Position numbers and translations under genes: made by a program. This document shows, piece by piece, positions 1 through 64,000 of a stretch of 64,000 bases of DNA (position 1 is its first letter; each line of letters opens with the position of its first letter). The DNA is taken from positions 496,001 through 560,000 of the forward strand of contig DATKUL010000001.1 of NCBI GenBank assembly GCA_035530615.1. Reading direction: 5' to 3'. Source of the DNA: Candidatus Paceibacterota bacterium. Its GTDB lineage: Bacteria; Actinomycetota; Actinomycetes; Nanopelagicales; Nanopelagicaceae. Under the pieces are notes generated by a model. It was not told the DNA's origin and ran no database searches. It worked only from the letters and a program-made list of their open reading frames with translations.

Positions 1-7
1 GGACGAT

Positions 8-706
8 TCATCGGAAATCCGAATCTGACTTGACGAGTGCCCGTGCCCGTGCGGGATCCATCTCGCCAATCCCAACTGATGGGCAGATCTTCGCTAGTGG
101 GCAGGCACCACAAGCCGGCTTGCGCGAGTGACAGATCCGCCGACCGTGCCAAATCATCCGCTGAGACAAGTTTGTCCATTCCTGTTGGGGTATTAGTGCA
201 GCAACATCGCGTTCGACCTTCACCGGGTCCAGCGAGTGACTCCACTGAAAGCGTCGACTCAATCGTCCAAAGTGCGTATCTACGGTAATACCTGGCGTGT
301 CAAAGGCATGCCCCAACACGACGTTCGCAGTCTTCCGACCCACTCCAGGCAGAGTCACTAACTCCTCCAGAGTGCGCGGGACCTTTCCGTTGAATTCAGA
401 CTCAAGCTTGATCGCCAGACCTTTTATATTCCTAGCCTTGGCTCGGAAAAACCCGGTGGAGTGCACGAGCTCCTCAATTTCCAGAAGATCCGCACCGGCG
501 AAATCCTGGACTGTGCGGTACTTCCGGAAAAGGGCGGGAGTCACCTGGTTCACCCGCTTATCCGTGCACTGGGCAGAAAGCACCGTGGCGACCAAGAGCT
601 GCAGAGGGTTCTTGAAATCCAACTCGCAGTGCACATCGGGGTAGGTCTTGGAGAGGATCCGGTAAATCGAGCGAGCGCTCTTCACAGATTGCGGATCGGT
701 CATCAC
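8..706 (-). CDS. nth: Endonuclease III
   Basis: Base-excision repair glycosylase/AP lyase acting on oxidised pyrimidines in DNA. The helix-hairpin-helix LPGVGRKTA lies at about residues 119-127, with the catalytic lysine K125 inside it, and the catalytic aspartate D143 is in VDTHFGR. Near the C-terminus four cysteines (C192, C199, C202, C208) show the C-x6-C-x2-C-x5-C spacing of the [4Fe-4S] cluster. At 232 residues it is of normal family length. The first codon is GTG at 706 with ATG immediately after at 703; either could be used, and no strong Shine-Dalgarno sequence is visible. It is divergent from the Crp-family regulator, the usual actinobacterial arrangement. Family assignment is firm. 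Confidence 0.96.
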   Translation of the reverse strand: MMTDPQSVKSARSIYRILSKTYPDVHCELDFKNPLQLLVATVLSAQCTDKRVNQVTPALFRKYRTVQDFAGADLLEIEELVHSTGFFRAKARNIKGLAIKLESEFNGKVPRTLEELVTLPGVGRKTANVVLGHAFDTPGITVDTHFGRLSRRFQWSHSLDPVKVERDVAALIPQQEWTNLSQRMIWHGRRICHSRKPACGACPLAKICPSVGIGEMDPARARALVKSDSDFR

Positions 707-772
707 GCATCAGAGGCTACGCGTCTGGAACTAAAGGTGAAACTTTGGCCCATTTGCTAGTAAAGTCCCCCC

Positions 773-1456
773 GTGACTCAAGACGAAGCGATTGTTCGCC
801 GCGCCCCATTATTTACTGCCCTCGATGACGCCTCAGCCGCATCCCTACGTGCCACCATGGACACGGTGAGACTACCAAAAGGTGCAACTCTCTTCTCTGA
901 AGGCGACGAGGGACATCATCTTTACGTGATCATCGAAGGCAAATTAAAATTGGGTACATCCAGCGGAGATGGTCGAGAGAATTTACTTTCAATTCTTGGA
1001 CCGGGCGAAATGTTCGGCGAACTCTCCCTCTTTGATGCCGGCCCGCGCACCGCAACTGCAACCGCGGTCACTGACGTTCGACTCCTAAGTCTCGGACACG
1101 ATCAAGTTATTCCGTGGGTTACACGACACCCGCAGGTTGCACTCGATTTACTAGAGCGATTGGCGCAAAGATTGCGTCGCACCAATGAAGTTGTTGGCGA
1201 TCTAGTTTTCTCGGATGTTCCAGGTCGTGTTGCAAAAGCACTTATGGATCTGGGTGATCGCTTTGGAAAAGAGACCGATGAAGGTCTTTACGTTAACCAC
1301 GACCTCACGCAAGAAGAACTCGCACAACTCGTGGGCGCTTCGCGCGAAACGGTAAACAAAGCACTCGCGGACTTCGCAAGTCGTAATTGGATCCGACTCG
1401 ACGGTCGTGCAGTCCTTATCATTGATGTCGATCGTTTGAACAAGCGCGGGCGTTAA
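773..1456 (+). CDS. Crp/Fnr family transcriptional regulator (GlxR-like)
   Basis: A 227-residue global-regulator type protein with an N-terminal cyclic-nucleotide-binding beta-roll (about residues 15-125, including PGEMFGELSLFD and GPRTATATA, the phosphate-binding cassette region). The C-terminal Crp-type winged helix (about 150-222) has the recognition-helix segment VGASRETVNKAL. These cassette residues match cAMP-binding actinobacterial homologues, so cAMP response is likely but inferred. The start is GTG at 773. It shares a 66-bp divergent promoter region with nth. Its stop codon at 1454-1456 directly abuts the stop of the convergent ridA gene, leaving no room for a terminator. The exact orthology to GlxR is not proved here. 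Confidence 0.92.
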   Translation: MTQDEAIVRRAPLFTALDDASAASLRATMDTVRLPKGATLFSEGDEGHHLYVIIEGKLKLGTSSGDGRENLLSILGPGEMFGELSLFDAGPRTATATAVTDVRLLSLGHDQVIPWVTRHPQVALDLLERLAQRLRRTNEVVGDLVFSDVPGRVAKALMDLGDRFGKETDEGLYVNHDLTQEELAQLVGASRETVNKALADFASRNWIRLDGRAVLIIDVDRLNKRGR

Positions 1457-1918
1457 TCACCCACGCAGTTCAACGGTGAGTTCGACCTCCACGGGTGAGT
1501 CCATCGGCAATTCAGCAATTCCCACTGCTGATCGCGCATGCTTTCCTGCTTCGCCCCAAATGTGAAGGAAGAGTTCGCTCACACCATTCACGACTGCTGG
1601 CTGATTTATAAAACCTGGTACTCCGTTTACATATCCAACAACTCGGACGATCTTTACGATGTCGTCCACATTTGCAACTGTTTCCACTGCGCCTAAACAG
1701 TTAAGTGCGCAAATCTGAGCCAGCGCCTTTGCCTCTTCAACGCTAACTGCACCGCCAACTTTGCCCGTGAGAGAAATCTTCCCATCAACAAGGGGGAGTT
1801 GTCCTGCAGTGAAAACCAAATTTCCAGTACGTACCGCGGGTACGTACGCCGCAATAGGTTTGGCAGCAACTGGAAGTTCTAAGCCGAGTTCGGCAAGTTT
1901 TGCGCGTACGTTGGTCAT
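1457..1918 (-). CDS. RidA family protein (enamine/imine deaminase)
   Basis: A small cytosolic protein of the RidA/YjgF/YER057c family, which hydrolyses reactive enamine/imine intermediates released by PLP enzymes. The translated segment YVPAVRTGNLVFTAGQLP and the C-terminal segment SPVEVELTVEL are family hallmarks. I place the start at ATG 1918, giving 153 residues. It is preceded by a purine-rich AGAGAGAG stretch and overlaps the stop of the upstream 51-codon gene as ATGA. A longer reading frame upstream would include non-homologous sequence and is rejected. It may belong to an Rid subgroup other than classical RidA, because the family has several paralogues and the catalytic arginine context was not checked by alignment. 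Confidence 0.9.
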   Translation of the reverse strand: MTNVRAKLAELGLELPVAAKPIAAYVPAVRTGNLVFTAGQLPLVDGKISLTGKVGGAVSVEEAKALAQICALNCLGAVETVANVDDIVKIVRVVGYVNGVPGFINQPAVVNGVSELFLHIWGEAGKHARSAVGIAELPMDSPVEVELTVELRG

Positions 1919-2070
1919 TTGATCTCTCTCTTCATATATGCGACTAGTTGATCTCCACCACCAGGCCCTGGAATTACCTGCACCAATTCCCACCCTTCAG
2001 AACCCCAGTTGTCGAGGATCTGCTTGGTTGCGTGCGTCAATAACGGAACTGTCACGTATTCAAATTTCAT
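1915..2070 (-). CDS. Small DUF4177-type protein, 51 aa
   Basis: A very short gene read from ATG 2070 to TGA 1915. The product begins MKFEYVTVPLLTHATKQILD and contains the WGSEGWELVQVIPG signature (Trp-Glu-Leu-Val core) typical of DUF4177 proteins; it ends KREIK. An AGAAGGTG ribosome-binding stretch lies just upstream. The TGA overlaps the ATG of the ridA-family gene (ATGA), so the two are translationally coupled. The same DUF4177-RidA pairing is, to my knowledge, common in Actinobacteria. Function is unknown; a small cytoplasmic partner protein is possible. It was identified from codon pattern, family signature and coupling despite its length. Confidence 0.85.
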   Translation of the reverse strand: MKFEYVTVPLLTHATKQILDNWGSEGWELVQVIPGPGGGDQLVAYMKREIK

Positions 2071-2119
2071 TCCACACCTTCTCTGTTCTTGGTCTCGCGT
2101 TTAGGTTTACCGTAAAAGA

Positions 2120-2572
2120 TTATTTGGAGAGTGCTTCCCGTACGGCCGCAGAGACCGTACCTCCATCTGCTTTGCCGGCAATCTTAGGCGAGAGCACTTT
2201 CATCACGAGTCCCATCCCTGCCGGCCCCGCTGCCCCGGTTTCCGCAATTGCCTCGGCAATCATCTGCCTCAATTTCTCATCGCTGAGTTGTTCAGGGAGA
2301 TACTTCGCAATCACTTCACCTTCTGCTCGTTCTAGGGCTGCCCTCTCTGGACGATCTCCCGTTTCGAAAGCCTCTGCTGCTTCACGGCGTTTTTTCGCTT
2401 CACGCGAGAGCACGGTGATGACTTCTGCTTCACTCAACTCGCGGGCGCTCTTGCCGGAGACTTCCTCATTTGTGATTGCCGTTAGAACCATTCGGATTGT
2501 GCCCGAGGTCAATTCATCGCGAGATCGAATCGCTTCTGTCAGATCGGTTCGGAGTGTTTCTTTAAGTCCCAT
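2120..2572 (-). CDS. GatB/YqeY domain-containing protein
   Basis: A 150-residue all-helical protein of the YqeY family, related to the C-terminal tRNA-binding domain of the amidotransferase subunit GatB. The sequence has the standard pattern: an N-terminal RTDLTEAIRSRDE helix, the charged AKKRREAAEAF segment, YLPEQLSDEKL near the middle, and the C-terminal GLVMKVLSPKIAGKADG motif. Family members are stand-alone proteins suspected of binding tRNA or assisting amidotransferases; the precise role is unsettled. It is divergent from the metallophosphoesterase gene, with only 36 bp between start codons, so their promoters must overlap. Confidence 0.93.
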   Translation of the reverse strand: MGLKETLRTDLTEAIRSRDELTSGTIRMVLTAITNEEVSGKSARELSEAEVITVLSREAKKRREAAEAFETGDRPERAALERAEGEVIAKYLPEQLSDEKLRQMIAEAIAETGAAGPAGMGLVMKVLSPKIAGKADGGTVSAAVREALSK

Positions 2573-2608
2573 AGCGGTATCTTCTCATGCTAGGGAATAG
2601 GAGTTGGT

Positions 2609-3427
2609 ATGGGTTTTGTAGTACGAGAGGCAGAAATGCCGATCCTTCCGGCGGGGTGCAATTCCATCCGAATTCTCCATTTCTCAGATTTGCATCTCAC
2701 TCCTGATCGAAAGCGCGAGATTGCCGACATTAAGAGTCTCGTCCAACTCCAACCCGACCTCGTCATTAGTACAGGCGATTTTCTGGGCTCGATCGATGCT
2801 GTGCCCATCGCTCTAGATGCACTCGATGAATTGCTCGATATTCCGGGTCTCTTCGTATTCGGTTCAAACGACTACTTCGCTCCTCGACTGAAGAATCCTC
2901 TCTCGTATCTCACGCCAGACCATGGAGAGCGCATCCATGGTGAGCCCCTGCCGTGGCATGAACTTGCCGCAGGGCTCACCGATCGAGGATGGAGAAACCT
3001 CAACTTCTCGCGTGCCTTACTTACCGTCAATGGAAGCCTCATCGAAGCGCGCGGCACAGATGATGCCCATTTGAATCGAGATGACTACTCACTTGTAGCT
3101 GGCCAACCAGATTCAACTACAGATATAGCCATAGGCGTCACGCACGCCCCCTATCTTCGAGTACTCGACGCAATGCGCGATGACGGTCTAGATGCAATCT
3201 TCGCCGGACACACACACGGTGGACAGGTTCGCCTGCCCTGGATTGGGGGGAGTAGAGCGCTTACAACCAATTGCGATCTGCCAACGTGGAGGGCAAGAGG
3301 GCTTACGCGGTTCGGGAAAGAGCCATGGCTCAATGTTTCTGCTGGTATGGGGACAAGTCCGTATGCGCGTATACGCGTTGCAAGTCCGCCCGAGGTATCC
3401 CTCGTGACTCTTACTTCGTCGGGGTGA
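2609..3427 (+). CDS. Calcineurin-like metallophosphoesterase
   Basis: A 272-residue metal-dependent phosphoesterase. The metal-binding blocks are in order: FSDLHL (D27, H29), STGDF, GSNDYF (the GNHD-equivalent block), THAPYL, and GHTHGG. There is no signal peptide but a hydrophobic stretch is absent too, so it is probably cytosolic or peripheral; close relatives in Actinobacteria lie near penicillin-binding protein genes. The ATG at 2609 follows a good AGGAG site. The 3' end is unusual: the TGA at 3425-3427 lies within the convergent tRNA-Pro gene, so the last nine bases of the coding region overlap the tRNA 3' end. Substrate is not predictable. Confidence 0.9.
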   Translation: MGFVVREAEMPILPAGCNSIRILHFSDLHLTPDRKREIADIKSLVQLQPDLVISTGDFLGSIDAVPIALDALDELLDIPGLFVFGSNDYFAPRLKNPLSYLTPDHGERIHGEPLPWHELAAGLTDRGWRNLNFSRALLTVNGSLIEARGTDDAHLNRDDYSLVAGQPDSTTDIAIGVTHAPYLRVLDAMRDDGLDAIFAGHTHGGQVRLPWIGGSRALTTNCDLPTWRARGLTRFGKEPWLNVSAGMGTSPYARIRVASPPEVSLVTLTSSG

Positions 3428-3492
3428 CTGGATTTGAACCTGCGACCTCGTCGTCCCGAACGACGCGCGCTACCAAGCTGCGCCACACCCCG
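3419..3492 (-). tRNA. tRNA-Pro (anticodon CGG)
   Basis: A 74-nt tRNA read on the minus strand. The acceptor stem CGGGGTG pairs with CACCCCG, the discriminator is A, and CCA is not encoded. The anticodon stem CGTCG/CGACG encloses loop TTCGGGA, giving anticodon CGG (codon CCG). The T-loop GGTTCAAATCC is canonical. Its 3' end is overlapped by the stop codon of the converging phosphoesterase gene. A damaged copy of the whole gene lies 1.39 kb away. Confidence 0.95.
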
Positions 3493-3500
3493 CTAAACAG

Positions 3501-3506
3501 ATCATA
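3501..3506 (-). promoter_or_regulatory. Putative -10 element of tRNA-Pro
   Basis: TATGAT on the minus strand, nine bases before the tRNA 5' end, is a good -10 hexamer. No convincing -35 is seen. This element and its flank are duplicated, unchanged, in front of the damaged tRNA copy at 4884-4889. Confidence 0.5.
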
Positions 3507-3591
3507 GGTTCTAATCCGCATCTTGACGTGAGGCACTACGCCCTAAGATGATTTTCATTCCATACTGTTTATGGAGCAGTTATGCACTTGC

Positions 3592-4017
3592 TCAACTTGC
3601 TCCGAGGGTCCTCGTTGCAAATTCCACAAGAGACTGTGCGCGTCGCATTGCGATCTTCAAGTCGTTTAGTGAGATGTGGATCATGCCATATTGAGCTGTG
3701 TCCTTTAACGAAAGAAGTTCCAAGAGGTCCCCTGCCGCCTTATCGCCTCCTTCAATCTGCCGTAGGAACTCTGCAGCCTTTCGGTGGTCGTCACCGCGAG
3801 AGCGGATGTGGAGTTTGAAACAGCAGACAGCGTCTGATGCCGCAATCCCAGCAAGTACAGCCATTGATGCTGCCACGCTGCCAGATTCTCCGATCCCCTC
3901 GAGTGCCTCACCCTCCAACAGATCGGCGGACTCAAGGTATTTGCGAGCTGACTTTAGGCGGATTCTGGCTTCGGGCTTCCCACAAGTACCGCTTCGTCCA
4001 AGTTTTGCTGCACTCAT
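3592..4017 (-). CDS. HEPN-domain protein, probable RNase toxin of a HEPN/MNT pair
   Basis: A 141-residue helical protein. The candidate HEPN active-site motif is R72-x5-H78 (RSRGDDH), matching the Rx4-6H pattern of HEPN ribonucleases. The segment EARIRLKSARKYLESADLL near the N-terminus resembles the first HEPN helices. Its ATG overlaps the TGA of the nucleotidyltransferase gene (ATGA), so the pair is co-translated. In characterised HEPN/MNT modules (type VII toxin-antitoxin), the MNT partner neutralises the HEPN RNase by AMPylation; that mechanism is inferred here from the family. The gene lies inside a tRNA-Pro-flanked insertion. HEPN assignment rests on motif and context rather than on strong overall recognition. 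Confidence 0.75.
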   Translation of the reverse strand: MSAAKLGRSGTCGKPEARIRLKSARKYLESADLLEGEALEGIGESGSVAASMAVLAGIAASDAVCCFKLHIRSRGDDHRKAAEFLRQIEGGDKAAGDLLELLSLKDTAQYGMIHISLNDLKIAMRRAQSLVEFATRTLGAS

Positions 4018-4685
4018 CTCCGCGCCTCAACCATCTTCAGAGCATCGGGTCCCCAGATATATCGAGCATCATCTCGCAATGACTCAACAATGGGCTCACC
4101 TCGTTCCACCATTTCTTGAAATTGGGATAGCGATACCTGAATGAGACTGGCTGGATTACCCGACCACCGATATACCCAGTGACTAAGTTCAAGGAGTTGG
4201 GCACTCCACATTTCGGAGTAACTCTTCTGGGGCTCAACTACTTCCGACAACTCGTCACTACGACTACTGGGACGCAGACGATTTGGTCGAATAATCAGCA
4301 TGTCAATGTCGGATTTAACGCCACCGTCCCCCCTGGCTGCAGAACCGAATACAGCGGCAGACACAGGATGAATCGTCCATTCAGTGATTGCCCTTCCAAT
4401 TCGCTCAAAAAACTTCCCCCGAAGATCGACAAGAGCCTCCACCGCTGGTGCGGCTACGTGATCGCGGTTAAATGTGTATAGGTTGGCATTTCCAGCCTTT
4501 TGAACGTTAAGAAGACCCTGCTCTCGAAGACGATCCAAAACAAGACTTACACCTCGATAACTCTTGGCTTCTATGAGTCGTTCTATTTGCCTGCCAGTCA
4601 TCGGCATTGTTATCCCAACTAGGGCAAGCAGAACTTCGGCATCAAGGGATGGGATGACGGCATGAGCAGGTGTCGTGAGGTCCAT
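4014..4685 (-). CDS. wHTH-MNT nucleotidyltransferase, probable antitoxin
   Basis: A 223-residue protein with two parts. An N-terminal winged-helix region (about residues 15-75, with TGRQIERLIEAKSYRGVSLVL as DNA-binding helices) is followed by a minimal nucleotidyltransferase domain. The catalytic signature is G114-S-x-x-R-G-D, then D126 and D128 (VFGSAARGD...SDIDMLI). It is the upstream gene of a two-gene operon with the HEPN protein. The DNA-binding domain suggests autoregulation, and three 15-bp repeats spaced by 20 bp lie just before the start codon. By family analogy it AMPylates and silences the HEPN toxin. The acidic catalytic residues look intact, so an active enzyme is expected. Confidence 0.85.
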   Translation of the reverse strand: MDLTTPAHAVIPSLDAEVLLALVGITMPMTGRQIERLIEAKSYRGVSLVLDRLREQGLLNVQKAGNANLYTFNRDHVAAPAVEALVDLRGKFFERIGRAITEWTIHPVSAAVFGSAARGDGGVKSDIDMLIIRPNRLRPSSRSDELSEVVEPQKSYSEMWSAQLLELSHWVYRWSGNPASLIQVSLSQFQEMVERGEPIVESLRDDARYIWGPDALKMVEARR

Positions 4686-4703
4686 TTTCTGCCTTCGCTT
4701 CCT

Positions 4704-4758
4704 TGACTACTTTACTAGTCTTATGACTACTTTACTAGGCAGTTGACTACTTTACTAG
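4704..4758. promoter_or_regulatory. Triple operator-like repeat upstream of the HEPN/MNT operon
   Basis: The 15-mer TGACTACTTTACTAG occurs three times, at 4704-4718, 4724-4738 and 4744-4758, with an exact 20-bp period (about two helical turns). The third copy continues to give TGACTA-N6-TAGTCA, an inverted repeat. The array ends 18 bp upstream of the MNT start codon, the expected position for an autorepression operator bound by the winged-helix domain. Confidence 0.8.
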
Positions 4759-4804
4759 TCATCAAGGTAACATCTACTAAAAACTTCAATGGTGACAAGA
4801 TCAG

Positions 4805-4902
4805 CGTCGGGGTGACTGGATTTGAACCTGCGACCATCCCTTACGACGCGCGCTACCAAGCTGCGCCACACCCCGCTAAACAGATCATAGGTTCTAATCC
4901 GC
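4805..4902. repeat. Direct repeat copy 2 (damaged tRNA-Pro plus 5' flank), att-like
   Basis: Second copy of the segment at 3417-3519. It is 98 bp long, identical at both ends including the TATGAT promoter element, but altered and five bases shorter in the anticodon arm. A further short stretch, TGGATTTGAAC, repeats again just outside it at 4903-4913, suggesting more than one event here. Confidence 0.85.
4807..4875 (-). pseudogene. tRNA-Pro pseudogene
   Basis: A 69-nt derivative of the tRNA-Pro gene at 3419-3492. The acceptor stem, D-arm and T-arm are intact, but the anticodon region reads CGTCG-TAAGGGATGG with no CGACG strand to close the anticodon stem. It cannot form a normal anticodon arm and is therefore not expected to be a working tRNA, although its -10 element survives. 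Confidence 0.85.
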
Positions 4903-4953
4903 TGGATTTGAACGTCCTGCGTTGACTCATCCCAGATGCCAGAGTATGTGTGA

Positions 4954-5331
4954 TTACTTCAATGGTCCATTGAGATGTGAAGGTCCATAAGCACTCGTTG
5001 ATACTGTCAAAGGTGCCATTTCCGTGGAAGCCGCTGGCACGCTTAGGGGTGCCATTTCAATGGGGGCCGTCAAAGGTGCCATTTCAGCGGGAGCCGCAGA
5101 GGGGGAGACTGCGGCATCGCCTGTGGCAACACTGATGGATGCATCCGTTAAAGGTGCCTTGAGATGGGAAGGTCCATAGACGCTAACTGAGGTGCTACCT
5201 GCTCCACCGACGCTGGCTGCGGCATATCCAAATGCAACACCGCCCAGAAGGGCTGAGGCGGAAATGATCAGAACGGCGATGGTGCGACCAGCGAAAGTGC
5301 CATCGTTCTTGTGGCTAGATGTTCTGATCAT
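4954..5331 (-). CDS. Small membrane-anchored protein with short internal repeats
   Basis: A 125-residue protein that I do not recognise. A short basic N-terminus is followed by one hydrophobic segment (about residues 17-39), then an Ala/Ser/Pro/Thr-rich exported region. Two repeat types are visible: YGPSHLKAPLT near residue 52 and again as YGPSHLNGPLK at the very C-terminus, and three EMAPLT/EMAPLS units between them. The pattern suggests an extracytoplasmic, low-complexity, anchored protein; length variation by repeat slippage is plausible. It lies just outside the tRNA-Pro repeat, in a patch with few conserved genes. Codon usage looks genuine, but expression is unproven. Confidence 0.6.
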   Translation of the reverse strand: MIRTSSHKNDGTFAGRTIAVLIISASALLGGVAFGYAAASVGGAGSTSVSVYGPSHLKAPLTDASISVATGDAAVSPSAAPAEMAPLTAPIEMAPLSVPAASTEMAPLTVSTSAYGPSHLNGPLK

Positions 5332-5703
5332 GATATTTCCCTTCAGTTCGAGGGGTTCTTCCCTATGGCTCTAATCTGCCCGACCCATCACGCTCCTACA
5401 TCCGTGCTCCCCGCGCTTTCCAGAGGGTATTACTCGTATAAATAGAGGTAGAAATACACGTAGGGCGATGGGGGTAAACACGTACTAGGCGCTTTGAGGA
5501 GCACAGTTCGCGCTCCAAACCGGTCGCCCCGTGACCCAAATTGCCCAAGAATTAGAGATAGGCAATGGCACTTTGAGCAACCGGGTGAAAATTTCACTCA
5601 GATAGAGGCACTCAACTCTTGATTACCAAACTCCCGTAGTGCCCAAGTCAAGATGCTCGCAAGGCGTTGCGTGTTGCGTTGGTTGTTAGAAAAGTGGACG
5701 TGA
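5332..5703. other. 372-bp gap with no intact gene
   Basis: Between the repeat protein and the methyltransferase there is no intact reading frame. The segment holds the upstream region of the repeat protein and, at 5498-5605, the relic of an insertion-sequence transposase described separately. I see nothing else supported in it. Confidence 0.7.
5498..5605 (+). pseudogene. IS3-family transposase orfA fragment
   Basis: Read in the frame containing GTG 5531, the sequence gives GAQFALQTGRPVTQIAQELE, then IGNGTLSNRVK, and a stop at 5603. This matches the helix-turn-helix part of IS3-type OrfA (consensus-like TGRPVAQVARELGINEGTLGNWV). There is an in-frame stop immediately before it and no orfB, inverted repeat or target duplication is visible, so it is a decayed scrap. 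Confidence 0.65.
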
Positions 5704-6570
5704 CTATTGGAGTGAACTCAAGAGTGGTTTTCTTACCGAGAATGTCCAGAAAGGCTCAGCATCCGAGAAATGCAGAGTCGAAAGATCAAATCCAGCGCCA
5801 CCTACCATTTCGGTGATCTGAGCTTTGGTAAAACGTTGCTCTAGTGATGTCCCGAATCGATCGAAAGCATCATTTCGCATGACGTAATAGGTCATATCTT
5901 GATAGTGATGCAACGGAACATTGTGCGGATCGATTCCAACTTTCTTAAGCACTTTAGATATTCTCGCCAAAGGAAAGTAAATAAATAAAGCGATGAACTC
6001 GCAGACCAACCTTCTGGGAAGGTACGGCAACTTCGAAACCATGAACCTCAATCGATTCGAGGCTCGCCAAATCATTCGATAATAGGACGGTTTGTCATCA
6101 AGGGCGTAATACAAATAGCAGAGAAAATACCCGCCGGGCTTCATTTTCTTATAGATGTCCTTCATGCCGCGCATCGTGTCGGGGATGTGGTGGAGGACGC
6201 CAAGAGACACGGCAAGATCAAGGGATTCTGCAGGAACTGAATTCTCAGAAACAGATTGGTTGAGAAGGCGTACCTTCTCATTCACAGCAAACCGCTCCTG
6301 AAGAATCTCAAACGATTCGACTCCGGGCTCAACTAACCATAACTCCTTCGCAAAATCCAAGAAGAAATGGGCCCAGCGGCCGCTTCCCGCACCAAAATCG
6401 CCAATCGACATGTCGGTGCGGCTTTTAACTTCCTCGGGTAATGCGCGAATGTATGCAGAAAACTGTTCGCGAAGTTCTTCTAATTGACCAGCATCAAGAT
6501 AGTTAAACGCTTTCCACTCGCCACCGAAATGAGAAATGACGCGTTCGTCTCGATTCTGATCCTTACTCAC
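5704..6570 (-). CDS. Class I SAM-dependent methyltransferase
   Basis: A 288-residue methyltransferase with a Rossmann-fold core. Motif I is DFGAGSGRWA (about residues 58-67), the acidic end of strand 2 is VEPG, and motif IV-V is SLGVLHHIPD followed by KMKPGGYFLCYLY. The C-terminal half (about 165-280) contains a hydrophobic/aromatic insert (RLVCEFIALFIYFPLARI) and HHYQDMTYYVM. This layout resembles methyltransferases acting on glycans or lipids in polysaccharide loci, but the substrate is not predictable. It stands alone upstream-wise and is transcribed in the same direction as asd, six bases after that gene's end. Confidence 0.8.
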   Translation of the reverse strand: MSKDQNRDERVISHFGGEWKAFNYLDAGQLEELREQFSAYIRALPEEVKSRTDMSIGDFGAGSGRWAHFFLDFAKELWLVEPGVESFEILQERFAVNEKVRLLNQSVSENSVPAESLDLAVSLGVLHHIPDTMRGMKDIYKKMKPGGYFLCYLYYALDDKPSYYRMIWRASNRLRFMVSKLPYLPRRLVCEFIALFIYFPLARISKVLKKVGIDPHNVPLHHYQDMTYYVMRNDAFDRFGTSLEQRFTKAQITEMVGGAGFDLSTLHFSDAEPFWTFSVRKPLLSSLQ

Positions 6571-6576
6571 TTTGGA

Positions 6577-7629
6577 TTACTCGCTGAATTCTTCGGCAAG
6601 TAGTTCGGCAATTTGTGCGGTGTTGAGGGCCGCACCTTTACGCAGATTGTCGCCGCACACAAATAGATCCAACGCCATTGGATCATCAAGACTCTTGCGA
6701 ACTCGTCCAACCCATGTGGGATCGGTCCCAACTACATCTGCAGGCGTTGGAAACTTATGGTTGATCGGATCATCGACCAATTTCACGCCGGCCGCGTTCT
6801 GCAAAATATCTTGCGCTGCCGTGCGCGAGGGCTCTTTTCCAAAAACAGCATGCACGGTCAGAGAGTGAGTAGTCACTACCGGTACACGTACACACGTTGC
6901 CGAGACTTTGAGGTTGGGCAACCCAAGAATTTTTCGTGACTCATTGCGCACTTTAAGTTCTTCAGAGGAATATCCATCTGCTTTAAGAGATCCCGCCCAT
7001 GGCACAACATTGAGTGCAAGTGGCGCTGGAAAAGGCCCCAGGTCGGAAATCTTTGAACGAATATCACCGGCGATAGTGCCCGCGTCTGTCCCAGCAAGGA
7101 GCTCCATCTGCTCACGTAAGGTGTCGATGCCCGCCTGACCCGCACCCGATGCTGCTTGATAAGACGAGACAACAAGTTCTTTCAATTCATACTCGCGGTG
7201 CAATGCGCCCATGGCGACAATCATCGTGAGAGTCGTGCAATTGGGGTTGGAGATAATCCCACGCGGACGTTTCTGCGCGTCCAGTGGATTCACTTCTGGA
7301 ACAACGAGCGGAACATCATCATCCATTCGGAAGGCTCCTGAGTTATCAACGACTACGGCACCTCGAGATACGGCAATGGGTGCCCACTCAGCCGCAACCT
7401 CATCGGGAACATCGAACATCGCGACATCAATTCCGTCGAAAACCTCTGGTGAGAGCGCAAATACAGTGATCTCTTCTCCACGGCAGACCAATCGCCTGCC
7501 GGCACTTCGTTCGGAGGCGACCAGACGAATTTCACCCCACACATCGGGGCGCGTAGAAAGTATCTCCAACATGACAGTACCCACTGCGCCCGTGGCACCA
7601 ACAACAGCAAGGGATGGTTTACGACTCAT
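6577..7629 (-). CDS. asd: Aspartate-semialdehyde dehydrogenase
   Basis: Converts aspartyl-4-phosphate to aspartate semialdehyde, the branch point to lysine, diaminopimelate, threonine and methionine. The N-terminal NADP-binding motif [13 protein letters not shown] is followed by the active-site cysteine C131 in [10 protein letters not shown]; the residue block YQAASGAGQ lies after it. At 350 residues it is typical. It overlaps the end of lysC by four bases (ATGA), giving the classical actinobacterial lysC-asd operon. Assignment is firm. Confidence 0.97.
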
Positions 7630-8147
7630 CGACCGGTTCCCCCGTAGACGGTTGCTTCTCCATCGGAATCATCCAGTTCAAAGGCGGAATGTGCGGCGAT
7701 CACGCCACGTTCAAGATCGGCTGCTCGACAGATAATCGAAATGCGAATCTCGGAAGTAGAAATCATTTCAATGTTTACGCCAGCCTCTGAGAGAGCTGCA
7801 AAGAAATTGGCGGTAACACCAGGATGCGAGCGCATTCCAGCGCCAACAAGTGAGAGTTTGCCAATCTGGTCGTCATATTGAATCGAAAGGAATCCAACCT
7901 CACCTTGAATGCGCTTAAGTGTTGCTGTTGCATTAGCGCCTTCGCTCTTTGGAAGAGTGAATGAAATATCTGTCAGACCCGTCGATGCTGCAGATACGTT
8001 CTGAACGATCATATCGATATTGATGTCAGCATCCGCGATAGCTTGGAATATACGAGCGGCAACACCGGTGCGGTCTGGCACACCCACGATTGTGATTTTG
8101 GCTTCGCTCTTGTCATGTGCGATTCCAGAGATGATGGCTTGCTCCAT
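7626..8147 (-). CDS. lysC: Aspartate kinase beta subunit from an internal start
   Basis: In-frame internal initiation at ATG 8147 (M251 of the full-length protein, sequence [17 protein letters not shown]) would give a 173-residue polypeptide holding just the two ACT domains. The same residue context is where the known beta subunit of corynebacterial aspartokinase begins. A strong AAGGAG site at 8153-8158 is correctly spaced. Sequence support for the site is direct; actual synthesis in this organism is inferred. Confidence 0.75.
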
Positions 8148-8897
8148 AGTGTCTCCTTCGGGATGGTTCTTAACCACCCACGTGCCCTCGTTGGTTGAGA
8201 AAGATGAACGAACATGTATCGGCATTTCATATCGGCGTGCATATTCAACGCATCGGAGATGCAGAACTTTTGCACCGCTGGCTGCGAGTTCGAGCATTTC
8301 TTCGTATGTGACAGTTTTCAACTTCCGAGCGTTCGGTACAACGCGAGGATCCGCGCTATAAACTCCATCGACATCGGTATAAATTTCACAGACATCTGCA
8401 TCTAATGCCGCAGCTAGAGCAACGGCAGTCGTGTCTGATCCACCGCGACCAAGGGTCGTAATGTCTTTTGTGTCCTGGCTGATTCCCTGAAATCCAGCCA
8501 CAATTGCAATCGCACCCTCATTGACTGCTTCTCTGATTCGCCCCGGAGTGACATCGATGATTCGAGCCTTGCCATGTGCCGAATCAGTGATGACGCCTGC
8601 CTGGCTGCCGGTGAAAGAGCGCGCCTCGTGACCAAGATTGGAGATTGCCATGGCAAGAAGTGCCATCGAAATCCGCTCACCGGCAGTGAGCAACATGTCG
8701 AGCTCGCGGCCCTGTGGGATCGGAGTGATCTGGTTGGCCAGGTCGATCAGTTCATCAGTTGTGTCACCCATGGCACTTACGACAACCACAACCTGGTTGC
8801 CGGCGCGCTTGGTAGCCACAATCCTGGCCGCAACCCGCTTCATTCCCTCGGCGTCGGCAACAGAGGAACCACCGTATTTTTGAACAATCAGACCCAT
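7626..8897 (-). CDS. lysC: Aspartate kinase, alpha (full-length) subunit
   Basis: Phosphorylates aspartate in the first step of the lysine/threonine/methionine pathway. The 423-residue protein has the N-terminal KYGGSSVAD kinase motif, [15 protein letters not shown] in the active site, and two ACT domains in the last 160 residues (about 262-420) for feedback control, including [10 protein letters not shown]. It is co-transcribed with asd, overlapping by four bases. An internal start with its own ribosome-binding site probably produces a separate beta regulatory subunit from the same frame, as in corynebacteria. No lysine riboswitch is seen in the 82-bp gap upstream. Confidence 0.97.
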
Positions 8898-8979
8898 GGC
8901 GCAATTATGAACTACCCGGGGAATCTTTGGTACCTTATCTCACATTTTAAGATGAATAACCGTTCAAATAGTGAGATTA

Positions 8980-9588
8980 TTAGTTCTCAACGGTCCGTCG
9001 TCCCTCAAATGCTCGTCCCAGGGTTACTTCATCTGCGTATTCAAGGTCACCGCCTACCGGAAGGCCGCTGGCAAGACGTGAGACTTTGATACCCATGGGC
9101 TTAAGGAGGCGGGCCAAGTACGTGGCGGTTGCCTCGCCCTCCAAGTTGGGGTCGGTGGCCAGAATAATCTCAGTGACCGAGTCATCGGCCAGTCGAGCCA
9201 GGAGTTCACGGATCCTCAGTTGATCCGGGCCGATGCCGTCGATTGGGCTGATAGCCCCGCCCAACACGTGGTACTTGCCGCGGAACTCTCGAGTGCGCTC
9301 GATTGCAATCACATCTTTGCTCTCCTCCACCACGCAGATGGAGGAATTTTCTCGGCGCGGATCACGGCAGATTCGGCATTGGCTCTCTTCGGAGACATTG
9401 CCGCAAATAGTGCAGAACTTCACGCGCTCCTTTACCGTCCGGATCGCATCCACTAAAGCCGCGGCAGTTTCGCTTTCGGATTGAAGGATATGAAAAGCGA
9501 TGCGCTGGGCACTCTTTGGGCCTATGCCAGGCAAGCGACCCAGAGCATCAATGAGATCTTGTATGGCACCTTCATACATGCCACTCAT
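8980..9588 (-). CDS. recR: Recombination protein RecR
   Basis: A 202-residue DNA-binding clamp of the RecFOR gap-repair pathway. It has the N-terminal helix-hairpin-helix ([18 protein letters not shown]), a four-cysteine zinc finger (C..C at [19 protein letters not shown]), and a Toprim domain ([14 protein letters not shown] to [13 protein letters not shown]). Its ATG overlaps the dnaX stop by one base (TGATG). A YbaB/EbfC gene usually sits between dnaX and recR in bacteria and is absent from this position. Confidence 0.97.
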
Positions 9589-11336
9589 CAGCGGGGTTTC
9601 TCGCTAATGAACTGCGCGCCTAATTCTTTGGCTAGGAGCGCCTGTCCCGTAAGCAAATTGGCATCCGTGGGTGATTCATCCACCCGCACCGCTCGCGCCT
9701 GTGGTGTATTTGGATCAATTGATGGATCGACAACGACTTCGATCTTTCGATCTAGTCCAACCACATCAATAAAGGATTGGCGCAGAATCTCATCGCTTGC
9801 AGATCGGATAAAGGAATCACGTGCCCCGGCATTCACAATGGCAATTGTGATTGCGCTGTCATCAACCGCAAGAACCTGCGCACTGGTACTGAGCAGAGAC
9901 CATGTCAGGCGACGGCGCTTCTTGACGTCTTCAATCACATCAGGCCAGAGTCTGCGCAGTCCCGCAATGTCTACATTGCTAACGGGAGGGGCAACAATCT
10001 TCTCCGGTTTCGTCTGCTCCGACTGATTTGGCGACACAGGAAGAACTTTTTTAGTGTCGCCTCCATCAGCCGGCTCCGACGAAACCTTTATGGATTCACT
10101 CTTTGGCGCTTTTGTCTCTAGCGCTTCCGTTTTCAACGCCTCAACTCTTGGGGTCGATGAGCTCATAGGGGCTAAGTTTTCGGCGCGCTCAAGTCGCTCC
10201 ACGCGCACCAATAAACCGCGATCGGAATCATCGCTGATCGGCAATAACATTCGTCCGCAGATCAATTCCAGCATCAGTCTTGGTGCAGTTGCGCCACGCA
10301 TCTGAGTTAAACCTTCAGCCGCAATATCGGCAGCGCGCGACAAACTTGCCGAACCGATTCTTTGTGCTTGTGCAGCCATTCGCTCGATTTGGTCATCTGA
10401 TACTTCGCGCAGAATCGCACTCGCACCACCAGATGGAAGCGCATCGACAATCATGAGATCGCGCAATCGCTCCAATAAATCCGCTGCAAACCGACGTGGG
10501 TCATGGCCAGATTCGATAACCCGGTCAACCGTTTTGAAGAGCGTTGCGCCGTCGTGGGCTGCAAGAGCATCAATAGCATCATCCAGAAGCGCGCTATCGG
10601 TAAAGCCCAGGAGTTGGATGGCGATGTCGTAACTCACTCCTTCTTTACCTGCGCCCGCGAGTAGTTGTCCAAGAATGGATTGCGCATCTCGTACCGAGCC
10701 ACCACTGGCACGGACAACCAAGGGAATAACACCCTTAGCAACTTTGACGCCTTCTGCATTGCAAATCTTCTCCAAGTTAGCGGCCAAGATTCCAGGTGGC
10801 ACTAATCGAAAGGGGTAATGATGCGTTCGCGAGCGGATAGTCGAAATCAATTTCTCTGGCTCTGTTGTTGCAAAAATAAAAATTACATGAGGAGGCGGTT
10901 CTTCGACGACTTTCAAAAGAGCGTTCGCTGCGCCAGGTCCAAGTTGGTGAGCCTCATCAATAATATAAATCTTGTACTTACTCTGCACTGGCGCAAAGAA
11001 AGCTTTGTCGCGTAAATCGCGAGCATCATCCACCAGTCCATGAGTGGCAGCATCCAGTTCGATGACATCAAGTGAACCAGGACCGTTTGCGACTAGGTCT
11101 CGGCACGATTGACATTCACCACAGGGAGTAGGCGTAGGACCGAGTTCGCAATTCAAGCTACGCGCCATGATCCGAGCACTTGAGGTTTTCCCGCATCCCC
11201 GCGGACCCGAAAATAAGTAGGCATGGTGAGTGCGACCCGATGCCAGGGCGTTTGAAAGCGGGATGGTCACGTGCTCTTGGCCGATAACATCGGAAAAGAC
11301 CGAAGGACGATATTTGCGATAGAGCGCCAGTGCCAC
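9588..11336 (-). CDS. dnaX: DNA polymerase III subunits gamma/tau
   Basis: Clamp-loader ATPase of the replisome, 582 residues. Walker A is [10 protein letters not shown] (about residues 43-52), the zinc-binding cysteine cluster lies at [16 protein letters not shown], Walker B is IIDEAHQL, and sensor-1 is [12 protein letters not shown]. The middle contains domain III and a charged, low-complexity linker (about residues 395-445) rich in Glu, Lys and Ser. The C-terminal portion (about 455-540) is a small folded tau-like domain. It is followed immediately by recR and preceded by the SRP RNA gene. Confidence 0.95.
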
Positions 11337-11372
11337 CTATTTACTCCTCCCGCATAAAGAATTCGATTAAAA

Positions 11373-11460
11373 GGACCCCTCGTGCACCCATTAGAGCGCA
11401 CTTACCCTTGCTGCCTTCCAGCCCTGGGGGAGTTCAGCACGATAATGCCGCACGAGGGAT
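11373..11460 (-). ncRNA. ffs: Signal recognition particle RNA, small bacterial type
   Basis: On the minus strand the transcript can fold as one long hairpin: 5' CCCTCGTGC pairs with GCACGAGGG at the 3' end. The conserved SRP apex is present as CCAGGGCTGGAAGGCAGCAA, including the GGAAGGCAGCA symmetric loop bound by Ffh. The gene lies next to dnaX. A TATGAT element at 11470-11475 is placed about ten bases upstream of the 5' end. End positions are approximate. Confidence 0.9.
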
Positions 11461-11469
11461 CTGGCGCTA

Positions 11470-11475
11470 ATCATA
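11470..11475 (-). promoter_or_regulatory. Putative -10 element of the SRP RNA
   Basis: TATGAT, minus strand, about ten bases upstream of the mature 5' end. It sits in the short 43-bp divergent region shared with tRNA-Ser(GGA). The same hexamer precedes tRNA-Pro. Confidence 0.5.
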
Positions 11476-11503
11476 CTTAGACCACCGATAGAGTTCTCAC
11501 CCT

Positions 11504-11588
11504 GGAGGATTCGCATAGCGGCCGAGTGCGCACGCTTGGAAAGCGTGTGTAGGGCAACCTACCGAGGGTTCAAATCCCTCATCCTCCG
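11504..11588 (+). tRNA. tRNA-Ser (anticodon GGA)
   Basis: An 85-nt class II tRNA. Acceptor GGAGGAT pairs with ATCCTCC, discriminator G. The anticodon stem CACGC/GCGTG holds loop TTGGAAA, anticodon GGA (codons TCC/TCT). A long variable arm (TGTAGGGCAACCTACC) and T-loop GGTTCAAATCC follow. Its 3' end marks the left edge of the secreted-protein cassette island. Confidence 0.95.
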
Positions 11589-11650
11589 CTCCGAGAGCTT
11601 TGCTCTCATCGCTTCGGCTGAATCACACATATCTATCGGTCGCTTATTTA
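11584..11650. repeat. Island boundary repeat, copy A
   Basis: The last tRNA-Ser bases and about 60 bp downstream. It contains the hairpin GAGAGC-TTT-GCTCTC (11593-11607), without a T-run, followed by GCTTCGGCTGAATCA. A diverged copy recurs at 13070-13136 in front of the second secreted-protein gene, with GCTTCGGCTGAATCA preserved exactly. Confidence 0.65.
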
Positions 11651-11716
11651 CGAGGAACCCCTGCCTGATACAGGCAGTCTTCTGGTTGGGACATCCTCCG
11701 CCAATTTTTCTCTCCG

Positions 11717-11725
11717 TGTGGATAA
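11717..11725 (+). promoter_or_regulatory. Conserved TGTGGATAA element before secreted protein 1
   Basis: A 9-mer located 47 bp upstream of the start codon. The same 9-mer, extended to TGTGGATAACTT, is found exactly 47 bp upstream of the paralogue's start. It is identical to the reverse complement of a perfect DnaA box, but GATAAC could equally be part of a -10 element. Function is open. Confidence 0.5.
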
Positions 11726-11763
11726 CTTTCTCGGGGCCTCCTTGGATTTTGTCATCCTCGGAC

Positions 11764-12258
11764 ATGACTACATACTCAAAACTATTCAGAAAACCAATGG
11801 CATTATCCGCTGCATTCTTGGCCATCCTTCCTTTACTTTTCTCAACTCCCTCCAACGCAGCAACGACCCGCCCTAAAGCGCCAAAAGCGTCCTGTCGTAT
11901 TGAAATTGGCAATGCTCACCTTTCAACTCATCTAAATGAATCAATGGGGCTCAAGGCGGTAAAAGTTAATGCTCAATCCATCTGCAACGTCCCTCAACGC
12001 AATGTTAAATTAACGGTGCAAATATATAAAGTGGGCCTTTTTAGAGATTATTTGATTACTGAAAAATTTACGAATCCCTTCCTTGCAACTTCCTCTGGCA
12101 TGCGGGTGAAGAATTTACAGACATTTAGGAGGTGTGCTTCAACTAAGAAGTCATCATTCTACGGGATTGCGTTTGCGGAAGCTCTAATAGCCGGGCAAAA
12201 ATCTACAGCACATCCGGCTAGGTCACGAAAAATTGTCCCCCTTGATTGTGGCACTTGA
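11764..12258 (+). CDS. Secreted four-cysteine protein 1 (cassette A)
   Basis: A 164-residue protein of a family I do not recognise. It has a clear Sec signal peptide (basic start, hydrophobic core about residues 11-27, probable cleavage after SNA near 32). The mature part has four cysteines at 44, 74, 124 and 162, suggesting two disulfides outside the cytoplasm. The protein ends in DCGT. The paralogue at 13277 has the same length and the same four cysteine positions. The start at ATG 11764 is chosen because the signal peptide begins there; the frame upstream runs into tRNA-Ser. It is followed after 14 bp by a small cytosolic protein gene, the recurring cassette order in this island. Confidence 0.75.
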   Translation: MTTYSKLFRKPMALSAAFLAILPLLFSTPSNAATTRPKAPKASCRIEIGNAHLSTHLNESMGLKAVKVNAQSICNVPQRNVKLTVQIYKVGLFRDYLITEKFTNPFLATSSGMRVKNLQTFRRCASTKKSSFYGIAFAEALIAGQKSTAHPARSRKIVPLDCGT

Positions 12259-12272
12259 GATAATCTCTGACC

Positions 12273-12611
12273 ATGGACAACGATGTCGAGAACTCTCTCA
12301 CTCCTGAGGAATTGGAGGAAGAGCGTGCCTATTTCCAACTCATTTACGACCTGGAGTTGAAGAATCATTCTCGGTATGAAATGCAAGCCGAACTCCTGAT
12401 GAAGAATGGAGAATTTTCAATTACGATCAACAATTCACTCCTTCTTTATACATTGGAAGACGATGGATGTACCTTTCGCGTCTCAACGGATGGTGGGTTT
12501 GATTACTGTAAGTTGGGGTGGTCGAGTCTCGGATGGCGCAAACACGAGAAATTGAAAAGACTTATGGCGGAATTCGCAGACAGCGAAGCCCGTACAATTT
12601 TGAATCGCTAA
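12273..12611 (+). CDS. Small cytosolic protein of the RYxxQA family, member 1
   Basis: A 112-residue acidic, soluble protein with no signal peptide or membrane segment. The central block RYEMQAELLMKNGEFS, then YTLEDDGCTFRVSTDGGF and LGWRKHEKLKRLM, is shared with the genes at 12617 and 14444, defining a local family with consensus RYxxQAxxLLxxGE...Y...DGxT...S.D.G...WRK. It follows the secreted protein gene by 14 bp and is probably co-transcribed. Function is unknown. A role as a cytosolic partner of the exported protein, for example an immunity protein, is a guess from gene order only. Confidence 0.7.
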   Translation: MDNDVENSLTPEELEEERAYFQLIYDLELKNHSRYEMQAELLMKNGEFSITINNSLLLYTLEDDGCTFRVSTDGGFDYCKLGWSSLGWRKHEKLKRLMAEFADSEARTILNR

Positions 12612-12616
12612 TTGCT

Positions 12617-12979
12617 ATGAAAATGTTCTCATACTCTAAAAAAGTGAAATTTAATAACAATCATGGATTTTCCAATTACCAAGTGCTTTCAATAAGTGAC
12701 GCGCATTCTATCTCGATAGAAACCCGATTGGAGAATAACCGTCCTCGCTACATAAAACAGACGCAATCACTTCTTAAAAATGGCGAGCTTGAAATGGAGG
12801 TCAGGGGCGTCACCATTAGATATTTCGTTAGTGGAAATGGAATTACAGTTTCGATTGGTCAGGATGATGGATTAAATTTCCATGAGTTACCTAGGAAAGC
12901 TCTTCCAAGATGGCGGAAGAAGGCAAGTGAAGTAATCCTCCTGATGATGGCCCAAACTGAAGTGGACCTCTGGCCTTAA
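12617..12979 (+). CDS. Small cytosolic protein of the RYxxQA family, member 2
   Basis: A 120-residue soluble protein starting five bases after the preceding stop, so two family members stand in tandem. The shared core reads RYIKQTQSLLKNGELEMEV, then FVSGNGITVSIGQDDGLNF and LPRWRKKASEVI. The N-terminal 30 residues differ from member 1 and are asparagine- and lysine-rich. ATG 12617 has no clear Shine-Dalgarno sequence; coupling to the upstream stop is likely. ATG 12623 is an alternative start. Function is unknown. Confidence 0.6.
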   Translation: MKMFSYSKKVKFNNNHGFSNYQVLSISDAHSISIETRLENNRPRYIKQTQSLLKNGELEMEVRGVTIRYFVSGNGITVSIGQDDGLNFHELPRKALPRWRKKASEVILLMMAQTEVDLWP

Positions 12980-13011
12980 TCTCGCTTCTGAACCCCAACC
13001 CCTCTGTCCGT

Positions 13012-13059
13012 ATAGAAAAATTTGCATATAGCGAAGAACGAGCAATGCTCGAGTTTTAG
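13012..13059 (+). pseudogene. 3'-terminal relic of an RYxxQA-family gene
   Basis: The sequence encodes EKFAYSEERAMLEF and a stop, matching the C-terminus EKFAHSEARAMLEF of the gene at 14444. Over 13015-13062 versus 14741-14788 the DNA differs at only about three positions, so the copy is recent. No upstream part of the gene survives, which points to deletion by recombination between cassettes. Confidence 0.75.
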
Positions 13060-13069
13060 GTTGACAATC

Positions 13070-13136
13070 TCCGCTTTAAGAGCTGTGCTCTAATAGCTTC
13101 GGCTGAATCATGAATTAATCTATTCATTGACTTACC
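13070..13136. repeat. Island boundary repeat, copy B
   Basis: A diverged copy of the tRNA-Ser-proximal repeat at 11584-11650: CCGCT at the left, a hairpin AGAGC-TGT-GCTCT (13079-13091), then GCTTCGGCTGAATCA. It separates cassette A from cassette B, within the roughly 300-bp gap 12980-13276, which has no intact gene. Confidence 0.65.
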
Positions 13137-13229
13137 TTGCACATGGCGAGGCGGGAGTCATTTTGGGGTGTTGAAAATCGTTCGGCGAAGAAGTTGCTTT
13201 GTAAGTGCCTCAAATCAATGTATTAGGGC

Positions 13230-13238
13230 TGTGGATAA
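13230..13238 (+). promoter_or_regulatory. Conserved TGTGGATAA element before secreted protein 2
   Basis: Second copy of the 9-mer, again exactly 47 bp upstream of a start codon. Outside the 9-mer the two upstream regions also share TTTTGT and CTC close to the ATG, so the element is part of a duplicated promoter/leader. Confidence 0.5.
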
Positions 13239-13276
13239 CTTCTGACACCAGTCACTGATTTTTGTAATTCTCAGTC

Positions 13277-13771
13277 ATGACAACTCTTTCTAAACTAACA
13301 AAGCTAACTTCGTTAATTATTGCTTATGGTCTAACTCTTAACGCGTTCTTGAGCACATCTGGCGCAAATGCAGCTGTAAAGTTGACGCATTCGGCTAAGT
13401 CAGTATGTGGAATAGAGATTGATAACGTACATATTTCTCGACATATGGTTCGTTTTCAGAACATACGAGGTGTGTTAGTAAGTGCCCGCTCTAAATGCAA
13501 TGTTCCACACAGCCAGGTTTTGTTAACCGTACAGCTCTACAAAGTTGGGAAATTTGGAAACCACTTACTTAGGACTAAAACTACAGACCCAAAAAACCCA
13601 AAATCTTCAGGGTATCTAGTCAGGAATGACGCTGCTTTTATAGCTTGTCGTAACTACATAAGAACCACGTATTTCGGAATTGCCACCTCAAAGGCTCTCA
13701 TCAATGAGCGATGGAAATACGCTGGGCGAGCGAGATCTGACAAATCTATTGAAATTAACTGCGGGACCTGA
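13277..13771 (+). CDS. Secreted four-cysteine protein 2 (cassette B)
   Basis: A 164-residue paralogue of the protein at 11764. A Sec signal peptide (about residues 1-32, cleavage after ANA) leads to a mature domain with cysteines at 44, 74, 124 and 162, the same positions as in the paralogue. Conserved blocks include CGIEIDN, CNVP, LTVQLYKVG, YFGIA and the C-terminal NCGT. The two proteins are clearly homologous but diverged over most of their length, unlike the nearly identical relic pieces nearby. That points to an older duplication or to selection for difference. It is followed after 44 bp by another small cytosolic gene. Function is unknown. Confidence 0.75.
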   Translation: MTTLSKLTKLTSLIIAYGLTLNAFLSTSGANAAVKLTHSAKSVCGIEIDNVHISRHMVRFQNIRGVLVSARSKCNVPHSQVLLTVQLYKVGKFGNHLLRTKTTDPKNPKSSGYLVRNDAAFIACRNYIRTTYFGIATSKALINERWKYAGRARSDKSIEINCGT

Positions 13772-13815
13772 AATATCCTCTACCCATGCCGGCTCTAAAG
13801 TGCGAGAATTAGTTC

Positions 13816-14154
13816 GTGCCCGCAAATCCTCACCCGGATGAAGATGCCTCAACTATTGTAAGAGGTTTTGAGATCTTTGCGGACAACGAATCTAAATTTC
13901 GATCGATCGCGCAAGAATTGATTGAAAAGGATTTTGTCACGTTTGTATTTTTGGGAAAAAGAATCATTCTCACCACATACGGGCTTAGCTACAACATGGG
14001 CTTCAATTTAGAAACTGAAGATTTGGATGGCACTCAACGCTTTAAGAGCGGCTGGTGTTACTACCCTGATAATTATGAAGATCGGATCACCGAAATAACA
14101 ACAGCAGTTTCAATTCTTGCTGCAGAAATTGAGTCAGCTGCCCCGATTAAATAG
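13816..14154 (+). CDS. Small cytosolic protein, divergent RYxxQA-like member 3
   Basis: A 112-residue acidic, soluble protein beginning at GTG 13816. It keeps the layout of the neighbouring small proteins: a helix with KFRSIAQELIEKDFVTFVF, a strand-rich middle and a C-terminal helix, but lacks the RYxxQA and WRK residues. It is therefore a divergent member or an analogue. It occupies the same cassette position, right after a secreted four-cysteine gene. If the pairs are effector and immunity, divergence of this partner alongside its secreted protein would be expected; that is inference. Function is unknown. Confidence 0.6.
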   Translation: MPANPHPDEDASTIVRGFEIFADNESKFRSIAQELIEKDFVTFVFLGKRIILTTYGLSYNMGFNLETEDLDGTQRFKSGWCYYPDNYEDRITEITTAVSILAAEIESAAPIK

Positions 14155-14173
14155 GGTTGGTCCCCAACGCCAA

Positions 14174-14429
14174 TCCAACGCTGCGACCGCGCATCCCAAA
14201 GCGCCTAAAGCGTCCTGTCGCATCGAAGTTGATAATGCACATATTTCTACCTCATTGCTCGGCGTCGCAAACTTAAATACATAGAGGTGAACGCCAAGAC
14301 CATTTGCAAAGTCTCTTAACAGAGATTTACTTTGGTATTGCTTATGCAAAAGCGATTATCGCGGGCAAGTGGCAGTACGCAGGTCGTACTCGATCGAAAT
14401 CTATTATCCACCTTCATTGCGGCACCTGA
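14174..14429 (+). pseudogene. Decayed secreted four-cysteine gene (cassette C)
   Basis: Fragments of the secreted-protein family remain in order. One frame gives SNAATAHPKAPKASCRIEVD and continues to NAHIST, ending in a stop at 14282. A shifted frame gives EVNAKTICKVS. A third gives YFGIAYAKAIIAGKWQYAGR and then SKSIIHLHCGT with a stop at 14427. The signal-peptide region and about 50 codons around the third cysteine are missing. The first fragment is closest to protein 1. The following small gene remains intact. Confidence 0.85.
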
Positions 14430-14443
14430 GTTAAACTTGAGAT

Positions 14444-14785
14444 GTGGAGATTTACGATGGCTCAGGCGAGCCTTTCATAGAGACCGAGGAAGAGCAGGCT
14501 TTCCTGGATCTTATGACGCAATTTTATTTCTCCAATCGAAGACGCTACAAAAAACAAGCCAAGAAATTGCTCCGAGAAGGTCTGTTACTCGTGGTAGTCG
14601 GTAATTCTATAATCAAATACACCATTGACGATGAAGGGGTTACCTACAGATTCTCTGACGATCAGGGAGTTACATTCTCAAATACGCTGGGGCTGACGCC
14701 GCTTCATTGGAAAAAAAGAAGACGAGTAGAGCGCCTAAGAGAAAAATTTGCACATAGCGAAGCGCGAGCAATGCTCGAGTTTTAG
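14444..14785 (+). CDS. Small cytosolic protein of the RYxxQA family, member 4
   Basis: A 113-residue soluble protein starting at GTG 14444. The family core is plain: RRRYKKQAKKLLREGLLLVV, then KYTIDDEGVTYRFSDDQGVTF and LHWKKRRRVERLR. It is more basic than member 1. It lies 14 bp after the end of a decayed secreted-protein gene, the same spacing as between genes of cassette A, so the cytosolic partner has outlived its secreted neighbour. Retention of an orphan partner is typical of immunity or antitoxin genes but does not prove that role. It ends at the right edge of the island, against a short tRNA-Ser-like sequence. Confidence 0.65.
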   Translation: MEIYDGSGEPFIETEEEQAFLDLMTQFYFSNRRRYKKQAKKLLREGLLLVVVGNSIIKYTIDDEGVTYRFSDDQGVTFSNTLGLTPLHWKKRRRVERLREKFAHSEARAMLEF

Positions 14786-14803
14786 GTTCAAAACCTCGAC
14801 GCT
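14785..14803 (+). repeat. tRNA-Ser 3'-end-like sequence at the right island edge
   Basis: GGTTCAAAACCTCGACGCT resembles the T-arm and 3' end of tRNA-Ser(GGA) (GGTTCAAATCCC...CCGCT). A weaker relative is GGTTGACAATCTCCGCT at 13059-13075. These may be degenerate attachment sites; the match is short. Confidence 0.4.
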
Positions 14804-14816
14804 ACTCGCCTACTCC

Positions 14817-15788
14817 CTATCCGATAAGGGGGAAGTGGCAAGCAACGACCCGCGAGGGTCCAATAACTCTTCTCTCCGGTATCTCCGTACTGCATATTGA
14901 TTGGACGCGTGGACATCGAGTCCGAAAAACGCAACCGCTTGGAACATTAAAGGGGCTTGGAACATCCCCGCTAAGAATGATCCGCTCACGCTTCTCGCCG
15001 ACTCGAGGAATTGGAACGGCAGAGAGCAGTGCTTGGGAATATGGATGAGCTGGCGAATTGAAGAATTCGTCGGCTGGCGCCGTTTCTACATCGCGTCCAA
15101 GGTACATCACCACCACACGGTCGGCCAGATACCGAACAGATGCCATGCTATGTGAAATGAAGAGATAGGAAAGACCAATGCGCTCCTGCAAGTCAAGCAA
15201 CAAGTTCATCACTTGTGTCTGCACGGAAATATCCAATGCAGAAACTGCCTCATCTAAAACAATCAGTTTGGGATTTGTAGCTATCGCACGGGCAATACTG
15301 ACCCGTTGACGCTGTCCACCTGAAATCTGATGTGGAAATCTCTCTCCGAAAGATGGGTCAAGTCCAACGAGTTCGAAACATTCTCGAACCCTGTCGTCGA
15401 TCTCTCTCTTGTCTCCGAGGTCGTGAGCCCGTAATGGTTCAGCAACAGAATGTCTCAATTTCATCCGCGGATCCAATTGAGATTTTGGATCTTGCAGAAC
15501 TATCTGCACACTTGCCCTAGTCCCTCTAAGTGCCTCGCCTCCTAGAGCCAAGAAATCTTCTCCGTCAAATACGACGGATCCACTCGTAGGTTCTATGAGT
15601 CTTAAGGTCGCAAGTCCTGTCGTACTTTTCCCGCATCCAGATTCACCAACTAGTGCAACGGTCTCATGAGAATCGACCGAATATGAAACATCCTCGATCG
15701 CATTGATCTTCTGTCGTCGGCCGAATCGACCACCCGCATCAACTGAGAACGTGCGCTTAAGATTTGTAACATTGAGTAAAGTACTCAT
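14817..15788 (-). CDS. ABC transporter ATP-binding protein, DppF/OppF type
   Basis: A 323-residue nucleotide-binding subunit of a peptide/nickel/opine-type importer. Walker A is GESGCGKST, the signature ISGGQRQRVSIARA, and Walker B LIVLDEAVSALD. The C-terminal oligopeptide-transporter extension carries cysteines in GCVFRTRCPRVQSICSTE, a feature of this subfamily. It is the last gene of a ten-gene catabolic operon and overlaps the DppD-type gene by four bases. It works with the permeases and binding protein encoded 6-9 kb upstream in the same operon. Substrate is inferred from the enclosed enzymes, not from this protein. Confidence 0.93.
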   Translation of the reverse strand: MSTLLNVTNLKRTFSVDAGGRFGRRQKINAIEDVSYSVDSHETVALVGESGCGKSTTGLATLRLIEPTSGSVVFDGEDFLALGGEALRGTRASVQIVLQDPKSQLDPRMKLRHSVAEPLRAHDLGDKREIDDRVRECFELVGLDPSFGERFPHQISGGQRQRVSIARAIATNPKLIVLDEAVSALDISVQTQVMNLLLDLQERIGLSYLFISHSMASVRYLADRVVVMYLGRDVETAPADEFFNSPAHPYSQALLSAVPIPRVGEKRERIILSGDVPSPFNVPSGCVFRTRCPRVQSICSTEIPERRVIGPSRVVACHFPLIG

Positions 15789-16798
15789 GACTTACTTCCC
15801 TTCACCCAACAGGCGACAAAATGATTACCCGAAACTTCATTCAGCACTGGGACATCGACAGAGCAACGATCTATCGAAAGTGGGCAACGTGGGTTGTACC
15901 GACAACCGGTGGGCATTGAAGTTACAGTTGGCACGCTCCCGGGGAGAGAAGGCAATCGTTGCCAAACCCCATCAATCGATGGAAGTGAACGTAGAAGTCC
16001 TTCGGTATATGGGTGTGTGGGTGATGAAAAAATCTTTTCAACGGGTCCCTCTTCCACAATCCGTCCTGCATACATAATGGCAACGCGATCACAATTTTGA
16101 GCTATGACGCCCAGATCGTGCGAAACCAGAAGCATTGCCATACCCAGGTGCGATGTAACTTCCTTCAACAGTAGAAGAACCTGCGCTTGAATCGTCACAT
16201 CAAGACTGGTCGTGGGTTCGTCTGCAATGAGAACTTCCGGGTCGCCAGCCATTGCGATAGCGATCATGATCCGCTGGCACATGCCTCCAGAGAATTCATG
16301 AGGATACTGATGAAGTCGTCGTTCGGGTTGATTAATGCCGACAAGATTTAGTAATTCGATTGCACGTGCCTGCTTCTGTTCTTTAGTTACATATTTCGGC
16401 TCGCGCAAACTTTCGAATATCTGTTGTTTCACGGTCAGTACTGGGTTCAGAGAAGACATTGGCTCCTGAAAAATCATTGCCGCCTTCGTTCCGCGAATTT
16501 CCCGAAGCCGTTTTTGAGACATTGTCCGCACATTCTCGCCGCCGAGAAGAATCTCGCCATCCACACTGAGAGAAGGTGGGAGCAGATTCAATATGGCCAT
16601 GCATGTCAAACTTTTTCCGCTACCTGATTCGCCTACCAGACCAACGGTCTCGCCACGGCGAACATCAAGGTAGACGGAATCTAGGAGAGGTGCATCCGGA
16701 TAATCTACGACACCTACCGATAAGCCCCGAATGCTCAATGGCAGATCCGTCAAGTCGACCGCAGATTGTCGCTGCACTGACTGCTTGTGATTGTTCAT
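15785..16798 (-). CDS. ABC transporter ATP-binding protein, DppD/OppD type
   Basis: A 337-residue partner ATPase of the preceding system. Walker A GESGSGKSLT, signature FSGGMCQRIMIAIA, Walker B VLIADEPTTSLD, and the C-terminal cysteine-containing segment GCRYNPRCPLSIDRCS. Heterodimeric ATPase pairs of this kind energise peptide, opine and some oligosaccharide importers. It is 27 bp downstream of the FGGY kinase gene, in the same transcription unit. Confidence 0.93.
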   Translation of the reverse strand: MNNHKQSVQRQSAVDLTDLPLSIRGLSVGVVDYPDAPLLDSVYLDVRRGETVGLVGESGSGKSLTCMAILNLLPPSLSVDGEILLGGENVRTMSQKRLREIRGTKAAMIFQEPMSSLNPVLTVKQQIFESLREPKYVTKEQKQARAIELLNLVGINQPERRLHQYPHEFSGGMCQRIMIAIAMAGDPEVLIADEPTTSLDVTIQAQVLLLLKEVTSHLGMAMLLVSHDLGVIAQNCDRVAIMYAGRIVEEGPVEKIFSSPTHPYTEGLLRSLPSIDGVWQRLPSLPGSVPTVTSMPTGCRYNPRCPLSIDRCSVDVPVLNEVSGNHFVACWVKGSKS

Positions 16799-16825
16799 GA
16801 TCGATCACACGACCCTTCAATTCGA

Positions 16826-17971
16826 TTAATAAACATCGGCGCCAGTGGGCTTGTCTAGAAATAAATTCCTGCCTTCTTCTAACTTCCAACCACTGGCAAT
16901 AAGAGTCATTCCTCGCGTCCCATCCTGTGCATCGGCCGGCACTTCATGTACTGACCAATGGGCCGGAAGCGGGATATCCCGGCCGCCAGCAGGTCGCACT
17001 TCCTGAACGTGAAATGCATCAATCATCGGCTGCAAATACTGGCCTATGCCCTCCGGTGGGATTTTGGCCGTGTCCTCACCCGGAAGCACGAAGAACCCCG
17101 TGCTCGGATCAACGGTTAGCCGCACTCCCACACACTTCCACGATTGTTGTAGGTGCTGAGTAAAAAAAGGAAGCGGCCCAAGATCGGGAATGGTGCCTGA
17201 AAAAAGAACGCGAGCTACCACCGTAGTTCCACGCGAAAGGCAGAGAATGTCCGAACCTATTGCTCCGCTAGAAATGTTAGCCGCTGGCCCATCGCCCAGA
17301 CCGCAGAACACAGGTGTGCCTGCAGAAACCCCACAGGACTCAGCCGCCGATTCCAGCACGCCCCCGACAACCTCTCCCATTACTTCAATTTCAGGAAGCT
17401 GGCTAACGTCGATCTTGGTTGCCCTCAAAGTCTGAGTTGACCAACCCTGTTCCGCAATACTGTAGAAACCCATTGAAGAGGCAGAAGCGGGATCAGTTAC
17501 CCATCGCCCTGTAAGTTTTTGAAGTAGAAATTCCTTGATTCCGCCAATCCGCACTTTCGAGATATCGAAATTCGGAGATTCCTCCGTAAGCCACAGTAAC
17601 TTGGCTACGGTTGACACTGCTTCATCGCCACATCCAGAGGCACTTACATCAACCATATTGATCCTTGGGAAATGCATATCGACCCCGGGAATTAATGGAC
17701 CGATTGGCATTCCATCCTGACCAACCATGCTTAGCCCGGCCATCTGACACGAAATTATGATGGCATCCGGCTTCTGATTTGCAGATACCTCATTGATGAC
17801 AGAGGTGAAAGCGATCCAAAGAGAGTTATGCCCTCTCAAATCTCCTTCAACAGTATCCCGTGGATATGGGACAGTCGATCGCGCTACGACATTATCGACA
17901 CCATCACGAAGAGTCGCCTTGATAAATGTTGAACCTACGTCAACAGCGCAAATTACCTGGTTCTCACTCAT
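16826..17971 (-). CDS. FGGY-family carbohydrate kinase, atypically short
   Basis: A 381-residue sugar kinase homologue; the family usually has about 480-520 residues. The first ATPase-fold domain is recognisable: CAVDVGSTFIKATLRD at the N-terminus, the CQMAGLSMVGQDG strand, and a probable catalytic aspartate in GVDMHFPR. The middle GLGDGPAANISSGA and LSRGTTVV blocks are also present. The C-terminal half is shortened, and the usual Gly-Gly-x-x-x-S nucleotide-binding motif and alanine-rich end are not visible. It may still bind ATP in a modified way, or be impaired. In this operon it would phosphorylate the sugar acid before deamination; that is inference. It is 6 bp downstream of the aldolase gene. 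Confidence 0.7.
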   Translation of the reverse strand: MSENQVICAVDVGSTFIKATLRDGVDNVVARSTVPYPRDTVEGDLRGHNSLWIAFTSVINEVSANQKPDAIIISCQMAGLSMVGQDGMPIGPLIPGVDMHFPRINMVDVSASGCGDEAVSTVAKLLWLTEESPNFDISKVRIGGIKEFLLQKLTGRWVTDPASASSMGFYSIAEQGWSTQTLRATKIDVSQLPEIEVMGEVVGGVLESAAESCGVSAGTPVFCGLGDGPAANISSGAIGSDILCLSRGTTVVARVLFSGTIPDLGPLPFFTQHLQQSWKCVGVRLTVDPSTGFFVLPGEDTAKIPPEGIGQYLQPMIDAFHVQEVRPAGGRDIPLPAHWSVHEVPADAQDGTRGMTLIASGWKLEEGRNLFLDKPTGADVY

Positions 17972-17977
17972 TGGTTT

Positions 17978-18715
17978 TCAAATACTGACGCGTATGTGGT
18001 CGTCAATTATTGCCATCGCATCGGCAATCAGGGAGAGATCTAGATCGCCCGTCGTTGGGTTCTTAACCGAGCTGTAAAGATGCGGCATGATTTTCTCTTC
18101 ACCAGTGAAGGAGCATGCCTTCAAGATCTCTGGCAGCATTGCCACGGTCAATCCGCCCGTTGGCTCTACCATCATCCCTCTCGAAGTTGCTACCATCGCA
18201 ACCTCCCGAAGTTCATCTATATGTGTCAACCCATGCAACGGAAATAATTTTACGGATTCGACACTCATTTCATGAAGAAGAGCAATCGCGAATTCTGTAC
18301 TAACACTCTCTAATGCATAGTTACTACTCTCGGGGCCCGTACCGATGCACACTGCACCGACCTTAGAGGATGGTCTGATAAGGCCGTTCACAATCGTGAG
18401 GGCACCTGCGTCTCGCAATGCCTTTCGCGAGAGCGCGGATGCGGGAAACACTTGGTTGAGATGGAAGGGCTTAGTGGCTAAAGCTAGATCTAGAGCGCGC
18501 TGCCACTGATTAGCTGCGCCATCGCCTAGACCGACTGATACCAGGACCCCTTTTTCCTGCATTCTGTTAACAATGGCAATTCCATCACGTAGATCCGGGA
18601 AGTCTTTGGCAGTAACTCCAATAACTATCCGTCCTGGGTAGCGCTTACTTACTTCAATCGCAGTATCAACATTATTGGTCTGTACGTTAAGTAGTATCTT
18701 CTGTTGTGAAGTCAT
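17978..18715 (-). CDS. DgaF-like KDGP aldolase
   Basis: A 245-residue TIM-barrel protein of the DgaF type. In the Salmonella D-glucosaminate pathway DgaF cleaves 2-keto-3-deoxy-6-phosphogluconate to pyruvate and glyceraldehyde-3-phosphate. Characteristic segments are SKRYPGRIVIGVTAKDF, GLGDGAANQWQRAL, HLNQVFP, VKLFPLHGLTH (probable Schiff-base lysine in VKLFP) and MVEPTGGLTV. It overlaps the DgaE-like gene by four bases, the same pairing as in the dga operon. The exact stereochemistry of its substrate is unknown. Confidence 0.82.
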   Translation of the reverse strand: MTSQQKILLNVQTNNVDTAIEVSKRYPGRIVIGVTAKDFPDLRDGIAIVNRMQEKGVLVSVGLGDGAANQWQRALDLALATKPFHLNQVFPASALSRKALRDAGALTIVNGLIRPSSKVGAVCIGTGPESSNYALESVSTEFAIALLHEMSVESVKLFPLHGLTHIDELREVAMVATSRGMMVEPTGGLTVAMLPEILKACSFTGEEKIMPHLYSSVKNPTTGDLDLSLIADAMAIIDDHIRVSI

Positions 18716-19881
18716 TGACGTTGGCCCATTCTTCCTAACTCTTCTGCCATATTCTCTCCCGTAAGAACCTTTCGCAGTAAATGGCCGAGATACTGCGCCC
18801 CATTCATGGTCAGTTCCCTGGGATCAATGCCAATTAGTCCCTCGTCCACAGCATGGTTACGGGTCCTAACCGAAGGATCTGCACTCTCCAGTTGAGAAAC
18901 AACCTCTCTCGCACTTGTGGGTGAACCTTTCAAAATCGTAACCGCCAAGCGCGGAATCGGTCTCGTCTTATCCCACACAATCTCAAAAGTTGCAGGGAGT
19001 TTCTCGCCAGCAGCCGACTGAACTCTTTCTAGTCGCGCAACAAGTTCTTCTCCAGATGCAATCCCCTCCCCGGAAATGTATCGTTCGAGAGCGGCAAGTA
19101 AACCTGAAATTGCTTCCTTACTTACTTTCATAGCGCGCCCTGCTCCAGTTTCCTGTGCGACACAGGCCGCAATAAGCGTTGGATCTCCCATAACAATCCC
19201 TGATGTTGGGCCGCCGATAGCTTTATGACCGCTATAAATCACAAGATCGACTCCTAACTCAACATACTTCACTAGGTCGGTCTCCGCGGCGGCATCGACA
19301 ATCACCTTCACACCTCGGTTATGCGCCAATGAAATTGTTTCAACGAGGCTAATAGCATCTTCCGCTTGTACATGGTGAGAAACCACAAAGAGAACCGAGG
19401 CAGTTGTCTCGCTCAGGGCTGATTCAAGGTGATGGCTAGAACAACGGTTTGAACTTCCAATCTCAACAGGATTCCCGCCGCCTAATCCAATCATCTGCGT
19501 TATTGGGGCGCCGAAATTCACGGCATGAGACTTTTGGATAATGACATCGCGTTTCAAAGTGTTTACATGCGGAACTTGCTCAATGAGAGTTTGATCCGTC
19601 CCCGTAATGGTTGCGGCAACCGCTTGAACAATCCCTGCAGCTGCGGATGAAACAACACAAGCTGCGGGTACGTTGATGAGCTCTACGATTCGTCGTCCAG
19701 CCGCAGCCTTTAGTTCTGCCATGTCGACGTATGACTGGGCACCAAAGATGATCGCCTCTGCTACATCATCAACTACGGCAGAACTGCCGAGATACGTCAT
19801 TTTCCCAGCCGCGTTAATGATCCGTGGCAGACCAAGTTTCTGCCACGGATCAGTTGAAGGATTACTCACCCCTTTTTCCAT
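18712..19881 (-). CDS. DgaE-like PLP-dependent ammonia lyase (SelA fold)
   Basis: A 389-residue fold-type I PLP enzyme related to selenocysteine synthase SelA and to DgaE, which deaminates D-glucosaminate-6-phosphate. The PLP lysine is K220 in YSGHKAIGGPTSG, with the preceding aspartate in VIVDAAAE. RIINAAGKMTYLGSS at the N-terminus is typical of this group. It sits between the DUF4392 gene (16-bp overlap) and the DgaF-like aldolase. Selenocysteine synthesis is unlikely because there is no selA/selB context and the DgaF neighbour is diagnostic. The true substrate, an amino-sugar acid phosphate or similar 2-amino-3-hydroxy acid, is inferred. Confidence 0.8.
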   Translation of the reverse strand: MEKGVSNPSTDPWQKLGLPRIINAAGKMTYLGSSAVVDDVAEAIIFGAQSYVDMAELKAAAGRRIVELINVPAACVVSSAAAGIVQAVAATITGTDQTLIEQVPHVNTLKRDVIIQKSHAVNFGAPITQMIGLGGGNPVEIGSSNRCSSHHLESALSETTASVLFVVSHHVQAEDAISLVETISLAHNRGVKVIVDAAAETDLVKYVELGVDLVIYSGHKAIGGPTSGIVMGDPTLIAACVAQETGAGRAMKVSKEAISGLLAALERYISGEGIASGEELVARLERVQSAAGEKLPATFEIVWDKTRPIPRLAVTILKGSPTSAREVVSQLESADPSVRTRNHAVDEGLIGIDPRELTMNGAQYLGHLLRKVLTGENMAEELGRMGQRQ

Positions 19882-20927
19882 CCTTTCAGATGCATCTCGA
19901 CCGAGGTTGTCACAAGTTCGACAAATGCTGCGCTAGTGGCTGCTGACGTGCCATCATTTTTTGGATCGACGTACGCAGATAAACCATCGATGGCACCCGC
20001 ATCAGAGACCTTTTCTGTAATCCGCAATAGGTCAACCGTGCGTAGAAGATCGGCGTTATCCGTGATGGCTGCAATAGCGGCACTCAATCCGACCGCTGCC
20101 CAATTTGAAATAGAGCCAACAACAAGATGATCAACGAGTGTGACTGGCGCTATAACCAAACCCTGCGGAAGATATTGCTCAACCGCGTGGCGAACTACAC
20201 CCATTCCCAATTCATTGCCACCATCACCGATACCGATAGTCAAGATTCCTGCCTCGCGAGCCGCGCTGACTATTTCATCTGCCTTCACGACAAGTTCGGT
20301 CGGGACCAACCTGGCAGTGACGTTGTGATACTCCCCATTGACATTTGCGCCGGGTATCTCAATAGCAATAACGGCCGCGGGCGAATAGTGCTCTAGCAAA
20401 GCCCGGGCATCATCTTGCGAACGACTCAACTCTGTTGTAAATGCAAGCACAGCGGCAACTGAAGCTTTGTGTGGGCCTTGTTTCGAACGCAACGCCGTTT
20501 CGATGTCGGCAACAATGAGACCAGCCGCCCTCAACGCAGTCTCTGCAAAACTAATGAGAGACTCCTCGACAACAAGCACGGGGATGGCACCGAAACACTG
20601 TTCGATAGCCCGTGCCAGATATGCAGCACCCACGGGTCCATCGGTTTCGGTGAGCCCTTTCATCAGCCATGATCTCGACGGCCAACCTGTGCAGATAAAA
20701 ACAACTTTACCCGGCAGGACTCGCTCTTGGAGGGCGAGCGCTGTACCCGTAGTCAGTGGCGAACCTGAAAGTTGCACAGCGGCGTCATAGAGTTGATGAC
20801 AAATACCACGCGCGACGAGATCGATGGCAACAAGATTGTCTAGAACCCTACCTAACTCACTCCATTGATCCAATGCTTGCGCATGGGAATCCATTACTTT
20901 CGAGCCTTGCAAATCAGAACTAAGCAT
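19866..20927 (-). CDS. DUF4392 glutamate-cyclase-like protein
   Basis: A 353-residue protein of the DUF4392 family; the characterised animal homologue converts D-glutamate to 5-oxo-D-proline. Family segments seen are FICTGWPSRSWL, TETDGPVGAAYLARA, VEESLI, AIEIPGANVNGEYHN and GIGDGGNELGMG. There is no signal peptide or membrane segment, so it is cytosolic. In an operon with a peptide-type importer and DgaE/DgaF it could open or form a lactam of the imported amino acid-like substrate. That role is speculation from chemistry. A second ATG 33 bases into the frame is an alternative start. Confidence 0.75.
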   Translation of the reverse strand: MLSSDLQGSKVMDSHAQALDQWSELGRVLDNLVAIDLVARGICHQLYDAAVQLSGSPLTTGTALALQERVLPGKVVFICTGWPSRSWLMKGLTETDGPVGAAYLARAIEQCFGAIPVLVVEESLISFAETALRAAGLIVADIETALRSKQGPHKASVAAVLAFTTELSRSQDDARALLEHYSPAAVIAIEIPGANVNGEYHNVTARLVPTELVVKADEIVSAAREAGILTIGIGDGGNELGMGVVRHAVEQYLPQGLVIAPVTLVDHLVVGSISNWAAVGLSAAIAAITDNADLLRTVDLLRITEKVSDAGAIDGLSAYVDPKNDGTSAATSAAFVELVTTSVEMHLKGWKKG

Positions 20928-20942
20928 TATTTGCCACTTCTC

Positions 20943-21779
20943 TTAACTTCTCTTATCTAAGAAATCTCGGAGGCCATCTCCAAGAAGATTGAATCCCAAA
21001 ATGAGCAGGGCGATCGCTATCCCCGGGAAAAGCATCACGTGAGGTGCGGCCAGAAAATCTATTCGCCCCTCGCTTAACATTGTGCCCCACTCAGGTGCCG
21101 GCGGTTGTGCGCCGATTCCCAGGAAGCCCAATGCGGCAATAATGAGAAGAGCCTCACTAGCGAAGAGACTCAAAATCACCATGATCGGACCAAGGATGTT
21201 CGGAAGCACATGGCGAATAAGGATTGAGCTCGCTTTACTACCGCTTGCTCGTGCCGCCATAACATAATCAGCTGACCTAACCTGCACAGTAAATCCACGA
21301 ATGTAGCGAACCATCTGAGGTGCCTGAGTCGCGACGATCGCCAGGATCAAAGTGAAAAAACCAGAGCCAAGAACGGCTACGAGAACAATCGCCAAAACCA
21401 TTGCCGGAAATGTGAGCACCGAATCAGATATCCAAGAGACAACCCGATCAATCCAACCGCCACGGTAACCTGCTAGCAATCCTGCCGGTAGTGCGAGAAG
21501 AATTCCGGTTGTAACCGCAGGTAGGACCACGATCAATTCAAAACTCGTTCCATGAATTACTCGCGACAGTATGTCGCGACCAAGCGCATCAGTTCCAAAG
21601 AGATGAGTTAACGAGGGTGTTTGTAAAGTGGCGAGCAAATTTTGTGTCGTTGGGTCATAGGGCGAAATTAGCGAAGCAAAAATTGATACCAACATAAAAA
21701 ATAGAACAATTCCAATTCCAATTCCAAGGCTTGCTCTTAGGTGAATGTTTCTCATCAATCTTCCTGGCAAATTATTCAT
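20943..21779 (-). CDS. ABC transporter permease, DppC/OppC type
   Basis: A 278-residue inner-membrane subunit with about six transmembrane helices. The N-terminal segment YDPTTQNLLATLQTPSLTHL and FGTDALGRDILSR are hallmarks of DppC-type permeases, and the EAA-loop equivalent is MAARASGSKASSILIRHVLPN. It overlaps the DppB-type gene by four bases. Together they form the channel of the operon's importer. Confidence 0.95.
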   Translation of the reverse strand: MNNLPGRLMRNIHLRASLGIGIGIVLFFMLVSIFASLISPYDPTTQNLLATLQTPSLTHLFGTDALGRDILSRVIHGTSFELIVVLPAVTTGILLALPAGLLAGYRGGWIDRVVSWISDSVLTFPAMVLAIVLVAVLGSGFFTLILAIVATQAPQMVRYIRGFTVQVRSADYVMAARASGSKASSILIRHVLPNILGPIMVILSLFASEALLIIAALGFLGIGAQPPAPEWGTMLSEGRIDFLAAPHVMLFPGIAIALLILGFNLLGDGLRDFLDKRS

Positions 21780-22708
21780 GCTTTTGCTCTTTGAATTTGG
21801 ATTCGTGGATCGATTCGCGACGAAACAATATCAACGCATAAATTGATAATGAGAAAACCAGCGACGAAAAAGATCGTGATTCCCTGCATCAGGGTGTAAT
21901 CACGTTGGCTTACCGCAGCGAGAAGAAGTTGTCCCATTCCGGGATATGAGAAAAGGTTTTCAACAACGACAGCGCCACCAAATAGGTAGCCGGCCTGCAA
22001 ACCAATAAGAACTAGAACGGATGGGAAAGCAGGCTTGAGTGCATGTACCAGAATCAACCTAACGGGTGAGACGCCACGAGAGTTTGCAGTTCGAATGAAG
22101 TCCTCACCCAGTATTTCAAGCATGGCAGCACGAGTGAGTCGTGCAATAAGTGCGACCAGCCTTGCCGAAACTGCGATCGCCGGCAGGATCAATCCGGCCA
22201 TTCCGGCAGATCCATAAGCTGGAAGCCATTGCAACTTAACAGCAAATAACTGGATAAGAAGCATGCCGAACCAGAAGTTCGGAACAGCTAGTAGTAAGAC
22301 CCAGAGAAGGAGTGTGCCTCTCCAAAAGAAGGATCTGGGTCTTACTGCCGCCATTACTCCGCCGACAAGGCCGATGCTCGTTGCAATGAGAAGGCTTAAA
22401 ATGAGCAGGGCCGCTGTTTCATCGACCCTGCTCATAATAACTGTCATTACTGGTTGCGAATAACTTGAAGATATACCTAGATCGCCTTGCACCAGGTTCT
22501 GCAGATACTCAATAAACTGAACAAAGATCGGTTGGTTGAGACCCATTTGCTCTCTCAATACATCAACCTGACTCTGCGTAGCATTTGCACCGAGTATCAA
22601 AGCAGCAGGATCCCCTGGAGCCATTCTGAAGAGTGCGAATACCGCTGTTGCAATTACAGAAACTTGAACAGCGATATTCGCCAAGCGTCCAGCTATGAAA
22701 CGTAGCAT
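21776..22708 (-). CDS. ABC transporter permease, DppB/OppB type
   Basis: A 310-residue permease with about six transmembrane helices. MAPGDPAALILG near the N-terminus, the EDFIRTANSRGVSPVRLILVH EAA-loop region and the C-terminal VVVENLFSYPGMGQLLLAAV are typical of DppB. It follows the binding-protein gene by 16 bp and is coupled to the DppC-type gene. Confidence 0.95.
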   Translation of the reverse strand: MLRFIAGRLANIAVQVSVIATAVFALFRMAPGDPAALILGANATQSQVDVLREQMGLNQPIFVQFIEYLQNLVQGDLGISSSYSQPVMTVIMSRVDETAALLILSLLIATSIGLVGGVMAAVRPRSFFWRGTLLLWVLLLAVPNFWFGMLLIQLFAVKLQWLPAYGSAGMAGLILPAIAVSARLVALIARLTRAAMLEILGEDFIRTANSRGVSPVRLILVHALKPAFPSVLVLIGLQAGYLFGGAVVVENLFSYPGMGQLLLAAVSQRDYTLMQGITIFFVAGFLIINLCVDIVSSRIDPRIQIQRAKA

Positions 22709-22724
22709 CCGCCCCCCTGCGAGG

Positions 22725-24377
22725 TTATTTACCTATCGTGCGTGATGGAAGCGTGAAAACAACTGGCAAGACCAGTGGAGTTGCCGCCTTGTCGTCGTAC
22801 GCGCTGAGGTTATTACGCACATAGAGCCAGATATATGGTGAATCACGCCAGATTTCACGACCAGCTTGCGCTAGAAGTGTCTTCTGGGTGGCTGGGTTAA
22901 CCGCCTGCAGTGATTTTGCAAGCCAATCGTCAACTTTCTTGTTGCTGTACCAGTTGAAATTCCAACCAGCAACCGGTCCGTCTGTCGCGTTTGACGTGTA
23001 CATAATGTCAAGCTGCAGGGCTCCGCTTCCGTGTGATGGATTGAATCCAAAGAGTGCCATGTCGAAATCAACATTGGCTCTAGCAACTTTGATCCCACTC
23101 CAAAAGACTGCTTTATCCACTTTTTGAAGTACTACATCGATGCCGACGTTCTTTAATTGCTCTTGAACCGCAGCTGCAACGAGTAAATCATTTGGATACA
23201 TGCCGTCAGGCACGCGAAGTCGGAATGAAACCGGAACACCGTTCTTTTCCAACATTCCATTCTTGCCTGGAGTGAGTCCGACTTGTTTCAACATCACCTT
23301 GGCTCGTTCTGGATCGTATTTATTGGGGCCGGCCGTCGCAAATCCGTTTGTTTTTGGTGCAAGCGGGCTGGTAAGGGGAGTGGCATACCCACGGAAGAGA
23401 GAAGCGGTAATCGATTGGACATCAACAGCGTAATTGAGTGCTTGGCGTACAGACTTAAGACGCAATATTGGATTATTGAAGTTCAGTCCTATTCCAAAGA
23501 CTTGAAGGCCTGGAATATTGATGATGTTCACATTCTTACTTGCGGACAGGCTTGCAACCTGTCCCACTGGCACCGCATCAACGATGTTTACCTGTCCAGC
23601 TTGAAGCGCTGCCATGCGTGCAGCAGGATCTCCAATGTAAACGTAGGTTATCGAATCGTAAACTGGTTTAGCACCGTAGTAATTGGCATTCGCCTTAAGC
23701 ACCAACTTTGTCCCGGGTTCAAATTTATCTAGTTTGTAAGGACCGGTGCCGACTGGACGGAGAGCAGCTTCCGCTGGTCCCTTAGCCGTGAGAAGTGGGC
23801 TAGGAATCAGTCCCGAACCATGTGCAAGTGTGTTCAACAATGCACCGAATGGCTTAGTAGTTGTAATCAAGACTGTATTGTCATCAACTTTGACTGTCGA
23901 TTCGATTGCCGACCATAAACCATAGGCCGAGACGTTATAAGTCTTATCAATCATCTTGGTGAAATATGCAACTACTGCATCAGCATTGAAAGGCTGACCA
24001 TCATGGAACTTGACACCCTTACGCAGTTCAAATGTCCACTTTCGGTCATCGTTAGAAACAGACCAAGCCGTTGCTAGATCTGGTTCGATCGTGAGGTTGC
24101 TCTTAAATCGGACCAGACCGGAATAGATGGCAAAAGCAGCCTCATAGCCAGCTGGATACACCTGAGGTTGAGTTCCCGCCGTTGCGAGAGAAGTAATAGG
24201 CACGCTTTGGGCGTACACAACGTCCTTTATTTTGGCGGCTTGCGGCTTAATTCGAACTGCAGCATTGGCTGACAGACTGCCCAGTGCCAAAGTTGGAAGA
24301 GAAATGCTGGCAAGTAAAAATCCCCCGATTAAGAGCAATTTTCGCCGTGATGACTTATGTCGATATATATCTTCCAT
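22725..24377 (-). CDS. ABC transporter substrate-binding protein, family 5
   Basis: A 550-residue exported binding protein (SBP_bac_5 family, used for peptides, nickel, opines and some oligosaccharides). The N-terminus has a signal sequence (RRKLLLIGGFLLASISLPTLAL, cleavage near ANA). The family block YEAAFAIYSGLVRFKSNLT and the WTFELRKGVKFHDGQPFNADAV motif follow. No lipobox cysteine is present, so membrane anchoring may be through the uncleaved segment. It is the first structural gene after the RpiR regulator. Ligand is unknown; the downstream enzymes suggest an amino-sugar acid or conjugate. Confidence 0.92.
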   Translation of the reverse strand: MEDIYRHKSSRRKLLLIGGFLLASISLPTLALGSLSANAAVRIKPQAAKIKDVVYAQSVPITSLATAGTQPQVYPAGYEAAFAIYSGLVRFKSNLTIEPDLATAWSVSNDDRKWTFELRKGVKFHDGQPFNADAVVAYFTKMIDKTYNVSAYGLWSAIESTVKVDDNTVLITTTKPFGALLNTLAHGSGLIPSPLLTAKGPAEAALRPVGTGPYKLDKFEPGTKLVLKANANYYGAKPVYDSITYVYIGDPAARMAALQAGQVNIVDAVPVGQVASLSASKNVNIINIPGLQVFGIGLNFNNPILRLKSVRQALNYAVDVQSITASLFRGYATPLTSPLAPKTNGFATAGPNKYDPERAKVMLKQVGLTPGKNGMLEKNGVPVSFRLRVPDGMYPNDLLVAAAVQEQLKNVGIDVVLQKVDKAVFWSGIKVARANVDFDMALFGFNPSHGSGALQLDIMYTSNATDGPVAGWNFNWYSNKKVDDWLAKSLQAVNPATQKTLLAQAGREIWRDSPYIWLYVRNNLSAYDDKAATPLVLPVVFTLPSRTIGK

Positions 24378-24419
24378 ATGAGCTATCTCGCTTTCTGGTA
24401 CCCGTTGTTGTGAGTGGTT

Positions 24420-25283
24420 TTACTTGTGGAGCTGTTCAGTAAGTTTGCGATTTGTGTTGATTGCTTCAATGACCGTTTCGTAACGCGTGAGGGAAACCCC
24501 GACAAAGACTGCGTCAAGGAGTGCTTGATGGGCCACACGAGAAGCCATGGCTTCGGTCCGGAAAACAGTTTCCGTTGATGACGTGAATAGAACAAAATCA
24601 CTTGCTTTAACAAGTGGCTGCTGACCATATTGGGTTACGGCGACACATATAGCGCCACGCTCTCGAGCTTTCTCCACCGCGAAGATAACGTCCCGAGAGC
24701 GACCAGAGTGTGAAATGACGACCACCACATCACCTTCGCCCAACATTGATACCCGACTGAGCTGCCCGCTACTGTCTGTGAGTACGTAGCACGGCACACC
24801 CAACCTCATGAACCGGTAATACGCATTCTGTGCTACAGAACCGGATGCTCCTAGCCCAAAGAAGCTGATGCTCTTGGCAGAGGAAATAACATCAATGATC
24901 GATTGGAACTGAGCGGCATCGATAATCTTTAATGTGTCATTCAATGTGTTGACGAACCCAGCAAAGACTTTGTTGAGCATCACAGATGGCTCATCATCAA
25001 GAGCAACATCTTCGTGAATTGCATCAATCTGATGACTCTTATGGTCTCGGGCTAGAGCAAGTCGTAGTTCTTGGAAACCGGAGAGATCTACTTTGCGACA
25101 CAGACGAATAATCGTTGCCTCACTGGTGCCACTGGCTTCCGCCACTACGTGAAGGGGACTCTTGATTACTAGTTCGGCGTTATTAGTGATGAAATTACAG
25201 GCGCTCGCTTCCGCGACAGTCACCTGGTCTTCGACCTTTCTCAGTTTGGTGAGAATGCCAACTTGAACCATGTCGATCCCCAC
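24420..25283 (-). CDS. MurR/RpiR family transcriptional regulator
   Basis: A 287-residue regulator with an N-terminal RpiR helix-turn-helix (about 1-77; VVAEASGTSEATIIRLCRKVDLSGF is the recognition region) and a SIS sugar-phosphate-binding domain (about 120-245; ISFFGLGASGSVAQNA, then VVISHSGRSRDVIFAVEKARERG). RpiR proteins commonly control amino-sugar or sugar-phosphate catabolism and sense phosphorylated intermediates. It is the first gene of the ten-gene operon; a pair of 15-bp near-palindromes lies 11 bp before its start, so autoregulation of the whole operon is likely. Confidence 0.93.
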   Translation of the reverse strand: MGIDMVQVGILTKLRKVEDQVTVAEASACNFITNNAELVIKSPLHVVAEASGTSEATIIRLCRKVDLSGFQELRLALARDHKSHQIDAIHEDVALDDEPSVMLNKVFAGFVNTLNDTLKIIDAAQFQSIIDVISSAKSISFFGLGASGSVAQNAYYRFMRLGVPCYVLTDSSGQLSRVSMLGEGDVVVVISHSGRSRDVIFAVEKARERGAICVAVTQYGQQPLVKASDFVLFTSSTETVFRTEAMASRVAHQALLDAVFVGVSLTRYETVIEAINTNRKLTEQLHK

Positions 25284-25293
25284 ACCTCTCTTA

Positions 25294-25340
25294 TGAAGTG
25301 TTACTCCACGAATTGCTTACTTTTCTGGAGTAATACTTCA
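25294..25340. promoter_or_regulatory. Putative RpiR operator pair
   Basis: TGAAGTGTTACTCCA (25294-25308) and TGGAGTAATACTTCA (25326-25340) are inverted copies of each other, matching at 14 of 15 positions. Each is also a near-palindrome of form TGRAGT-N3-ACTYCA. They lie just upstream of the rpiR start in the 131-bp gap, the expected place for an operator of this regulator. Confidence 0.75.
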
Positions 25341-25414
25341 GACGTGTGCGGAAAATATCAGTGTGTCTGAGAAGTGTCAAGGACTTTCTCGCTATTACGG
25401 GCAGAAATTAGGTG

Positions 25415-26833
25415 CTAGATCTGCACGCCGATGTACTTGGTCTCAAGGAATTCGTGGATTCCCGCGAATCCTCCTTCTCGACCGAGTCCGCTCTGCTTCG
25501 TTCCGCCAAAGGGAGCCGCCGGATCCGAAATGACGCCACGGTTGATTGCAACCATGCCAGATTCCATTGCTTCAGCCACACGGATCGCGCGAGCAAGATC
25601 GCCAGAGAATACATAACTAATGAGTCCAAAATCGGTGTTATTTGCGAGCGCAATGGCCTCTGCGTCAGTGTCGAAAATGACAACGGGGGCAACCGGACCA
25701 AACACTTCGTGGTTGAGAATGTCGTTATCTTTCTCCACTGTTAAAACGGTGGCCGGGTAGAAAGCCCCAACTCCCTCAGGAAGCTTTCCGCCAGTCTGAA
25801 CCTTGGCACCCGCACTGACTGCATTGGCAACGAGGTCGGCAATCTTGTTCCGCTCTTTCATGGAAACACTTGCGCCTAGATTTACGCCTTTGGCCATTCC
25901 AGGTCCCATAACCATCTCAGACATGGCCTTGGTAAAGGCTGCTGTGAAATCCTTAGCGATCGATCGCTGTACATATACACGATTGGCCGCGGTGCAGGCT
26001 GATCCGCCATTGCGCATCTTGGCAACCATCAAACCTTCAACTGCCGTTGGAATATCTGCGTCATCAAAAACCAATACAGGGGCATTGCCGCCCAATTCCA
26101 TGGAACAACGAATTACTTGATCGGCTGCCTCGCGAAGCAAGACACGACCAATCTCGGTTGAACCAGTGAAGGAAAGATTCTTGACGCGAGGGTCGTGGAG
26201 CATTTTGCTAATAAGTGACCCTACCGGGTTGGGAAGAATGAGGTTAACGACACCCTTTGGCACGCCCACTCGTTCGAGAATGTCGACGATCGCGAGCGCG
26301 GTTAAAGGTGTTTCACTGGCGGGCTTGAGAATCACGGTGCAACCAGCCGCGAGTGCCGGACCAATCTTTCGAGTCGCCATACCTGCTGGAAAATTCCAAG
26401 GAGTAATAAGAAGTGAAACACCAACTGGTTGGTGCGTGACGAGGATTCGCTTGTCGCCACTTGGGGACTTGCGGAAATCTCCAGGAACCCGAACGGTCTC
26501 TTCAGCAAACCATCGGAAAAATTCTGCGGCGTACGCAACCTCGCCCTTGGCATCCGAGAAGACTTTTCCGTTTTCGCGCGAGACTAGTTCGGCGAGCATG
26601 TCGCTCTCGGCGGTCATGAGTTCAAATGCCTTGCGTAGAAGTTCGCTCCGATATCGAGGGGCAGTGGCCGCCCACTCTGGTTGCGCGCGATGCGCTGCCG
26701 CTATCGCCGCTTCAACTTCGGCCTCGCCAGCAGTGGCGACTTCGGCAATGACAGATCCGTCACTTGGGTCATAAACCGGCATTTTCCCGCTGCCATCAAC
26801 CCATTTTCCATCGATATATAGCTGTGTTCTCAT
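25415..26833 (-). CDS. NAD(P)-dependent succinate-semialdehyde-type dehydrogenase
   Basis: An aldehyde dehydrogenase of the GabD/SSADH branch, 472 residues from ATG 26833. Family blocks are LLITPWNFPAGMATRKIGPA, LSFTGSTEIGRVLL, the catalytic glutamate in MELGGNAPVLVF and the catalytic cysteine in GGSACTAANRVYV. An in-frame GTG seven codons upstream gives a longer form, but homologues begin at RTQLYIDGKW. No Shine-Dalgarno sequence precedes the ATG, and a TATGCT hexamer lies a few bases before it, so a leaderless mRNA is possible. The true substrate could be a related semialdehyde. It ends 5' of the rpiR promoter region but is a separate transcription unit. Confidence 0.87.
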   Translation of the reverse strand: MRTQLYIDGKWVDGSGKMPVYDPSDGSVIAEVATAGEAEVEAAIAAAHRAQPEWAATAPRYRSELLRKAFELMTAESDMLAELVSRENGKVFSDAKGEVAYAAEFFRWFAEETVRVPGDFRKSPSGDKRILVTHQPVGVSLLITPWNFPAGMATRKIGPALAAGCTVILKPASETPLTALAIVDILERVGVPKGVVNLILPNPVGSLISKMLHDPRVKNLSFTGSTEIGRVLLREAADQVIRCSMELGGNAPVLVFDDADIPTAVEGLMVAKMRNGGSACTAANRVYVQRSIAKDFTAAFTKAMSEMVMGPGMAKGVNLGASVSMKERNKIADLVANAVSAGAKVQTGGKLPEGVGAFYPATVLTVEKDNDILNHEVFGPVAPVVIFDTDAEAIALANNTDFGLISYVFSGDLARAIRVAEAMESGMVAINRGVISDPAAPFGGTKQSGLGREGGFAGIHEFLETKYIGVQI

Positions 26834-26982
26834 GGGTCGAGCATACCCGCCCACTCAAGGAGAGTCCTTCAGAGAGTCAGTCGCCTAGAGTGAACAAAGT
26901 CAATAAAACCAATCTAGGATTACCGCAATGACCCGCAATTACCCGCTGCCAAGCAACGTAAGCAATTACCAGGGGAGAGATA

Positions 26983-29352
26983 GTGCCTAAATCCTGGACA
27001 GATGATGCTCCCGCCCCAGTTGCCTTGCAGGAACATGCCCATCTCAATGATCCCTTCATGTACAAAATCAAGCGATTCTTTCTGGGAAACCCTCTCAATC
27101 GCCACACTCTTGGGCACCAGCGCTTAGCCAAGAGGTACGCCCTGGGGATCCTTTCCTCAGACTGCATCTCATCATCTGCTTATGGCAGCGAACAGATCTT
27201 GATCGCGCTCCTGCCTGCTTTCGGATTGGCCTCGTTTGCACTCATGATGCCGATGACAGCGGTCATCATCGGGATTCTTACCATCATCACGCTCAGTTAT
27301 CGCAATGTTATTGAGGTTTATACCAAAACGGGTGGTGCCTACATTGTCACGCGAGATAACTTTGGTCCAGGAATGTCGGTTGTTGCTGCGGTTGCCCTCA
27401 TGCTTGATTACATTGTTACGGTCGCCATTCAATCAGCCGCAGGTGTGGCAGCGATCATTTCAACTTTCCCCTCGTTGCATCCCGGCAAGGTGTATATGAC
27501 GTTGGGAATTATTGTGCTTATTACTTATGGCAACCTTAGGGGTGTTAAAGAAGCAGGAAAGTCTTTCGCAATGCCGACCTATCTATTCGTTGGCGCTATG
27601 GCCGTGGTATTCATTACCGGACTTTATAGAGTATTTAACGACACCCTTCCCGTCCTCTCTACTGACGTGCCGGGCACGTACCCAATCGGTGAGGCGCAAG
27701 GGTTGCTCACTTTCAGCGCCATCTTTATTCTCCTAAGGGCATTCGCAAATGGCGGATCATCCCTTACAGGACTGGAAGCGATCTCAGATGGGGTTGCTCT
27801 CTTCAAAGTCCCTGAAGCCCGAAATGCACGTCGGACTCTCGTCATCATGAGTTCTATTTTAGGAACTTTAGTCCTTGGCGTTTCTTGGTTCGCCCAAAAA
27901 ATTCACGCAATGCCATTTGAAACTGGAACTCCGACTGTTATTTCGCAGATTGCCAAAGCTGCTCTGGGAGATGGACCTGGCGGGAAAATTTTCTTTATCT
28001 TTGTTCAAACTGCAACAATGTTAATTCTTTTCGCGGGGGCAAATACAACCTATAGCGCCTTCCCAATTCTCTGTAACTTCGTCGCAACCGATGGGTATCT
28101 GCCACACCAGCTCACAAAGCGCGGACACCGTCTCGCGTTCTCAAACGGCATCATCTTCTTGGCTAGTTCGGCCATCGTTCTGATTCTCATCACTGGTGCG
28201 GGCGTAGATCGTCTTGTAGCGTTCTACGCACTTGGCGTCTTTACGGGCTTTACCTTGGCTGGATTTGGAATGGCAAAGCACGCGTACCGGCATCGTCTAG
28301 GTAGCTGGAAACTCAAGATATTTATTAATGGCCTCGCTGGCGGCGTTTCGCTTATCGTCGTAATCGTTTTCGCTATTGTCAAATTTACTGAAGGTGCATG
28401 GCTGGTAATCACAATTGCTCCCATCGCCGTCTATTCACTGCTTCGTCTCAACCACCAGTATCAACGCGAGCAAGCAGCTCTTAATTTGAAAAGCGAGGAG
28501 TCACGAGCGACATCTATCAGCCGCCACGATGTGACCATTCTTGTAGACAGCGTCGATGTCGCAACAGTGGGTGCCGTTCGATATGCAAGAAGTCTCAATC
28601 CGCATTCACTTTCTGCGGTTCACTTTGTCATTGACGATCAACGTGCAGAGGAGATCAAGAAGACTTGGCAAGCAACCCATGCACTTAATGACGTCATGCT
28701 TGAATTAGTCGATTGTCCCGATCGCCGGTTACCGAATGCCGCTATGGATTACGCGATCCGTTCAACGGCGTCACAAGACGTTGAACTAACTCTCCTGCTA
28801 CCCCGGCGCTCATATGCTCCGTGGCTCGGGAAACTACTCCACGATCAGACGGCTGAAGAAATTGCCCGACCTATCTCCCAACTCCCACGTGTGGTAGCCA
28901 CAATTATTCCGTTTGATGTCGCCAAAATTATTTCGGATAAGGAAGTTGTTGTTCACGAACCACACGCTCCCGCATCACCAGCAGAATCGGCATCTGCAAA
29001 GAAGGAAGCGCTAACGATTCCAAAGTTGAAACCAGCTACCGCGGTTTCTTTCAAAAATAACGAGCCGGTAAGCCACTACTCAGAAAAGATCCTGCCAATC
29101 GGCAAGATCACTTGGCGCAGTAGAGCCCACGTCAAGGGCCGAGTAACTTCAATTCGCACCGCCCCCAGGGATTCAGCGCCAATCGTCGAAGTAGAAATTT
29201 GGGATGAGACCGGGGGAGTCACTTTGCAGTTCCTCGGTCGACGCGAAATCGCAGGTCTTGATGTTGGATCGCAACTACTTGCCGAAGGTATGGTCGGTGA
29301 GACGGAGGGCTCGCTGACAATTCTTAATCCGTCATACGAAATCATTATTTAA
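26983..29352 (+). CDS. KimA/APC-type permease fused to a C-terminal OB-fold domain
   Basis: A 789-residue fusion. Residues about 40-500 form a 12-helix APC-superfamily permease with the KimA/KUP-like hallmarks ALGILSSDCISSSAYGSEQI, NVIEVYTKTGGAYIVTRDNFG and NLRGVKEAGKSFAMPTYLFV; potassium is a plausible substrate. A soluble region (about 510-640) resembles a universal-stress-type fold. After a linker rich in Ala, Ser and Lys, the last 85 residues are an OB-fold (ITWRSRAHVKGRVTSIRTAP, LQFLGRREIAGLDVG, LTILNPSYEI). That OB-fold protein is normally a separate gene beside such permeases in Actinobacteria. The start is GTG 26983 with a GGGGAGAG site. No riboswitch is evident in the 129 bp upstream. 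Confidence 0.85.
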   Translation: MPKSWTDDAPAPVALQEHAHLNDPFMYKIKRFFLGNPLNRHTLGHQRLAKRYALGILSSDCISSSAYGSEQILIALLPAFGLASFALMMPMTAVIIGILTIITLSYRNVIEVYTKTGGAYIVTRDNFGPGMSVVAAVALMLDYIVTVAIQSAAGVAAIISTFPSLHPGKVYMTLGIIVLITYGNLRGVKEAGKSFAMPTYLFVGAMAVVFITGLYRVFNDTLPVLSTDVPGTYPIGEAQGLLTFSAIFILLRAFANGGSSLTGLEAISDGVALFKVPEARNARRTLVIMSSILGTLVLGVSWFAQKIHAMPFETGTPTVISQIAKAALGDGPGGKIFFIFVQTATMLILFAGANTTYSAFPILCNFVATDGYLPHQLTKRGHRLAFSNGIIFLASSAIVLILITGAGVDRLVAFYALGVFTGFTLAGFGMAKHAYRHRLGSWKLKIFINGLAGGVSLIVVIVFAIVKFTEGAWLVITIAPIAVYSLLRLNHQYQREQAALNLKSEESRATSISRHDVTILVDSVDVATVGAVRYARSLNPHSLSAVHFVIDDQRAEEIKKTWQATHALNDVMLELVDCPDRRLPNAAMDYAIRSTASQDVELTLLLPRRSYAPWLGKLLHDQTAEEIARPISQLPRVVATIIPFDVAKIISDKEVVVHEPHAPASPAESASAKKEALTIPKLKPATAVSFKNNEPVSHYSEKILPIGKITWRSRAHVKGRVTSIRTAPRDSAPIVEVEIWDETGGVTLQFLGRREIAGLDVGSQLLAEGMVGETEGSLTILNPSYEIII

Positions 29353-29368
29353 ATAGAAAAATCCTTGG

Positions 29369-29455
29369 CGGTGGCGGTGGGATTTGAACCCACGGTTGAG
29401 TTTCCCCAACACACGCTTTCGAGGCGTGCTCCTTTGGCCGCTCGGACACGCCACC
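29369..29455 (-). tRNA. tRNA-Ser (anticodon CGA)
   Basis: An 87-nt class II tRNA on the minus strand. Acceptor GGTGGCG pairs with CGCCACC, discriminator G. The anticodon stem CACGC/GCGTG encloses CTCGAAA, anticodon CGA (codon TCG). A long variable arm and T-loop GGTTCAAATCC are present. No repeats or foreign genes surround it, in contrast to the other two tRNA loci. Confidence 0.95.
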
Positions 29456-29474
29456 AGGGGTGACGATACCGTAA

Positions 29475-29936
29475 CTAAATTCCTTTTCGCTTCTCCTGAA
29501 AAAAAGTAGCCAGCATCTGCGCGCACTCCCCCGCGAGAACGCCGGAAACGACCTCTACTCTATTGAGCGCTCTGGGATCACGCAAAATATCCCAGACCGA
29601 ACCTACCGCACCAGCCTTCTCATCCCACGCACCGAAAACAAGCTTCGCCATCCGCGACTGGGCGATTGCTCCGGCACACATCGCACACGGTTCGAGAGTG
29701 ACCACGAGGGTGTGAGCATCTAAGCGCCAATTTTCAAGAGACTTGCCTGCCTTACGCATCGCAACGATTTCCGCGTGGCCACTCGGATCGGAGTTCAATT
29801 CCCTTTCGTTGGTACCCGTCGAAACTACCTCACCAGACGAATTGAGGATTACCGCTCCCACTGGAACATCATCGGTATTTATCGACGAACTCTTGGCGAG
29901 ATCAATCGCTATCCGCATGGCAGCTTCGGTGTTCAT
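29475..29936 (-). CDS. tadA: tRNA-specific adenosine deaminase
   Basis: Deaminates A34 to inosine in tRNA-Arg(ACG). The 153-residue protein has zinc ligands in HAEIVAMRKAG (with catalytic glutamate) and PCAMCAGAIAQSR, the cytidine-deaminase-fold signature, and ends in a basic tail. The neighbouring gene encodes the actinobacterial TadA-associated protein. Assignment is firm. Confidence 0.95.
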   Translation of the reverse strand: MNTEAAMRIAIDLAKSSSINTDDVPVGAVILNSSGEVVSTGTNERELNSDPSGHAEIVAMRKAGKSLENWRLDAHTLVVTLEPCAMCAGAIAQSRMAKLVFGAWDEKAGAVGSVWDILRDPRALNRVEVVSGVLAGECAQMLATFFQEKRKGI

Positions 29937-29956
29937 TTAGCAACTGTAATGCGAGA

Positions 29957-30013
29957 AAAATGTGTGAGGTGACAGATTGTGCTCTTTCTTTTAATCTGGA
30001 ACTCACACATTTT
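29957..30013. promoter_or_regulatory. 12-bp spaced inverted repeat between tadA and its neighbour
   Basis: AAAATGTGTGAG (29957-29968) and CTCACACATTTT (30002-30013) are perfect inverted repeats, 33 bp apart. They fill most of the 86-bp gap between the TadA-associated gene and tadA. The structure could be an operator, an attenuator or a terminator before the tadA promoter; there is no T-run on the minus strand. Confidence 0.5.
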
Positions 30014-30022
30014 CGAGCATGC

Positions 30023-30481
30023 TCAGATGTCAACCAGTTGACGAAATTCTTCTCCAAAACCGAGACGAGTGGCGATCGCATCCAATTGTTCATCCGGGAA
30101 CAACTCGGCATCGTCGCAGAGTGCAGAGATCTCCATATGGTTCATGCCAAGATCGGCCAGAATGTCTAAGTGACCCATCGGTAGAGGTTCGTCGTCCTCC
30201 TCAGGAAATGGAAGATCGGAGAGCTCGATAAATTTGGCACCGACTTCATAGTCAATTGCACAAGTCGCATCGCTCATGAACATACTTATGTGAGATCCAA
30301 GGACTCGAATCAAAATGAAAAACTCCTCGTCAATAGCCAGCAGCGCAATCGCCCCACCGTTCGTACGCTGACTCTTTAGTTGATCAATAATGTGCTCTAA
30401 ATCATATGGATCATCTAACTGCGCAAGGGTCCATCGACCATCTTCGTGCCAGGCGGCCACTGCTATGTCATCTTGGGTCAT
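30023..30481 (-). CDS. tRNA adenosine deaminase-associated protein
   Basis: A 152-residue acidic protein of the actinobacterial family found beside tadA (TIGR03941-like). It begins with [16 protein letters not shown] and carries the acidic segment [20 protein letters not shown] and, near the C-terminus, [14 protein letters not shown]. The role is unproved; physical association with TadA is suggested by conserved gene order. It is transcribed ahead of tadA on the same strand but separated by an 86-bp gap containing an inverted repeat. It is divergent from upp. Confidence 0.85.
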
Positions 30482-30564
30482 TGCGGCCTCCCTATTTCAT
30501 GAGTATCCCTGGTTGCATAGTGACACTCATTTCGCCGGAAGGAAAGCCCTGTAAGGTAGGAAAC

Positions 30565-31203
30565 ATGAAAGTCCACGTCGCAGATCACCCACTTATCTCG
30601 CACAAATTGACCCTTTTACGCGACGAGAACACGGACTCTCCAACCTTCCGAAGACTTGTTGAAGAACTTGTGACATTGCTCGCCTACGAGGCGACGCGCG
30701 ATGTGCGCACTAAAACAGTTGAGGTGAAAACACCGGTCGTACTCACGCAAGGCATCAAGATGGCTGGCCCAACTCCACTCGTCGTACCGATTCTCCGTGC
30801 AGGGCTTGGAATGCTAGAAGGTATGGTCCGTTTAATCCCAACTGCCGAGGTCGGATTTCTTGGAATGGTCAGAAACGAAGAGACTTTGGAAGCTAGCACT
30901 TACGCCAATCGGCTTCCCGATGATTTATCTGGGAGACAGTGCTTCGTTCTGGATCCAATGCTGGCAACCGGGGGAACACTGGTAGCAGCCCTCAATTACT
31001 TAATCGATTTGGGAGCGACAGATATCACCGCGATCTGCATTATCGCGGCACCCGAAGGAATTGCTCATATGGAGCAAGCGTTTGAGAACTCCACCGTACC
31101 AATAACAATTGTTACGGGAGCTCTCGATACGAAACTAAACGAAAATGGCTACATCGTTCCGGGTCTTGGTGACGCGGGCGACCGACTTTACGGAGTTGTA
31201 TAA
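30565..31203 (+). CDS. upp: Uracil phosphoribosyltransferase
   Basis: Salvages uracil to UMP using PRPP. The 212-residue protein begins at ATG 30565 after an AAGGTAGG site. It has [21 protein letters not shown] at the N-terminus, [16 protein letters not shown] in the core and the PRPP-binding motif [12 protein letters not shown]. Earlier in-frame starts lack homology. The malic enzyme gene begins one base after its stop, so the two are co-transcribed. Confidence 0.96.
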
Positions 31204-31204
31204 A

Positions 31205-32581
31205 ATGGCATCGACTAGTCCTGGGTATGGCATAACAATTCGAGTCGAAGGCGCACCTTCGGCACAACCTGTCGCAGAAGCAACGGCGACAATCACAAAG
31301 GCGGGAGCGACAATCACAGCCTTGGATGTTGTGGAGTCATTGCTCGAACGAGTGGTTGTGGATGTCACCTGCGACACGATCAACGCAGAACACGCGGAAG
31401 AGATCACAAAGGCGATCAGCGCTCACCCTGGACTTTCCGTCCGAAAGGTCAGCGATAGAACATTCCTTCTCCACCTTGGTGGAAAGATTGAAATTCAATC
31501 CAAGGTTCCATTGAAAACACGCGACGATCTCTCCCGGGCCTACACGCCAGGCGTTGCTCGCATCTGTCAGGCAATTGTGGATGACCCTTCCGATGCTCGT
31601 CGATTGACGATTAAGAGAAACACGGTAGCTGTTGTTACTGATGGCTCAGCTGTTCTGGGTCTTGGAAATATCGGACCGGCCGCGGCACTTCCCGTAATGG
31701 AAGGAAAGGCCGCGTTATTCAAGCGTTTTGGAGATGTTGATGCGTGGCCCGTCTGTTTGGACACACAAAACGTTGATGAAATTGTTCGCACCGTCCAATT
31801 GATCGCTCCGGTGTACGGTGGGATCAACCTTGAAGATATTTCTGCCCCAAGGTGCTTTGAAGTCGAACGTCGACTGCGCGAGCTCCTCGATATCCCGGTT
31901 TTCCATGATGATCAGCACGGGACCGCGATTGTTGTACTTGCGGCGTTGCGAAATTCATTGAAACTCGTAAAGAAAGAACTCTCCGAGTGCAAGATCATTA
32001 TGACCGGAGCAGGTGCGGCCGGAACCGCAATTGCGCGCTTGCTCACTATCAGCGGCGCCAAGAACATCATCGCCTTTGATACGAAAGGGGCCATTCATAG
32101 CGGTACCGTGACCAAGGATCCGGATCGTCATTGGTTCATTGACCATTGCAATCCAACCGATTTCTCAGGCACGATTTCCGAAGGATTGCAGGGAGCTGAC
32201 ATATTTATCGGGGTCAGTGCTCCAAATATCTTGAAGGAGTCTGACATAGCTGGAATGGGCCGAGATGCGATTGTCTTTGCTCTGGCAAATCCGGATTCTG
32301 AGATTGATCCAGTTCTCGCTCGTAAGCACGCAACAGTTGTCGCAACAGGGCGAAGCGATCAACCCAACCAGATCAACAACGTTCTTGCCTTCCCAGGCAT
32401 CTTCCGAGGCTTGCTCGATGCCAACGCCCATAAGATCACGGACGAGTTGCTGGTCGCAGTGGCCGAAGCAATTGCGGATTGTGTCAGCGACGAGCAACTC
32501 AACGCCTCTTTCATCGTCCCAAGCGTCTTTGACCCGAATGTGGTTAAAGCGGTTGCGGCCGCTGTAAAGAAGTGTGTGTGA
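31205..32581 (+). CDS. NAD(P)-dependent malic enzyme with N-terminal ACT domain
   Basis: Oxidative decarboxylation of malate to pyruvate. About the first 75 residues form an ACT-like regulatory domain (ITIRVEGAPS to LERVVVDVTCD), followed by the malic-enzyme catalytic part: SRAYTPGVARICQAI, AVVTDGSAVLGLGNIG, MEGKAALFKRF, DDQHGTAIVVLAALRNS and a Rossmann motif GAGAAGTAIARLL. The start at ATG 31205 gives 458 residues and places the gene one base after upp; an upstream in-frame start would overlap upp. The ACT domain suggests allosteric control by an amino acid. Confidence 0.93.
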   Translation: MASTSPGYGITIRVEGAPSAQPVAEATATITKAGATITALDVVESLLERVVVDVTCDTINAEHAEEITKAISAHPGLSVRKVSDRTFLLHLGGKIEIQSKVPLKTRDDLSRAYTPGVARICQAIVDDPSDARRLTIKRNTVAVVTDGSAVLGLGNIGPAAALPVMEGKAALFKRFGDVDAWPVCLDTQNVDEIVRTVQLIAPVYGGINLEDISAPRCFEVERRLRELLDIPVFHDDQHGTAIVVLAALRNSLKLVKKELSECKIIMTGAGAAGTAIARLLTISGAKNIIAFDTKGAIHSGTVTKDPDRHWFIDHCNPTDFSGTISEGLQGADIFIGVSAPNILKESDIAGMGRDAIVFALANPDSEIDPVLARKHATVVATGRSDQPNQINNVLAFPGIFRGLLDANAHKITDELLVAVAEAIADCVSDEQLNASFIVPSVFDPNVVKAVAAAVKKCV

Positions 32582-32596
32582 TCGAATCAGCGACAA

Positions 32597-33547
32597 CTAG
32601 TCATTCACGAGTCGACTAGGCCTGCTCCCGCCTGATGTTCGGTCATTGTTCGCAAGTACACCAAGGTATGTCATCAAGATTCCTGTTACCAGGTAAGCAC
32701 CTACATGCACACCTTTAGATGGAAGGAAGATGTCAATCACAAGAGAGCCAACAAGCTGACCGCCGATGCTAAATAAAGTAAAAGTAAGCACTCCTACGTG
32801 CTGCACCACCGTCGCTGAAAAAGCAATATAGATCAAGCCCGTTACGCCACCAAGGTACATCCACCAAGGCCCGGTCGGGAATGGTGAGATATGACCATGA
32901 TGCGTCACGATCGAGGCGACAAACAAAATTGCCAATAACGCAGTTCCGGTTATGAAATTAAAGAGAGATGTGGAAAAACTCTGTCCCGAATGTTCATTTA
33001 CCTGACCGTTAAATGCGCGCTGGATACCGACGAGTCCTCCAGAGAAAACTCCGAGGGCTACGGCGAAGAACGAGAGGTGCTTAGCATCTATCCGATCCCA
33101 CACTGACACCAACACTGCAATTACAGTAAGGGAGGCAGCTGCGATCCGATACTTTGATAGCATCTTTTTGCCGCCACCAGTAAGCCCGATTCGATCTACA
33201 ACAAGCGACATCGCAGTCTGTCCCGAAATCACCGCCACTGAATAGATTGCAACACCCATAAGAGGAACAATCTGCGTCTGCACCGCAATAACAATTCCTC
33301 CGAGGGCACCACCAATAAGGCGCCATTTGGGAATGGCCCCATCACGCACCGCAGTCAGAGTCTTTCCAACCCCACGCTTGATCCCTGCATGGAACAGGGA
33401 AATTAGAAGTACTGCAAGTAACCCGGAACCAAATGAAATAAGCGCAGCTTCAAGCGCATTTCCCATGCGGTATGCGAGTTCGCCGTTTGCTCTGGATTGA
33501 ATTGCAATAAATACGCCTGCAAAAGCCGCGAGTAAATCAATTCGCAT
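32597..33547 (-). CDS. DMT-type transporter, duplicated DUF606/YdcZ form
   Basis: A 316-residue membrane protein with about ten helices. It is made of two homologous halves: FIAIQSRANGELAYRMGNAL in the first and GGLVGIQRAFNGQVNEHSGQ in the second, each followed by a S/T-F-x-x-G-T/S-G motif. This is the fused version of the small YdcZ-type half-transporters. Substrate is unknown. It abuts the UPF0114 gene by one base on the same strand. Confidence 0.85.
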   Translation of the reverse strand: MRIDLLAAFAGVFIAIQSRANGELAYRMGNALEAALISFGSGLLAVLLISLFHAGIKRGVGKTLTAVRDGAIPKWRLIGGALGGIVIAVQTQIVPLMGVAIYSVAVISGQTAMSLVVDRIGLTGGGKKMLSKYRIAAASLTVIAVLVSVWDRIDAKHLSFFAVALGVFSGGLVGIQRAFNGQVNEHSGQSFSTSLFNFITGTALLAILFVASIVTHHGHISPFPTGPWWMYLGGVTGLIYIAFSATVVQHVGVLTFTLFSIGGQLVGSLVIDIFLPSKGVHVGAYLVTGILMTYLGVLANNDRTSGGSRPSRLVND

Positions 33548-34080
33548 TAGGGGTGGGTTCCGTGGAATTCCCTTTTATCTGCGATCCAATCCATAAGTGC
33601 GAATAGAACTCCCGATATGACAAAGGTTAAGTGAATAGCGATTCGACCGATGGTTCCTTGCCCGATTGAATCCGCACCCGATAGTTCAATGAAATCTTTT
33701 AGGAGTTCAATTACCGATATGGCAACCAAGGAGCCGATGAGTTTAATTTTCAGGCCGGAGAAATCTATTGTTCCCATCCAATGAGGGCGATCCTTTGATC
33801 CCTGCGCGACATCGATCCGTGATACGAAGTTTTCATATCCGGCGAATATCACCATAAGAATTAAATTTGCTAGAAGGGTGAGATCCAACAACGCCAACAG
33901 GTCCAGCGTGAAATCGTGCGCGTCCAAGTTGGTTATATGGCGAGCGAGAGTGATGAACTCAAAAACGAATCGATACGCTAAAAGCGCGAGCGCGCCTACG
34001 AGGCCCACATAAAGAGGAGCAAGCAACCAGCGGGCGCGGAAGAGAGTAATTTCGACAAGATTCACGACTTTATTGGACAT
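33547..34080 (-). CDS. UPF0114/YqhA-family membrane protein
   Basis: A 177-residue membrane protein with three or four hydrophobic segments (LLAPLYVGLVGALALLAY, LLALLDLTLLANLILMVI, IKLIGSLVAISVIELL and a final one). VEITLFRARWLLAPLY and YENFVSR are family signatures of YqhA. Function unknown. ATG 34080 is preferred over the ATG six bases upstream because homologues begin close to it. It follows the ABC-F gene by 14 bp or so and may be co-transcribed. Confidence 0.85.
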   Translation of the reverse strand: MSNKVVNLVEITLFRARWLLAPLYVGLVGALALLAYRFVFEFITLARHITNLDAHDFTLDLLALLDLTLLANLILMVIFAGYENFVSRIDVAQGSKDRPHWMGTIDFSGLKIKLIGSLVAISVIELLKDFIELSGADSIGQGTIGRIAIHLTFVISGVLFALMDWIADKREFHGTHP

Positions 34081-34094
34081 GAGCAAACATTATC

Positions 34095-35867
34095 TCAATC
34101 TTCCAATTGAAGAGTCGCCGCCAGCCACTGCTCCTCGAGGTTCATCCGGAGTTTTTGAGTCTCTTCGAGTGAGTTTTGCACCTCCACCAGTGCGCCAGGA
34201 TCATTTAAAGCATCATCTTGCGCCAGAAGTAATTGACGCTCCTTTTCGTGAGTTTTTTCGATCTGTCGCTCTAGACGAGCCAGCTCTTTCTTCAATTGCC
34301 GTTCGAGCGCAGCATTCGAAACTTTCCGCGTGGAGGCTTCCGTCTCGTTGGCCGCAATAATCATCTCTTCACGTTGCTCAAGATACTGGTCAATTCCGCG
34401 AGGTAAGTCGCGAAGTTGACCATCACCGAGCATGCCAACGAAACTATCACATACCCTTTCAAGAAAATAGCGATCGTGCGAAATGACAAGAACCGTACCC
34501 GTGTAACTGTCGAGTAAATCTTCTAGTTCGGTGAGGGTTTCGATATCAAAATCATTTGTCGGCTCATCTAAGAGCAGAACGTTAGGACTCTCCATTAATA
34601 GACGAGTCAATTGCAATCTTCTTTTCTCGCCACCTGACAGACTGTCGACGGGAGTCCACTGCGACTCGCGGTCAAAACCTAACCTTTCACAGAGTTGTGA
34701 TGCAGAGAGGTCCTTCCCGTTTCCCAATTCCACGTGAAGCGCGACGTCTTCAACAGCCTCCAAAACCCTCCATGTCGGTTTCAATTCCGTTAGATGCTGG
34801 GAAAGAAATGCAGACTTCACCGTTACGCCCGTCACCAATTTTCCGCTGCTTGGTTTGATCTCTCCGGCAAGAGTTCTCATAAGAGTCGTCTTCCCAGCAC
34901 CATTTATTCCAACGATTCCTATGCGATCACCTGGTCCTACGTTCCAATATGTATCGTGGAGAATCTCCTTCTCGCCTGCGCGAATTTGCGCGTGGTGGAG
35001 TTCGTACACGGTGTTGCCGAGTCGATTTCGCGCAAAACGCAAAAGCTCATTTCCATCTCGGGGCGCAGGCTCGGCAGCAATCAGTTCGTTGGCTGCATCC
35101 ACTCTAAATTTCGGCTTCGAGGTGCGGGCGGGCGGGCCCCTTCGCAACCAGGCCAACTCTTTGCGAATGAGTTGATTTCTGCGTCCTTCCATTGCTGACG
35201 CCTGCCGTCCTCGCTCAGCTTTAGCCAGCACGTAAGCGGAATACCCGCCGTCGTATTCCTCGACAGCGCCATTCACAACTTCCCACGTTCGCTCAGTCAC
35301 CGCATCCAGAAACCAACGATCGTGAGTAATGACCGCAACTGCCAAACCTTTACGGCTATTGAGGTGACGAGAGAGCCATGCAACACCTTCAACATCCAAG
35401 TGGTTTGTTGGCTCATCGAGAAGTATGAGGTCGAGATCATCGATAAGAAGTTTTGCCAGACCCACTCGCCTACGTTCGCCACCTGAGAGTGCTATGAAAG
35501 TTCGATTAAAGAACTCCTCGGAATGACCTCCAAAAAGTCCGTCGAAAACCTCTCGAATTCCAGATTCTCCTGCCCACTCATGCTCCAGGCGCTGCCCCAA
35601 AATTACGTCTCGGACAGTGGCCGAGGGATCAGCCAAGTCAACTTGGGAAAGTAGCCCGACGCGAATTCCATTTGCCTGCGTGACTCTTCCCTGATCGGCG
35701 GGCTCAACTGATGCCATTACGCGAAGGAGCGTGCTCTTTCCTGACCCGTTGCGGCCGACGATTCCAATTCGATCCCCTTCGGATATGCCGAGGGAGACTT
35801 CATCAAGTAGTTGCTTGATGTCGAAAGCCTTAGACACACCTTCGAGATTAACTAAATTGCGAGCCAT
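34095..35867 (-). CDS. ABC-F family ATPase (Uup/Ettas type)
   Basis: A 590-residue soluble protein with two ATP-binding cassettes and no membrane segments. The first has GIVGRNGSGKSTLL, LSGGERRRVGLA and LILLDEPTNHLDVEG; the second has GIVGINGAGKTTLMR, LSGGEKRRLQL and VLLLDEPTNDFDIE. The linker between them and the C-terminal coiled-coil (about 520-585, rich in Glu, Lys and Leu) are typical. ABC-F proteins act on ribosomes; the coiled-coil end favours the Uup group. It is divergent from the dedA gene. Confidence 0.93.
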   Translation of the reverse strand: MARNLVNLEGVSKAFDIKQLLDEVSLGISEGDRIGIVGRNGSGKSTLLRVMASVEPADQGRVTQANGIRVGLLSQVDLADPSATVRDVILGQRLEHEWAGESGIREVFDGLFGGHSEEFFNRTFIALSGGERRRVGLAKLLIDDLDLILLDEPTNHLDVEGVAWLSRHLNSRKGLAVAVITHDRWFLDAVTERTWEVVNGAVEEYDGGYSAYVLAKAERGRQASAMEGRRNQLIRKELAWLRRGPPARTSKPKFRVDAANELIAAEPAPRDGNELLRFARNRLGNTVYELHHAQIRAGEKEILHDTYWNVGPGDRIGIVGINGAGKTTLMRTLAGEIKPSSGKLVTGVTVKSAFLSQHLTELKPTWRVLEAVEDVALHVELGNGKDLSASQLCERLGFDRESQWTPVDSLSGGEKRRLQLTRLLMESPNVLLLDEPTNDFDIETLTELEDLLDSYTGTVLVISHDRYFLERVCDSFVGMLGDGQLRDLPRGIDQYLEQREEMIIAANETEASTRKVSNAALERQLKKELARLERQIEKTHEKERQLLLAQDDALNDPGALVEVQNSLEETQKLRMNLEEQWLAATLQLED

Positions 35868-35966
35868 AGTGCAGCAAGTCTACCGACCCAAGCGCCATCA
35901 AAAATTCGATTGAAGTGATTGGAAGACCTGAAGATAAAAATTGAGCCTGCCAATAGGCTTACCCTC

Positions 35967-36605
35967 ATGTCCCAATGGATTCAAACTGTCGCCGAGTGGC
36001 TCGTAGCCAATAATCTAGAAGTCCCACTCTTCATGCTTCTTATTCTTCTGGCTTTTTCTGAAGCCGCAGCTTTCATTGGATTTGTACTACCCGGAGAAAC
36101 ATCACTTCTCATCGGTGGAGTACTGGCATATCAAGAAGTGTGGCCATTATGGCTCTTCCTTCTATGCGCAATTATTGGAGCAATTGCCGGCGACTCCGTG
36201 GGATACGAGGTGGGCAAACACTTTGGACCGAAAATTGAAATCTCGCGGATGGGCAGACTAGTTGGAGCCAAACGTTGGCGGCTTGCTCAGCACATCTTTG
36301 ATAAGTATCACGGCGGAGCCATTTTTTTTGGAAGAGCGCAAGCCCTCTTACGTGCCCTTGTTCCAGCACTCGCGGGCATGAACCGGGTTCCATACTGGAC
36401 TTTTCTCAAATGGAATGCCGCTGGCGGAATAGTCTTTTCAACAATAGTTGTACTTCTTGGGTATGAATTTTCAAATCAATTGGCCAAACTCGAACATGTA
36501 CTCAAGTACTGGGCAATCGGATTTCTCATCGCTGTTATTTCTGTAATCTTTTACTTGAAGCGTAAGTTGGAGGGAATCATCGAACCCGACCTGGAAGAGG
36601 AGTAA
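35967..36605 (+). CDS. DedA/SNARE-associated family membrane protein
   Basis: A 212-residue protein with about five membrane helices. The segment FIGFVLPGETSLLIGGVLAY and GDSVGYEVGKHFG are DedA family marks, as is the conserved FGRAQALLRALVPALAGMNR motif (glycine-arginine and acidic/proline residues of the re-entrant loops). Members are thought to help move undecaprenyl phosphate or phospholipids across the membrane. The ATG at 35967 has no strong Shine-Dalgarno sequence; an upstream start 16 codons earlier is possible but adds a non-homologous extension. Confidence 0.9.
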   Translation: MSQWIQTVAEWLVANNLEVPLFMLLILLAFSEAAAFIGFVLPGETSLLIGGVLAYQEVWPLWLFLLCAIIGAIAGDSVGYEVGKHFGPKIEISRMGRLVGAKRWRLAQHIFDKYHGGAIFFGRAQALLRALVPALAGMNRVPYWTFLKWNAAGGIVFSTIVVLLGYEFSNQLAKLEHVLKYWAIGFLIAVISVIFYLKRKLEGIIEPDLEEE

Positions 36606-36614
36606 CCTCTGCCA

Positions 36615-36836
36615 ATGTCCAAATTTGACCGACGCCATTTCCTCACGTTCGTTGGCGCTCTTGTGCCATCTTTTTTTCTTACTAAAGCAGAGGCATTTTC
36701 TGGATTTTCTCTAGAAAAGGCCGCAAAGTCCGCACTCGGTGCATATGTGACCAAGTCTTCCGCAATAAAAAGTATAAAGTTACTGAAAAAGCGGGCAAGA
36801 TCTACATCAAATAAATTATTGAGAGACACTCTTTAA
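36615..36836 (+). CDS. Small protein with a Tat-like signal
   Basis: A 73-residue protein I do not recognise. The N-terminus FDRRHFLTFVG followed by ALVPSFFLTKAEA resembles a twin-arginine export signal with an Ala-x-Ala cleavage site. The remaining 45 residues are basic (ten or so Lys/Arg), amphipathic and unlikely to form a large fold. It starts ten bases after the dedA stop, with GGAAGAGGAG upstream as ribosome-binding site, so coupling to dedA is likely. Its last 21 bases overlap the convergent iclR gene end. Expression is plausible but unproven. Confidence 0.5.
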   Translation: MSKFDRRHFLTFVGALVPSFFLTKAEAFSGFSLEKAAKSALGAYVTKSSAIKSIKLLKKRARSTSNKLLRDTL

Positions 36837-37658
36837 TCTCTTCTTTCCGCCGAGCGCTTCGGTTATCTGGTTAGCATGCCTCAGAACCAGTTCGCCTAAT
36901 CTCTGAACACTTTCTAAAGATTGATCCATCTTGATTCCAGTGGTACTGATGCCGCCAGCGCATTGTCCGGAGTGGTCAAAGAAAGCAGCGCCAACGCAGA
37001 AGACTCCTTGTGCATCCTCTTCATCGTCTACTGCAAAGCCCTGTTGTCGAACTTCTTGAATCTCAGACATTAGTCGTGAAATCGTCGTGATCGTGTTTGG
37101 AGTTCGCGCTTCCAGCCCTGATTCTTCTGCAATCGTCTGAATCCTCTCGTCCGAGAGTTCGGCCAATATGGCTTTACCGACGGAACTCACATGAGGTAAT
37201 TCGCGAAGCCCAAGAGAAGTGTAAAACCGAACGGTTCCAGGACCATCAATTCGCTCTACGAAGATTGGGTAACCATTGTCATTTTGCGCAATCCGCACCG
37301 TCAGCCCCGATTTCTGACTCAGGTCAGTCAGGATAGCGCGCGAGACTCCTGCCAAGGGCTCGCGGGCACTCGCTAGATCGCCAATTCGAATGAGCGCCAT
37401 ACCTGGCAGGTAGCGCGGCCCGGGTTCGGAGATTCTAAGATATCCGTGGTCGACCAGGGTTCGCAGCATCGCATGAGTCGCACCCTTTGAAGCGCCCGTT
37501 AGGCGCACTATCTGAGCCAGAGTCAGACCCTCATGTGGTGCAGTAACAATATGGTCAACGAGAGTGAGAGCCCGACTAACGCTCTCTACTGTATATGGGT
37601 GCTTCTGCTTGGCTAAGGCCACGGGACTCTCCCTTCTTCGCAACTTAATCGTTGACAT
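36816..37658 (-). CDS. IclR-family transcriptional regulator
   Basis: A 280-residue regulator. The winged helix (about 22-85) includes LTLAQIVRLTGASKGATHAMLRTL; the ligand-binding domain (about 95-265) has LPHVSSVGKAILAELSDE and the AGGISTTGIK segment near the end. The start at ATG 37658 is chosen because the helix-turn-helix follows directly; a longer upstream frame would run through the divergent promoter. It is divergent from the U32-like and IlvD-like genes, with a palindrome between them, and probably controls these and itself. Confidence 0.92.
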   Translation of the reverse strand: MSTIKLRRRESPVALAKQKHPYTVESVSRALTLVDHIVTAPHEGLTLAQIVRLTGASKGATHAMLRTLVDHGYLRISEPGPRYLPGMALIRIGDLASAREPLAGVSRAILTDLSQKSGLTVRIAQNDNGYPIFVERIDGPGTVRFYTSLGLRELPHVSSVGKAILAELSDERIQTIAEESGLEARTPNTITTISRLMSEIQEVRQQGFAVDDEEDAQGVFCVGAAFFDHSGQCAGGISTTGIKMDQSLESVQRLGELVLRHANQITEALGGKKRLKSVSQ

Positions 37659-37684
37659 TGAAAGCCTATAGGGAATACTAGTAC

Positions 37685-37712
37685 TGCCGAACAACGTTCG
37701 GCAATACCGAAC
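37685..37712. promoter_or_regulatory. Palindromic operator between iclR and the dehydratase operon
   Basis: TGCCGAAC-AAC-GTTCGGCA (37685-37703) is a perfect 8-bp-arm palindrome, followed four bases later by an extra half-site CCGAAC (37707-37712). The site lies 20-40 bp before the first dehydratase-operon gene and 27 bp from the iclR start, so it suits an IclR-type regulator acting in both directions. Confidence 0.8.
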
Positions 37713-37722
37713 GGATAATTCA

Positions 37723-38646
37723 ATGCTCTCAGACGCACTACTGGGTGGGTTCAACCCTGAAACTCTTCCAGCGGCCAGTTCTATCCGCTTTCCGGACGGC
37801 GCAGAATTCCGAATCGAAATCCCCTCTGTTGAAGGGCCGAAGGTACTCAGTGCCGCACTTGATGAAGCCAGAAAACGTGGAATCACAATCAACCGCGTCT
37901 CTCAAGGCAGTGGTGCCATGTTGCACACAGAATCTGAATTACGGGAAATGTCGAAAATCGCTTTTGATGCCGGTCTTGAAATTTCACTCTTCATTGGACC
38001 ACGTGAAGAGTGGGGAGTGGGCGCAATGTCCCGAGGACCCGAAGGCGCCGCACTCGGCGGATCTGTTCGAGGAATGCGACAACTTCGATACGCCGTTGAA
38101 GATGCACTGCGAGCATTCGAGTGCGGTATCCGCGGAATGCTTATCGCTGATCTTGGATTGCTTCAAGTTCTGTCACAGGCTCGAGCAAAGGGGCAAGTTC
38201 CAAGCGACGCTATCTTCAAGGTCTCCGTCATGAAGGCACCATCAAATCCGGCGACCGTCAAGCTACTTGAATCTATCGGCGGAGACACAATCAATCTCCC
38301 TACGGACCTGACATTGAATGAATTATCGGAAATGCGAGCGGCGACAAATCTCCCCCTTGACCTCTACGTCGAGGCACCAGACAGTCTCGGCGGCGTGGTT
38401 CGCGGAAATGAAATTGCAGATCTCGTTGAAGTTTCTTCACCACTCTATGTGAAATTCGGTTTGCGAAACTCGCGGGGAATTTATCCCTCTGGAATGCATC
38501 TTGAGAATGACGCAATCGCTTTTGCCCGTGAAAAAGTCCGTCGTGCTGAAATTTCTCTCGAATGGTTGAAACGAAGTGGTAAGCCCTTTACACAATCCAA
38601 ACCTGGTGCAACTGGGCTAGGAATTCCAAGACCATCCAATCGATAA
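37723..38646 (+). CDS. U32-peptidase-like TIM-barrel protein
   Basis: A 307-residue cytosolic protein. The segments LPLDLYVEAPDSLGGVVRG, LRNSRGIYPSG and the alternating strand-helix pattern (IRFPDGAEFRIEIPSVEGPK, TINRVSQGSGAML) suggest a TIM barrel related to U32 peptidases, but the resemblance is weak. The protease signature could not be confirmed. It is the first gene of a two-gene operon with an IlvD/Edd dehydratase, so a role in the same sugar-acid pathway (for example aldolase or isomerase chemistry) is more likely than proteolysis; that is inference. Nine bases separate it from the next gene. Confidence 0.5.
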   Translation: MLSDALLGGFNPETLPAASSIRFPDGAEFRIEIPSVEGPKVLSAALDEARKRGITINRVSQGSGAMLHTESELREMSKIAFDAGLEISLFIGPREEWGVGAMSRGPEGAALGGSVRGMRQLRYAVEDALRAFECGIRGMLIADLGLLQVLSQARAKGQVPSDAIFKVSVMKAPSNPATVKLLESIGGDTINLPTDLTLNELSEMRAATNLPLDLYVEAPDSLGGVVRGNEIADLVEVSSPLYVKFGLRNSRGIYPSGMHLENDAIAFAREKVRRAEISLEWLKRSGKPFTQSKPGATGLGIPRPSNR

Positions 38647-38655
38647 GGTATCTAA

Positions 38656-40389
38656 ATGTCGCTTAAACACACCCTAAGAAGTAACGAGTGGTTTGCTGGC
38701 AATGACGAAGTAGCTCTGTCGCATCGGGTCGTAATGGCATCGGTTGGATTGAAGATCGAGCCCGACAACAAGCGCCCTATCATCGGAATCGCCGATTCAT
38801 CTAGTGAGTTGAATCCCTGCAATCTTCCGCTACGCGACTACATCGATGACGTTAAGGCAGGAATTATTGATGCCGGCGGCATTCCAATCGTGTTTTCAGT
38901 TATGTCGCTCGGTGAAGATCTCATGAAACCTTCAGCGATGCTTTATCGCAATCTTCTTTCAATGGAAATCGAAGAATACCTTCGCTCTTACCCACTTGAT
39001 GGAGTAGTACTTCTAGCAAATTGTGACAAGAGCGTTCCGGGAGCACTTATGGGCGCTGCTAGCGCCAATCTTCCGACTGTTATGTTTACGGCGGGCGCTC
39101 GCCCCGCCGCGATGTATAAAGGAAAGAGAATCGGCACGGGCACTGATCTCTGGCGCATGTGGGCGGATTATCGATCTGAGAAGATTTCCGCGCAAGAGTG
39201 GCGCGAATTTGAAGGATGCCTCAGTTGTGGACTTGGTTCCTGCAACACGATGGGTACGGCCTCTTCCGTGGCTCTCATGATTGAAGCGTTGGGTATGTCG
39301 CTTCCTGGCACATCCACCATTCCAAATGACGATATATCTCGCAAAGCAGCGGCGTTTGCGTCGGGTCGCGAAGTCGTAAAAATGGTGAATGAGCAGATCC
39401 TTCCTTCAGACATCATGACGCCACAAGCATTCCGAAATGCAATACGTGTGCTTCATGCTTGCGGAGGTTCTACAAATGCTCTCATTCATCTATTAGCTAT
39501 CTCCGGTCGAATTGGTGGTGAACTCACTTTGGATAGCATCGCAAAACTTGGAGAGAACATTCCTGTGCTTGCAGATGTCGAACCTTCTGGTGTGGGGTTA
39601 ATTCAAGATTTTCATAAGGCAGGGGGATTGCCTGCTCTCGTCTACGAACTTCGTGAGTTACTAGAACTCGATGCAAAAACACTTACGGGGAAAACACTCG
39701 GTGAGCATATGTCTAAACGAGATGAATCTAATAAGGCAATTAGAGCAATTGATAATCCAATGCGACCCACTGGTGCGTTTTCCGTCGTCTTCGGCAACCT
39801 TGCTCCCAAGGGGGCAGTCATCAAAGTCTCTGCCGCCTCAAATGAACTCATGACGCACGCGGGTCCCGCGGTCATCTTTACCGGCTACGAAGACATGCGA
39901 TCACGAATTGATGATCCCAATCTCGATGTGACAAAAGAGAGCGTTCTTGTTCTCTCTGGCTGCGGCGCTGTAGGTGTTCCAGGAATGCCTGAATGGGGGA
40001 TGATTCCAATCCCAAAGAAACTTGCCACAGAAGGTGTCGTCGACATGGTTCGCGTAACAGATTCTCGTATGAGTGGTACTTCCTTTGGAACCTGCGTTCT
40101 TCACGTTGCCCCCGAAGGTGCGGTTGGTGGAGCACTGGGATTGATACAAGACGGCGACATCATCGAACTCGATGTCCAGAATCGCACTCTTCACGTACGA
40201 CTTTCTGATGAGGAACTTGAGGCGAGAAAGACTGCCTGGGTGCCGCCCGTGAGCCCACATTTGCGTGGTTGGCCAGCGCTATATCAAGCTCATGTTCTCC
40301 AAGCCGATGAAGGATGCGACTTTGATTTCCTCAAAGCACCAACTCCAGAATTGCGCAGATTCGTGCCCCCAGTCGTTGGACGATCCTAA
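38656..40389 (+). CDS. IlvD/Edd-family dehydratase (sugar-acid type)
   Basis: A 577-residue Fe-S dehydratase. Cluster and active-site blocks are NCDKSVPGALMGAA, FEGCLSCGLGSCNTMGTASS, with cysteines for the iron-sulfur cluster, and the C-terminal RVTDSRMSGTSFGTCVLHVAPE. The CNTMGT pattern and length fit aldonate dehydratases such as arabinonate/xylonate dehydratase at least as well as dihydroxyacid dehydratase IlvD. Operon context (IclR regulator, no branched-chain amino acid genes) supports a sugar-acid substrate. Its stop codon overlaps the stop of the convergent hydrolase gene. Confidence 0.85.
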   Translation: MSLKHTLRSNEWFAGNDEVALSHRVVMASVGLKIEPDNKRPIIGIADSSSELNPCNLPLRDYIDDVKAGIIDAGGIPIVFSVMSLGEDLMKPSAMLYRNLLSMEIEEYLRSYPLDGVVLLANCDKSVPGALMGAASANLPTVMFTAGARPAAMYKGKRIGTGTDLWRMWADYRSEKISAQEWREFEGCLSCGLGSCNTMGTASSVALMIEALGMSLPGTSTIPNDDISRKAAAFASGREVVKMVNEQILPSDIMTPQAFRNAIRVLHACGGSTNALIHLLAISGRIGGELTLDSIAKLGENIPVLADVEPSGVGLIQDFHKAGGLPALVYELRELLELDAKTLTGKTLGEHMSKRDESNKAIRAIDNPMRPTGAFSVVFGNLAPKGAVIKVSAASNELMTHAGPAVIFTGYEDMRSRIDDPNLDVTKESVLVLSGCGAVGVPGMPEWGMIPIPKKLATEGVVDMVRVTDSRMSGTSFGTCVLHVAPEGAVGGALGLIQDGDIIELDVQNRTLHVRLSDEELEARKTAWVPPVSPHLRGWPALYQAHVLQADEGCDFDFLKAPTPELRRFVPPVVGRS

Positions 40390-41777
40390 CCAACGCTAAA
40401 TACATCTCCACTCTTTGGAATGGTCGCCTTCCATCCCAATTCGTCTCGCAGGCGCACGGCCAACACATCTTCTGCATCAGGTTCACCATGTACAACAAAG
40501 GTCTCTTTCGGGTGCGAGATATTTCTAAGCCAAGAAATGAGTTCGTCTGAGTCGGCGTGGACAGAAAAACTCTCCACTTTCACAACGTGAGCGTGGACTG
40601 GAACCCATTTGCCGTGAATCTTGATTTCGCGTTTACCTTCCTCCAGCGAGCGACCACGGCTACCTGCCGCTTGAAAGCCCACCAAGATGACAGTGTTTCT
40701 TGAATCGGGGAGCATGTTTTTCATGTGATGAACAACCCTCCCACCAGTTCCCATCCCGCTGGCTGAAATAATCATGCTGGTTTCGGCCAATTGATTGAGG
40801 GATTTCGATTGTTCCGTTGTACGCATCTGATTCAACTCGCCCGGATTAAATGGATCCTCTGATCTCCACCTCTCTGCCATACCCTCTCGAAGTTCCGGCG
40901 AGTTCTTCCTAACCGCCTCTCGGTAATAATCCAGTGCAGTCAACGCCATTGGAGAATCGACGTAAATTGGAATATTTGGAATTGAGTCGTTGGCAATTAA
41001 TTCTCGAAGAGCCATCAAAATTACTTCAGTTCGGTCTACAGCAAAAGCCGGGATAAGAATGGATCCACCGCGTTTGATCGCAGAATTGATCTCTTCGGCG
41101 AAAGAATTTATGGGAGTCTCGTGGACTCGATCACCGTATGTCGACTCGGTAATGACTGCATCTAGGGCAATCTGTGGTGGTTTATCCGGCGAGGAAAGAA
41201 GGGGATGGTTCTCGCGTCCCATATCACTCGTAAAGAGTAAAGTCTTTCCGTCAATTTCGAGGAGGAGAAACGCTGAGCCAAGAATATGCCCGGAAGGGAA
41301 ATAGGTGACCGCAGCATCTTGGGTTATCCGAGTCTTCGCTCTAAATTCCACAACCGAAAAGTGAGTGAGAGTCTTTTCAACATCATTGCTGTCATAGAGC
41401 GGAAGTGGGATCGCATGTTTCGAAAAGCCCTTTTTTGAGGCAAATTCGGCATCCTCCACCTGCAGGTGTGCCGAATCCCGAAGAATTACGGCCGACAATT
41501 TTATGGTGTAATCAGTAGCGAAGATCTGATTTCTAAATCCTTGCCGCACGAGCAGCGGTAAATACCCACAATGATCCAAGTGCGCATGGCTTAGAACTAT
41601 GGCATCGATACTTGACGGGTCTACTGGGAAAGGATCCCAATTCTTCTTCCGCACTTCTTTTAGCCCCTGGAAGAGTCCGGCGTCCACCAAAATTTTGGAT
41701 TTTTCGCTTGTGACGAGAAAACGGCTACCCGTAACGGTCGATGTCGCGCCTAGAAACGTTATGCTCACTTTCCCCAT
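40386..41777 (-). CDS. Beta-CASP metallo-beta-lactamase-fold RNA hydrolase
   Basis: A 463-residue nuclease-like protein. The metal site SHAHLDHCGYLP (HxHxDH), then PSGHILGSAFLL, and FTSDMGRE are metallo-beta-lactamase motifs. The beta-CASP insert (about residues 200-390) has ITESTYGDR, LIPAFAVDRTE and ISASGMGTGGRVVHHM. The C-terminal motif SVHADSDELISWL and VHGEPDAED completes an RMMBL-type end. It resembles the CPSF-type RNA endonuclease/exonuclease group. Divergent from the polyamine-type transporter operon. Confidence 0.92.
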   Translation of the reverse strand: MGKVSITFLGATSTVTGSRFLVTSEKSKILVDAGLFQGLKEVRKKNWDPFPVDPSSIDAIVLSHAHLDHCGYLPLLVRQGFRNQIFATDYTIKLSAVILRDSAHLQVEDAEFASKKGFSKHAIPLPLYDSNDVEKTLTHFSVVEFRAKTRITQDAAVTYFPSGHILGSAFLLLEIDGKTLLFTSDMGRENHPLLSSPDKPPQIALDAVITESTYGDRVHETPINSFAEEINSAIKRGGSILIPAFAVDRTEVILMALRELIANDSIPNIPIYVDSPMALTALDYYREAVRKNSPELREGMAERWRSEDPFNPGELNQMRTTEQSKSLNQLAETSMIISASGMGTGGRVVHHMKNMLPDSRNTVILVGFQAAGSRGRSLEEGKREIKIHGKWVPVHAHVVKVESFSVHADSDELISWLRNISHPKETFVVHGEPDAEDVLAVRLRDELGWKATIPKSGDVFSVG

Positions 41778-41916
41778 ACTTGGATCCTACGCGCCGGCCA
41801 CTCAATCCCTCCGCGAACGCTCTTTCATGCTGAAAACTCACTCTTTTTATCAATTGATGGGTAAAGTAGGTTGCATCCCCAATAGCAATATCAAAGGAAC
41901 ATTGGAGCTCATCAGC

Positions 41917-42897
41917 GTGGTCGACCCTGCATCAGTCATTGTTTCGATTCGCAATCTCTCCCGATCGTTCGGGACCGTAAAGGCCGTCGATGGTGTAAAT
42001 CTTGATATCTACGCCGGAGAGTTTCTCACTCTTCTTGGGCCTTCGGGATCTGGAAAGACCACGGTCTTACGCATGATTGCCGGTTTCGAAAAGCCCGATT
42101 CAGGGACAATCGAACTCGGTGGCAAAGATGTATCTCAATTGCCACCTTATGAGCGGGACGTAAACACTGTATTTCAAGATTACGCCCTTTTCCCCCATAT
42201 GGATGTCATCTCTAATATCGGTTATGGATTGCGTGTAGCGGGTGTGCCTAAGGAAGAAAGGGTCGCTAGGGCGCAGCAAGCCCTCGATCAAGTCCGACTT
42301 GCTGGTTACGGAACTCGGAAACCGGCTGAATTATCGGGTGGTCAACGCCAGAGAGTTGCCCTTGCCAGAGCGCTAGTGAATCGTCCATCCGTTCTGCTTC
42401 TAGATGAGCCACTAGGTGCATTGGATCTTAAATTGCGTGAGCAAATGCAGATTGAATTGAAGGACCTCCAACGCGAAGTTGGAATCACTTTTGTTTTTGT
42501 CACGCATGACCAAGAAGAGGCACTAACAATGAGTGACCGCATCGCTGTCTTCAACCAAGGTAACATCGAACAACTGGGGACGCCCCGAAAGGTCTACGAA
42601 AACCCTCAAAGTCCGTTCGTTTCAGAATTCGTTGGGCAAACAAACAAAATTACAATGAACGGCAAGCAGATAAATATTCGCCCAGAGTTCATCACGGTCT
42701 CCAAGATCACAAAACACGGGGACAGGTCGGTGAGGGGCAAGTTGCACGATGCGATATTCGTTGGAGCTACTACCCGATACCTGGTCGACACCGAACTTGG
42801 CGAAACCATCATCTCGACCGAGCTTGATGGGGAACTCACGGTGGGAGATGAAGTACTCCTGTCGTGGGAATCCAAAAAAGAATTCCTGGTGAAGTAA
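41917..42897 (+). CDS. ABC transporter ATP-binding protein, PotA type
   Basis: A 326-residue ATPase for a spermidine/putrescine-type importer. Walker A GPSGSGKTTVLRMIAGF, signature LSGGQRQRVALARAL, Walker B LLLDEPLGALDLKLR, switch histidine in VTHDQEEALTMSD, and a short TOBE-like C-terminal domain (IRPEFITVSK onward). GTG 41917 is taken as start, with TTGGAG upstream; ATG 41827 would add 30 residues lacking homology. The operon continues with binding protein and two permeases. Confidence 0.9.
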   Translation: MVDPASVIVSIRNLSRSFGTVKAVDGVNLDIYAGEFLTLLGPSGSGKTTVLRMIAGFEKPDSGTIELGGKDVSQLPPYERDVNTVFQDYALFPHMDVISNIGYGLRVAGVPKEERVARAQQALDQVRLAGYGTRKPAELSGGQRQRVALARALVNRPSVLLLDEPLGALDLKLREQMQIELKDLQREVGITFVFVTHDQEEALTMSDRIAVFNQGNIEQLGTPRKVYENPQSPFVSEFVGQTNKITMNGKQINIRPEFITVSKITKHGDRSVRGKLHDAIFVGATTRYLVDTELGETIISTELDGELTVGDEVLLSWESKKEFLVK

Positions 42898-42956
42898 GAA
42901 ACACCAGGCGAACCGCGTTCAATCGCTGGGCGCGGGCTGTATAGAGGGAGGTACAG

Positions 42957-44150
42957 ATGCGTAAAAAGCGTCTGTTTTCACAGATCGCGGTTGCTTCCGC
43001 GATTGCACTAGTCCTGGCCGGATGTAGTTCAAGCGACAAGAAGGCATCAGAAACGACTCTTCCCGAGGTCGCCATGATGAAGACACTTGGCGCCGGCGAG
43101 GGTCAGGTCAATATTGTGGCTTGGGCAGGTTACGTCGAGAACGGTTCCAACGACCCAGCAGTTGACTGGGTAACAGGATTCGAGAAAGACACCGGCTGCA
43201 AAGTGAATGTAAAAGTTGGTTCGACTTCCGATGACATGGTTGCGCTCATGAAAACGGGCGAATACGACGTTGTTTCCGCATCCGGCGACGCTTCCCTCCG
43301 CTTGATTTACGGTGGCGACGTAGCACCAGTGAATACGGACTTGACTCCTAACTACGCTGACATCTTTGAAGGCCTGAAGATGCAACAGTGGAACTCGGTT
43401 GATGGCGTTGCCTACGGAATTCCACACGGCCGCGGCGCAAACTTGCTCGCGTACCGCACCGATATCGTCAATCCCGCACCAACCTCATGGGGTGCAGTAT
43501 TTGATGCAAACTCACCATATGCGGGAAAAATCACGGCATATGACTCACCAATCTATATTGCCGATGCGGCCCTGTACTTGATGAAGACCCAACCAGACCT
43601 TGGTATCAAGTACCCATACGCCTTGGATCAGAAGCAGTTTGATGCTGCCGTTGAACTTCTCAAAGTACAGAAGCCTCTCATCGGCGAATACTGGGGCGAT
43701 TATTTAAAGCATGTTGCCTCGCTCAAGTCAGGTGGAACAGTTCTTGGAACAACCTGGCAGGTAAATATCAACTTGGCACAGAGTGAAGGTGTCAAAGTTG
43801 AAGGTATCAAGCCAGTTGAAGGTTCCACGGGCTGGTCCGATACTTGGATGATTAGCAGCGAAGCTAAGAATCCAAATTGCGCGTACATGTGGATGGATCA
43901 CATTGCATCCCCAGAAGCTAACGCTGCTGTGGCTGAATGGTTTGGCGAGGCTCCATCAAATGCCAAAGCATGTGACCTGACATCCGATACGAACTTCTGC
44001 ACGACTTACCATGCAGCAGACGCCGCCTACTGGGATGACGTTTACTACTGGAATACCGCGGCAGAAGCTTGCTTGGATGGTCGCACCGATGTGAAGTGTG
44101 TTCCATACTCAGAGTGGGTTAAGGCTTGGTCCAGTCTGCGTAACGCTTGA
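42957..44150 (+). CDS. Polyamine-type binding lipoprotein (PotD-like)
   Basis: A 397-residue lipoprotein; the lipobox LAGC (cysteine at about 22) follows the signal MRKKRLFSQIAVASAIALVL. The mature protein has the PotD-type opening VNIVAWAGYVENG, with EKDTGCKVNVKVGSTSDDM and PHGRGANLLAYRTDIV. Six further cysteines occur in the C-terminal 130 residues, most in the last 60 (CDLTSDTNFCTTYH, ACLDGRTDVKCVPY), unusual for PotD and suggestive of disulfides. It starts 59 bp after the ATPase gene with a GGGAGG site. Substrate may be a polyamine or related cation. Confidence 0.88.
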   Translation: MRKKRLFSQIAVASAIALVLAGCSSSDKKASETTLPEVAMMKTLGAGEGQVNIVAWAGYVENGSNDPAVDWVTGFEKDTGCKVNVKVGSTSDDMVALMKTGEYDVVSASGDASLRLIYGGDVAPVNTDLTPNYADIFEGLKMQQWNSVDGVAYGIPHGRGANLLAYRTDIVNPAPTSWGAVFDANSPYAGKITAYDSPIYIADAALYLMKTQPDLGIKYPYALDQKQFDAAVELLKVQKPLIGEYWGDYLKHVASLKSGGTVLGTTWQVNINLAQSEGVKVEGIKPVEGSTGWSDTWMISSEAKNPNCAYMWMDHIASPEANAAVAEWFGEAPSNAKACDLTSDTNFCTTYHAADAAYWDDVYYWNTAAEACLDGRTDVKCVPYSEWVKAWSSLRNA

Positions 44151-44156
44151 AGTTAA

Positions 44157-44198
44157 TCGGGTGCGGGGTACAACCTGCCCCGCACCCGATTATTTCTT
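44157..44198 (+). terminator. Strong hairpin between binding protein and permease genes
   Basis: TCGGGTGCGGGG (44157-44168) and CCCCGCACCCGA (44178-44189) form a 12-bp perfect stem with a nine-base loop, followed by TTATTTCTT. It lies just after the binding-protein stop, inside the operon. It probably ends part of the transcripts, or protects their 3' end, so that binding protein is made in excess over the permeases. Confidence 0.8.
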
Positions 44199-44247
44199 AG
44201 GAATTCATAACATTTACAAAAGCCAATAACTGGGGGAAGAAGGGGAG

Positions 44248-45108
44248 ATGAGTAACTCAGTAGCTACGTGGATGCACAAGCGTCCGAAAATGCGACTCCT
44301 TGCTCTCCTTACCGCACCCGGACTCTGGTTAGTGGTGGCCTACTTGGGAGCACTTGGCGCTCTACTTGTTACCGCGTTCTTCACGATTGATTCATTTACT
44401 GGAAATGTTGTTGCGCAATTCAATTTGGGTAATTTCCAAGACATGCTAACGGATCCGGCTTACAGAAATGTTGTTCTGCGAACTCTTGGCATAGCAATTT
44501 CTGTGACGTTGATCTGCGCAATTTTCGCTATCCCAATGGCATTTTTCATGGCAAAAGTTGCCAGGCCAAAGAACCAGAAGATCCTGATCGCACTCGTCCT
44601 CACGCCACTCTGGGCTTCGTACTTGGTCAAGATCTACGCCTGGCGCTCCATGCTCGAACCCGGCACTGGCGTCATAGATTGGCTGTTTGGACCGATCGGA
44701 ATTCACTCTCCCGGCTTTGGTGGATCCGCAATCATCATTGGACTTTCTTACCTCTGGTTGCCCTACATGATTTTACCCATCTACGCTGGACTCGAAAGAC
44801 TCCCGAATTCACTATTAGACGCATCGGGCGATCTAGGTGCCCGCAATTTCTACACCTTCAGAAAAGTGATTCTTCCTTTGATTTTCCCGAGTCTCGTCGC
44901 GGGCTCGATGTTTACTTTCTCATTAAGTTTGGGTGATTACATCACCGCACAGATCATTGGTGGCAAACTACAGATGCTCGGCAACGTGGTCTACCAAAAC
45001 TTCAGCATTAATCTACCTTTCGCAGCCACCATTGCCACCATCCCAGTGACGATCATGGCTCTTTACCTCTGGCTTGTTCGACGCACAGGCGCACTGGCGA
45101 GTTTATAG
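44248..45108 (+). CDS. ABC transporter permease, PotB type
   Basis: A 286-residue integral membrane subunit with about six helices. The EAA-loop LLDASGDLGARNFYTFRKVILP fits polyamine-type permeases, and the N-terminal periplasmic segment FTIDSFTGNVVAQFNLGNFQD is usual for PotB. It follows the hairpin and a GGGGGAAGAAGGGGAG ribosome-binding region. The next permease starts immediately after its stop. Confidence 0.93.
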   Translation: MSNSVATWMHKRPKMRLLALLTAPGLWLVVAYLGALGALLVTAFFTIDSFTGNVVAQFNLGNFQDMLTDPAYRNVVLRTLGIAISVTLICAIFAIPMAFFMAKVARPKNQKILIALVLTPLWASYLVKIYAWRSMLEPGTGVIDWLFGPIGIHSPGFGGSAIIIGLSYLWLPYMILPIYAGLERLPNSLLDASGDLGARNFYTFRKVILPLIFPSLVAGSMFTFSLSLGDYITAQIIGGKLQMLGNVVYQNFSINLPFAATIATIPVTIMALYLWLVRRTGALASL

Positions 45109-45915
45109 ATGACAATCTCATCGAAAGCTAGATACGCCCTCATGGCTCTCATGGGTGTTGGTCTCGCCTTTATTTATGCACCTCTTTCCGTAGTCATCAT
45201 CAACTCTTTCAATAGCAGTCGAACATTTAGCTGGCCACCGACAAGTTTCACAACGCAATGGTGGAGTAAAGCCATCGAGAACACAGGTGTAAGGAAAGCA
45301 TTGGTTTGGAGTTTTACCGCGGGCTCTATGGCGACGGTAATTGCATTGCTTTTAGGTACCTCATTAGCGTTCGCAGTAAGTCGATATGACTTCTTCGGTA
45401 AAGAGGTGATCTCCCTATTGGTCGTCCTTCCTATCTCCCTTCCAGGTGTGGTGACCGGTATCGCTCTTAGCAACGCCTTCAATCAGCAACTAGGTATATC
45501 CACGGGGCTCCTTACAATTGTTATCGGTCACGCGACTTTCTGTATTGTGGTGGTTTACAACAACGCACTAGCCCGACTCAAACGTATGGGGACTTCGCTA
45601 CAAGAAGCATCCATGGATCTTGGAGCCAACGGAATAACGACCTTCAGATTAATTACGCTCCCTAACTTAGCTTCCGCACTCTTTGCGGGAGCGCTCCTTG
45701 CCTTTGGACTCTCATTTGATGAAATCGTTGTAACTACTTTTACCGCCGGACCAGGAATCGAGACCCTCCCTATATGGATTTACAACAACCTTTTCCGGCC
45801 AAATCAAGCGCCAATTGTTAATGTTGTGGCCGCCACTCTAGTCATTTTCTCCGTCATACCTATCTATTTCTCTCAACGACTGAGCCAGGATTCCACCAGT
45901 GGCGGTCGTTTTTAA
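45109..45915 (+). CDS. ABC transporter permease, PotC type
   Basis: A 268-residue permease, about six helices. SFNSSRTFSWPPTSFTTQWW in the first periplasmic loop and the EAA-loop LQEASMDLGANGITTFRLITLP are PotC hallmarks; FGLSFDEIVVTTFTAGPG near the end is also conserved. It starts at the base after the PotB-type stop. With the preceding three genes it forms a complete importer. Confidence 0.93.
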   Translation: MTISSKARYALMALMGVGLAFIYAPLSVVIINSFNSSRTFSWPPTSFTTQWWSKAIENTGVRKALVWSFTAGSMATVIALLLGTSLAFAVSRYDFFGKEVISLLVVLPISLPGVVTGIALSNAFNQQLGISTGLLTIVIGHATFCIVVVYNNALARLKRMGTSLQEASMDLGANGITTFRLITLPNLASALFAGALLAFGLSFDEIVVTTFTAGPGIETLPIWIYNNLFRPNQAPIVNVVAATLVIFSVIPIYFSQRLSQDSTSGGRF

Positions 45916-45933
45916 GGAGAATACCCAATGGTT

Positions 45934-46410
45934 TTACAGCTTCCGTCTTAACCTCGGCAGGAAGCGCGGAGTGACCCTTGCGTAGTTTGAATAATCCGGA
46001 TACTTCTCTGATAGAAAACTCTCTTCATACGAAGACTTAAAATAGAACAAGACTAAGAGCGATCCAACTAAAAGATATTTGTAAAGACTGCCGTAGTAGA
46101 GCGCAATACCAAAAGAGAAGAGAAGCACGCTCGTATACATCGGATGCCGCACGTATCGGTATAGACCTTGACGGGCCATCTTTCCATCCGCCTTTGGAAT
46201 GGGCATCGCAGTTAGTGACCTTTTTAGGGTAAGACCTGCAGCCAGAATCCCGACTATTCCAATCCACTCACAGGTGGTTCCAAGCCAGAAAAATCTCTTC
46301 ACGGACCAACCAAAGTTCAAATGAGTGAAAAGAAGTAAACCTAAAATGATTCCTTGAACGAGAACAAAGAGTCTCGACGGCCATCTATTGAGATTCTCTC
46401 GCTCGCTCAT
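45934..46410 (-). CDS. Isoprenylcysteine carboxyl methyltransferase-like membrane protein
   Basis: A 158-residue membrane protein with about four helices. The signature GLYRYVRHPMYTSVLLF and the C-terminal EESFLSEKYPDYSNYARV (Glu-Glu...Tyr-Pro-x-Tyr) are typical of the ICMT/PEMT-like methyltransferase family, which use SAM on lipids or small thiols. Substrate in bacteria is generally unknown. ATG 46410 is chosen because the AGGAGAGGGA site lies just before it and inside any longer version. It converges with the PotC-type gene and is divergent from the GNAT gene. Confidence 0.83.
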   Translation of the reverse strand: MSERENLNRWPSRLFVLVQGIILGLLLFTHLNFGWSVKRFFWLGTTCEWIGIVGILAAGLTLKRSLTAMPIPKADGKMARQGLYRYVRHPMYTSVLLFSFGIALYYGSLYKYLLVGSLLVLFYFKSSYEESFLSEKYPDYSNYARVTPRFLPRLRRKL

Positions 46411-46456
46411 TCCCTCTCCTGACATATCTTTGCAACTACATTAACCTTCTCCTAAC

Positions 46457-46957
46457 ATGAATATAGACCTTCTCCCCATGCGCGACACTCCAGAAAGTGC
46501 TGCGCTCGTCCTGCAGTGGAGCCTTAAATTATGGCGAAGCAAGAGCATTCCTGGTTTCTCAGAAGAGGACTGGACCAACTTCTATGAACGAGCGAAAACA
46601 GCTGACTTCAATGCATGGCACGGAGATGGCCAGGAACTAATTTACATCGCCAAGAGTGGGAATAAAGTAGTTGGCACAATCGCACTGACCGACTTTGATG
46701 ACCTAGAGGAATACCGAAGTCTCACTCCATGGGTCGCTGCATTTATTGTGCATCCAGAACTTCGCGGTCAAGGATACGGAACCAAGATCCTTGAAGCCCT
46801 GGAAGAGCAAGCCACATCACTCGGAATTAGAACGTTACATCTATGGACTGAAGACCACACAGGTTTTTACACCAAACGTGGATATGAGTTCATTTCTTCC
46901 GGAAAGTGGTCTCACCTGAGATTTGACGTGTTAAGGAAGAATTTGATTAACTCCTAA
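46457..46957 (+). CDS. GNAT-family N-acetyltransferase
   Basis: A 166-residue acetyltransferase. The acetyl-CoA-binding motif is VHPELRGQGYGTKILEALEEQA (R/Q-x-x-G-x-G/A at RGQGYG), preceded by the beta-strand WVAAFI and followed by LHLWTEDHTGFYTKRGYEF, the usual end of the fold. Substrate unknown. Its stop overlaps the convergent enolase-superfamily gene stop by four bases. Confidence 0.88.
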   Translation: MNIDLLPMRDTPESAALVLQWSLKLWRSKSIPGFSEEDWTNFYERAKTADFNAWHGDGQELIYIAKSGNKVVGTIALTDFDDLEEYRSLTPWVAAFIVHPELRGQGYGTKILEALEEQATSLGIRTLHLWTEDHTGFYTKRGYEFISSGKWSHLRFDVLRKNLINS

Positions 46958-48132
46958 ACAGTTGGGGTCTTGTAAAGAACCTTTCCTTCGACTTTGATTT
47001 CGACATCCTGAAGATATTTTTTAACAATATCCGTATCGAATTCAATGCCCAGTCCAGGACGCTCTGGCACAGAAATCATTCCGTCAGCACCCATCTCAAT
47101 TCGGTCCTTATTCAATTCAATGCAGAGTAATTTCGGCTCCATTGGGTACTCAACAATCCATGAATCCTTCAATCCCGCGAACGGATGCATTGATGCAGCA
47201 AGAGCTGACTGCGATGTGAAAGTGTGATTTACATACTGAACACCTTTTGATTTCGCGTACTGCGCTACCCGATACGCAGGTCCAATGCCACCAATGTAAC
47301 CAGTGTCGATCTGAATAAATCCGATACCGCCATTATCAATGAGATCCTCAGCTTGCATTGCATTATGCGCGCCTTCGCCACCGGCGAGTTTTACTTCGGG
47401 ATTGATCTTCGAGATTTCCTTGTAAAGGGAGATAGCGTAGGCATTTACTGGCTCTTCATACCATGTCACCTTTGCCTGCGCGAGCGCGGGAATTCTCAGC
47501 GCTGCCGCGTTGGCATCTTCATCGAAGATTGTGCCCGCATCAATCATAAGATGTGCGTCCGCACCGATTCCCTCTCTCGCCGAGAGTATGTGTGCTTCGT
47601 CATCTGCGACGGTTCCTCGGCCAAACGGACCCCAGCCAAATTTGATCGCAGAAAAACCTGCTTTTCGCATGGATCTTGCCTTCTCGGCCGTCGCCTCAGG
47701 TGTATCTCCAAAGAGGACGGAGGCGTAAGGAAGTTTCTTTTCGTTCGTGGAATAGCCAAGAAGTCGGTAGACCGGAAGCTCCTTTGCCTTTCCTAAGAGA
47801 TCCCAGAGTGCAATCTCGATTCCAGAGAATGTGAGATCGCTCTGAATAATTCCATAGAAGGACTGCGTGCGAACTTTTCGCGCAATACGTGCGATATCTG
47901 CGGGCGAATCGATGGTCTCACCCAGAACAGAGTCAATAACTGGATGGCAACCGCTATGTGACATCGGCGCAATCCAACTCGCAATTGATGTCAAAGGAGA
48001 TGCAACTGCTTCGCCCCATCCTTCGAAACTTCCGGCACGGATACGAAATATCAGGCCATCCTGACTTCCGTCGCCGATATCTAGCACAACTGGCATGCGA
48101 AGATAGAAAAGGTCTACTGATTCGATTTTCAT
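46954..48132 (-). CDS. Enolase-superfamily dehydratase/racemase (mandelate racemase group)
   Basis: A 392-residue TIM-barrel enzyme. The metal ligands are the Asp in LMIDAGTIFDED, the Glu in WYEEPVNA and the Glu in LAGGEGAHN; the candidate bases are the lysine in AIKFGWGPFGRG and the histidine in VNHTFTS. These fit sugar-acid dehydratases. It is the last gene of a nine-gene operon with a lactonase and an epimerase, so dehydration of an aldonate is likely. Substrate not predictable. Its end overlaps the convergent GNAT gene. Confidence 0.87.
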   Translation of the reverse strand: MKIESVDLFYLRMPVVLDIGDGSQDGLIFRIRAGSFEGWGEAVASPLTSIASWIAPMSHSGCHPVIDSVLGETIDSPADIARIARKVRTQSFYGIIQSDLTFSGIEIALWDLLGKAKELPVYRLLGYSTNEKKLPYASVLFGDTPEATAEKARSMRKAGFSAIKFGWGPFGRGTVADDEAHILSAREGIGADAHLMIDAGTIFDEDANAAALRIPALAQAKVTWYEEPVNAYAISLYKEISKINPEVKLAGGEGAHNAMQAEDLIDNGGIGFIQIDTGYIGGIGPAYRVAQYAKSKGVQYVNHTFTSQSALAASMHPFAGLKDSWIVEYPMEPKLLCIELNKDRIEMGADGMISVPERPGLGIEFDTDIVKKYLQDVEIKVEGKVLYKTPTV

Positions 48133-48145
48133 AGTTCTCCCATTA

Positions 48146-50077
48146 TCAACTGGTGGATGGTGCGGTTAGAAGTTTGGAAATTTCATCCAATGTCTCAGGA
48201 TTGGCCAGTGAAGTGAGATTACGCACTGCCCGTCCGTGCGCTAAATCTGCAACTGCCACTTCTGCCAATTTGCCATTAAACGTCCGTGGTAAATCCGAGA
48301 CAAAGTAAATTTCACCTGGAACATGTCTTGGTGAACATGCACTCCTAATTTTGCGTTTTATTTGCGCTTTCAAATCTTCTCTATCGCTAATACCTCCAGA
48401 AAGTACTGCCAAGAGAACTATCCGTTCGTCACCATCCCATGGCTGAGTAAAAGCCAATGAGCTGGAAACTCTTTCGATTCCTTCAAGGGCACTATAAATT
48501 TCTCCAGTACCAATTCGCACTCCCGAAACATTGAGCGTGGCATCAGAGCGCCCATGAATGACGATGCCTCCTTGTGTGGTCCAGGAGGCTAAATCTCCGT
48601 GAACCCAGATTCCATCCCACGTATCAAAGTAAGTTGACTTGAATCTCTCGCCATTCTTATCCCCCCAAATCCCCAATGGAACAGAAGGAAACGGTCTTTT
48701 ACATACGAGTTCGCCTAAGACATCCGGTGGGCAACTTTCCCCGTTCTCGTCCCACACATCCACATCCATCCCCAGAATCGGACCCTGCATCTGCCCTGCG
48801 TACGCTGGTTTTAGGGGATCGGGTCCGACAAAACAGCCCACTAAATCCGTTCCGCCAGAGAAAGGGGATATATGGACTCGCGATCCCAATTGGGTGCTGA
48901 TCCACTGCGCGGTATCCGCAGAAAGGGGTGATCCAGTGACCATCAACGATCGAAGATGTGGGAACGGGCCAATATCGGCAGGCGAAAGATTGGATTCTTT
49001 TATGACATCAAGTAAACGTGCAGAAACACCTAAGTGAGTGATTCTCTGATTCTTTGCCAAGCGAAAGAGTTGAAGTGTATCGGGATAGCTGGGCGAGCCA
49101 TCAAATAGAACAAGCGTCGCACCCGATGCAAGAACCGATATTTCCCAGTTCCACATCATCCAGCCTGTAGTCGTATAGAAGGCGACCCGATCACCTTCTC
49201 GAATATCGCAGTGAAGACGTTGTTCGGCTAAATGTTTGAGAAGCACTCCGCCTGATCTATGTATCAAACCCTTGGGTGCACCCGTTGTCCCCGAGGTAAA
49301 AAGCACATAGGCCGGATGATCAAAAGATCGTCGCGTGTAGGTTAGAGGTTCGACTGAGTGGGGGATATCCGTCCAATGAATGGCCTCAACTTCGGCAACC
49401 TCGCCATTTCCATTCACCAGGATCAAAAGCTCCAGAGAGGGAATTGCAGATGCAACTGCAGAGATCAATTCGGTGCGGTCGAAGACTTTGCCCGCCCATA
49501 AATAGGAAGTTGTCGCTACGAGCACTTTAGGTTCGAGTTGAGAAAAACGAGAAAGTATTGCCGCATCACCGAATTCTGGCGATGCACTCGCGACAACCGC
49601 TCCCAATTCAAAACCAGCGATTGCAAAAGAGAGAACTTCAAAACCAATCGGCAAAATCGAAACTATTCGATCGCCTGGTTCGACTCCTTTTCCTTTGAGA
49701 AAAGTTACAAGATTGCCAACCATCTCCTTAAGTTGACCACCAGAGTATTCAATTCCTAAACATTCTAGGTCGTTCTCATCGACGGTCGACACCCCAACTG
49801 TTCTGACAAGTAAATTCTCCGCAAGATTGATCTGCGCGTCTGGAAAAAAACGAGAGTCAGGCAATGAAACGGTTGGCTGGCTTCGTGCACCCTTTTCACC
49901 CACCACCTCGCAGAAATCCCAAAGTGCAGACCAGAATTCGTCAGAGTGTCCCACTGACCATTTCTGTAAATCTGCACTTGTCGACCCACCGTGAAGGTGA
50001 TGAGTCGCTTTGATAAATTTCGAATAGGAAGTTGATTCGGGCTCTATAGGAGCCCAGATCTGAACCGCTTGCGTCAT
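48146..50077 (-). CDS. Acetoacetyl-CoA synthetase-like acyl-CoA ligase
   Basis: A 643-residue adenylate-forming ligase. N-terminal LQKWSVGHSDEFWSALWDFC and FFPDAQINLAENLL, the phosphate motif LFTSGTTGAPKGLIHRSGG, TTTGWMMWNWEISVLASGA and the C-terminal GKLAEVAVADLAHGR fit acetoacetyl-CoA synthetases closely. It activates acetoacetate or another short 3-oxo acid in the cytosol. It overlaps the hydroxybutyrate dehydrogenase-like gene by four bases. This pairing suggests ketone-body-type use, within what otherwise looks like a sugar operon. Confidence 0.88.
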   Translation of the reverse strand: MTQAVQIWAPIEPESTSYSKFIKATHHLHGGSTSADLQKWSVGHSDEFWSALWDFCEVVGEKGARSQPTVSLPDSRFFPDAQINLAENLLVRTVGVSTVDENDLECLGIEYSGGQLKEMVGNLVTFLKGKGVEPGDRIVSILPIGFEVLSFAIAGFELGAVVASASPEFGDAAILSRFSQLEPKVLVATTSYLWAGKVFDRTELISAVASAIPSLELLILVNGNGEVAEVEAIHWTDIPHSVEPLTYTRRSFDHPAYVLFTSGTTGAPKGLIHRSGGVLLKHLAEQRLHCDIREGDRVAFYTTTGWMMWNWEISVLASGATLVLFDGSPSYPDTLQLFRLAKNQRITHLGVSARLLDVIKESNLSPADIGPFPHLRSLMVTGSPLSADTAQWISTQLGSRVHISPFSGGTDLVGCFVGPDPLKPAYAGQMQGPILGMDVDVWDENGESCPPDVLGELVCKRPFPSVPLGIWGDKNGERFKSTYFDTWDGIWVHGDLASWTTQGGIVIHGRSDATLNVSGVRIGTGEIYSALEGIERVSSSLAFTQPWDGDERIVLLAVLSGGISDREDLKAQIKRKIRSACSPRHVPGEIYFVSDLPRTFNGKLAEVAVADLAHGRAVRNLTSLANPETLDEISKLLTAPSTS

Positions 50078-50847
50078 CTAGCGGTCCAACCATTATCAAT
50101 AGAAAACGAAGATCCGGTGATGGATCCGGAATGTGGACCACACAAATAGAGGGCCATAGCTGCAACTTCTTCGACTTCAACAAGTCGCTTTATCGCGACT
50201 GGCGCCAACATAATCTCATCAAGTACACGCTCTTCAGAAATGTTGTTCAGCGTAGCCTGACTGGCGATCTGTTTTTCCATCAAATTGGTTCGCACAAACG
50301 CCGGCGCAATAGTGTTTGCAGTAACTCCGTAGGAACCGGCTTCCAGACTCACTGCCTTATGAAGACCCTCAAGGCCATGCTTCACTGTCACGTAGACGGA
50401 TTTATATGGAGATGCGACGTGTCCATGAACACTCGAAATTCCAATGATCCGACCCCATTTGTTCTTATACATATAAGGGAGGGATTTCTTAATCAGATAA
50501 AGCGGCGTCCGTAACATCAAGGAAAACATGAAGTCGACCTTCTCCATGGGAAACTGCTCCAACGGGGATACATGTTGGATGCCTGCATTGTTGACCAAGA
50601 TATCTATCTCTAGATCATCAGGAAAGAATTTCTCCGGAGTAGTGAGGTCGGCGATGACAATTTCTGCACTGCACTCTTGGCGAAGTTCATGAAGTGCTGG
50701 CTCATCTCGATCTACCGCAATCACCCTGGCTCCATTAGCAGCCAGAGTGATTGCGCACGCTTTTCCGATCCCACTTGCCGCGCCCGTAACAAGGGCGGTC
50801 TTGCCAACCAGTGAGATTGACTCGGCATCATTCACAGTAGGAAACAT
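50074..50847 (-). CDS. SDR oxidoreductase, 3-hydroxybutyrate dehydrogenase-like
   Basis: A 257-residue short-chain dehydrogenase from ATG 50847. NAD-binding motif TGAASGIGKA, NNAGIQHVSPLEQFP, catalytic SSVHGH...YVTVKHG (serine, Tyr and Lys) and the PAFVRTNLMEKQI end, all close to bacterial BdhA. It begins four bases after the SMP-30 stop and is coupled to the acetoacetyl-CoA synthetase-like gene. The hydroxyacid substrate is inferred. An in-frame upstream extension is rejected because it overlaps the SMP-30 gene. Confidence 0.85.
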   Translation of the reverse strand: MFPTVNDAESISLVGKTALVTGAASGIGKACAITLAANGARVIAVDRDEPALHELRQECSAEIVIADLTTPEKFFPDDLEIDILVNNAGIQHVSPLEQFPMEKVDFMFSLMLRTPLYLIKKSLPYMYKNKWGRIIGISSVHGHVASPYKSVYVTVKHGLEGLHKAVSLEAGSYGVTANTIAPAFVRTNLMEKQIASQATLNNISEERVLDEIMLAPVAIKRLVEVEEVAAMALYLCGPHSGSITGSSFSIDNGWTAR

Positions 50848-50851
50848 ACAC

Positions 50852-51691
50852 TTATTGGCGACCACGTACCCCGAGGGAAATTGCCAGGACCTCTCCTGGA
50901 AGATTAACAAGTGCCTTACTCTCATCAACATCTGAGACCGCAATGAAGAGGGTTCTTAATTCGGTACCGCCGAACACGCAGTCAAAAACACCACGACCCC
51001 GTATTTCGATTGCTCGTTCTACCACACCACTGACTGGATCCACCAGCAAGACTGCTTCGCCATACGCAGAGGCAACCCAAATATTTCCTTCTTCATCAAC
51101 AGTGAGCCCATCAGGAGTCGAGTTCGCGGGCAACGTGATCCGCTTCGCAATTCTCACTTCACCAAGAGAGTCGGTTTCGATAATTGTCAATCGATCCGCG
51201 AAAGTCTCAGCGACTACAAGATGATTTGCATCTAATCGGGCCATCCCATTCGGAAAAACTAAGGAATCAATCGGGAAATCCAGTACGCCGCCTTTATACC
51301 GCGCTAGAAATGACTCCTTTGGGCTCTCCGTTTCGGGATTGAACCCATAACCTCCAATCCACGCCGTTCCGTCTTCATCCACCAACATGTCATTGGCGGG
51401 ATATTGCCACGTCTCACTCAAATCCACATAAACCTTCTTTGCGCCTGCAGAATCAATTGAAATAACCTGGCGAGCTTCGCAGTCAACTGCAAGGAGATCC
51501 CCATTGGATAGCCAACCTAATCCGCTCACTACAGGAGGAATGGAAACAACCTCAAAATATCTGCCCGTATCAATATCTGCTCGAAATACCTTGCCCGCCA
51601 GGACATCTGAAAACCACAACTCGCCGTTATGCCAGCGCATCGCCTCAGGGAAAGCTAGCCCTGTCAAAACTGTTCTGAGATCCTTCAACAT
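50852..51691 (-). CDS. SMP-30/gluconolactonase-family protein
   Basis: A 279-residue six-bladed beta-propeller hydrolase. Metal-site segments are FPEAMRWHNGELWFSDV (Glu), WQYPANDMLVDEDGTAWIGGYG (Asn) and STPDGLTVDEEGNIWVASAYG (Asp). It would open an aldonolactone made by the preceding sugar dehydrogenase. Its ATG directly follows the stop of the SDR gene, one of nine tightly packed operon genes. Confidence 0.9.
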   Translation of the reverse strand: MLKDLRTVLTGLAFPEAMRWHNGELWFSDVLAGKVFRADIDTGRYFEVVSIPPVVSGLGWLSNGDLLAVDCEARQVISIDSAGAKKVYVDLSETWQYPANDMLVDEDGTAWIGGYGFNPETESPKESFLARYKGGVLDFPIDSLVFPNGMARLDANHLVVAETFADRLTIIETDSLGEVRIAKRITLPANSTPDGLTVDEEGNIWVASAYGEAVLLVDPVSGVVERAIEIRGRGVFDCVFGGTELRTLFIAVSDVDESKALVNLPGEVLAISLGVRGRQ

Positions 51692-52435
51692 TTAGAACCT
51701 CGAAGACAATCCACCGTCGACAACAAGAGTTTGACCAGTGACGTACGTATTTGTCTCACTCGCCAACCAAGCAATTGTTCTGGCGATCTCAATTGGCATG
51801 GCAGCTCTCTGCAATGGAAGACGCTTATTCGCTAGATAAATATTCTTAAACCATTCCGATTCGATCTCGTCCACTCCGTCGACGACAGACATTCGCGTCA
51901 TGACAAAACCTGGCGCGATGGCGTTCACAAGAACGCCTGACTCGGCCAATTCAAGCGCTGCAGTGCGCGTGGCTGCCTCCAATCCAGCTTTTGTTATGTC
52001 GTAAGCGATAGAAGCAGGCTCGCTCTGTTTCGAGTGAACACTCGTAACGCTAACGATTCGACCGTACCCTTTTTCAGCCATGACATTTCCGACAAATTTC
52101 ATAAGATAAACGGGGGCGTTGAGATTCACCGCAAGGGTTTTCTGATAAGAACTTGCATCTAACTCGGAGAGAAAATTAGGGATCGAGACCCCCGCGACAT
52201 TGACTAGCACTTCTATCGAACCAAACATCTTCTTCACCATCGACACGGCTTCTTCGCAAGCCTTTAGGTCAGAAAGATCGAGAATATGGCTTGTAATGTT
52301 CTCCGAAGTCTGCGCGGGCTCGCGGTCAAAGATTGCAACTTTAGCTCCAAGATCAGCCAATAACTGTGCCGTCGCACCGCCAATACCGTTTGCTCCACCC
52401 GTAACGATTGCGTGTTGTCCCTTAAACGAAATCAT
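51692..52435 (-). CDS. SDR family oxidoreductase, probable sugar dehydrogenase
   Basis: A 247-residue dehydrogenase from ATG 52435, which follows a GGGAGAG site. NAD-binding TGGANGIGGATAQLL, NVAGVSIPNF, catalytic SVTSVHS...YDITKAG and NAIAPGFVMTRM are canonical. Its position before a lactonase and after an aldose epimerase fits oxidation of a sugar at C1; alternatives such as a keto-acid step cannot be excluded. It overlaps the epimerase gene by 14 bases. Confidence 0.88.
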   Translation of the reverse strand: MISFKGQHAIVTGGANGIGGATAQLLADLGAKVAIFDREPAQTSENITSHILDLSDLKACEEAVSMVKKMFGSIEVLVNVAGVSIPNFLSELDASSYQKTLAVNLNAPVYLMKFVGNVMAEKGYGRIVSVTSVHSKQSEPASIAYDITKAGLEAATRTAALELAESGVLVNAIAPGFVMTRMSVVDGVDEIESEWFKNIYLANKRLPLQRAAMPIEIARTIAWLASETNTYVTGQTLVVDGGLSSRF

Positions 52436-53342
52436 TTCGCTCTCCCATGCTCGTTGATGCAAGTTTCAATGCTACCCACCAATGAAAAGTTGTATGTGGC
52501 TCAAGAGTGGTGGCTGTTCCTGTCCTGATTGATTCCCCTAAACCTGCTCCATGAGGAGCTGTTGAAGGCTCGATGCCCAGACAGAAGTACTGGCCGTTCC
52601 AAGGGTCTGCCTGCGTAGCACCCATTTCTTCCCAGATCCACGCGTAAGGAAGGGTCTCCGTGTCCCAAAGAAGTGTGGCAGTGAGATTTTCCCCAACGAT
52701 ACTGACACCTGATGAGTCCACATTGGCTAGGAGGCCAAGACGGGCAGGCGTATCTTTTGTGACGGTGGACCAATCGCTCCGCGCCATTTCACGCCACGGT
52801 CTAAAAAGTGCGCCGTTTATGGAACCGTCGTAGTCTAATTCCATAAATTTCGCCTCTTCATTCAAAGCAAGTGTCACGCTCTCCGACAGAAGTAAGTCCC
52901 CGAAAATCACATGTTCAGTGAGAATGAACTCCCTGGGAAGATCACTTAGATTCTCCAATAATCCGGAGAGTGTTATCTGATCGCTCATTATTTTTACTTT
53001 GCGCGTACTTTTCAGCTCTTCGCCTTGCCAAGAAAGAATTACTTCATCTGGCGATACTTGCTCAACCGTCCAAGGAGACTGTGAAGCATTCCCATGAAAT
53101 CCTTGCGGGTACTTTCCTTCTCTGTGTTCTCCTCCTGCATTCGGTAGAAGTGGTTGCCATCCACCATTCCATGCGCGAACCCAATCCTCTTCATTACCAA
53201 GCTCGACTGGACCAACCGCAGGCCTTGGCGGACGCGCCATAAATTGAATTCCTTTATACGAGGCCTCACTAATTGCTCCCCCACATTCGGGCAATACAAC
53301 AATTTCAAGATCGCCATTCGCAAGAGTGAGGCTAGTCGGCAT
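52422..53342 (-). CDS. Aldose 1-epimerase-like protein
   Basis: A 306-residue galactose-mutarotase-fold protein. It opens with LTLANGDLEIVVLPECGGAI, then NGGWQPLLPNAGGEH (substrate-binding loop), FHGNASQSPW (with catalytic-type His), and later FCLGIEPSTAP, with Glu near the end. It would interconvert sugar anomers for the following dehydrogenase. The ATG at 53342 overlaps the permease stop by one base and has AAAGGAGAG before it; a GTG one codon earlier is less likely. Confidence 0.82.
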   Translation of the reverse strand: MPTSLTLANGDLEIVVLPECGGAISEASYKGIQFMARPPRPAVGPVELGNEEDWVRAWNGGWQPLLPNAGGEHREGKYPQGFHGNASQSPWTVEQVSPDEVILSWQGEELKSTRKVKIMSDQITLSGLLENLSDLPREFILTEHVIFGDLLLSESVTLALNEEAKFMELDYDGSINGALFRPWREMARSDWSTVTKDTPARLGLLANVDSSGVSIVGENLTATLLWDTETLPYAWIWEEMGATQADPWNGQYFCLGIEPSTAPHGAGLGESIRTGTATTLEPHTTFHWWVALKLASTSMGERNDFV

Positions 53343-54193
53343 CACTCTCCTTTGACAGAACCAGAGGTAAGCCCGGCAACAAAATAACGTTGACCAAATA
53401 GGTAGGCAATAAGTGGGGGTACCGTGGCAATCGTCATTCCCGCCATGATTGTAGGAATCGAGAGAGAGTAGCGATTTTGAAACCCCGTGATCCCAACCAT
53501 CAATGTCTTCTTCTCGTCGCTCTGCAAGAATACAAGGGCAAGTAGCAACTCATTCCAAGCCCACAGTAGATTCACAACCGTCAAGGTGATTAATGGTGGA
53601 CCCGAAAGTGGCAGGACTATTGAGCGAAAGGTGCGTAAATCCGACGCCCCATCAATCTCTGCCGCTTCGATAATGCTGGCCGGAATTGCCCTGAAGAAAT
53701 TAGTCAAAAGATAGACGGAGAATGGCAGCATGAGACCGACATAGATCATGATCAAAATCCGAAAGGTCGAGATCCATCCGAGTGTCGCCCCGAAGCGGAA
53801 AAGCGGAATGAGCAGCACAACTGGAGGAACCACCATCAACGAAACCAGAATTCCCAAGACTGTCTCGCGACCACGCCAGACCCAGTGAGCAAAGCCCCAG
53901 GCTGCCATCGCTGCTATCGCAACGGTTAGGACGACGGAAGAAGTCGTGACAATCAAACTATTTGTAAACCAACGAGGAAATTGATCATTCCAAGCAGCCT
54001 TGTAACCAGCAAAACTCGGATGCAGCGGAAGTGACCAAGGGTGTGAGAGGAATTCTTCCTGGGTCTTCAGAGAAGCGGTAATCATAAGATATCCGGGCAC
54101 GATTGCGGTGGCCGTGAAGAGAATTTGAATTAATTGGCGTGCAGTGATTCCAACCACCACAACTGGACTCTTACGATTGTTCTTACTCATCAA
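53342..54193 (-). CDS. Sugar ABC transporter permease, MalG type
   Basis: A 283-residue membrane subunit with about six helices. The EAA-loop EAAEIDGASDLRTFRSIVLP is conserved, as are SLKTQEEFLSHPWSLP and the C-terminal GQRYFVAGLTSGSVKG. It overlaps the MalF-type gene by about 11 bases. The operon contains no ATPase, so a shared MsiK-type ATPase encoded elsewhere is presumably used. Confidence 0.94.
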   Translation of the reverse strand: MMSKNNRKSPVVVVGITARQLIQILFTATAIVPGYLMITASLKTQEEFLSHPWSLPLHPSFAGYKAAWNDQFPRWFTNSLIVTTSSVVLTVAIAAMAAWGFAHWVWRGRETVLGILVSLMVVPPVVLLIPLFRFGATLGWISTFRILIMIYVGLMLPFSVYLLTNFFRAIPASIIEAAEIDGASDLRTFRSIVLPLSGPPLITLTVVNLLWAWNELLLALVFLQSDEKKTLMVGITGFQNRYSLSIPTIMAGMTIATVPPLIAYLFGQRYFVAGLTSGSVKGE

Positions 54194-55115
54194 AAATCCC
54201 CGATTGTGCCCTGCTCTGGAGTTTGAAGAAGCCTACGATGAAGAAAAGCGTTGAGATCAGAAGAAGGACAGCCGCAGCGGCGGCCAACTCAGGGGCTCGG
54301 TTTTGGAAGGCACTTCTATAGATGTAGAGTTCGGAGACCATGGTCGCGTTGCCAGGACCACCCTGCCCATTGGTCATGACATAAACATAATTGAATACCC
54401 ATGAGACCATAACAATGGCCTCATTGATTGCGTAAAAAAGAATCACGGATCGAAGTTGAGGGATAGTGATTTTCAGATGTCTCTTAAAGAATCCAGCGCC
54501 ATCGATCTGAGCCGCCTCGAGAAGTTCTGTCGGCAACGAAATAAGTCTTGCCAGAATCAGAATCGTGCCAAAGCCCACTTCTTTCCAAATAATAATTGCA
54601 CTCATGGTCACTAATGCTTGATTCGGATCGCCTAACCAATCAAGAGCAAAACTTTGAAGTCCCAACGACTTAAGGCCCGCATTAAGCGCTCCATTGAGTT
54701 GTAGAAGTTGTCCGAATACAACCCCAACAACTGGGATCGGAAGCAGGTAGGGCAGAAAGACAGCACTGCGATAAAAGCGCATTCCGCGTCTAGTTTCAAA
54801 GAGCAGGATTGCAAATAGCAATGCCAGTGCAACCAGAATCGGTACCGTGAAAAGTAAGAGGGTGTTATGAAATATTGCAGTTTGAAAGAGTGGGTCAGTG
54901 ACAACTAATTGAAAATTATCGAAACCCACCCAGTCACCACGATATTTGAAAGACTGTTGAAGAAGATCTACAACTGAATATCCAAAAATAAAGAGAATCC
55001 CGATGCCAGCCGGAAGGATCCATGGCCACGGGCCAAAATCTCTACGCCTACCGCGCGCCGCCCCTGATGAATCAGGGGCGGACGCGAGATATGCCGTTGT
55101 TGCGGCTGAGGTCAT
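54183..55115 (-). CDS. Sugar ABC transporter permease, MalF type
   Basis: A 310-residue permease with about six helices. An N-terminal PWILPAGIGILFIFGYSVVDLL helix, ELLEAAQIDGAGFFKRHLKITIPQL as the EAA loop, and TNGQGGPGNATMVSELYIYR toward the end are characteristic of the MalF-like class. It overlaps the binding protein gene by four bases. Partner of the MalG-type gene. Confidence 0.94.
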   Translation of the reverse strand: MTSAATTAYLASAPDSSGAARGRRRDFGPWPWILPAGIGILFIFGYSVVDLLQQSFKYRGDWVGFDNFQLVVTDPLFQTAIFHNTLLLFTVPILVALALLFAILLFETRRGMRFYRSAVFLPYLLPIPVVGVVFGQLLQLNGALNAGLKSLGLQSFALDWLGDPNQALVTMSAIIIWKEVGFGTILILARLISLPTELLEAAQIDGAGFFKRHLKITIPQLRSVILFYAINEAIVMVSWVFNYVYVMTNGQGGPGNATMVSELYIYRSAFQNRAPELAAAAAVLLLISTLFFIVGFFKLQSRAQSGIFDE

Positions 55116-56464
55116 TTAGCCCAGGCGGTGAAGTTCTTCAGTAAGTTGCGATCCGTCTTGCGCAATCGCTCCATGACTGACTGCATATTTGCAGCCGCTT
55201 GAGCTCCCGTCCGAGTTCCCTTCAATACGAGTTGGGCATTTGCAAATACCGCATCCGTATCTAGTTGAGCGGGAATGAAGTTCTCCAAATATGGCCCACC
55301 CGAAAGAACTTTGGTGAAGAGCGCCTTCTTCACAGGATCTGCAACGCCAGCGACATTGAATCGATCATCGGCTGGCATTGAACCTGTCTTTGCAAACCAG
55401 TTATCCAATTGAGCGCTCTCATGCGAGAACATGAGGAAATCAGCTGCAACTTGTGGGTACTTCGACCACTTGGTTATACCGATCGTCTGGGAGGTCGTAC
55501 CGAGTTTACCTGCGAAGGGACCAGTTCCCCATTTTGGCATTGGCATGACAACCACCTTTGACGCTCCAACTTTTGCAACAAAGTTAGGAGTGTCTGGGCC
55601 GGCAACGACGGTCATAGCCGCTTTGCCACTTACCCAGAGCTGTTGCGCTTGATACAACTCTAAGGAGTTGATATCTGCATTCCAGCAGTGGTGCTTCTGA
55701 GTCTCTTCCAAGCGTGTCCACCAAGCAGCGTGAATTGGATCCGTAAATTTCTGTGTACCGAGTACAGCAGCAATTACATCTTTGCTCGATGTAACCGACT
55801 GCGATCCAAGCATCGAGTAGAGCCAACCTCCGAACCATCCATCTTTGATGCCTCCAGCAAAGGTTGTTACGCCCTTAGCGCTGAGCACATCGCATGACTT
55901 AAGAAGAGCACTCCACGTTGTTGGAACAGTAAGCCCGTATTTTCTAAATACATCTTTGCGTGCAACAACGGGGAATGATGGATTCACATACCAGGGAGCA
56001 GTCCAAATCTTTCCTTGAAATGCCTCTTCAGTATTTGCGTTTATATAGTGAGCCAATTCCTTGGCGGGAATGTAATCTGAAACCGCCGCAATCTGTCCGT
56101 CCCATCCTGGCTGTTGCGCATAAATTCCGCCCCAGAAATACTGAAGGTCTGGGCCTTTCTTAGCAGCAGCAGCTGCCGCGAAGGCGGGGATCAATCCATC
56201 AGTTGTCTGCAGAACAGTCTGAATCGTGACATTTGGGTGTTTCACTTTATAAGCCTTAATCGTCTCCGCAAGCCAAACCTTGGCACCTGGCGCTTCTTGT
56301 TCACCCCACCACCACATGACCAGTTTTACCGGGCCAGTCGGGAATGCGGCTTTTGACGCTGCTATTGCTCCGGTTGATGTCAGTGAAGAGATCAAAATCG
56401 CGCTAGCGCAAATGATCGCGCCTGCAATTCCACGACGCTTCATAAAAGCTCCAATTCTTTTCAT
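55112..56464 (-). CDS. Extracellular solute-binding protein, family 1
   Basis: A 450-residue exported sugar-binding protein. From ATG 56464 it has a signal peptide (KRRGIAGAIICASAILISSL, likely cleavage near AIA). PVKLVMWWWGEQEAPGAKVW marks the start of the mature protein, and FPVVARKDVFRKYGLTVPTTW and FAGKLGTTSQTIGI are family-1 blocks. No lipobox is present at the expected place. The start is chosen from the GGAA six bases upstream; TTG 56476 and ATG 56470 are alternatives. It is the first gene of the nine-gene operon. Confidence 0.9.
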   Translation of the reverse strand: MKRIGAFMKRRGIAGAIICASAILISSLTSTGAIAASKAAFPTGPVKLVMWWWGEQEAPGAKVWLAETIKAYKVKHPNVTIQTVLQTTDGLIPAFAAAAAAKKGPDLQYFWGGIYAQQPGWDGQIAAVSDYIPAKELAHYINANTEEAFQGKIWTAPWYVNPSFPVVARKDVFRKYGLTVPTTWSALLKSCDVLSAKGVTTFAGGIKDGWFGGWLYSMLGSQSVTSSKDVIAAVLGTQKFTDPIHAAWWTRLEETQKHHCWNADINSLELYQAQQLWVSGKAAMTVVAGPDTPNFVAKVGASKVVVMPMPKWGTGPFAGKLGTTSQTIGITKWSKYPQVAADFLMFSHESAQLDNWFAKTGSMPADDRFNVAGVADPVKKALFTKVLSGGPYLENFIPAQLDTDAVFANAQLVLKGTRTGAQAAANMQSVMERLRKTDRNLLKNFTAWAK

Positions 56465-56578
56465 GGGCATTTCCAAAAGACGCCCTCACGTGGATAGGTT
56501 TCCAGTGGTCAAGATTCCTCTGTCTCGCGCTCACTTGTCAAGGATTTTCATGTACCGCTTAGGCGCCACTAAATATGT

Positions 56579-56599
56579 CCATCTCACTCTGAGAGATGG
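56579..56599 (-). terminator. Possible galU terminator hairpin
   Basis: CCATCTC-TCAGAGT-GAGATGG on the minus strand, 18 bp after the galU stop, followed by ATATTT. A seven-base stem with a weak T-run. It separates galU from the sugar operon downstream. Confidence 0.5.
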
Positions 56600-56616
56600 C
56601 ACACGATCAGCGTGAG

Positions 56617-57531
56617 TTAGAGACCTTTTACGAAATCCTTCAACCAGGCACTGAACTTAGGGCCAAGATCTGCACGCTCTGCAGCCAACCGAACTGTCGC
56701 CTGCAGATATCCCAATTTATCTCCAGTGTCATAGCGACGACCTTTGAAAATAACTCCATGAACGGGTCCGCCATTATCGCCTCGTTGCGTGAGCACTTGT
56801 ATAGCGTCAGTCAACTGCACCTCATTGCCGCGACCAGGTTTTGTTACGCGCAGAATTGGAAATATTTCGGGAGTCAGCAAATAACGACCGAGGACTGCAT
56901 AATTACTCGGGGCATCTTCGAGCGTTGGTTTCTCCACCAATCCCGTTATCCGAACGACACCGTCGAATCCAAATGATGGATCTATAGGTACGACAGCCGC
57001 GACTCCATATTGGGAAATCTCCTCAGGCGAAACTTCCATCAAGGCTAGAACGCAGCCGCCAAATTCCTCATAAACTTTGATCATCGTAGGCAAAATCGGA
57101 TCGCGCTCGTCTATTAAGTCATCGCCCAGTAGAACAACAAATGGTTCGTCGCCCACAAAAATCTCAGCGGTCAGTACCGCATCACCGAGACCTCGGGGTT
57201 GTGCTTGGCGCACATAATGCATATGAGCCAATTCAGTAGATTCTCGTACCGAATCCAATAGTGCAAAGTTTCCTTTTTCTTCAAGGAGAGTCTCTAATTC
57301 AGTGGCGCGATCAAAATGATCTTCAAGTGCTCGCTTATTTCGCCCCGTGATCATAATGATTTCATGCAGCCCAGCGGCCGTCGCTTCCTCCACAACATAT
57401 TGGATCGCAGGCTTGTCAACAACAGGAAGCATCTCTTTGGGCATCGCCTTCGTCGCAGGTAGAAATCGAGTTCCCATTCCTGCTGCTGGGATTACGACTT
57501 TGCGGAGTGACAACTTCTCGACTTTGGACAT
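56617..57531 (-). CDS. galU: UTP-glucose-1-phosphate uridylyltransferase
   Basis: Makes UDP-glucose for glycan synthesis. The 304-residue protein has the nucleotide-binding motif AAGMGTRFLPATKAMPKEML, with KPAIQYVVEEATAAG, and GDDLIDER and GLVEKPTLEDAPSNYAVLGR. It is divergent from a small exported protein. Assignment is firm; no other UDP-sugar genes are nearby. Confidence 0.96.
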   Translation of the reverse strand: MSKVEKLSLRKVVIPAAGMGTRFLPATKAMPKEMLPVVDKPAIQYVVEEATAAGLHEIIMITGRNKRALEDHFDRATELETLLEEKGNFALLDSVRESTELAHMHYVRQAQPRGLGDAVLTAEIFVGDEPFVVLLGDDLIDERDPILPTMIKVYEEFGGCVLALMEVSPEEISQYGVAAVVPIDPSFGFDGVVRITGLVEKPTLEDAPSNYAVLGRYLLTPEIFPILRVTKPGRGNEVQLTDAIQVLTQRGDNGGPVHGVIFKGRRYDTGDKLGYLQATVRLAAERADLGPKFSAWLKDFVKGL

Positions 57532-57604
57532 ATTGGAATATTAGTCCAGAGTGGGTGGAAGTCCATTAAACTCCAGGTTCTAAGAGTGGCTCGGGGGTAG
57601 CAGA

Positions 57605-57895
57605 GTGAATCGATCAACCATCACGATGGCAATGGCAGCACTTATCGGTGCTGCCATCGGCTTTATGGCTGCACCACGTGATGGCGCACCCGCAATACCT
57701 ATTTGTTACAGCTACCACGACAACAAATCGACCGAGACTTTTGACGTACCCATTGGAACTACCTGTCCAGTCGGCTTCACATATGGGCGCGGGCGGATTT
57801 CAAATACCTCAGAGCTGATCACGATTCTAGATTCCGTCGCAAAGAAAAATTTCACGAACGGCACAGAATACGGAAAGTCTCTTTCCAAAAAATAG
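57605..57895 (+). CDS. Small exported protein of unknown function
   Basis: A 96-residue protein starting at GTG 57605 after a GGGGGT stretch. The N-terminus RSTITMAMAALIGAAIGFMAAP is a hydrophobic segment, either a signal or a membrane anchor. The rest has two cysteines (PICYSYHDN and TTCPVGFTYG), possibly a disulfide, and a polar C-terminus. I do not recognise it. It converges with the exonuclease gene, five bases separating the stops. Coding potential appears real. Confidence 0.55.
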   Translation: MNRSTITMAMAALIGAAIGFMAAPRDGAPAIPICYSYHDNKSTETFDVPIGTTCPVGFTYGRGRISNTSELITILDSVAKKNFTNGTEYGKSLSKK

Positions 57896-57900
57896 AATCT

Positions 57901-58578
57901 TTAATGTGCCCCATGTTTTGAAGATGTCTCCAGTAACACTTTCAGCGTGAGTTTTGAGGACCCTTTCGCTAATTCAATACGCTCAAGCTCTGTGGCAAGG
58001 GCCAGGAATACGACTGCCGTAGTGAGTGCATCGCCTAAGGCGTTATGTGGCGAATAAACAGGCAGATGCAATCTCCGTGCCAGGTATTCGAGAGATGGTT
58101 CATGACCTTTCCCCTCTGTCGCATAACCAATGGCACGCGCCAAGGCGGCCGTGTCAATAATCGACTTCGATTTTGGAAAGTCAGCACTAAGCAAATGCCG
58201 TCGCAAGAAAGCTCTCTCCATCCACGCGGCATGTGCAATAAGAACTCTCCCACTTATCTGTGTCACTAAATCGGGTGCAACTTCCTTCATAAGCAACGCC
58301 CCATCCAGGTCGCTTGTCCGTAAACCGTGAACCTGCATCGATTGAATTGATGGAGACTCCATGGGACGAACTTCGCGATAGAAATTTTCCTCCGCAGCAA
58401 TTCGACCATTATGGATTTGAGCTGTTCCAATTGCCACAATTTCATCGGCATGTAGATCCAGGCCAGTTGTTTCCAAGTCAATTGCGCAGTAATCGACTTC
58501 CCGCCAATCGACATCTAAATCCGATTTGGCAAAAGGAAGATACTTGCTGAATTGAATCAACCAAGCCTCGATTGCCAT
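57901..58578 (-). CDS. DnaQ-like 3'-5' exonuclease
   Basis: A 225-residue DEDDh exonuclease, from ATG 58578. Exo I is IDLETTGLDLHAD, Exo II is around LIAHAAWMERAFL, and Exo III is HNALGDALTTAVV (His and Asp). It resembles the epsilon proofreading group but stands alone. It overlaps the cNMP/CBS/DUF294 gene by 22 bases; the same partnership occurs, to my knowledge, in other bacteria. A longer N-terminal frame is not supported. Confidence 0.85.
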   Translation of the reverse strand: MAIEAWLIQFSKYLPFAKSDLDVDWREVDYCAIDLETTGLDLHADEIVAIGTAQIHNGRIAAEENFYREVRPMESPSIQSMQVHGLRTSDLDGALLMKEVAPDLVTQISGRVLIAHAAWMERAFLRRHLLSADFPKSKSIIDTAALARAIGYATEGKGHEPSLEYLARRLHLPVYSPHNALGDALTTAVVFLALATELERIELAKGSSKLTLKVLLETSSKHGAH

Positions 58579-60371
58579 TCGAGTTGAAATCGCGCCTGAA
58601 TTGTTGCGACCGCACGGAAAGATTCTCGTAAATGCCTCCGCGTGAGAGCATCCAGACTTTGCGGAGAAACCCAACTCGAACCTTCCTTACCCTGACGGAT
58701 GGCTTCGATTTCATTTTCAAAAGCCAGTTGGTAAATATCCTTAAATGCATTGATCAGAATGTCGGCTTCTTCGGCTTCAAGAAGTCCTGTTTTCGCTGCC
58801 CGGGTAAGTCGATCAATGGTCCCACCTCTTACATCCCCTTGCGCGATTGCCATCCACCTTGCCAAAGATGAAATCGGAGTCAAGCCACCTTGCTTAAGAT
58901 CTAGTCCGCCACGATGTTCACCTGAATGTTCAACCACGAAGTCACGGACAAAGCCTAAAGGTGGCTTTTTAACCAGAGTGAAGTTAAGGAGTGCGCCTAG
59001 AAACTCATGACTCCTGGTTGTCGCTCGAATCGTGTCAGTAATAGTCCGACCAAGTGCCAATTGGGTAAGTGGTTTGCTATCAGCCACGAGTGATGAAAGG
59101 AGAAGGGCACCAGCGCGAGTGGGATCCAGCAACCATCCCCTCGAGACTTCGATCCATGATGATCGAGATCTGGTAAAGAGCAGATTGTCGGCATTTGCCC
59201 CTTGCAGACACTTCTGGAGTCCACACTGCTCCATCCGATTCAATATCTGCAACGCACTCTTCTGGATCCCTTCAGAAGGATCGACAGTATCCGCTTGATC
59301 TGCCCACACAATGGCTGTGTCGACATCAGAAATTGGAAGCGGCTCACCCCTTGCCATAGAGCCAAGCATCAACCAGGAGTGTGTAACGGGGCTTTCAATC
59401 GAATTTGAAAGTTTGAGGAGGCGAACGAGAATGGCGTCGACGATGGCGGACTGAAGCGCTCCGACATGTAGCGCAGGGATGCCGGAATCGTGTAATTCAA
59501 CAAGGGATGGCAGAAGTAGTCGCGAGGCAGCGGCGAGATCATCAATAGTCCGTGCAGATTCAATTGCGGCTCGAATCAATAAGGGGTTCCGAAGTTCTAC
59601 CGACGCGAGGTCCATCGCCCGAACAACGCCAACTGGGTTTTCAGATTCGTCAACAACAACTAGATGGTGGACGCCGACTTCTACCATCAATAAAAAGGCT
59701 TCGGCCAAGGTCGTGTTCGCTCGAACCGTAATTATCGGCGAACTCATTATTGATCCGACAAGAGCGTTTATGCTTACTTCGCCGATTCCGACTCTGCTTC
59801 GATAATCTCGATCCGTTACTAATCCAAGTCCGTCAGGCGATCGAACGAGTGCGCATGACTGCTCTGCTTCAGTCATGGCTTGCGCCACTTCCTTCAGTGT
59901 TGCAGATGCGTCGCTCCAAACGATCTTGCGCATGTACCGAGTGACATTGGATTGGGCATCTGACATAAGCGCGCTAGCAGTGAGGCGGTGCCGAGTTATG
60001 ACAGTTCCGAAGTGATTAAAATGAAGAGCTGAGGCATCGTGCACGATAGTTCGTGGATCGGGCAAGAGATAGCAAAGAGTGTCCTCGGCTGCCCGGACTG
60101 AGAATTCGGGTGGTAGACCCGTTAGAACAGAAATGTGTCCGAAGGCGTCACCAGGACCCAGTAAATCAACAACATTGCCACGATCGAGTACCTCGACGGA
60201 TCCGGTGCGCACCATATAGAGATGACTAAGCGCAGGCGAGCCCGCAGTCACAATTACTGTTCCGACTCCGAAATATTCAACTTCAACTTTTCTAGCAATG
60301 CGTTCAATATCTGCAGTCGCTAATGCATCAAACGGGGGCTGCTTGGCAAGGAAATCTGTGAACTCCTGCAC
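58557..60371 (-). CDS. cNMP-binding/CBS/DUF294 nucleotidyltransferase-like protein
   Basis: A 604-residue signalling protein. Domains in order: cyclic-nucleotide-binding (about 1-110), a CBS pair (about 155-275; MSSPIITVRANTTLAEAFLLM in the second), and a DUF294 nucleotidyltransferase-like domain with GSMARGEPLPISDVDTAIVW (G-S...D-x-D), then a helical DUF294 C-terminal domain. The start is GTG 60371, with GGGAGG seven bases upstream; a longer frame would invade the ATPase gene. It is coupled to the exonuclease gene. Function unknown. Confidence 0.85.
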   Translation of the reverse strand: MQEFTDFLAKQPPFDALATADIERIARKVEVEYFGVGTVIVTAGSPALSHLYMVRTGSVEVLDRGNVVDLLGPGDAFGHISVLTGLPPEFSVRAAEDTLCYLLPDPRTIVHDASALHFNHFGTVITRHRLTASALMSDAQSNVTRYMRKIVWSDASATLKEVAQAMTEAEQSCALVRSPDGLGLVTDRDYRSRVGIGEVSINALVGSIMSSPIITVRANTTLAEAFLLMVEVGVHHLVVVDESENPVGVVRAMDLASVELRNPLLIRAAIESARTIDDLAAASRLLLPSLVELHDSGIPALHVGALQSAIVDAILVRLLKLSNSIESPVTHSWLMLGSMARGEPLPISDVDTAIVWADQADTVDPSEGIQKSALQILNRMEQCGLQKCLQGANADNLLFTRSRSSWIEVSRGWLLDPTRAGALLLSSLVADSKPLTQLALGRTITDTIRATTRSHEFLGALLNFTLVKKPPLGFVRDFVVEHSGEHRGGLDLKQGGLTPISSLARWMAIAQGDVRGGTIDRLTRAAKTGLLEAEEADILINAFKDIYQLAFENEIEAIRQGKEGSSWVSPQSLDALTRRHLRESFRAVATIQARFQLEWQSRLG

Positions 60372-60429
60372 AGGCGACCTCCCAATGCTCCACGTAGATT
60401 CGTCAACTATAACGAGGAGGAAGGCACGG

Positions 60430-62883
60430 TCAAAGCTTTCGGGTGGCCTTATATATTTCAAACCAGAGGATGCTTCCAAATCCTGCAGTGAAGACCACAA
60501 GCCACTCGCGAGCGCCTAAATAGCTAAGGTGGAAAGCTTCTCTCAATATTGGCACATTGACGAGGAGAGCCAACATACCGATAGCCCCAAGCAGAACCCA
60601 CTTAATGGTCCTATTAGTTCTTTGCTTAAAAGTTTGATAGATCGAAAGACGTCTAGAGCGATTAGCCAATATGAGGGCGACATTTCCAAGCATGAGAGTT
60701 GCAAAGCTAAGGGTTCTTATCTGATCATCGCTCCTATCCGTATTCAATGCCCAGAAGTACACGAGCAGAACGGTGACAAGAACCCCCAAACCTTGAACAA
60801 TTGCGGTACCCAGAATCTGTCTATTCAATATTGTTGCATCCACGCTTCGAGGCTTGCGATCCATAATCCCAGGATCTGGTTCTTCTGCTTCAAAAACCAC
60901 TGAGCATGCTGGGTCGATTATTAATTCCAAGAAGGCAATCTGCGCCGGAAGTAACACAAGTGGCCAATTCGTTTGAAAAACTGGAATAAGTGCCATTCCG
61001 AAAATTGGTACGTGCACTGCTAGTGCGTAGGAGACGGCCTTTTGTAAGTTAGCATAAATTCCGCGACCTTGACGTATTCCTCCAGCAATTGAGGTGAAAT
61101 CATCATCAGTAATTACCATTGATGCCGCCTCACGAGCAACGTCAGTACCACGTCCACCCATAGCAATTCCAATATCAGCGGCACGAAGTGCGGGCGCATC
61201 ATTGACTCCGTCGCCAGTCATTCCCACCACTTCGCCGTTAAGTTGGAGCGCGCGCACCAGTCGCAACTTCTGTTCTGGCACCATTCGAGCAAAGACACTC
61301 ACGGTTTTGATTCGCTCTGCGAGTTCGGCGTCGGTTAGTTTGAGTATTTCGGCGCCTGTAATCACTCCCGCTTCGTAATTTATGCCGACTTCTTCGGCGA
61401 TCGATAGCGCGGTTCCGGGGTAATCGCCTGTCACCATCACTGTACGAACTCCCGCGCGAGCACATTCTGCGACCGCCTCAGGTACTCCTGGTCGAACCGG
61501 ATCGTGCAGATGTACTAGACCAAGAAATACAAATCTAAAATCCCTTGGTGAATCTGGAAGTTTGACGTGAGAGTCAAACTCAGCTTTCGCTACGCCGAGT
61601 ACGCGGAAACCTCGTTTCGTCGCGTCGTCCACATCCTTGATAATGGCTTGAACTCCATGATCGTCGAGATGACACAAACTCGCTATCGCCTCCGGCGCTC
61701 CCTTTGTGGCAACTACCAGATGCTCATTCGTAGGCGATTTCCACACGTGCGAGACGGCGAGCAATTCATCGGAAATTGGATACTCGTGGATTAACTCCCA
61801 ACCTTCATCCTGGGAAGCGATGGCATGAAAGGCCTTGTCCATAGGATCAAAGGGGCTAATCGGGGATGCCAGTAGAGCATTCTGAATCACTTCCCGATGC
61901 TTACTCGGGATCTCTCCGCCATTTAGTTCGTGCAACTGACCGTCTGCATTTATTTCATGAACCGCCATCTGATTCATCGTGAGCGTGCCGGTCTTATCAA
62001 CACAGATGACAGTGGCTGAACCAAGGGTTTCTATCACAGGTGCTCTGCGTGTAATCACCTTCTTCTTGGAGAGCCGCCAGGCACCAATTGTTAGAAAAAG
62101 AAGCATGATGACCGGGAACTCTTCAGGTATTAAGGCCATTGACGCCGCGATACCTGCAAGGGCACCTTGCGTCCAATCCTCGCGAGTCAGTCCATAGATG
62201 ACAAACACAGATACTGCGGTTGTGATCGCCAAAATATTGACCACCCGAACGATTCGATCCACTTCTTTTTGCAGGCGGGTTCTTTCAATCTCAATTGTTT
62301 GGAGTGCTGTACCGATTTTGCCCAACTCGGTTTTTGCACCCGTTCCCTGAATGGTGGCTCGACCAAAACCCTTCACAATTAATGTCCCCGAGTAGATCGA
62401 ATCGCCCGTCTTCTTGATTACCGATAAAGATTCGCCAGTCAACATTGACTCATCTGCACTTAGATTCGAGGCGATTAATAGTTGACCATCACCCGGTACT
62501 CGATCGCCTTCGCTGAGTATGACGAGATCGCCACGAACCACATCTTTCCCCGGAATTCTCATTTCAATTCCATCTCGGACCACAAGTGCCCGAGGAGAGG
62601 AGAGATCCCGAAGTGCGATGAGTGCTCTCTCTGTACGACGTTCTTGGTAAAGCGATATGCCTATCACAATACATACGGTAAGCATCAAAATCGATGCATC
62701 AAGAATCTTTGAGAGTGCAAAGTTGATTACACCGGCACAGAGAAGTAGAAGAAGCAACGGCTCGCGTAATACTAAGAAGAATTGCTGTAGGAAGCTCTTA
62801 GGTTTCGCGCTCGGAAGTAAATTCGGGCCATCAGTGAGTAAGCGACGCTCTGCCTCACTCTGCGTGAGTCCAATTGAATTCAC
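60430..62883 (-). CDS. Cation-transporting P-type ATPase (Ca2+-type)
   Basis: An 817-residue membrane pump with about ten helices. Actuator motif MLTGESLSVIKK, M4 ion-site motif IPEEFPVIMLLF, phosphorylation site VICVDKTGTLTMNQ, nucleotide-binding residues KGAPEAI and hinge TGDGVNDAPALR are all present. The IPEEFP variant is found in bacterial Ca2+-ATPase-like pumps; the true ion is not settled. The gene is 58 bp upstream of the cNMP/CBS protein and may be co-transcribed. Confidence 0.93.
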   Translation of the reverse strand: MNSIGLTQSEAERRLLTDGPNLLPSAKPKSFLQQFFLVLREPLLLLLLCAGVINFALSKILDASILMLTVCIVIGISLYQERRTERALIALRDLSSPRALVVRDGIEMRIPGKDVVRGDLVILSEGDRVPGDGQLLIASNLSADESMLTGESLSVIKKTGDSIYSGTLIVKGFGRATIQGTGAKTELGKIGTALQTIEIERTRLQKEVDRIVRVVNILAITTAVSVFVIYGLTREDWTQGALAGIAASMALIPEEFPVIMLLFLTIGAWRLSKKKVITRRAPVIETLGSATVICVDKTGTLTMNQMAVHEINADGQLHELNGGEIPSKHREVIQNALLASPISPFDPMDKAFHAIASQDEGWELIHEYPISDELLAVSHVWKSPTNEHLVVATKGAPEAIASLCHLDDHGVQAIIKDVDDATKRGFRVLGVAKAEFDSHVKLPDSPRDFRFVFLGLVHLHDPVRPGVPEAVAECARAGVRTVMVTGDYPGTALSIAEEVGINYEAGVITGAEILKLTDAELAERIKTVSVFARMVPEQKLRLVRALQLNGEVVGMTGDGVNDAPALRAADIGIAMGGRGTDVAREAASMVITDDDFTSIAGGIRQGRGIYANLQKAVSYALAVHVPIFGMALIPVFQTNWPLVLLPAQIAFLELIIDPACSVVFEAEEPDPGIMDRKPRSVDATILNRQILGTAIVQGLGVLVTVLLVYFWALNTDRSDDQIRTLSFATLMLGNVALILANRSRRLSIYQTFKQRTNRTIKWVLLGAIGMLALLVNVPILREAFHLSYLGAREWLVVFTAGFGSILWFEIYKATRKL

Positions 62884-63004
62884 TTAGTAAGTCTATTACT
62901 TGGCTAACCTTCATGTAATTGCTGCGAAAGACAGTCAACGCATCAGATTGCGCCTAAATTCCATTCGGGTGCTAGCCTTTTGATCACCGCTAGAAGGAGA
63001 ACGA

Positions 63005-63646
63005 GTGCAAATTAGCATCGATAAGAAGACTGGTGTTTTAGCTGGAATTATTTTCGTTTTACTCTTCGCAGTATCGATTCTTGCTATGCCATACATCAAT
63101 GGTCGCGTATATAACGATGGCATGATGGGGATGCACAACTCAAGAATTGCATCATATGACTCACTCGGCTCTTTCACTGGAAATGAAGTGATGTTCTTTC
63201 AAATGATGATTCCTCACCATCAGCAGGCAGTTGATATCTCTGATCTTGCGTTAACGACCTCAAAAGACCGTGAATTACTTGCTCTTGCCCAGGCTATTCG
63301 TGACGGCCAAGAGAGTGAGATTGTTAAAATGAGAGGTTGGCTCTCATCAACAAATGCCGGTCTGGATACAGACCACGGCATGGGCTCAGGAATGGGCGGG
63401 ATGCTTTCAGATTCTGAGCTCCAAACCCTTCAAGGATTTAGCGGAGATGCGTTTGATGCCTATTGGCTTCAAGGCATGATCGTCCATCATGAAGGCGCGC
63501 TTCATATGATTCTTATGATTCAAGATAGCTCAAATAGCGAAGTCTCTACTCTCGCAAAGGAGATCGAAGCTGTTCAAACGGCCCAGATCGCACAGATGAA
63601 GAAGATGTTAAACAAGCGTGATGTGACGCAATATTTCATTGCCTAA
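63005..63646 (+). CDS. DUF305 domain-containing exported protein
   Basis: A 213-residue protein starting at GTG 63005 after AGAAGGAGAA. One N-terminal membrane segment (GVLAGIIFVLLFAVSILAMP) anchors a helical outer domain with two His-rich repeats: MMIPHHQQAVDISDLAL and MIVHHEGALHMILMI. The histidine-methionine pattern suggests metal, perhaps copper, binding. The pairing with a downstream membrane gene may reflect metal homeostasis. Confidence 0.9.
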   Translation: MQISIDKKTGVLAGIIFVLLFAVSILAMPYINGRVYNDGMMGMHNSRIASYDSLGSFTGNEVMFFQMMIPHHQQAVDISDLALTTSKDRELLALAQAIRDGQESEIVKMRGWLSSTNAGLDTDHGMGSGMGGMLSDSELQTLQGFSGDAFDAYWLQGMIVHHEGALHMILMIQDSSNSEVSTLAKEIEAVQTAQIAQMKKMLNKRDVTQYFIA

Positions 63647-63703
63647 TCAATTTCTCAGGATTATGTGCGAGACACAGGTGTTCTACCTTGCTAAAGTCCT
63701 CTA

Positions 63704-64000
63704 GTGCGACTTGCCCATAAGGCCTCTCCTAAATTGTCGGCTGCCATTGTTTTAATTTTGGCGACGCTATCGTTTAGTTTTTCTGTAATTAACGCTTGTC
63801 ACACCCCAAAGGAATCTGCCTTAGTAAATATGACGAATCCCGCCCCTCAACAAGGCATTGGATCATTGGTAGAAGCCTCACACGCGAATGACGGTCTTCA
63901 AGAGGTTTGTGTCGGGGCTGTATTTTTAATCCTTTTCCTCGGACGTAAACACCTTGTGCCCCGCATATTCAAATCGATAAAGGTCATCAGAGGCACCCCT
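63704..64000 (+). CDS. Membrane protein, 3'-truncated by the window end
   Basis: An open frame from GTG 63704 to the end of the window (99 codons) with no stop. It has one hydrophobic segment at about residues 13-31 (LSAAIVLILATLSFSFSVIN) followed by a cysteine, and a second near residues 74-84 (CVGAVFLILFLG) followed by a basic tail. The arrangement suggests a signal or first helix plus an anchored loop. It starts 57 bp after the DUF305 gene, on the same strand, and may belong with it. I do not recognise the family. Confidence 0.55.
   Translation, partial: MRLAHKASPKLSAAIVLILATLSFSFSVINACHTPKESALVNMTNPAPQQGIGSLVEASHANDGLQEVCVGAVFLILFLGRKHLVPRIFKSIKVIRGTP

Follow-up and report, generated by a model that had tools for sequence, protein, structure and literature searches.

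The window, a 64,000-nucleotide stretch of a 2.16 Mb genome in three contigs (G000), carries at positions 26983–29352 a real gene that joins a KimA-type importer and an OB-fold domain in one protein. The gene is present in a single copy in this genome and is read as one uninterrupted frame of 789 amino acids (Table 1). Our comparison of related genomes indicates that the OB protein is most likely the dedicated partner of KimA, covalently attached here, and we consider it probable that the product is a KimA-type K+/H+ symporter whose OB-fold partner became a C-terminal domain that regulates transport. The sequence-based parts of this explanation are the fold, the K+ site, the intact frame, the old fused lineage, the OB homology and the joint loss of KimA and OB. 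Both parts of the protein belong to known families, and neither their pairing nor their fusion was found in the literature; domain-architecture databases may list the architecture. The whole words ‘KimA’ and ‘OB-fold’ were not found together in the open-access literature searched, and papers on K+ uptake in M. tuberculosis, searched by term, yielded no Rv2690c (Rv2690), TrkH or Rv2694c.

The fused gene and its domains

The start region of the fused gene is conserved among same-genus relatives, and a tRNA-Ser gene (window 29366–29455) follows its stop codon. The gene is flanked by an aldehyde dehydrogenase gene on one side and by tadA, a 152-residue open reading frame and upp on the other, and these neighbours are kept in most relatives of the genus and in several other genera of the family, with window 29475–31203 forming part of the kept neighbourhood. 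No Rfam element was found at the fused gene, the window yielding tRNA and SRP RNA only, and a scan for promoters and terminators gave a chance-level result.

Table 1 Features of the fused KimA–OB gene, in window positions
Feature	Position	Strand	Details
Fused KimA–OB gene	26983..29352	+	GTG start, 789 codons, stop 29350–29352
Putative ribosome site GGGGAG	just 5' of 26983	+	purine-rich GGGGA-like stretch common to same-genus relatives
Transmembrane domain, ~residues 25–500, LeuT/APC fold	27055..28482	+	K+-site D60, Y67, T146, T262, E265, Y415
KimA cytosolic domain, ~residues 512–650	28516..28932	+	changed pocket motif H620-D621-Q622-T623; B. subtilis KimA has HNQS
Linker, ~residues 651–700	28933..29082	+	predicted disordered, fast-evolving
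OB-fold domain, ~residues 701–789	29083..29349	+	motif D-E-T-G ... F-L-G-R-R-E-I-A-G ... N-P-S-Y

By homology and predicted fold, the fused protein is a KimA-type (KUP family) K+/H+ symporter, in which an APC/LeuT-fold transmembrane domain precedes the KimA cytosolic domain. The Pfam family AA_permease_2 covers residues 64–465 (80.8 bits, cut-off 27). Among solved structures, residues 27–581 match B. subtilis KimA in a phmmer search (E 1e-94; the sole single-sequence match), and a profile search extends the KimA match to residues 27–646 (E 1.7e-157). No NCBIfam family was assigned to the fused protein. Its AlphaFold model, a monomer like all of our structure predictions, has a mean pLDDT of 77.5 and contains the transmembrane helices and the cytosolic domain; in a VIA fold comparison, which covered the KimA part only, three KimA entries scored Z 46–51 and the next row Z 36. 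The same transmembrane and cytosolic domains and the same K+-site residues are found in B. subtilis KimA (KUP family; PDB 6s3k, 8b70, 8b71), which stops after the cytosolic domain, whereas the fused clade has an extra linker and OB domain. The region that the sequence-only reading called universal-stress-like is KimA’s own cytosolic domain, described as PPAT-like in the available text of PMC6994465.

The C-terminal part is assigned to the OB fold by a match to PF01336 above the curated cut-off (residues 717–788; 29.1 bits, cut-off 27, E 9.4e-7; 34.0 bits when this part is searched alone) and by a predicted six-strand barrel at residues 714–788. When predicted alone from 56 aligned OB domains, it reaches a pLDDT of 89.3. 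Foldseek matches it to the OB domains of RPA, CST, PolC, RecG and the Asn/LysRS enzymes. With the RecG wedge (PF17191; PDB 1gm5) it has the barrel in common (Foldseek TM 0.71, rmsd 2.4), but unlike RecG the fused protein has no helicase attached and stays below the PF17191 cut-off of 23, at 14.9 bits for the whole protein and 20.0 bits for the OB domain alone. Among the 56 OB domains, PF01336 is matched by 44 and the RecG wedge by 10. An hmmsearch of the OB domain against the PDB returned RecG at E 0.014–0.035, amid chance matches such as ubiquitin, and the standalone OB proteins by themselves gave no clear PDB match. The OB domain that had been placed in the C-terminal 85 residues is thus confirmed as such, with an extent better given as about 75–90 residues (strands 714–788); the linker described as low-complexity is likewise present, at roughly residues 651–700 with a pLDDT of about 40.

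An old fused lineage beside a split cluster

Fused relatives are widespread. A match is present in 57 of 60 relatives, full-length frames without stops occur in most genomes of the window genome’s family (f1), and fused proteins are present in several other families of the class in the 196-genome class sample. Outside the class, full-length fused forms were found in five genomes of the 246-genome phylum sample (G432, G451, G423, G441 and G383), with another fused form (L139) recognized when 20 phylum-sample loci were read. Together with the 789-codon open frame, these relatives bear out the claim of a single-frame permease–OB fusion. That two genes were joined by a frameshift or an assembly error, the event named beforehand as refuting the fusion, or by readthrough can be dismissed as extremely improbable: nothing in the window supports it, and the fused frames in independent assemblies are stop-free at 43–85% identity. 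Dozens of other assemblies contain fused relatives at full length, and on their strength we reject frameshift or assembly error. In G017, one of two fused copies (L019, G017:C85) carries a frameshift around residue 630 that breaks it, through sequence error or decay. A metagenome-assembled contig titled Streptomyces griseus (L032) has an 80% identical fused gene with family-type neighbours; its organism name looks wrong.

Conservation was judged on identities alone because dN/dS was mostly saturated. In eight relatives the transmembrane, cytosolic and OB parts are 61–93% identical, as compared with 27–50% for the linker; the OB domain is conserved as well as the transporter while the linker drifts.

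In genomes with the split form, the gene order is dut, OB, DUF3159, ceoC–ceoB on the opposite strand, KimA, a TRAM methyltransferase and acn; the window genome’s own copies served to check the identities of dut, DUF3159, ceoC, ceoB and the methyltransferase. We take the dut–OB–DUF3159–ceoC–ceoB–KimA cluster to be present in mycobacteria and streptomycetes, and M. tuberculosis Rv2694c and Rv2690c to be the standalone OB and KimA, respectively. A profile–profile comparison of fused and standalone OBs (probability 99.9, E 9.7e-32) and the cluster order uphold the view that the OB is normally a separate gene near KimA-type permeases in Actinobacteria; that fused and split forms both exist in related genomes was also found. 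The standalone protein is homologous to the fused domain and has the same motifs, D-x-[ST]-G, F/W-x-G-R-R-x-I-x-G and N-P-x-Y, the G-R-R positions being kept in 46 of 50 fused rows and 23–25 of 25 standalone rows. Unlike the fused domain, it is a separate gene with its own N-terminal segment and lies on a different branch of the OB tree.

The window genome retains the cluster (C2, L044) as dut, DUF3159, a YwiC-like gene, ceoC, ceoB, the methyltransferase and acn, but has neither KimA nor OB in it. The interval between dut and DUF3159 could be read in 23 of the 37 genomes of the family, and holds no OB in 21 of the 23. An OB is found there in G024 and G033, which are also the only two genomes to have a cluster KimA, and one of the 21 (G029) has neither a KimA nor an OB match anywhere. 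In gene-content terms, the family lost the cluster KimA and OB genes together and retained dut, DUF3159 and ceoBC. In G047 the fused gene occupies the usual cluster place of KimA, with no OB left, and in G056 it adjoins a complete split cluster. DUF3159 is found in 59 of 60 relatives and therefore does not track KimA and OB. CeoB–ceoC and DUF3159 remain together where KimA and OB are gone, at L044:8046–10777 in the window genome, at L116 in G029 and at L122 in G058. DUF3159 may be a membrane partner of the TrkA-type CeoB/CeoC pair, the window genome being without TrkH.

The association of KimA and OB extends through the class. Among the 196 class-sample genomes, 166 have both, 9 have KimA only, 3 have OB only and 18 have neither, with KimA scored as present at a best E below 1e-30 and OB at E below 1e-15 (G159 and G228 fall on the weaker side and were scored absent); the two-by-two table was built from per-genome rows, five OB-less genomes being identified by subtraction. 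The two genes are thus jointly present or jointly absent in 184 of 196 genomes (Fisher p 4e-16, kinship ignored), and it is because of this that we regard the OB as most likely dedicated to KimA. All 18 genomes without either gene belong to just four family codes (f17, f20, f23 and f35). At least one of the KimA-only genomes (G204) has a divergent, long-branch KimA outside the cluster, and in one OB-only genome (G040) the locus stops at a contig edge. Of 20 KimA loci outside the class, 5 are fused (L134–L137, L139), 7 encode the OB separately within the same stretch (L138, L143, L144, L145, L147, L152 and L153) and 8 have no OB in view by profile, one of these (L141) with a weak tblastn piece at its end. 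At L138 one base separates the KimA stop from the OB start, in fusion order, and in four loci outside the class the fused gene adjoins ceoBC.

Phylogenies place the two forms apart. In the KimA tree, 53 fused-clade rows (50 fused, 3 without an OB) are separated from 21 cluster KimAs, and 34 family rows form one clade; in the OB tree, which is built on few columns and is weak at its deep forks, 24 of the 25 standalone OBs of the class group in a clade of their own (support 100) apart from the fused OBs. By these trees, the fused proteins are an old KimA lineage in its own right; members occur in other classes of the phylum as well. Most simply read, KimA and OB have long been paired, with each KimA lineage keeping its own OB. 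That KimA took up the cluster OB recently in the window genome is rejected, as the fused KimAs and most fused OBs are old lineages of their own.

Several loci depart from the common architecture. In L102 (G196:C141) two tandem fused-clade KimA copies have no OB, and the same genome carries a fused copy (L103) and a standalone OB. In other classes, the KimAs of L143–L148 and L151–L153 (for example L143:4307–6727) reach at least about 800 residues and match the cytosolic-domain end of the profile twice; they probably carry a tandem pair of cytosolic domains.

Potassium site and c-di-AMP pocket

According to the available text of PMC6994465 and PMC10284832, B. subtilis KimA uses D36, Y43, T121, T230 and E233 for K+ binding or H+ coupling. 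In this numbering, the full set including Y377 is present in the window protein and in 34 of 34 family-clade rows, with 15–16 of 16 among the other fused rows. A search of the window genome found a TrkA pair and no TrkH, KdpA or Kup, with controls positive in 11, 5 and 6 of 14 named genomes, respectively. Because none of these three was found, the fused KimA may be the main K+ importer of this genome, as judged against TrkH, KdpA and Kup only.

B. subtilis KimA is inhibited by c-di-AMP, which blocks exit from the inward-occluded state, as stated in the available parts of PMC10284832. Its R337 contacts the ligand. No DAC-domain protein was found in the window genome or in any of 36 family relatives, whereas a DAC is present in 23 of 23 other genomes of the class; all five searched outside-family relatives with the fused gene (G042, G045, G047, G056 and G059) have one, and controls were positive in 11 of 14 named genomes. 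The window bacterium thus seems not to make c-di-AMP.

The pocket has changed as well. At R337, V457, H579, N580, Q581 and S582 the window protein has H, E, H, D, Q and T, so that only H579 and Q581 are kept. As compared with B. subtilis KimA, the fused clade has three replacements in or beside the pocket: all 50 fused rows carry D at N580, where all 21 cluster KimAs have N, all 50 carry E at V457 and 49 of the 50 carry R at F568; the alignment is uncertain near P479 and V506 of the B. subtilis protein. At position 337, all 16 fused rows from beyond the family and 19 of the 21 split rows have R, but within the family the residue is H in 16 rows, R in 13, K in 4 and N in 1, a few of these 34 rows being named contigs whose genomes lay outside the DAC search. 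In these alignments the arginine has drifted where c-di-AMP is missing, and H620, D621 and the OB domain stay conserved; the pocket and the OB in the family therefore seem to serve something other than home-made c-di-AMP. Since R337 is kept in all 16 fused proteins outside the family, other parts of the fused clade may still be under the control of c-di-AMP.

The role of the OB domain

The joint loss, the synteny and the separate, co-inherited lineages suggest that KimA and the OB work together, which sustains the proposed link between transporter and OB as a functional one. We lean towards control of transport as the role of the OB, somewhat ahead of even chances; assembly or docking of other proteins is a minor possibility, a role linked to nucleic acid is less probable still, and a vestigial or other role is improbable. 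Under the regulatory explanation, the OB would be a module that docks on the cytosolic-domain dimer, held by a flexible tether of 50 residues, and governs gating between the inward-occluded and open states in much the way that c-di-AMP governs it in B. subtilis KimA; fusion would lock the OB one-to-one to the importer. In the family, the controlling ligand would not be home-made c-di-AMP; it may be a different small molecule, with a nucleotide the most likely, or a nucleic acid on the OB face, or there may be none. KtrA and KhtT, named as RCK_C-type regulators of K+ transporters in the available text of PMC10284832 and PMC10117811, offer a working analogy of a soluble domain or subunit controlling a K+ transporter; unlike these, the fused protein has no RCK_C fold, and its OB is joined to the carrier itself. 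Counting against a partner role are the KimAs without a detectable OB in 9 of 196 genomes and in B. subtilis, the OB without KimA in 3 of 196, the OB-less fused-clade KimAs (one in L053, two in L102, inside or beside the clade) and the decayed OB motif of four fused proteins (L100, L101, L103 and L104), whose genomes (G096, G227, G196 and G187) all retain a standalone OB.

Of the other explanations, one makes the OB an adaptor through which the orphan TrkA-type CeoB/CeoC pair is recruited to KimA. The gene order speaks for it, ceoBC adjoining KimA and OB in the class cluster and fused or KimA genes in other classes, as does a window genome with a TrkA pair and no TrkH, KdpA or Kup; against this, ceoBC and DUF3159 persist without KimA and OB (L116 and L122), and this persistence suggests a different task for ceoBC, perhaps together with DUF3159. 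We regard the adaptor as rather unlikely. About as unlikely, and marginally less favoured than the adaptor, is an OB that binds nucleic acid, such as RNA near the membrane, with the link to KimA serving localisation or co-regulation and not gating. Such binding would fit the PF01336 and RecG wedge matches among the 56 OB domains, the nucleic-acid-type fold neighbours and two nearly invariant arginines, but OB domains also bind proteins and small molecules (available text of PMC3896448), the RecG wedge family stays below its cut-off for the window protein, and a permanent covalent tie to a membrane carrier would be odd for a nucleic-acid binder. The nucleotide sensing proposed with the fusion, taken as a second c-di-AMP site on KimA, is very unlikely: the inhibition of B. 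subtilis KimA, the kept R337 outside the family and the DAC in the five searched fused-gene relatives speak for it, yet the OB is well conserved in a family where no DAC was found, its fold matches are of the nucleic-acid type, and N580, V457 and F568 are changed in 49–50 of 50 fused sequences. For the window organism and its family, c-di-AMP as the sensed nucleotide was rejected, given the missing DAC and the pocket residues replaced clade-wide.

A bolder version of the regulatory explanation, which we think clearly less likely than not, is that a family that has lost c-di-AMP signalling runs its only recognisable K+ importer by a built-in OB sensor, with a rebuilt pocket and an OB that reads another nucleotide or RNA, and that the separate OB found throughout the phylum is the missing, unnamed regulatory subunit of KimA. 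If true, the separate OB would have this regulatory role in mycobacteria and streptomycetes as well.

In the cases studied, c-di-AMP acts on K+ uptake by KimA. A small OB protein that accompanies KimA across the phylum, and in one old lineage has become part of the same protein, suggests a control element of the carrier that was not found in the literature, and the pairing makes a cluster of mycobacteria and streptomycetes testable. In the window genome’s family, the fused protein would offer a natural case of KimA working without home-made c-di-AMP.

Follow-up and report, generated by a model that had tools for sequence, protein, structure and literature searches.

This bacterium, an actinobacterium of lake type, has sugar-oxidation genes of an ordinary kind and, inserted among them, an unusual pair of ketone-body-like enzymes by which a sugar-derived acid may be turned into a CoA ester. 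Both parts lie in a nine-gene operon at positions 46954-56464 of the window (the whole stretch of DNA analysed, 64,000 nucleotides). The operon core consists of a CUT1 importer without ATPase, a DUF4432 protein, an SDR, an SMP-30 protein and a dehydratase, and belongs to a known kind of gene set for non-phosphorylative aldose oxidation. The insert is a 3-hydroxybutyrate-dehydrogenase-like SDR (BDH) and an acetoacetate-CoA-ligase-like enzyme (AACS). Judged from their sequences, these two probably oxidise a 3-hydroxy acid and activate it with CoA. The chances are about even that this acid comes from a sugar (and is then of 2-deoxyaldonate type) or is simply 3-hydroxybutyrate. Taken as a whole, our best explanation is that this actinobacterium, of Nanopelagicaceae type, has a non-phosphorylative sugar operon with BDH-AACS as a side unit acting on a sugar-derived 3-hydroxy acid; we hold it tentatively, at somewhat less than an even chance. 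It is built on gene content, gene order, homology, catalytic residues and co-occurrence, from which we infer all of the reactions, the sugar and the 2-deoxyaldonate.

The operon and its sugar-oxidation genes

Reading of the ORFs in the window shows that the operon is real. It has nine intact ORFs, all on the minus strand, with gaps between neighbours of -11 to +16 nt. The gene order is importer sugar-binding protein, permease, permease, DUF4432, SDR, SMP-30, HBDH-like SDR, AACS-like ligase and enolase-type dehydratase. A sister genome (G454/L036) has the genes in the same order, split over two contigs, so the arrangement is not due to chance, and the nine-gene operon of the earlier note stands. 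Most operon genes of the sister share 79–93% identity, and two DUF4432 fragments share about 62–67%. The protein families are confirmed by Pfam and NCBIfam profiles and by PDB sequence search. The hydroxybutyrate dehydrogenase-like and acetoacetyl-CoA synthetase-like proteins, which had been recognised before any search, are borne out by their NCBIfam and PDB matches. The features are as follows.

56465-56616, minus strand: upstream region; a stretch that includes AAAATCCTTGACAA is common to it and the sister genome (compared by eye)
55112-56464, minus strand: sugar-binding lipoprotein of an ABC importer (family 1, CUT1 type); PDB phmmer matches are sugar-binding proteins
54183-55115, minus strand: ABC permease 1, UgpA/GlcT-like (PF00528; NCBIfam UgpA/GlcT matches)
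53342-54193, minus strand: ABC permease 2, GlcU/MalG-like (PF00528; NCBIfam GlcU, 130 bits)
52422-53345, minus strand: DUF4432 protein, probable sugar mutarotase/epimerase (PF14486, 44.8 bits, cut-off 32.5)
51692-52435, minus strand: SDR1, probable aldose 1-dehydrogenase or sugar-acid dehydrogenase (SDR family match)
50852-51691, minus strand: SMP-30/gluconolactonase-type lactonase (PF08450, 106 bits)
50074-50835, minus strand: BDH, 3-hydroxybutyrate-dehydrogenase-like SDR (TIGR01963, 276 bits; PRK12429, 252.5)
48146-50077, minus strand: AACS, acetoacetate-CoA-ligase-like enzyme (TIGR01217, 609 bits, cut-off 521)
46954-48132, minus strand: DHT, enolase-superfamily sugar-acid dehydratase of 2HZG type (PDB 2HZG, E 2e-132)

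Promoter and terminator scans of the operon gave values within the range of shuffled controls. The importer lipoprotein has orthologues in 12 of the 171 family genomes, and an alternative start for it is an ATG near 56443. As had been noted earlier, the ORFs of the operon include neither an aldolase nor a transport ATPase. CUT1 importers of Actinobacteria normally have no ATPase of their own, and one MsiK-type ATPase is common to them.

The DUF4432 protein keeps mutarotase-like residues H84, H145 and E259, which are invariant against the DUF4432 gene adjoining BDH-AACS in two other genomes (G202 and G444). It has no sequence match in the PDB, and a fold model made from three sequences reached a pLDDT of 41, too poor for a fold search. 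The earlier label 'aldose epimerase' needs correction as to the family, which is Pfam DUF4432 and not PF01263. SDR1 contains the catalytic Ser-Tyr-Lys and Asn, reaches no equivalog cut-off of NCBIfam, and occurs again with the dehydratase and the importer in loci L027, L029, L048 and L049. Residues E16, N100, N148 and D194 of the SMP-30 protein are at the positions of known metal ligands. The dehydratase has K164, D198, E227, E253, D276 and H303; it also reaches no NCBIfam equivalog cut-off, and no mention of 2HZG was found in the literature searched. Dehydrogenase, lactonase and dehydratase types with intact catalytic residues are thus found in one operon, in support of the non-phosphorylative sugar-acid pathway proposed before.

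The BDH-AACS pair and its distribution

The best-scoring models of BDH are HBDH, with scores below both subfamily cut-offs (TIGR01963, 276 against 307; PRK12429, 252.5 against 258). Its relatives score 282–285 on TIGR01963, and one passes PRK12429 with 260. The family's other HBDH is also below the TIGR01963 cut-off, yet above that of PRK12429. AACS is above the curated TIGR01217 equivalog cut-off (609 against 521); its clade members score 588–593 and other AACS 638–735. Q87, H137, K145 and Q189 of BDH are conserved, and we take this Gln/His/Lys/Gln set, as in P. fragi HBDH, to be the carboxylate ligands of 3-hydroxybutyrate. The other end of the substrate site is changed. Phe180 is at the position of Trp187, on the substrate methyl side, where the family's other HBDH keeps Trp; the PDB HBDH 3V2H has Tyr there, which makes this criterion weak. 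BDH also has LAPVAIKR where the HBDH of the family's apparent 3-hydroxybutyrate cluster keeps a SEKQPS stretch. The altered residues are presumably those with which HBDH contacts the methyl end of the substrate. HBDH-like proteins of Actinobacteria outside the family also have Tyr/Phe in place of Trp, and most of their lid differs in the same way, a point against our best explanation. AACS forms its own clade (100/100 support), always adjoining this BDH type, and its residues around the acyl-pocket motifs are unlike those of most other AACS of the sample. The pair differs from the family's HBDH and AACS yet keeps every 3-hydroxycarboxylate-binding residue, suggesting that it acts on a 3-hydroxy acid.

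These scores and the intact carboxylate ligands are consistent with a ketone-body (3-hydroxybutyrate/acetoacetate) pair that came to be inserted in a sugar operon, with which it has only expression in common, a serious candidate that we would put at two chances in five or so. As in 3-hydroxybutyrate utilisation, both enzyme families are in one operon. The pair is a separate two-gene unit in 12 of the 171 family genomes and is adjacent in all 12; in most of them, the g5 and g144 genomes included, it stands alone with no sugar gene adjoining. In G271, the cultured acI-type strain IMCC26077, the pair, the dehydratase and the importer are each at a separate locus. A search of the own genome at E 1e-120 gave no second AACS, so the pair could be its ketone-body route. 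Thiolases are present in all 30 genomes tested, including this one; thiolase was accordingly dropped as a specific partner of the pair, and glycerate kinase showed no pattern of co-occurrence.

However, the pair co-occurs strictly with the dehydratase, which is found in 12/12 pair-bearing genomes against 28/171 overall, usually unlinked to the pair. The nominal p is 3e-11, and within genus g1 the counts are 5/10 against 0/11 (p 0.012). Genomes with other AACS types have the dehydratase in only 2/10 (p 1.4e-4 against the 12/12). All of these p values overstate the case, because the genomes are related. In G202 and G444 a DUF4432 gene is directly before the pair. The suggested link between the sugar set and the pair, beyond a common operon, gains from both observations, and both argue against a plain ketone-body pair, as do the BDH residues changed at the methyl end. 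The other AACS types of the family are in apparent 3-hydroxybutyrate-uptake clusters or in inositol clusters. The former (L177, L182-L184 and L186) comprise a Liv-type importer, an alpha/beta-hydrolase, HBDH and AACS; this HBDH and AACS are not orthologous to the operon pair, which has no adjoining 3-hydroxybutyrate importer, hydrolase or esterase. The inositol clusters (L178, L185 and L187, where iolC and iolB models are passed) resemble the operon in having an AACS-type ligase within a sugar/polyol catabolic cluster, but their AACS is of a separate clade and has no HBDH partner. AACS of the same wider clade in other families adjoin kynurenine genes, which is uninformative for sugar. No report joining acetoacetyl-CoA synthetase with sugar-acid terms was found in the literature searched.

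Fate of the sugar acid

In our preferred explanation an aldose would be taken up by the CUT1 importer, converted to the aldonate by DUF4432, SDR1 and SMP-30, and dehydrated to a 2-keto-3-deoxy acid by the enolase-family dehydratase. This acid would be cleaved by unlinked enzymes: a FAH hydrolase together with oxidation of L-lactate, or else the two enzymes KDG kinase and KDPG aldolase. The own genome contains candidates for both endings. An unlinked FAH hydrolase gene (G000:C2, 736.8 kb) is followed by GntR and LutABC-type L-lactate-oxidation genes; an antisense ORF overlies it. The encoded protein is 47% identical to the FAH hydrolase at the cluster end of the related operon L029, which has the same dehydratase, importer and SDR set. 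Unlinked KDG kinase (66% identity) and KDPG aldolase (44%) correspond to a pair adjoining the dehydratase in G459. That the genome has no route-III hydrolase was rejected on finding the FAH gene. Because such cleavage candidates exist elsewhere in the genome, no new trunk from sugar to 3-oxo acid is needed, and the one that the earlier note had drawn from the missing aldolase is not supported.

The set is similar to the non-phosphorylating L-fucose/L-rhamnose route 3 (PMC11199699) in its mutarotase, aldose dehydrogenase, lactonase, enolase-family dehydratase and SDR, and in the FAH and L-lactate-oxidation genes of the genome. It differs in that FAH is outside the operon, the lactonase is SMP-30 rather than of amidohydrolase type, and the dehydratase belongs to the 2HZG group, which is uncharacterised. 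The gene order, and the FAH hydrolase at the end of L029, could suggest a linear new trunk in which BDH oxidises C4 of the dehydratase product, giving a 2,4-diketo-3-deoxy acid, with the ligase in place of the FAH hydrolase. The L-KDF dehydrogenases are indeed SDRs, and BDH2, their homologue in mammals, was at one time regarded as an HBDH; the L-KDF dehydrogenases rely on Arg clusters, and position 148 is Arg in all types 1-4 (PMC11199699). At this position alone, matched by eye three residues before the catalytic Tyr, BDH has Lys145 and SDR1 has Ser, and BDH has Gln at the HBDH carboxylate site. In the PDB search BDH scores about 105 bits against L-KDFDH structures 8Y11/8XWK, and 195 bits against HBDH. 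The own genome has a FAH hydrolase in any case. We know of no precedent for an AACS-type reaction with a 2,4-dioxo acid, and we regard the linear trunk as improbable. Least likely, a very slim chance, is that SMP-30, from a family of lactonases with esterase relatives, frees a 3-hydroxybutyryl (or similar) decoration from an imported acylated sugar, with BDH-AACS burning the acid and the other genes the sugar: we infer that this would explain a single operon for both parts, but there is no dedicated esterase in it, and in the g144 genomes, at the thresholds applied, BDH-AACS and the dehydratase occur with neither importer nor SDR1.

Proposed role of the pair

In the side-unit explanation, BDH-AACS would have been inserted as two genes between those of lactonase and dehydratase. 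BDH would oxidise a 3-hydroxycarboxylate to the 3-oxo acid, AACS would then add CoA, and a resident thiolase would free acetyl-CoA from the 3-oxoacyl-CoA. The substrate would be a 3-hydroxy acid from the same sugar metabolism (2-deoxyaldonate type, e.g. 2-deoxyribonate or analogues), not 3-hydroxybutyrate or acetoacetate as such. Against this explanation, we found no enzyme that would make a 2-deoxyaldonate from the dehydratase product.

Among the closest described systems is deoxyribose/deoxyribonate oxidation (Price et al. 2019, PMC6365646), in which the point of CoA esterification varies among bacteria: Pseudomonas and Paraburkholderia use a beta-keto acid cleavage enzyme (BKACE), and Klebsiella a ligase before oxidation. 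A dehydrogenase, a lactonase, an SDR whose substrate is a 3-hydroxy sugar acid, activation with CoA and acetyl-CoA release are in common. Here, the AACS-type ligase would act after oxidation, and there is an extra enolase-family dehydratase. The published pathway calls for BKACE, or a ligase with 3-hydroxyacyl-CoA dehydrogenase, and for glycerate kinase. BKACE (PF05853) is absent from all 12 pair-bearing genomes, and a BKACE route was rejected for them; glycerate kinase of the expected family, PF02595, is absent from the own genome. The pair could represent a third biochemistry for oxidising 2-deoxyaldonates: an AACS-type ligase would activate the free 3-keto sugar acid, and thiolase would then cleave it. 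It would salvage 2-deoxyaldonates that arise, as a by-product of the sugar pathway, when 2-keto-3-deoxy acids lose CO2, either enzymatically or through peroxide in sunlit water; the strict co-occurrence with the dehydratase is what would point to this origin. We consider this specific version unlikely, at roughly one chance in five.

Few freshwater bacteria are as abundant as the Nanopelagicaceae (acI), whose carbon diet is a long-standing question. If the acid of the pair is sugar-derived, automatic ketone-body annotation would be wrong for the whole clade, and a direct route from sugar acid to acetyl-CoA would be missed by current pathway tools. If the substrate is 3-hydroxybutyrate, the operon would illustrate how ketone-body use can be tied to the supply of sugar.

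Organization of the operon and its sugar genes

The host genome is 2.16 Mb in three contigs and 100% complete, with the window at G000:C1:496001-560000. In the dehydratase search, the closest relatives that carry a name are freshwater actinobacteria of Nanopelagicaceae type. The operon comprises nine ORFs, all intact, with intergenic gaps of -11 to +16 nt.

56464-46954, minus strand: in transcription order, sugar-binding protein, two UgpA/E-type permeases, DUF4432 protein, SDR1 (probable aldose 1-dehydrogenase), SMP-30 protein, BDH (hydroxybutyrate dehydrogenase (HBDH)-like SDR), AACS (acetoacetate-CoA-ligase-like enzyme) and DHT (enolase-superfamily dehydratase)

Neither an ATPase nor an aldolase is among the nine genes, and the gene order is repeated in a second species (G454, locus L036), there spread across two contigs; the operon is thus as the earlier note described it. 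About 6.6 kb past its end lies an L-arabinonate-dehydratase-like IlvD/EDD dehydratase (38656-40389; 694 bits against a cut-off of 882), with a homologue near BDH-AACS in G202 and G444. Another cluster of the window (14817-25283) resembles D-glucosaminate use, with all profile scores below cut-offs: a DgaE-like PLP ammonia-lyase, DagF-like KDGP aldolase, D-glutamate-cyclase-like protein, FGGY kinase, oligopeptide-type ABC importer and RpiR regulator.

The sugar part of the operon is of an already known kind. PDB matches of the binding protein are sugar-binding proteins. SMP-30 has E16, N100, N148 and D194, and DHT has K164, the D198/E227/E253 set and the D276/H303 set, as expected in active members. 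The DUF4432 protein carries a mutarotase-like H/H/E set that is conserved in another of the family's DUF4432 proteins. A VOC/glyoxalase-family protein takes the DUF4432 position between permease and SDR1 in two relatives (L156:4702-5187 and L157:3633-4118), possibly as a non-homologous replacement.

The closest PDB entry to DHT is 2HZG from Cereibacter sphaeroides, for which a PDB and literature search found no function, and DHT reaches no NCBIfam equivalog cut-off. DHT is a sugar-acid dehydratase by gene context. Loci L027, L029, L048 and L049 hold homologous DHT, importer and SDR1 sets without BDH or AACS; the L029 cluster ends in a fumarylacetoacetate-hydrolase-type (FAH) hydrolase, and DHDPS-family aldolase genes lie near DHT in Skermanella and in L028/L050. 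Close to the SDR1/importer cluster of G228, an enolase-family dehydratase, an aldo/keto reductase and mutarotase-like and L-fuconolactonase-like proteins (L157:14277-17921) probably make up an oxidative pathway for L-fucose or L-rhamnose.

Candidate cleavage steps outside the operon

The host's own FAH protein is 47% identical to that of L029. Among NCBIfam models, it scores best against 2,4-didehydro-3-deoxy-L-rhamnonate hydrolase, with 259 bits where the cut-off is 500. A GntR regulator and then L-lactate-oxidation genes follow downstream, a row that looks like the final part of a 6-deoxysugar oxidation route.

G000:C2 about 736.8-741.2 kb (L122:9797-14199): FAH hydrolase, GntR and LutA/B/C-type genes in a row

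The host KDG kinase and KDPG aldolase are 66% and 44% identical to a pair in G459 that lies divergent, beside DHT. Either the FAH set or the kinase and aldolase could complete the DHT branch, and BDH and AACS are therefore unneeded by the sugar trunk.

Ketone-body-type enzymes and the substrate of BDH

Five other genomes of the family (G077, G193, G246, G319 and G334) have AACS near HBDH and an alpha/beta-hydrolase, mostly with a Liv-type importer. These clusters are apparent uptake systems for 3-hydroxybutyrate or its oligomers, so the family apparently already has a ketone-body system, made of proteins non-orthologous to the window pair. AACS also lies within inositol clusters (G044, G155 and G165), and in G228 it is divergent from an HBDH of the uptake-cluster type, beside iol genes. 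Acetoacetate and 3-hydroxybutyrate have chemical analogues in malonate semialdehyde and 2-deoxy-5-ketogluconate.

L182:2769-10923, L183:2886-11192, L184:8791-17100, L177 and L186: apparent 3-hydroxybutyrate uptake cluster (AACS and HBDH families by profile)
L178:7805-9697, L187:9309-11201 and L185:9926-11818: AACS-type ligase in inositol cluster (iolC and iolB models passed; Cgl0159-like aldolase)

Three features of the Pseudomonas fragi enzyme, namely Trp187, its catalytic Asn and a SEKQPS stretch, are retained in the uptake-cluster HBDH; their counterparts in the window BDH are Phe, Met and LAPVAIKR. Much of this change is common to BDH-like proteins of other Actinobacteria and not unique to the operon. 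Q87, H137, K145 and Q189, which correspond to the 3-hydroxycarboxylate ligands of the P. fragi enzyme, are intact, so BDH should, judging from its residues, still accept a 3-hydroxy acid, perhaps one that differs in its tail.

Distribution and proposed role of the BDH-AACS pair

The window-type BDH occurs in 12 of 171 family genomes, with AACS directly 3' in 12/12. The AACS partnered with it forms a single clade (100/100 support) whose branching tracks the genera, suggesting mostly vertical inheritance. DHT occurs in 28/171 genomes, including all 12 with BDH-AACS, mostly unlinked to the pair. The naive p for this co-occurrence, 3e-11, ignores relatedness of the genomes; within genus g1 it is 5/10 vs 0/11 (p 0.012), and across genera 3/3 among 7/17 (p 0.05). 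Among ten control genomes with other AACS types, DHT is found in 2/10, close to the family background.

The pair is best read as a side unit, in which BDH would oxidize a 3-hydroxy acid to a 3-oxo acid and AACS would convert this to its CoA ester; thiolases are present in every genome tested. The natural sugar-derived candidate substrate would be a 2-deoxyaldonate, since published deoxyribonate pathways combine oxidation and CoA activation in the same way but place the CoA step elsewhere (PMC6365646). None of the 12 BDH-AACS genomes has BKACE, and G000 also lacks a PF02595 glycerate kinase; BDH-AACS is therefore no known version of those pathways. Plain 3-hydroxybutyrate is about equally likely as the substrate.

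A linear trunk through BDH and AACS, as the earlier note proposed for a sugar route ending in a CoA-activated 3-oxo acid, is unlikely, because BDH is much closer to HBDH than to L-2-keto-3-deoxyfuconate dehydrogenases and has Lys at the position of their Arg148 (PMC11199699). The proposal is supported in part, in its sugar-acid connection: BDH-AACS, a unit specific to this lineage, is linked to sugar-acid metabolism through its co-occurrence with DHT and, in two arrangements, through gene order.
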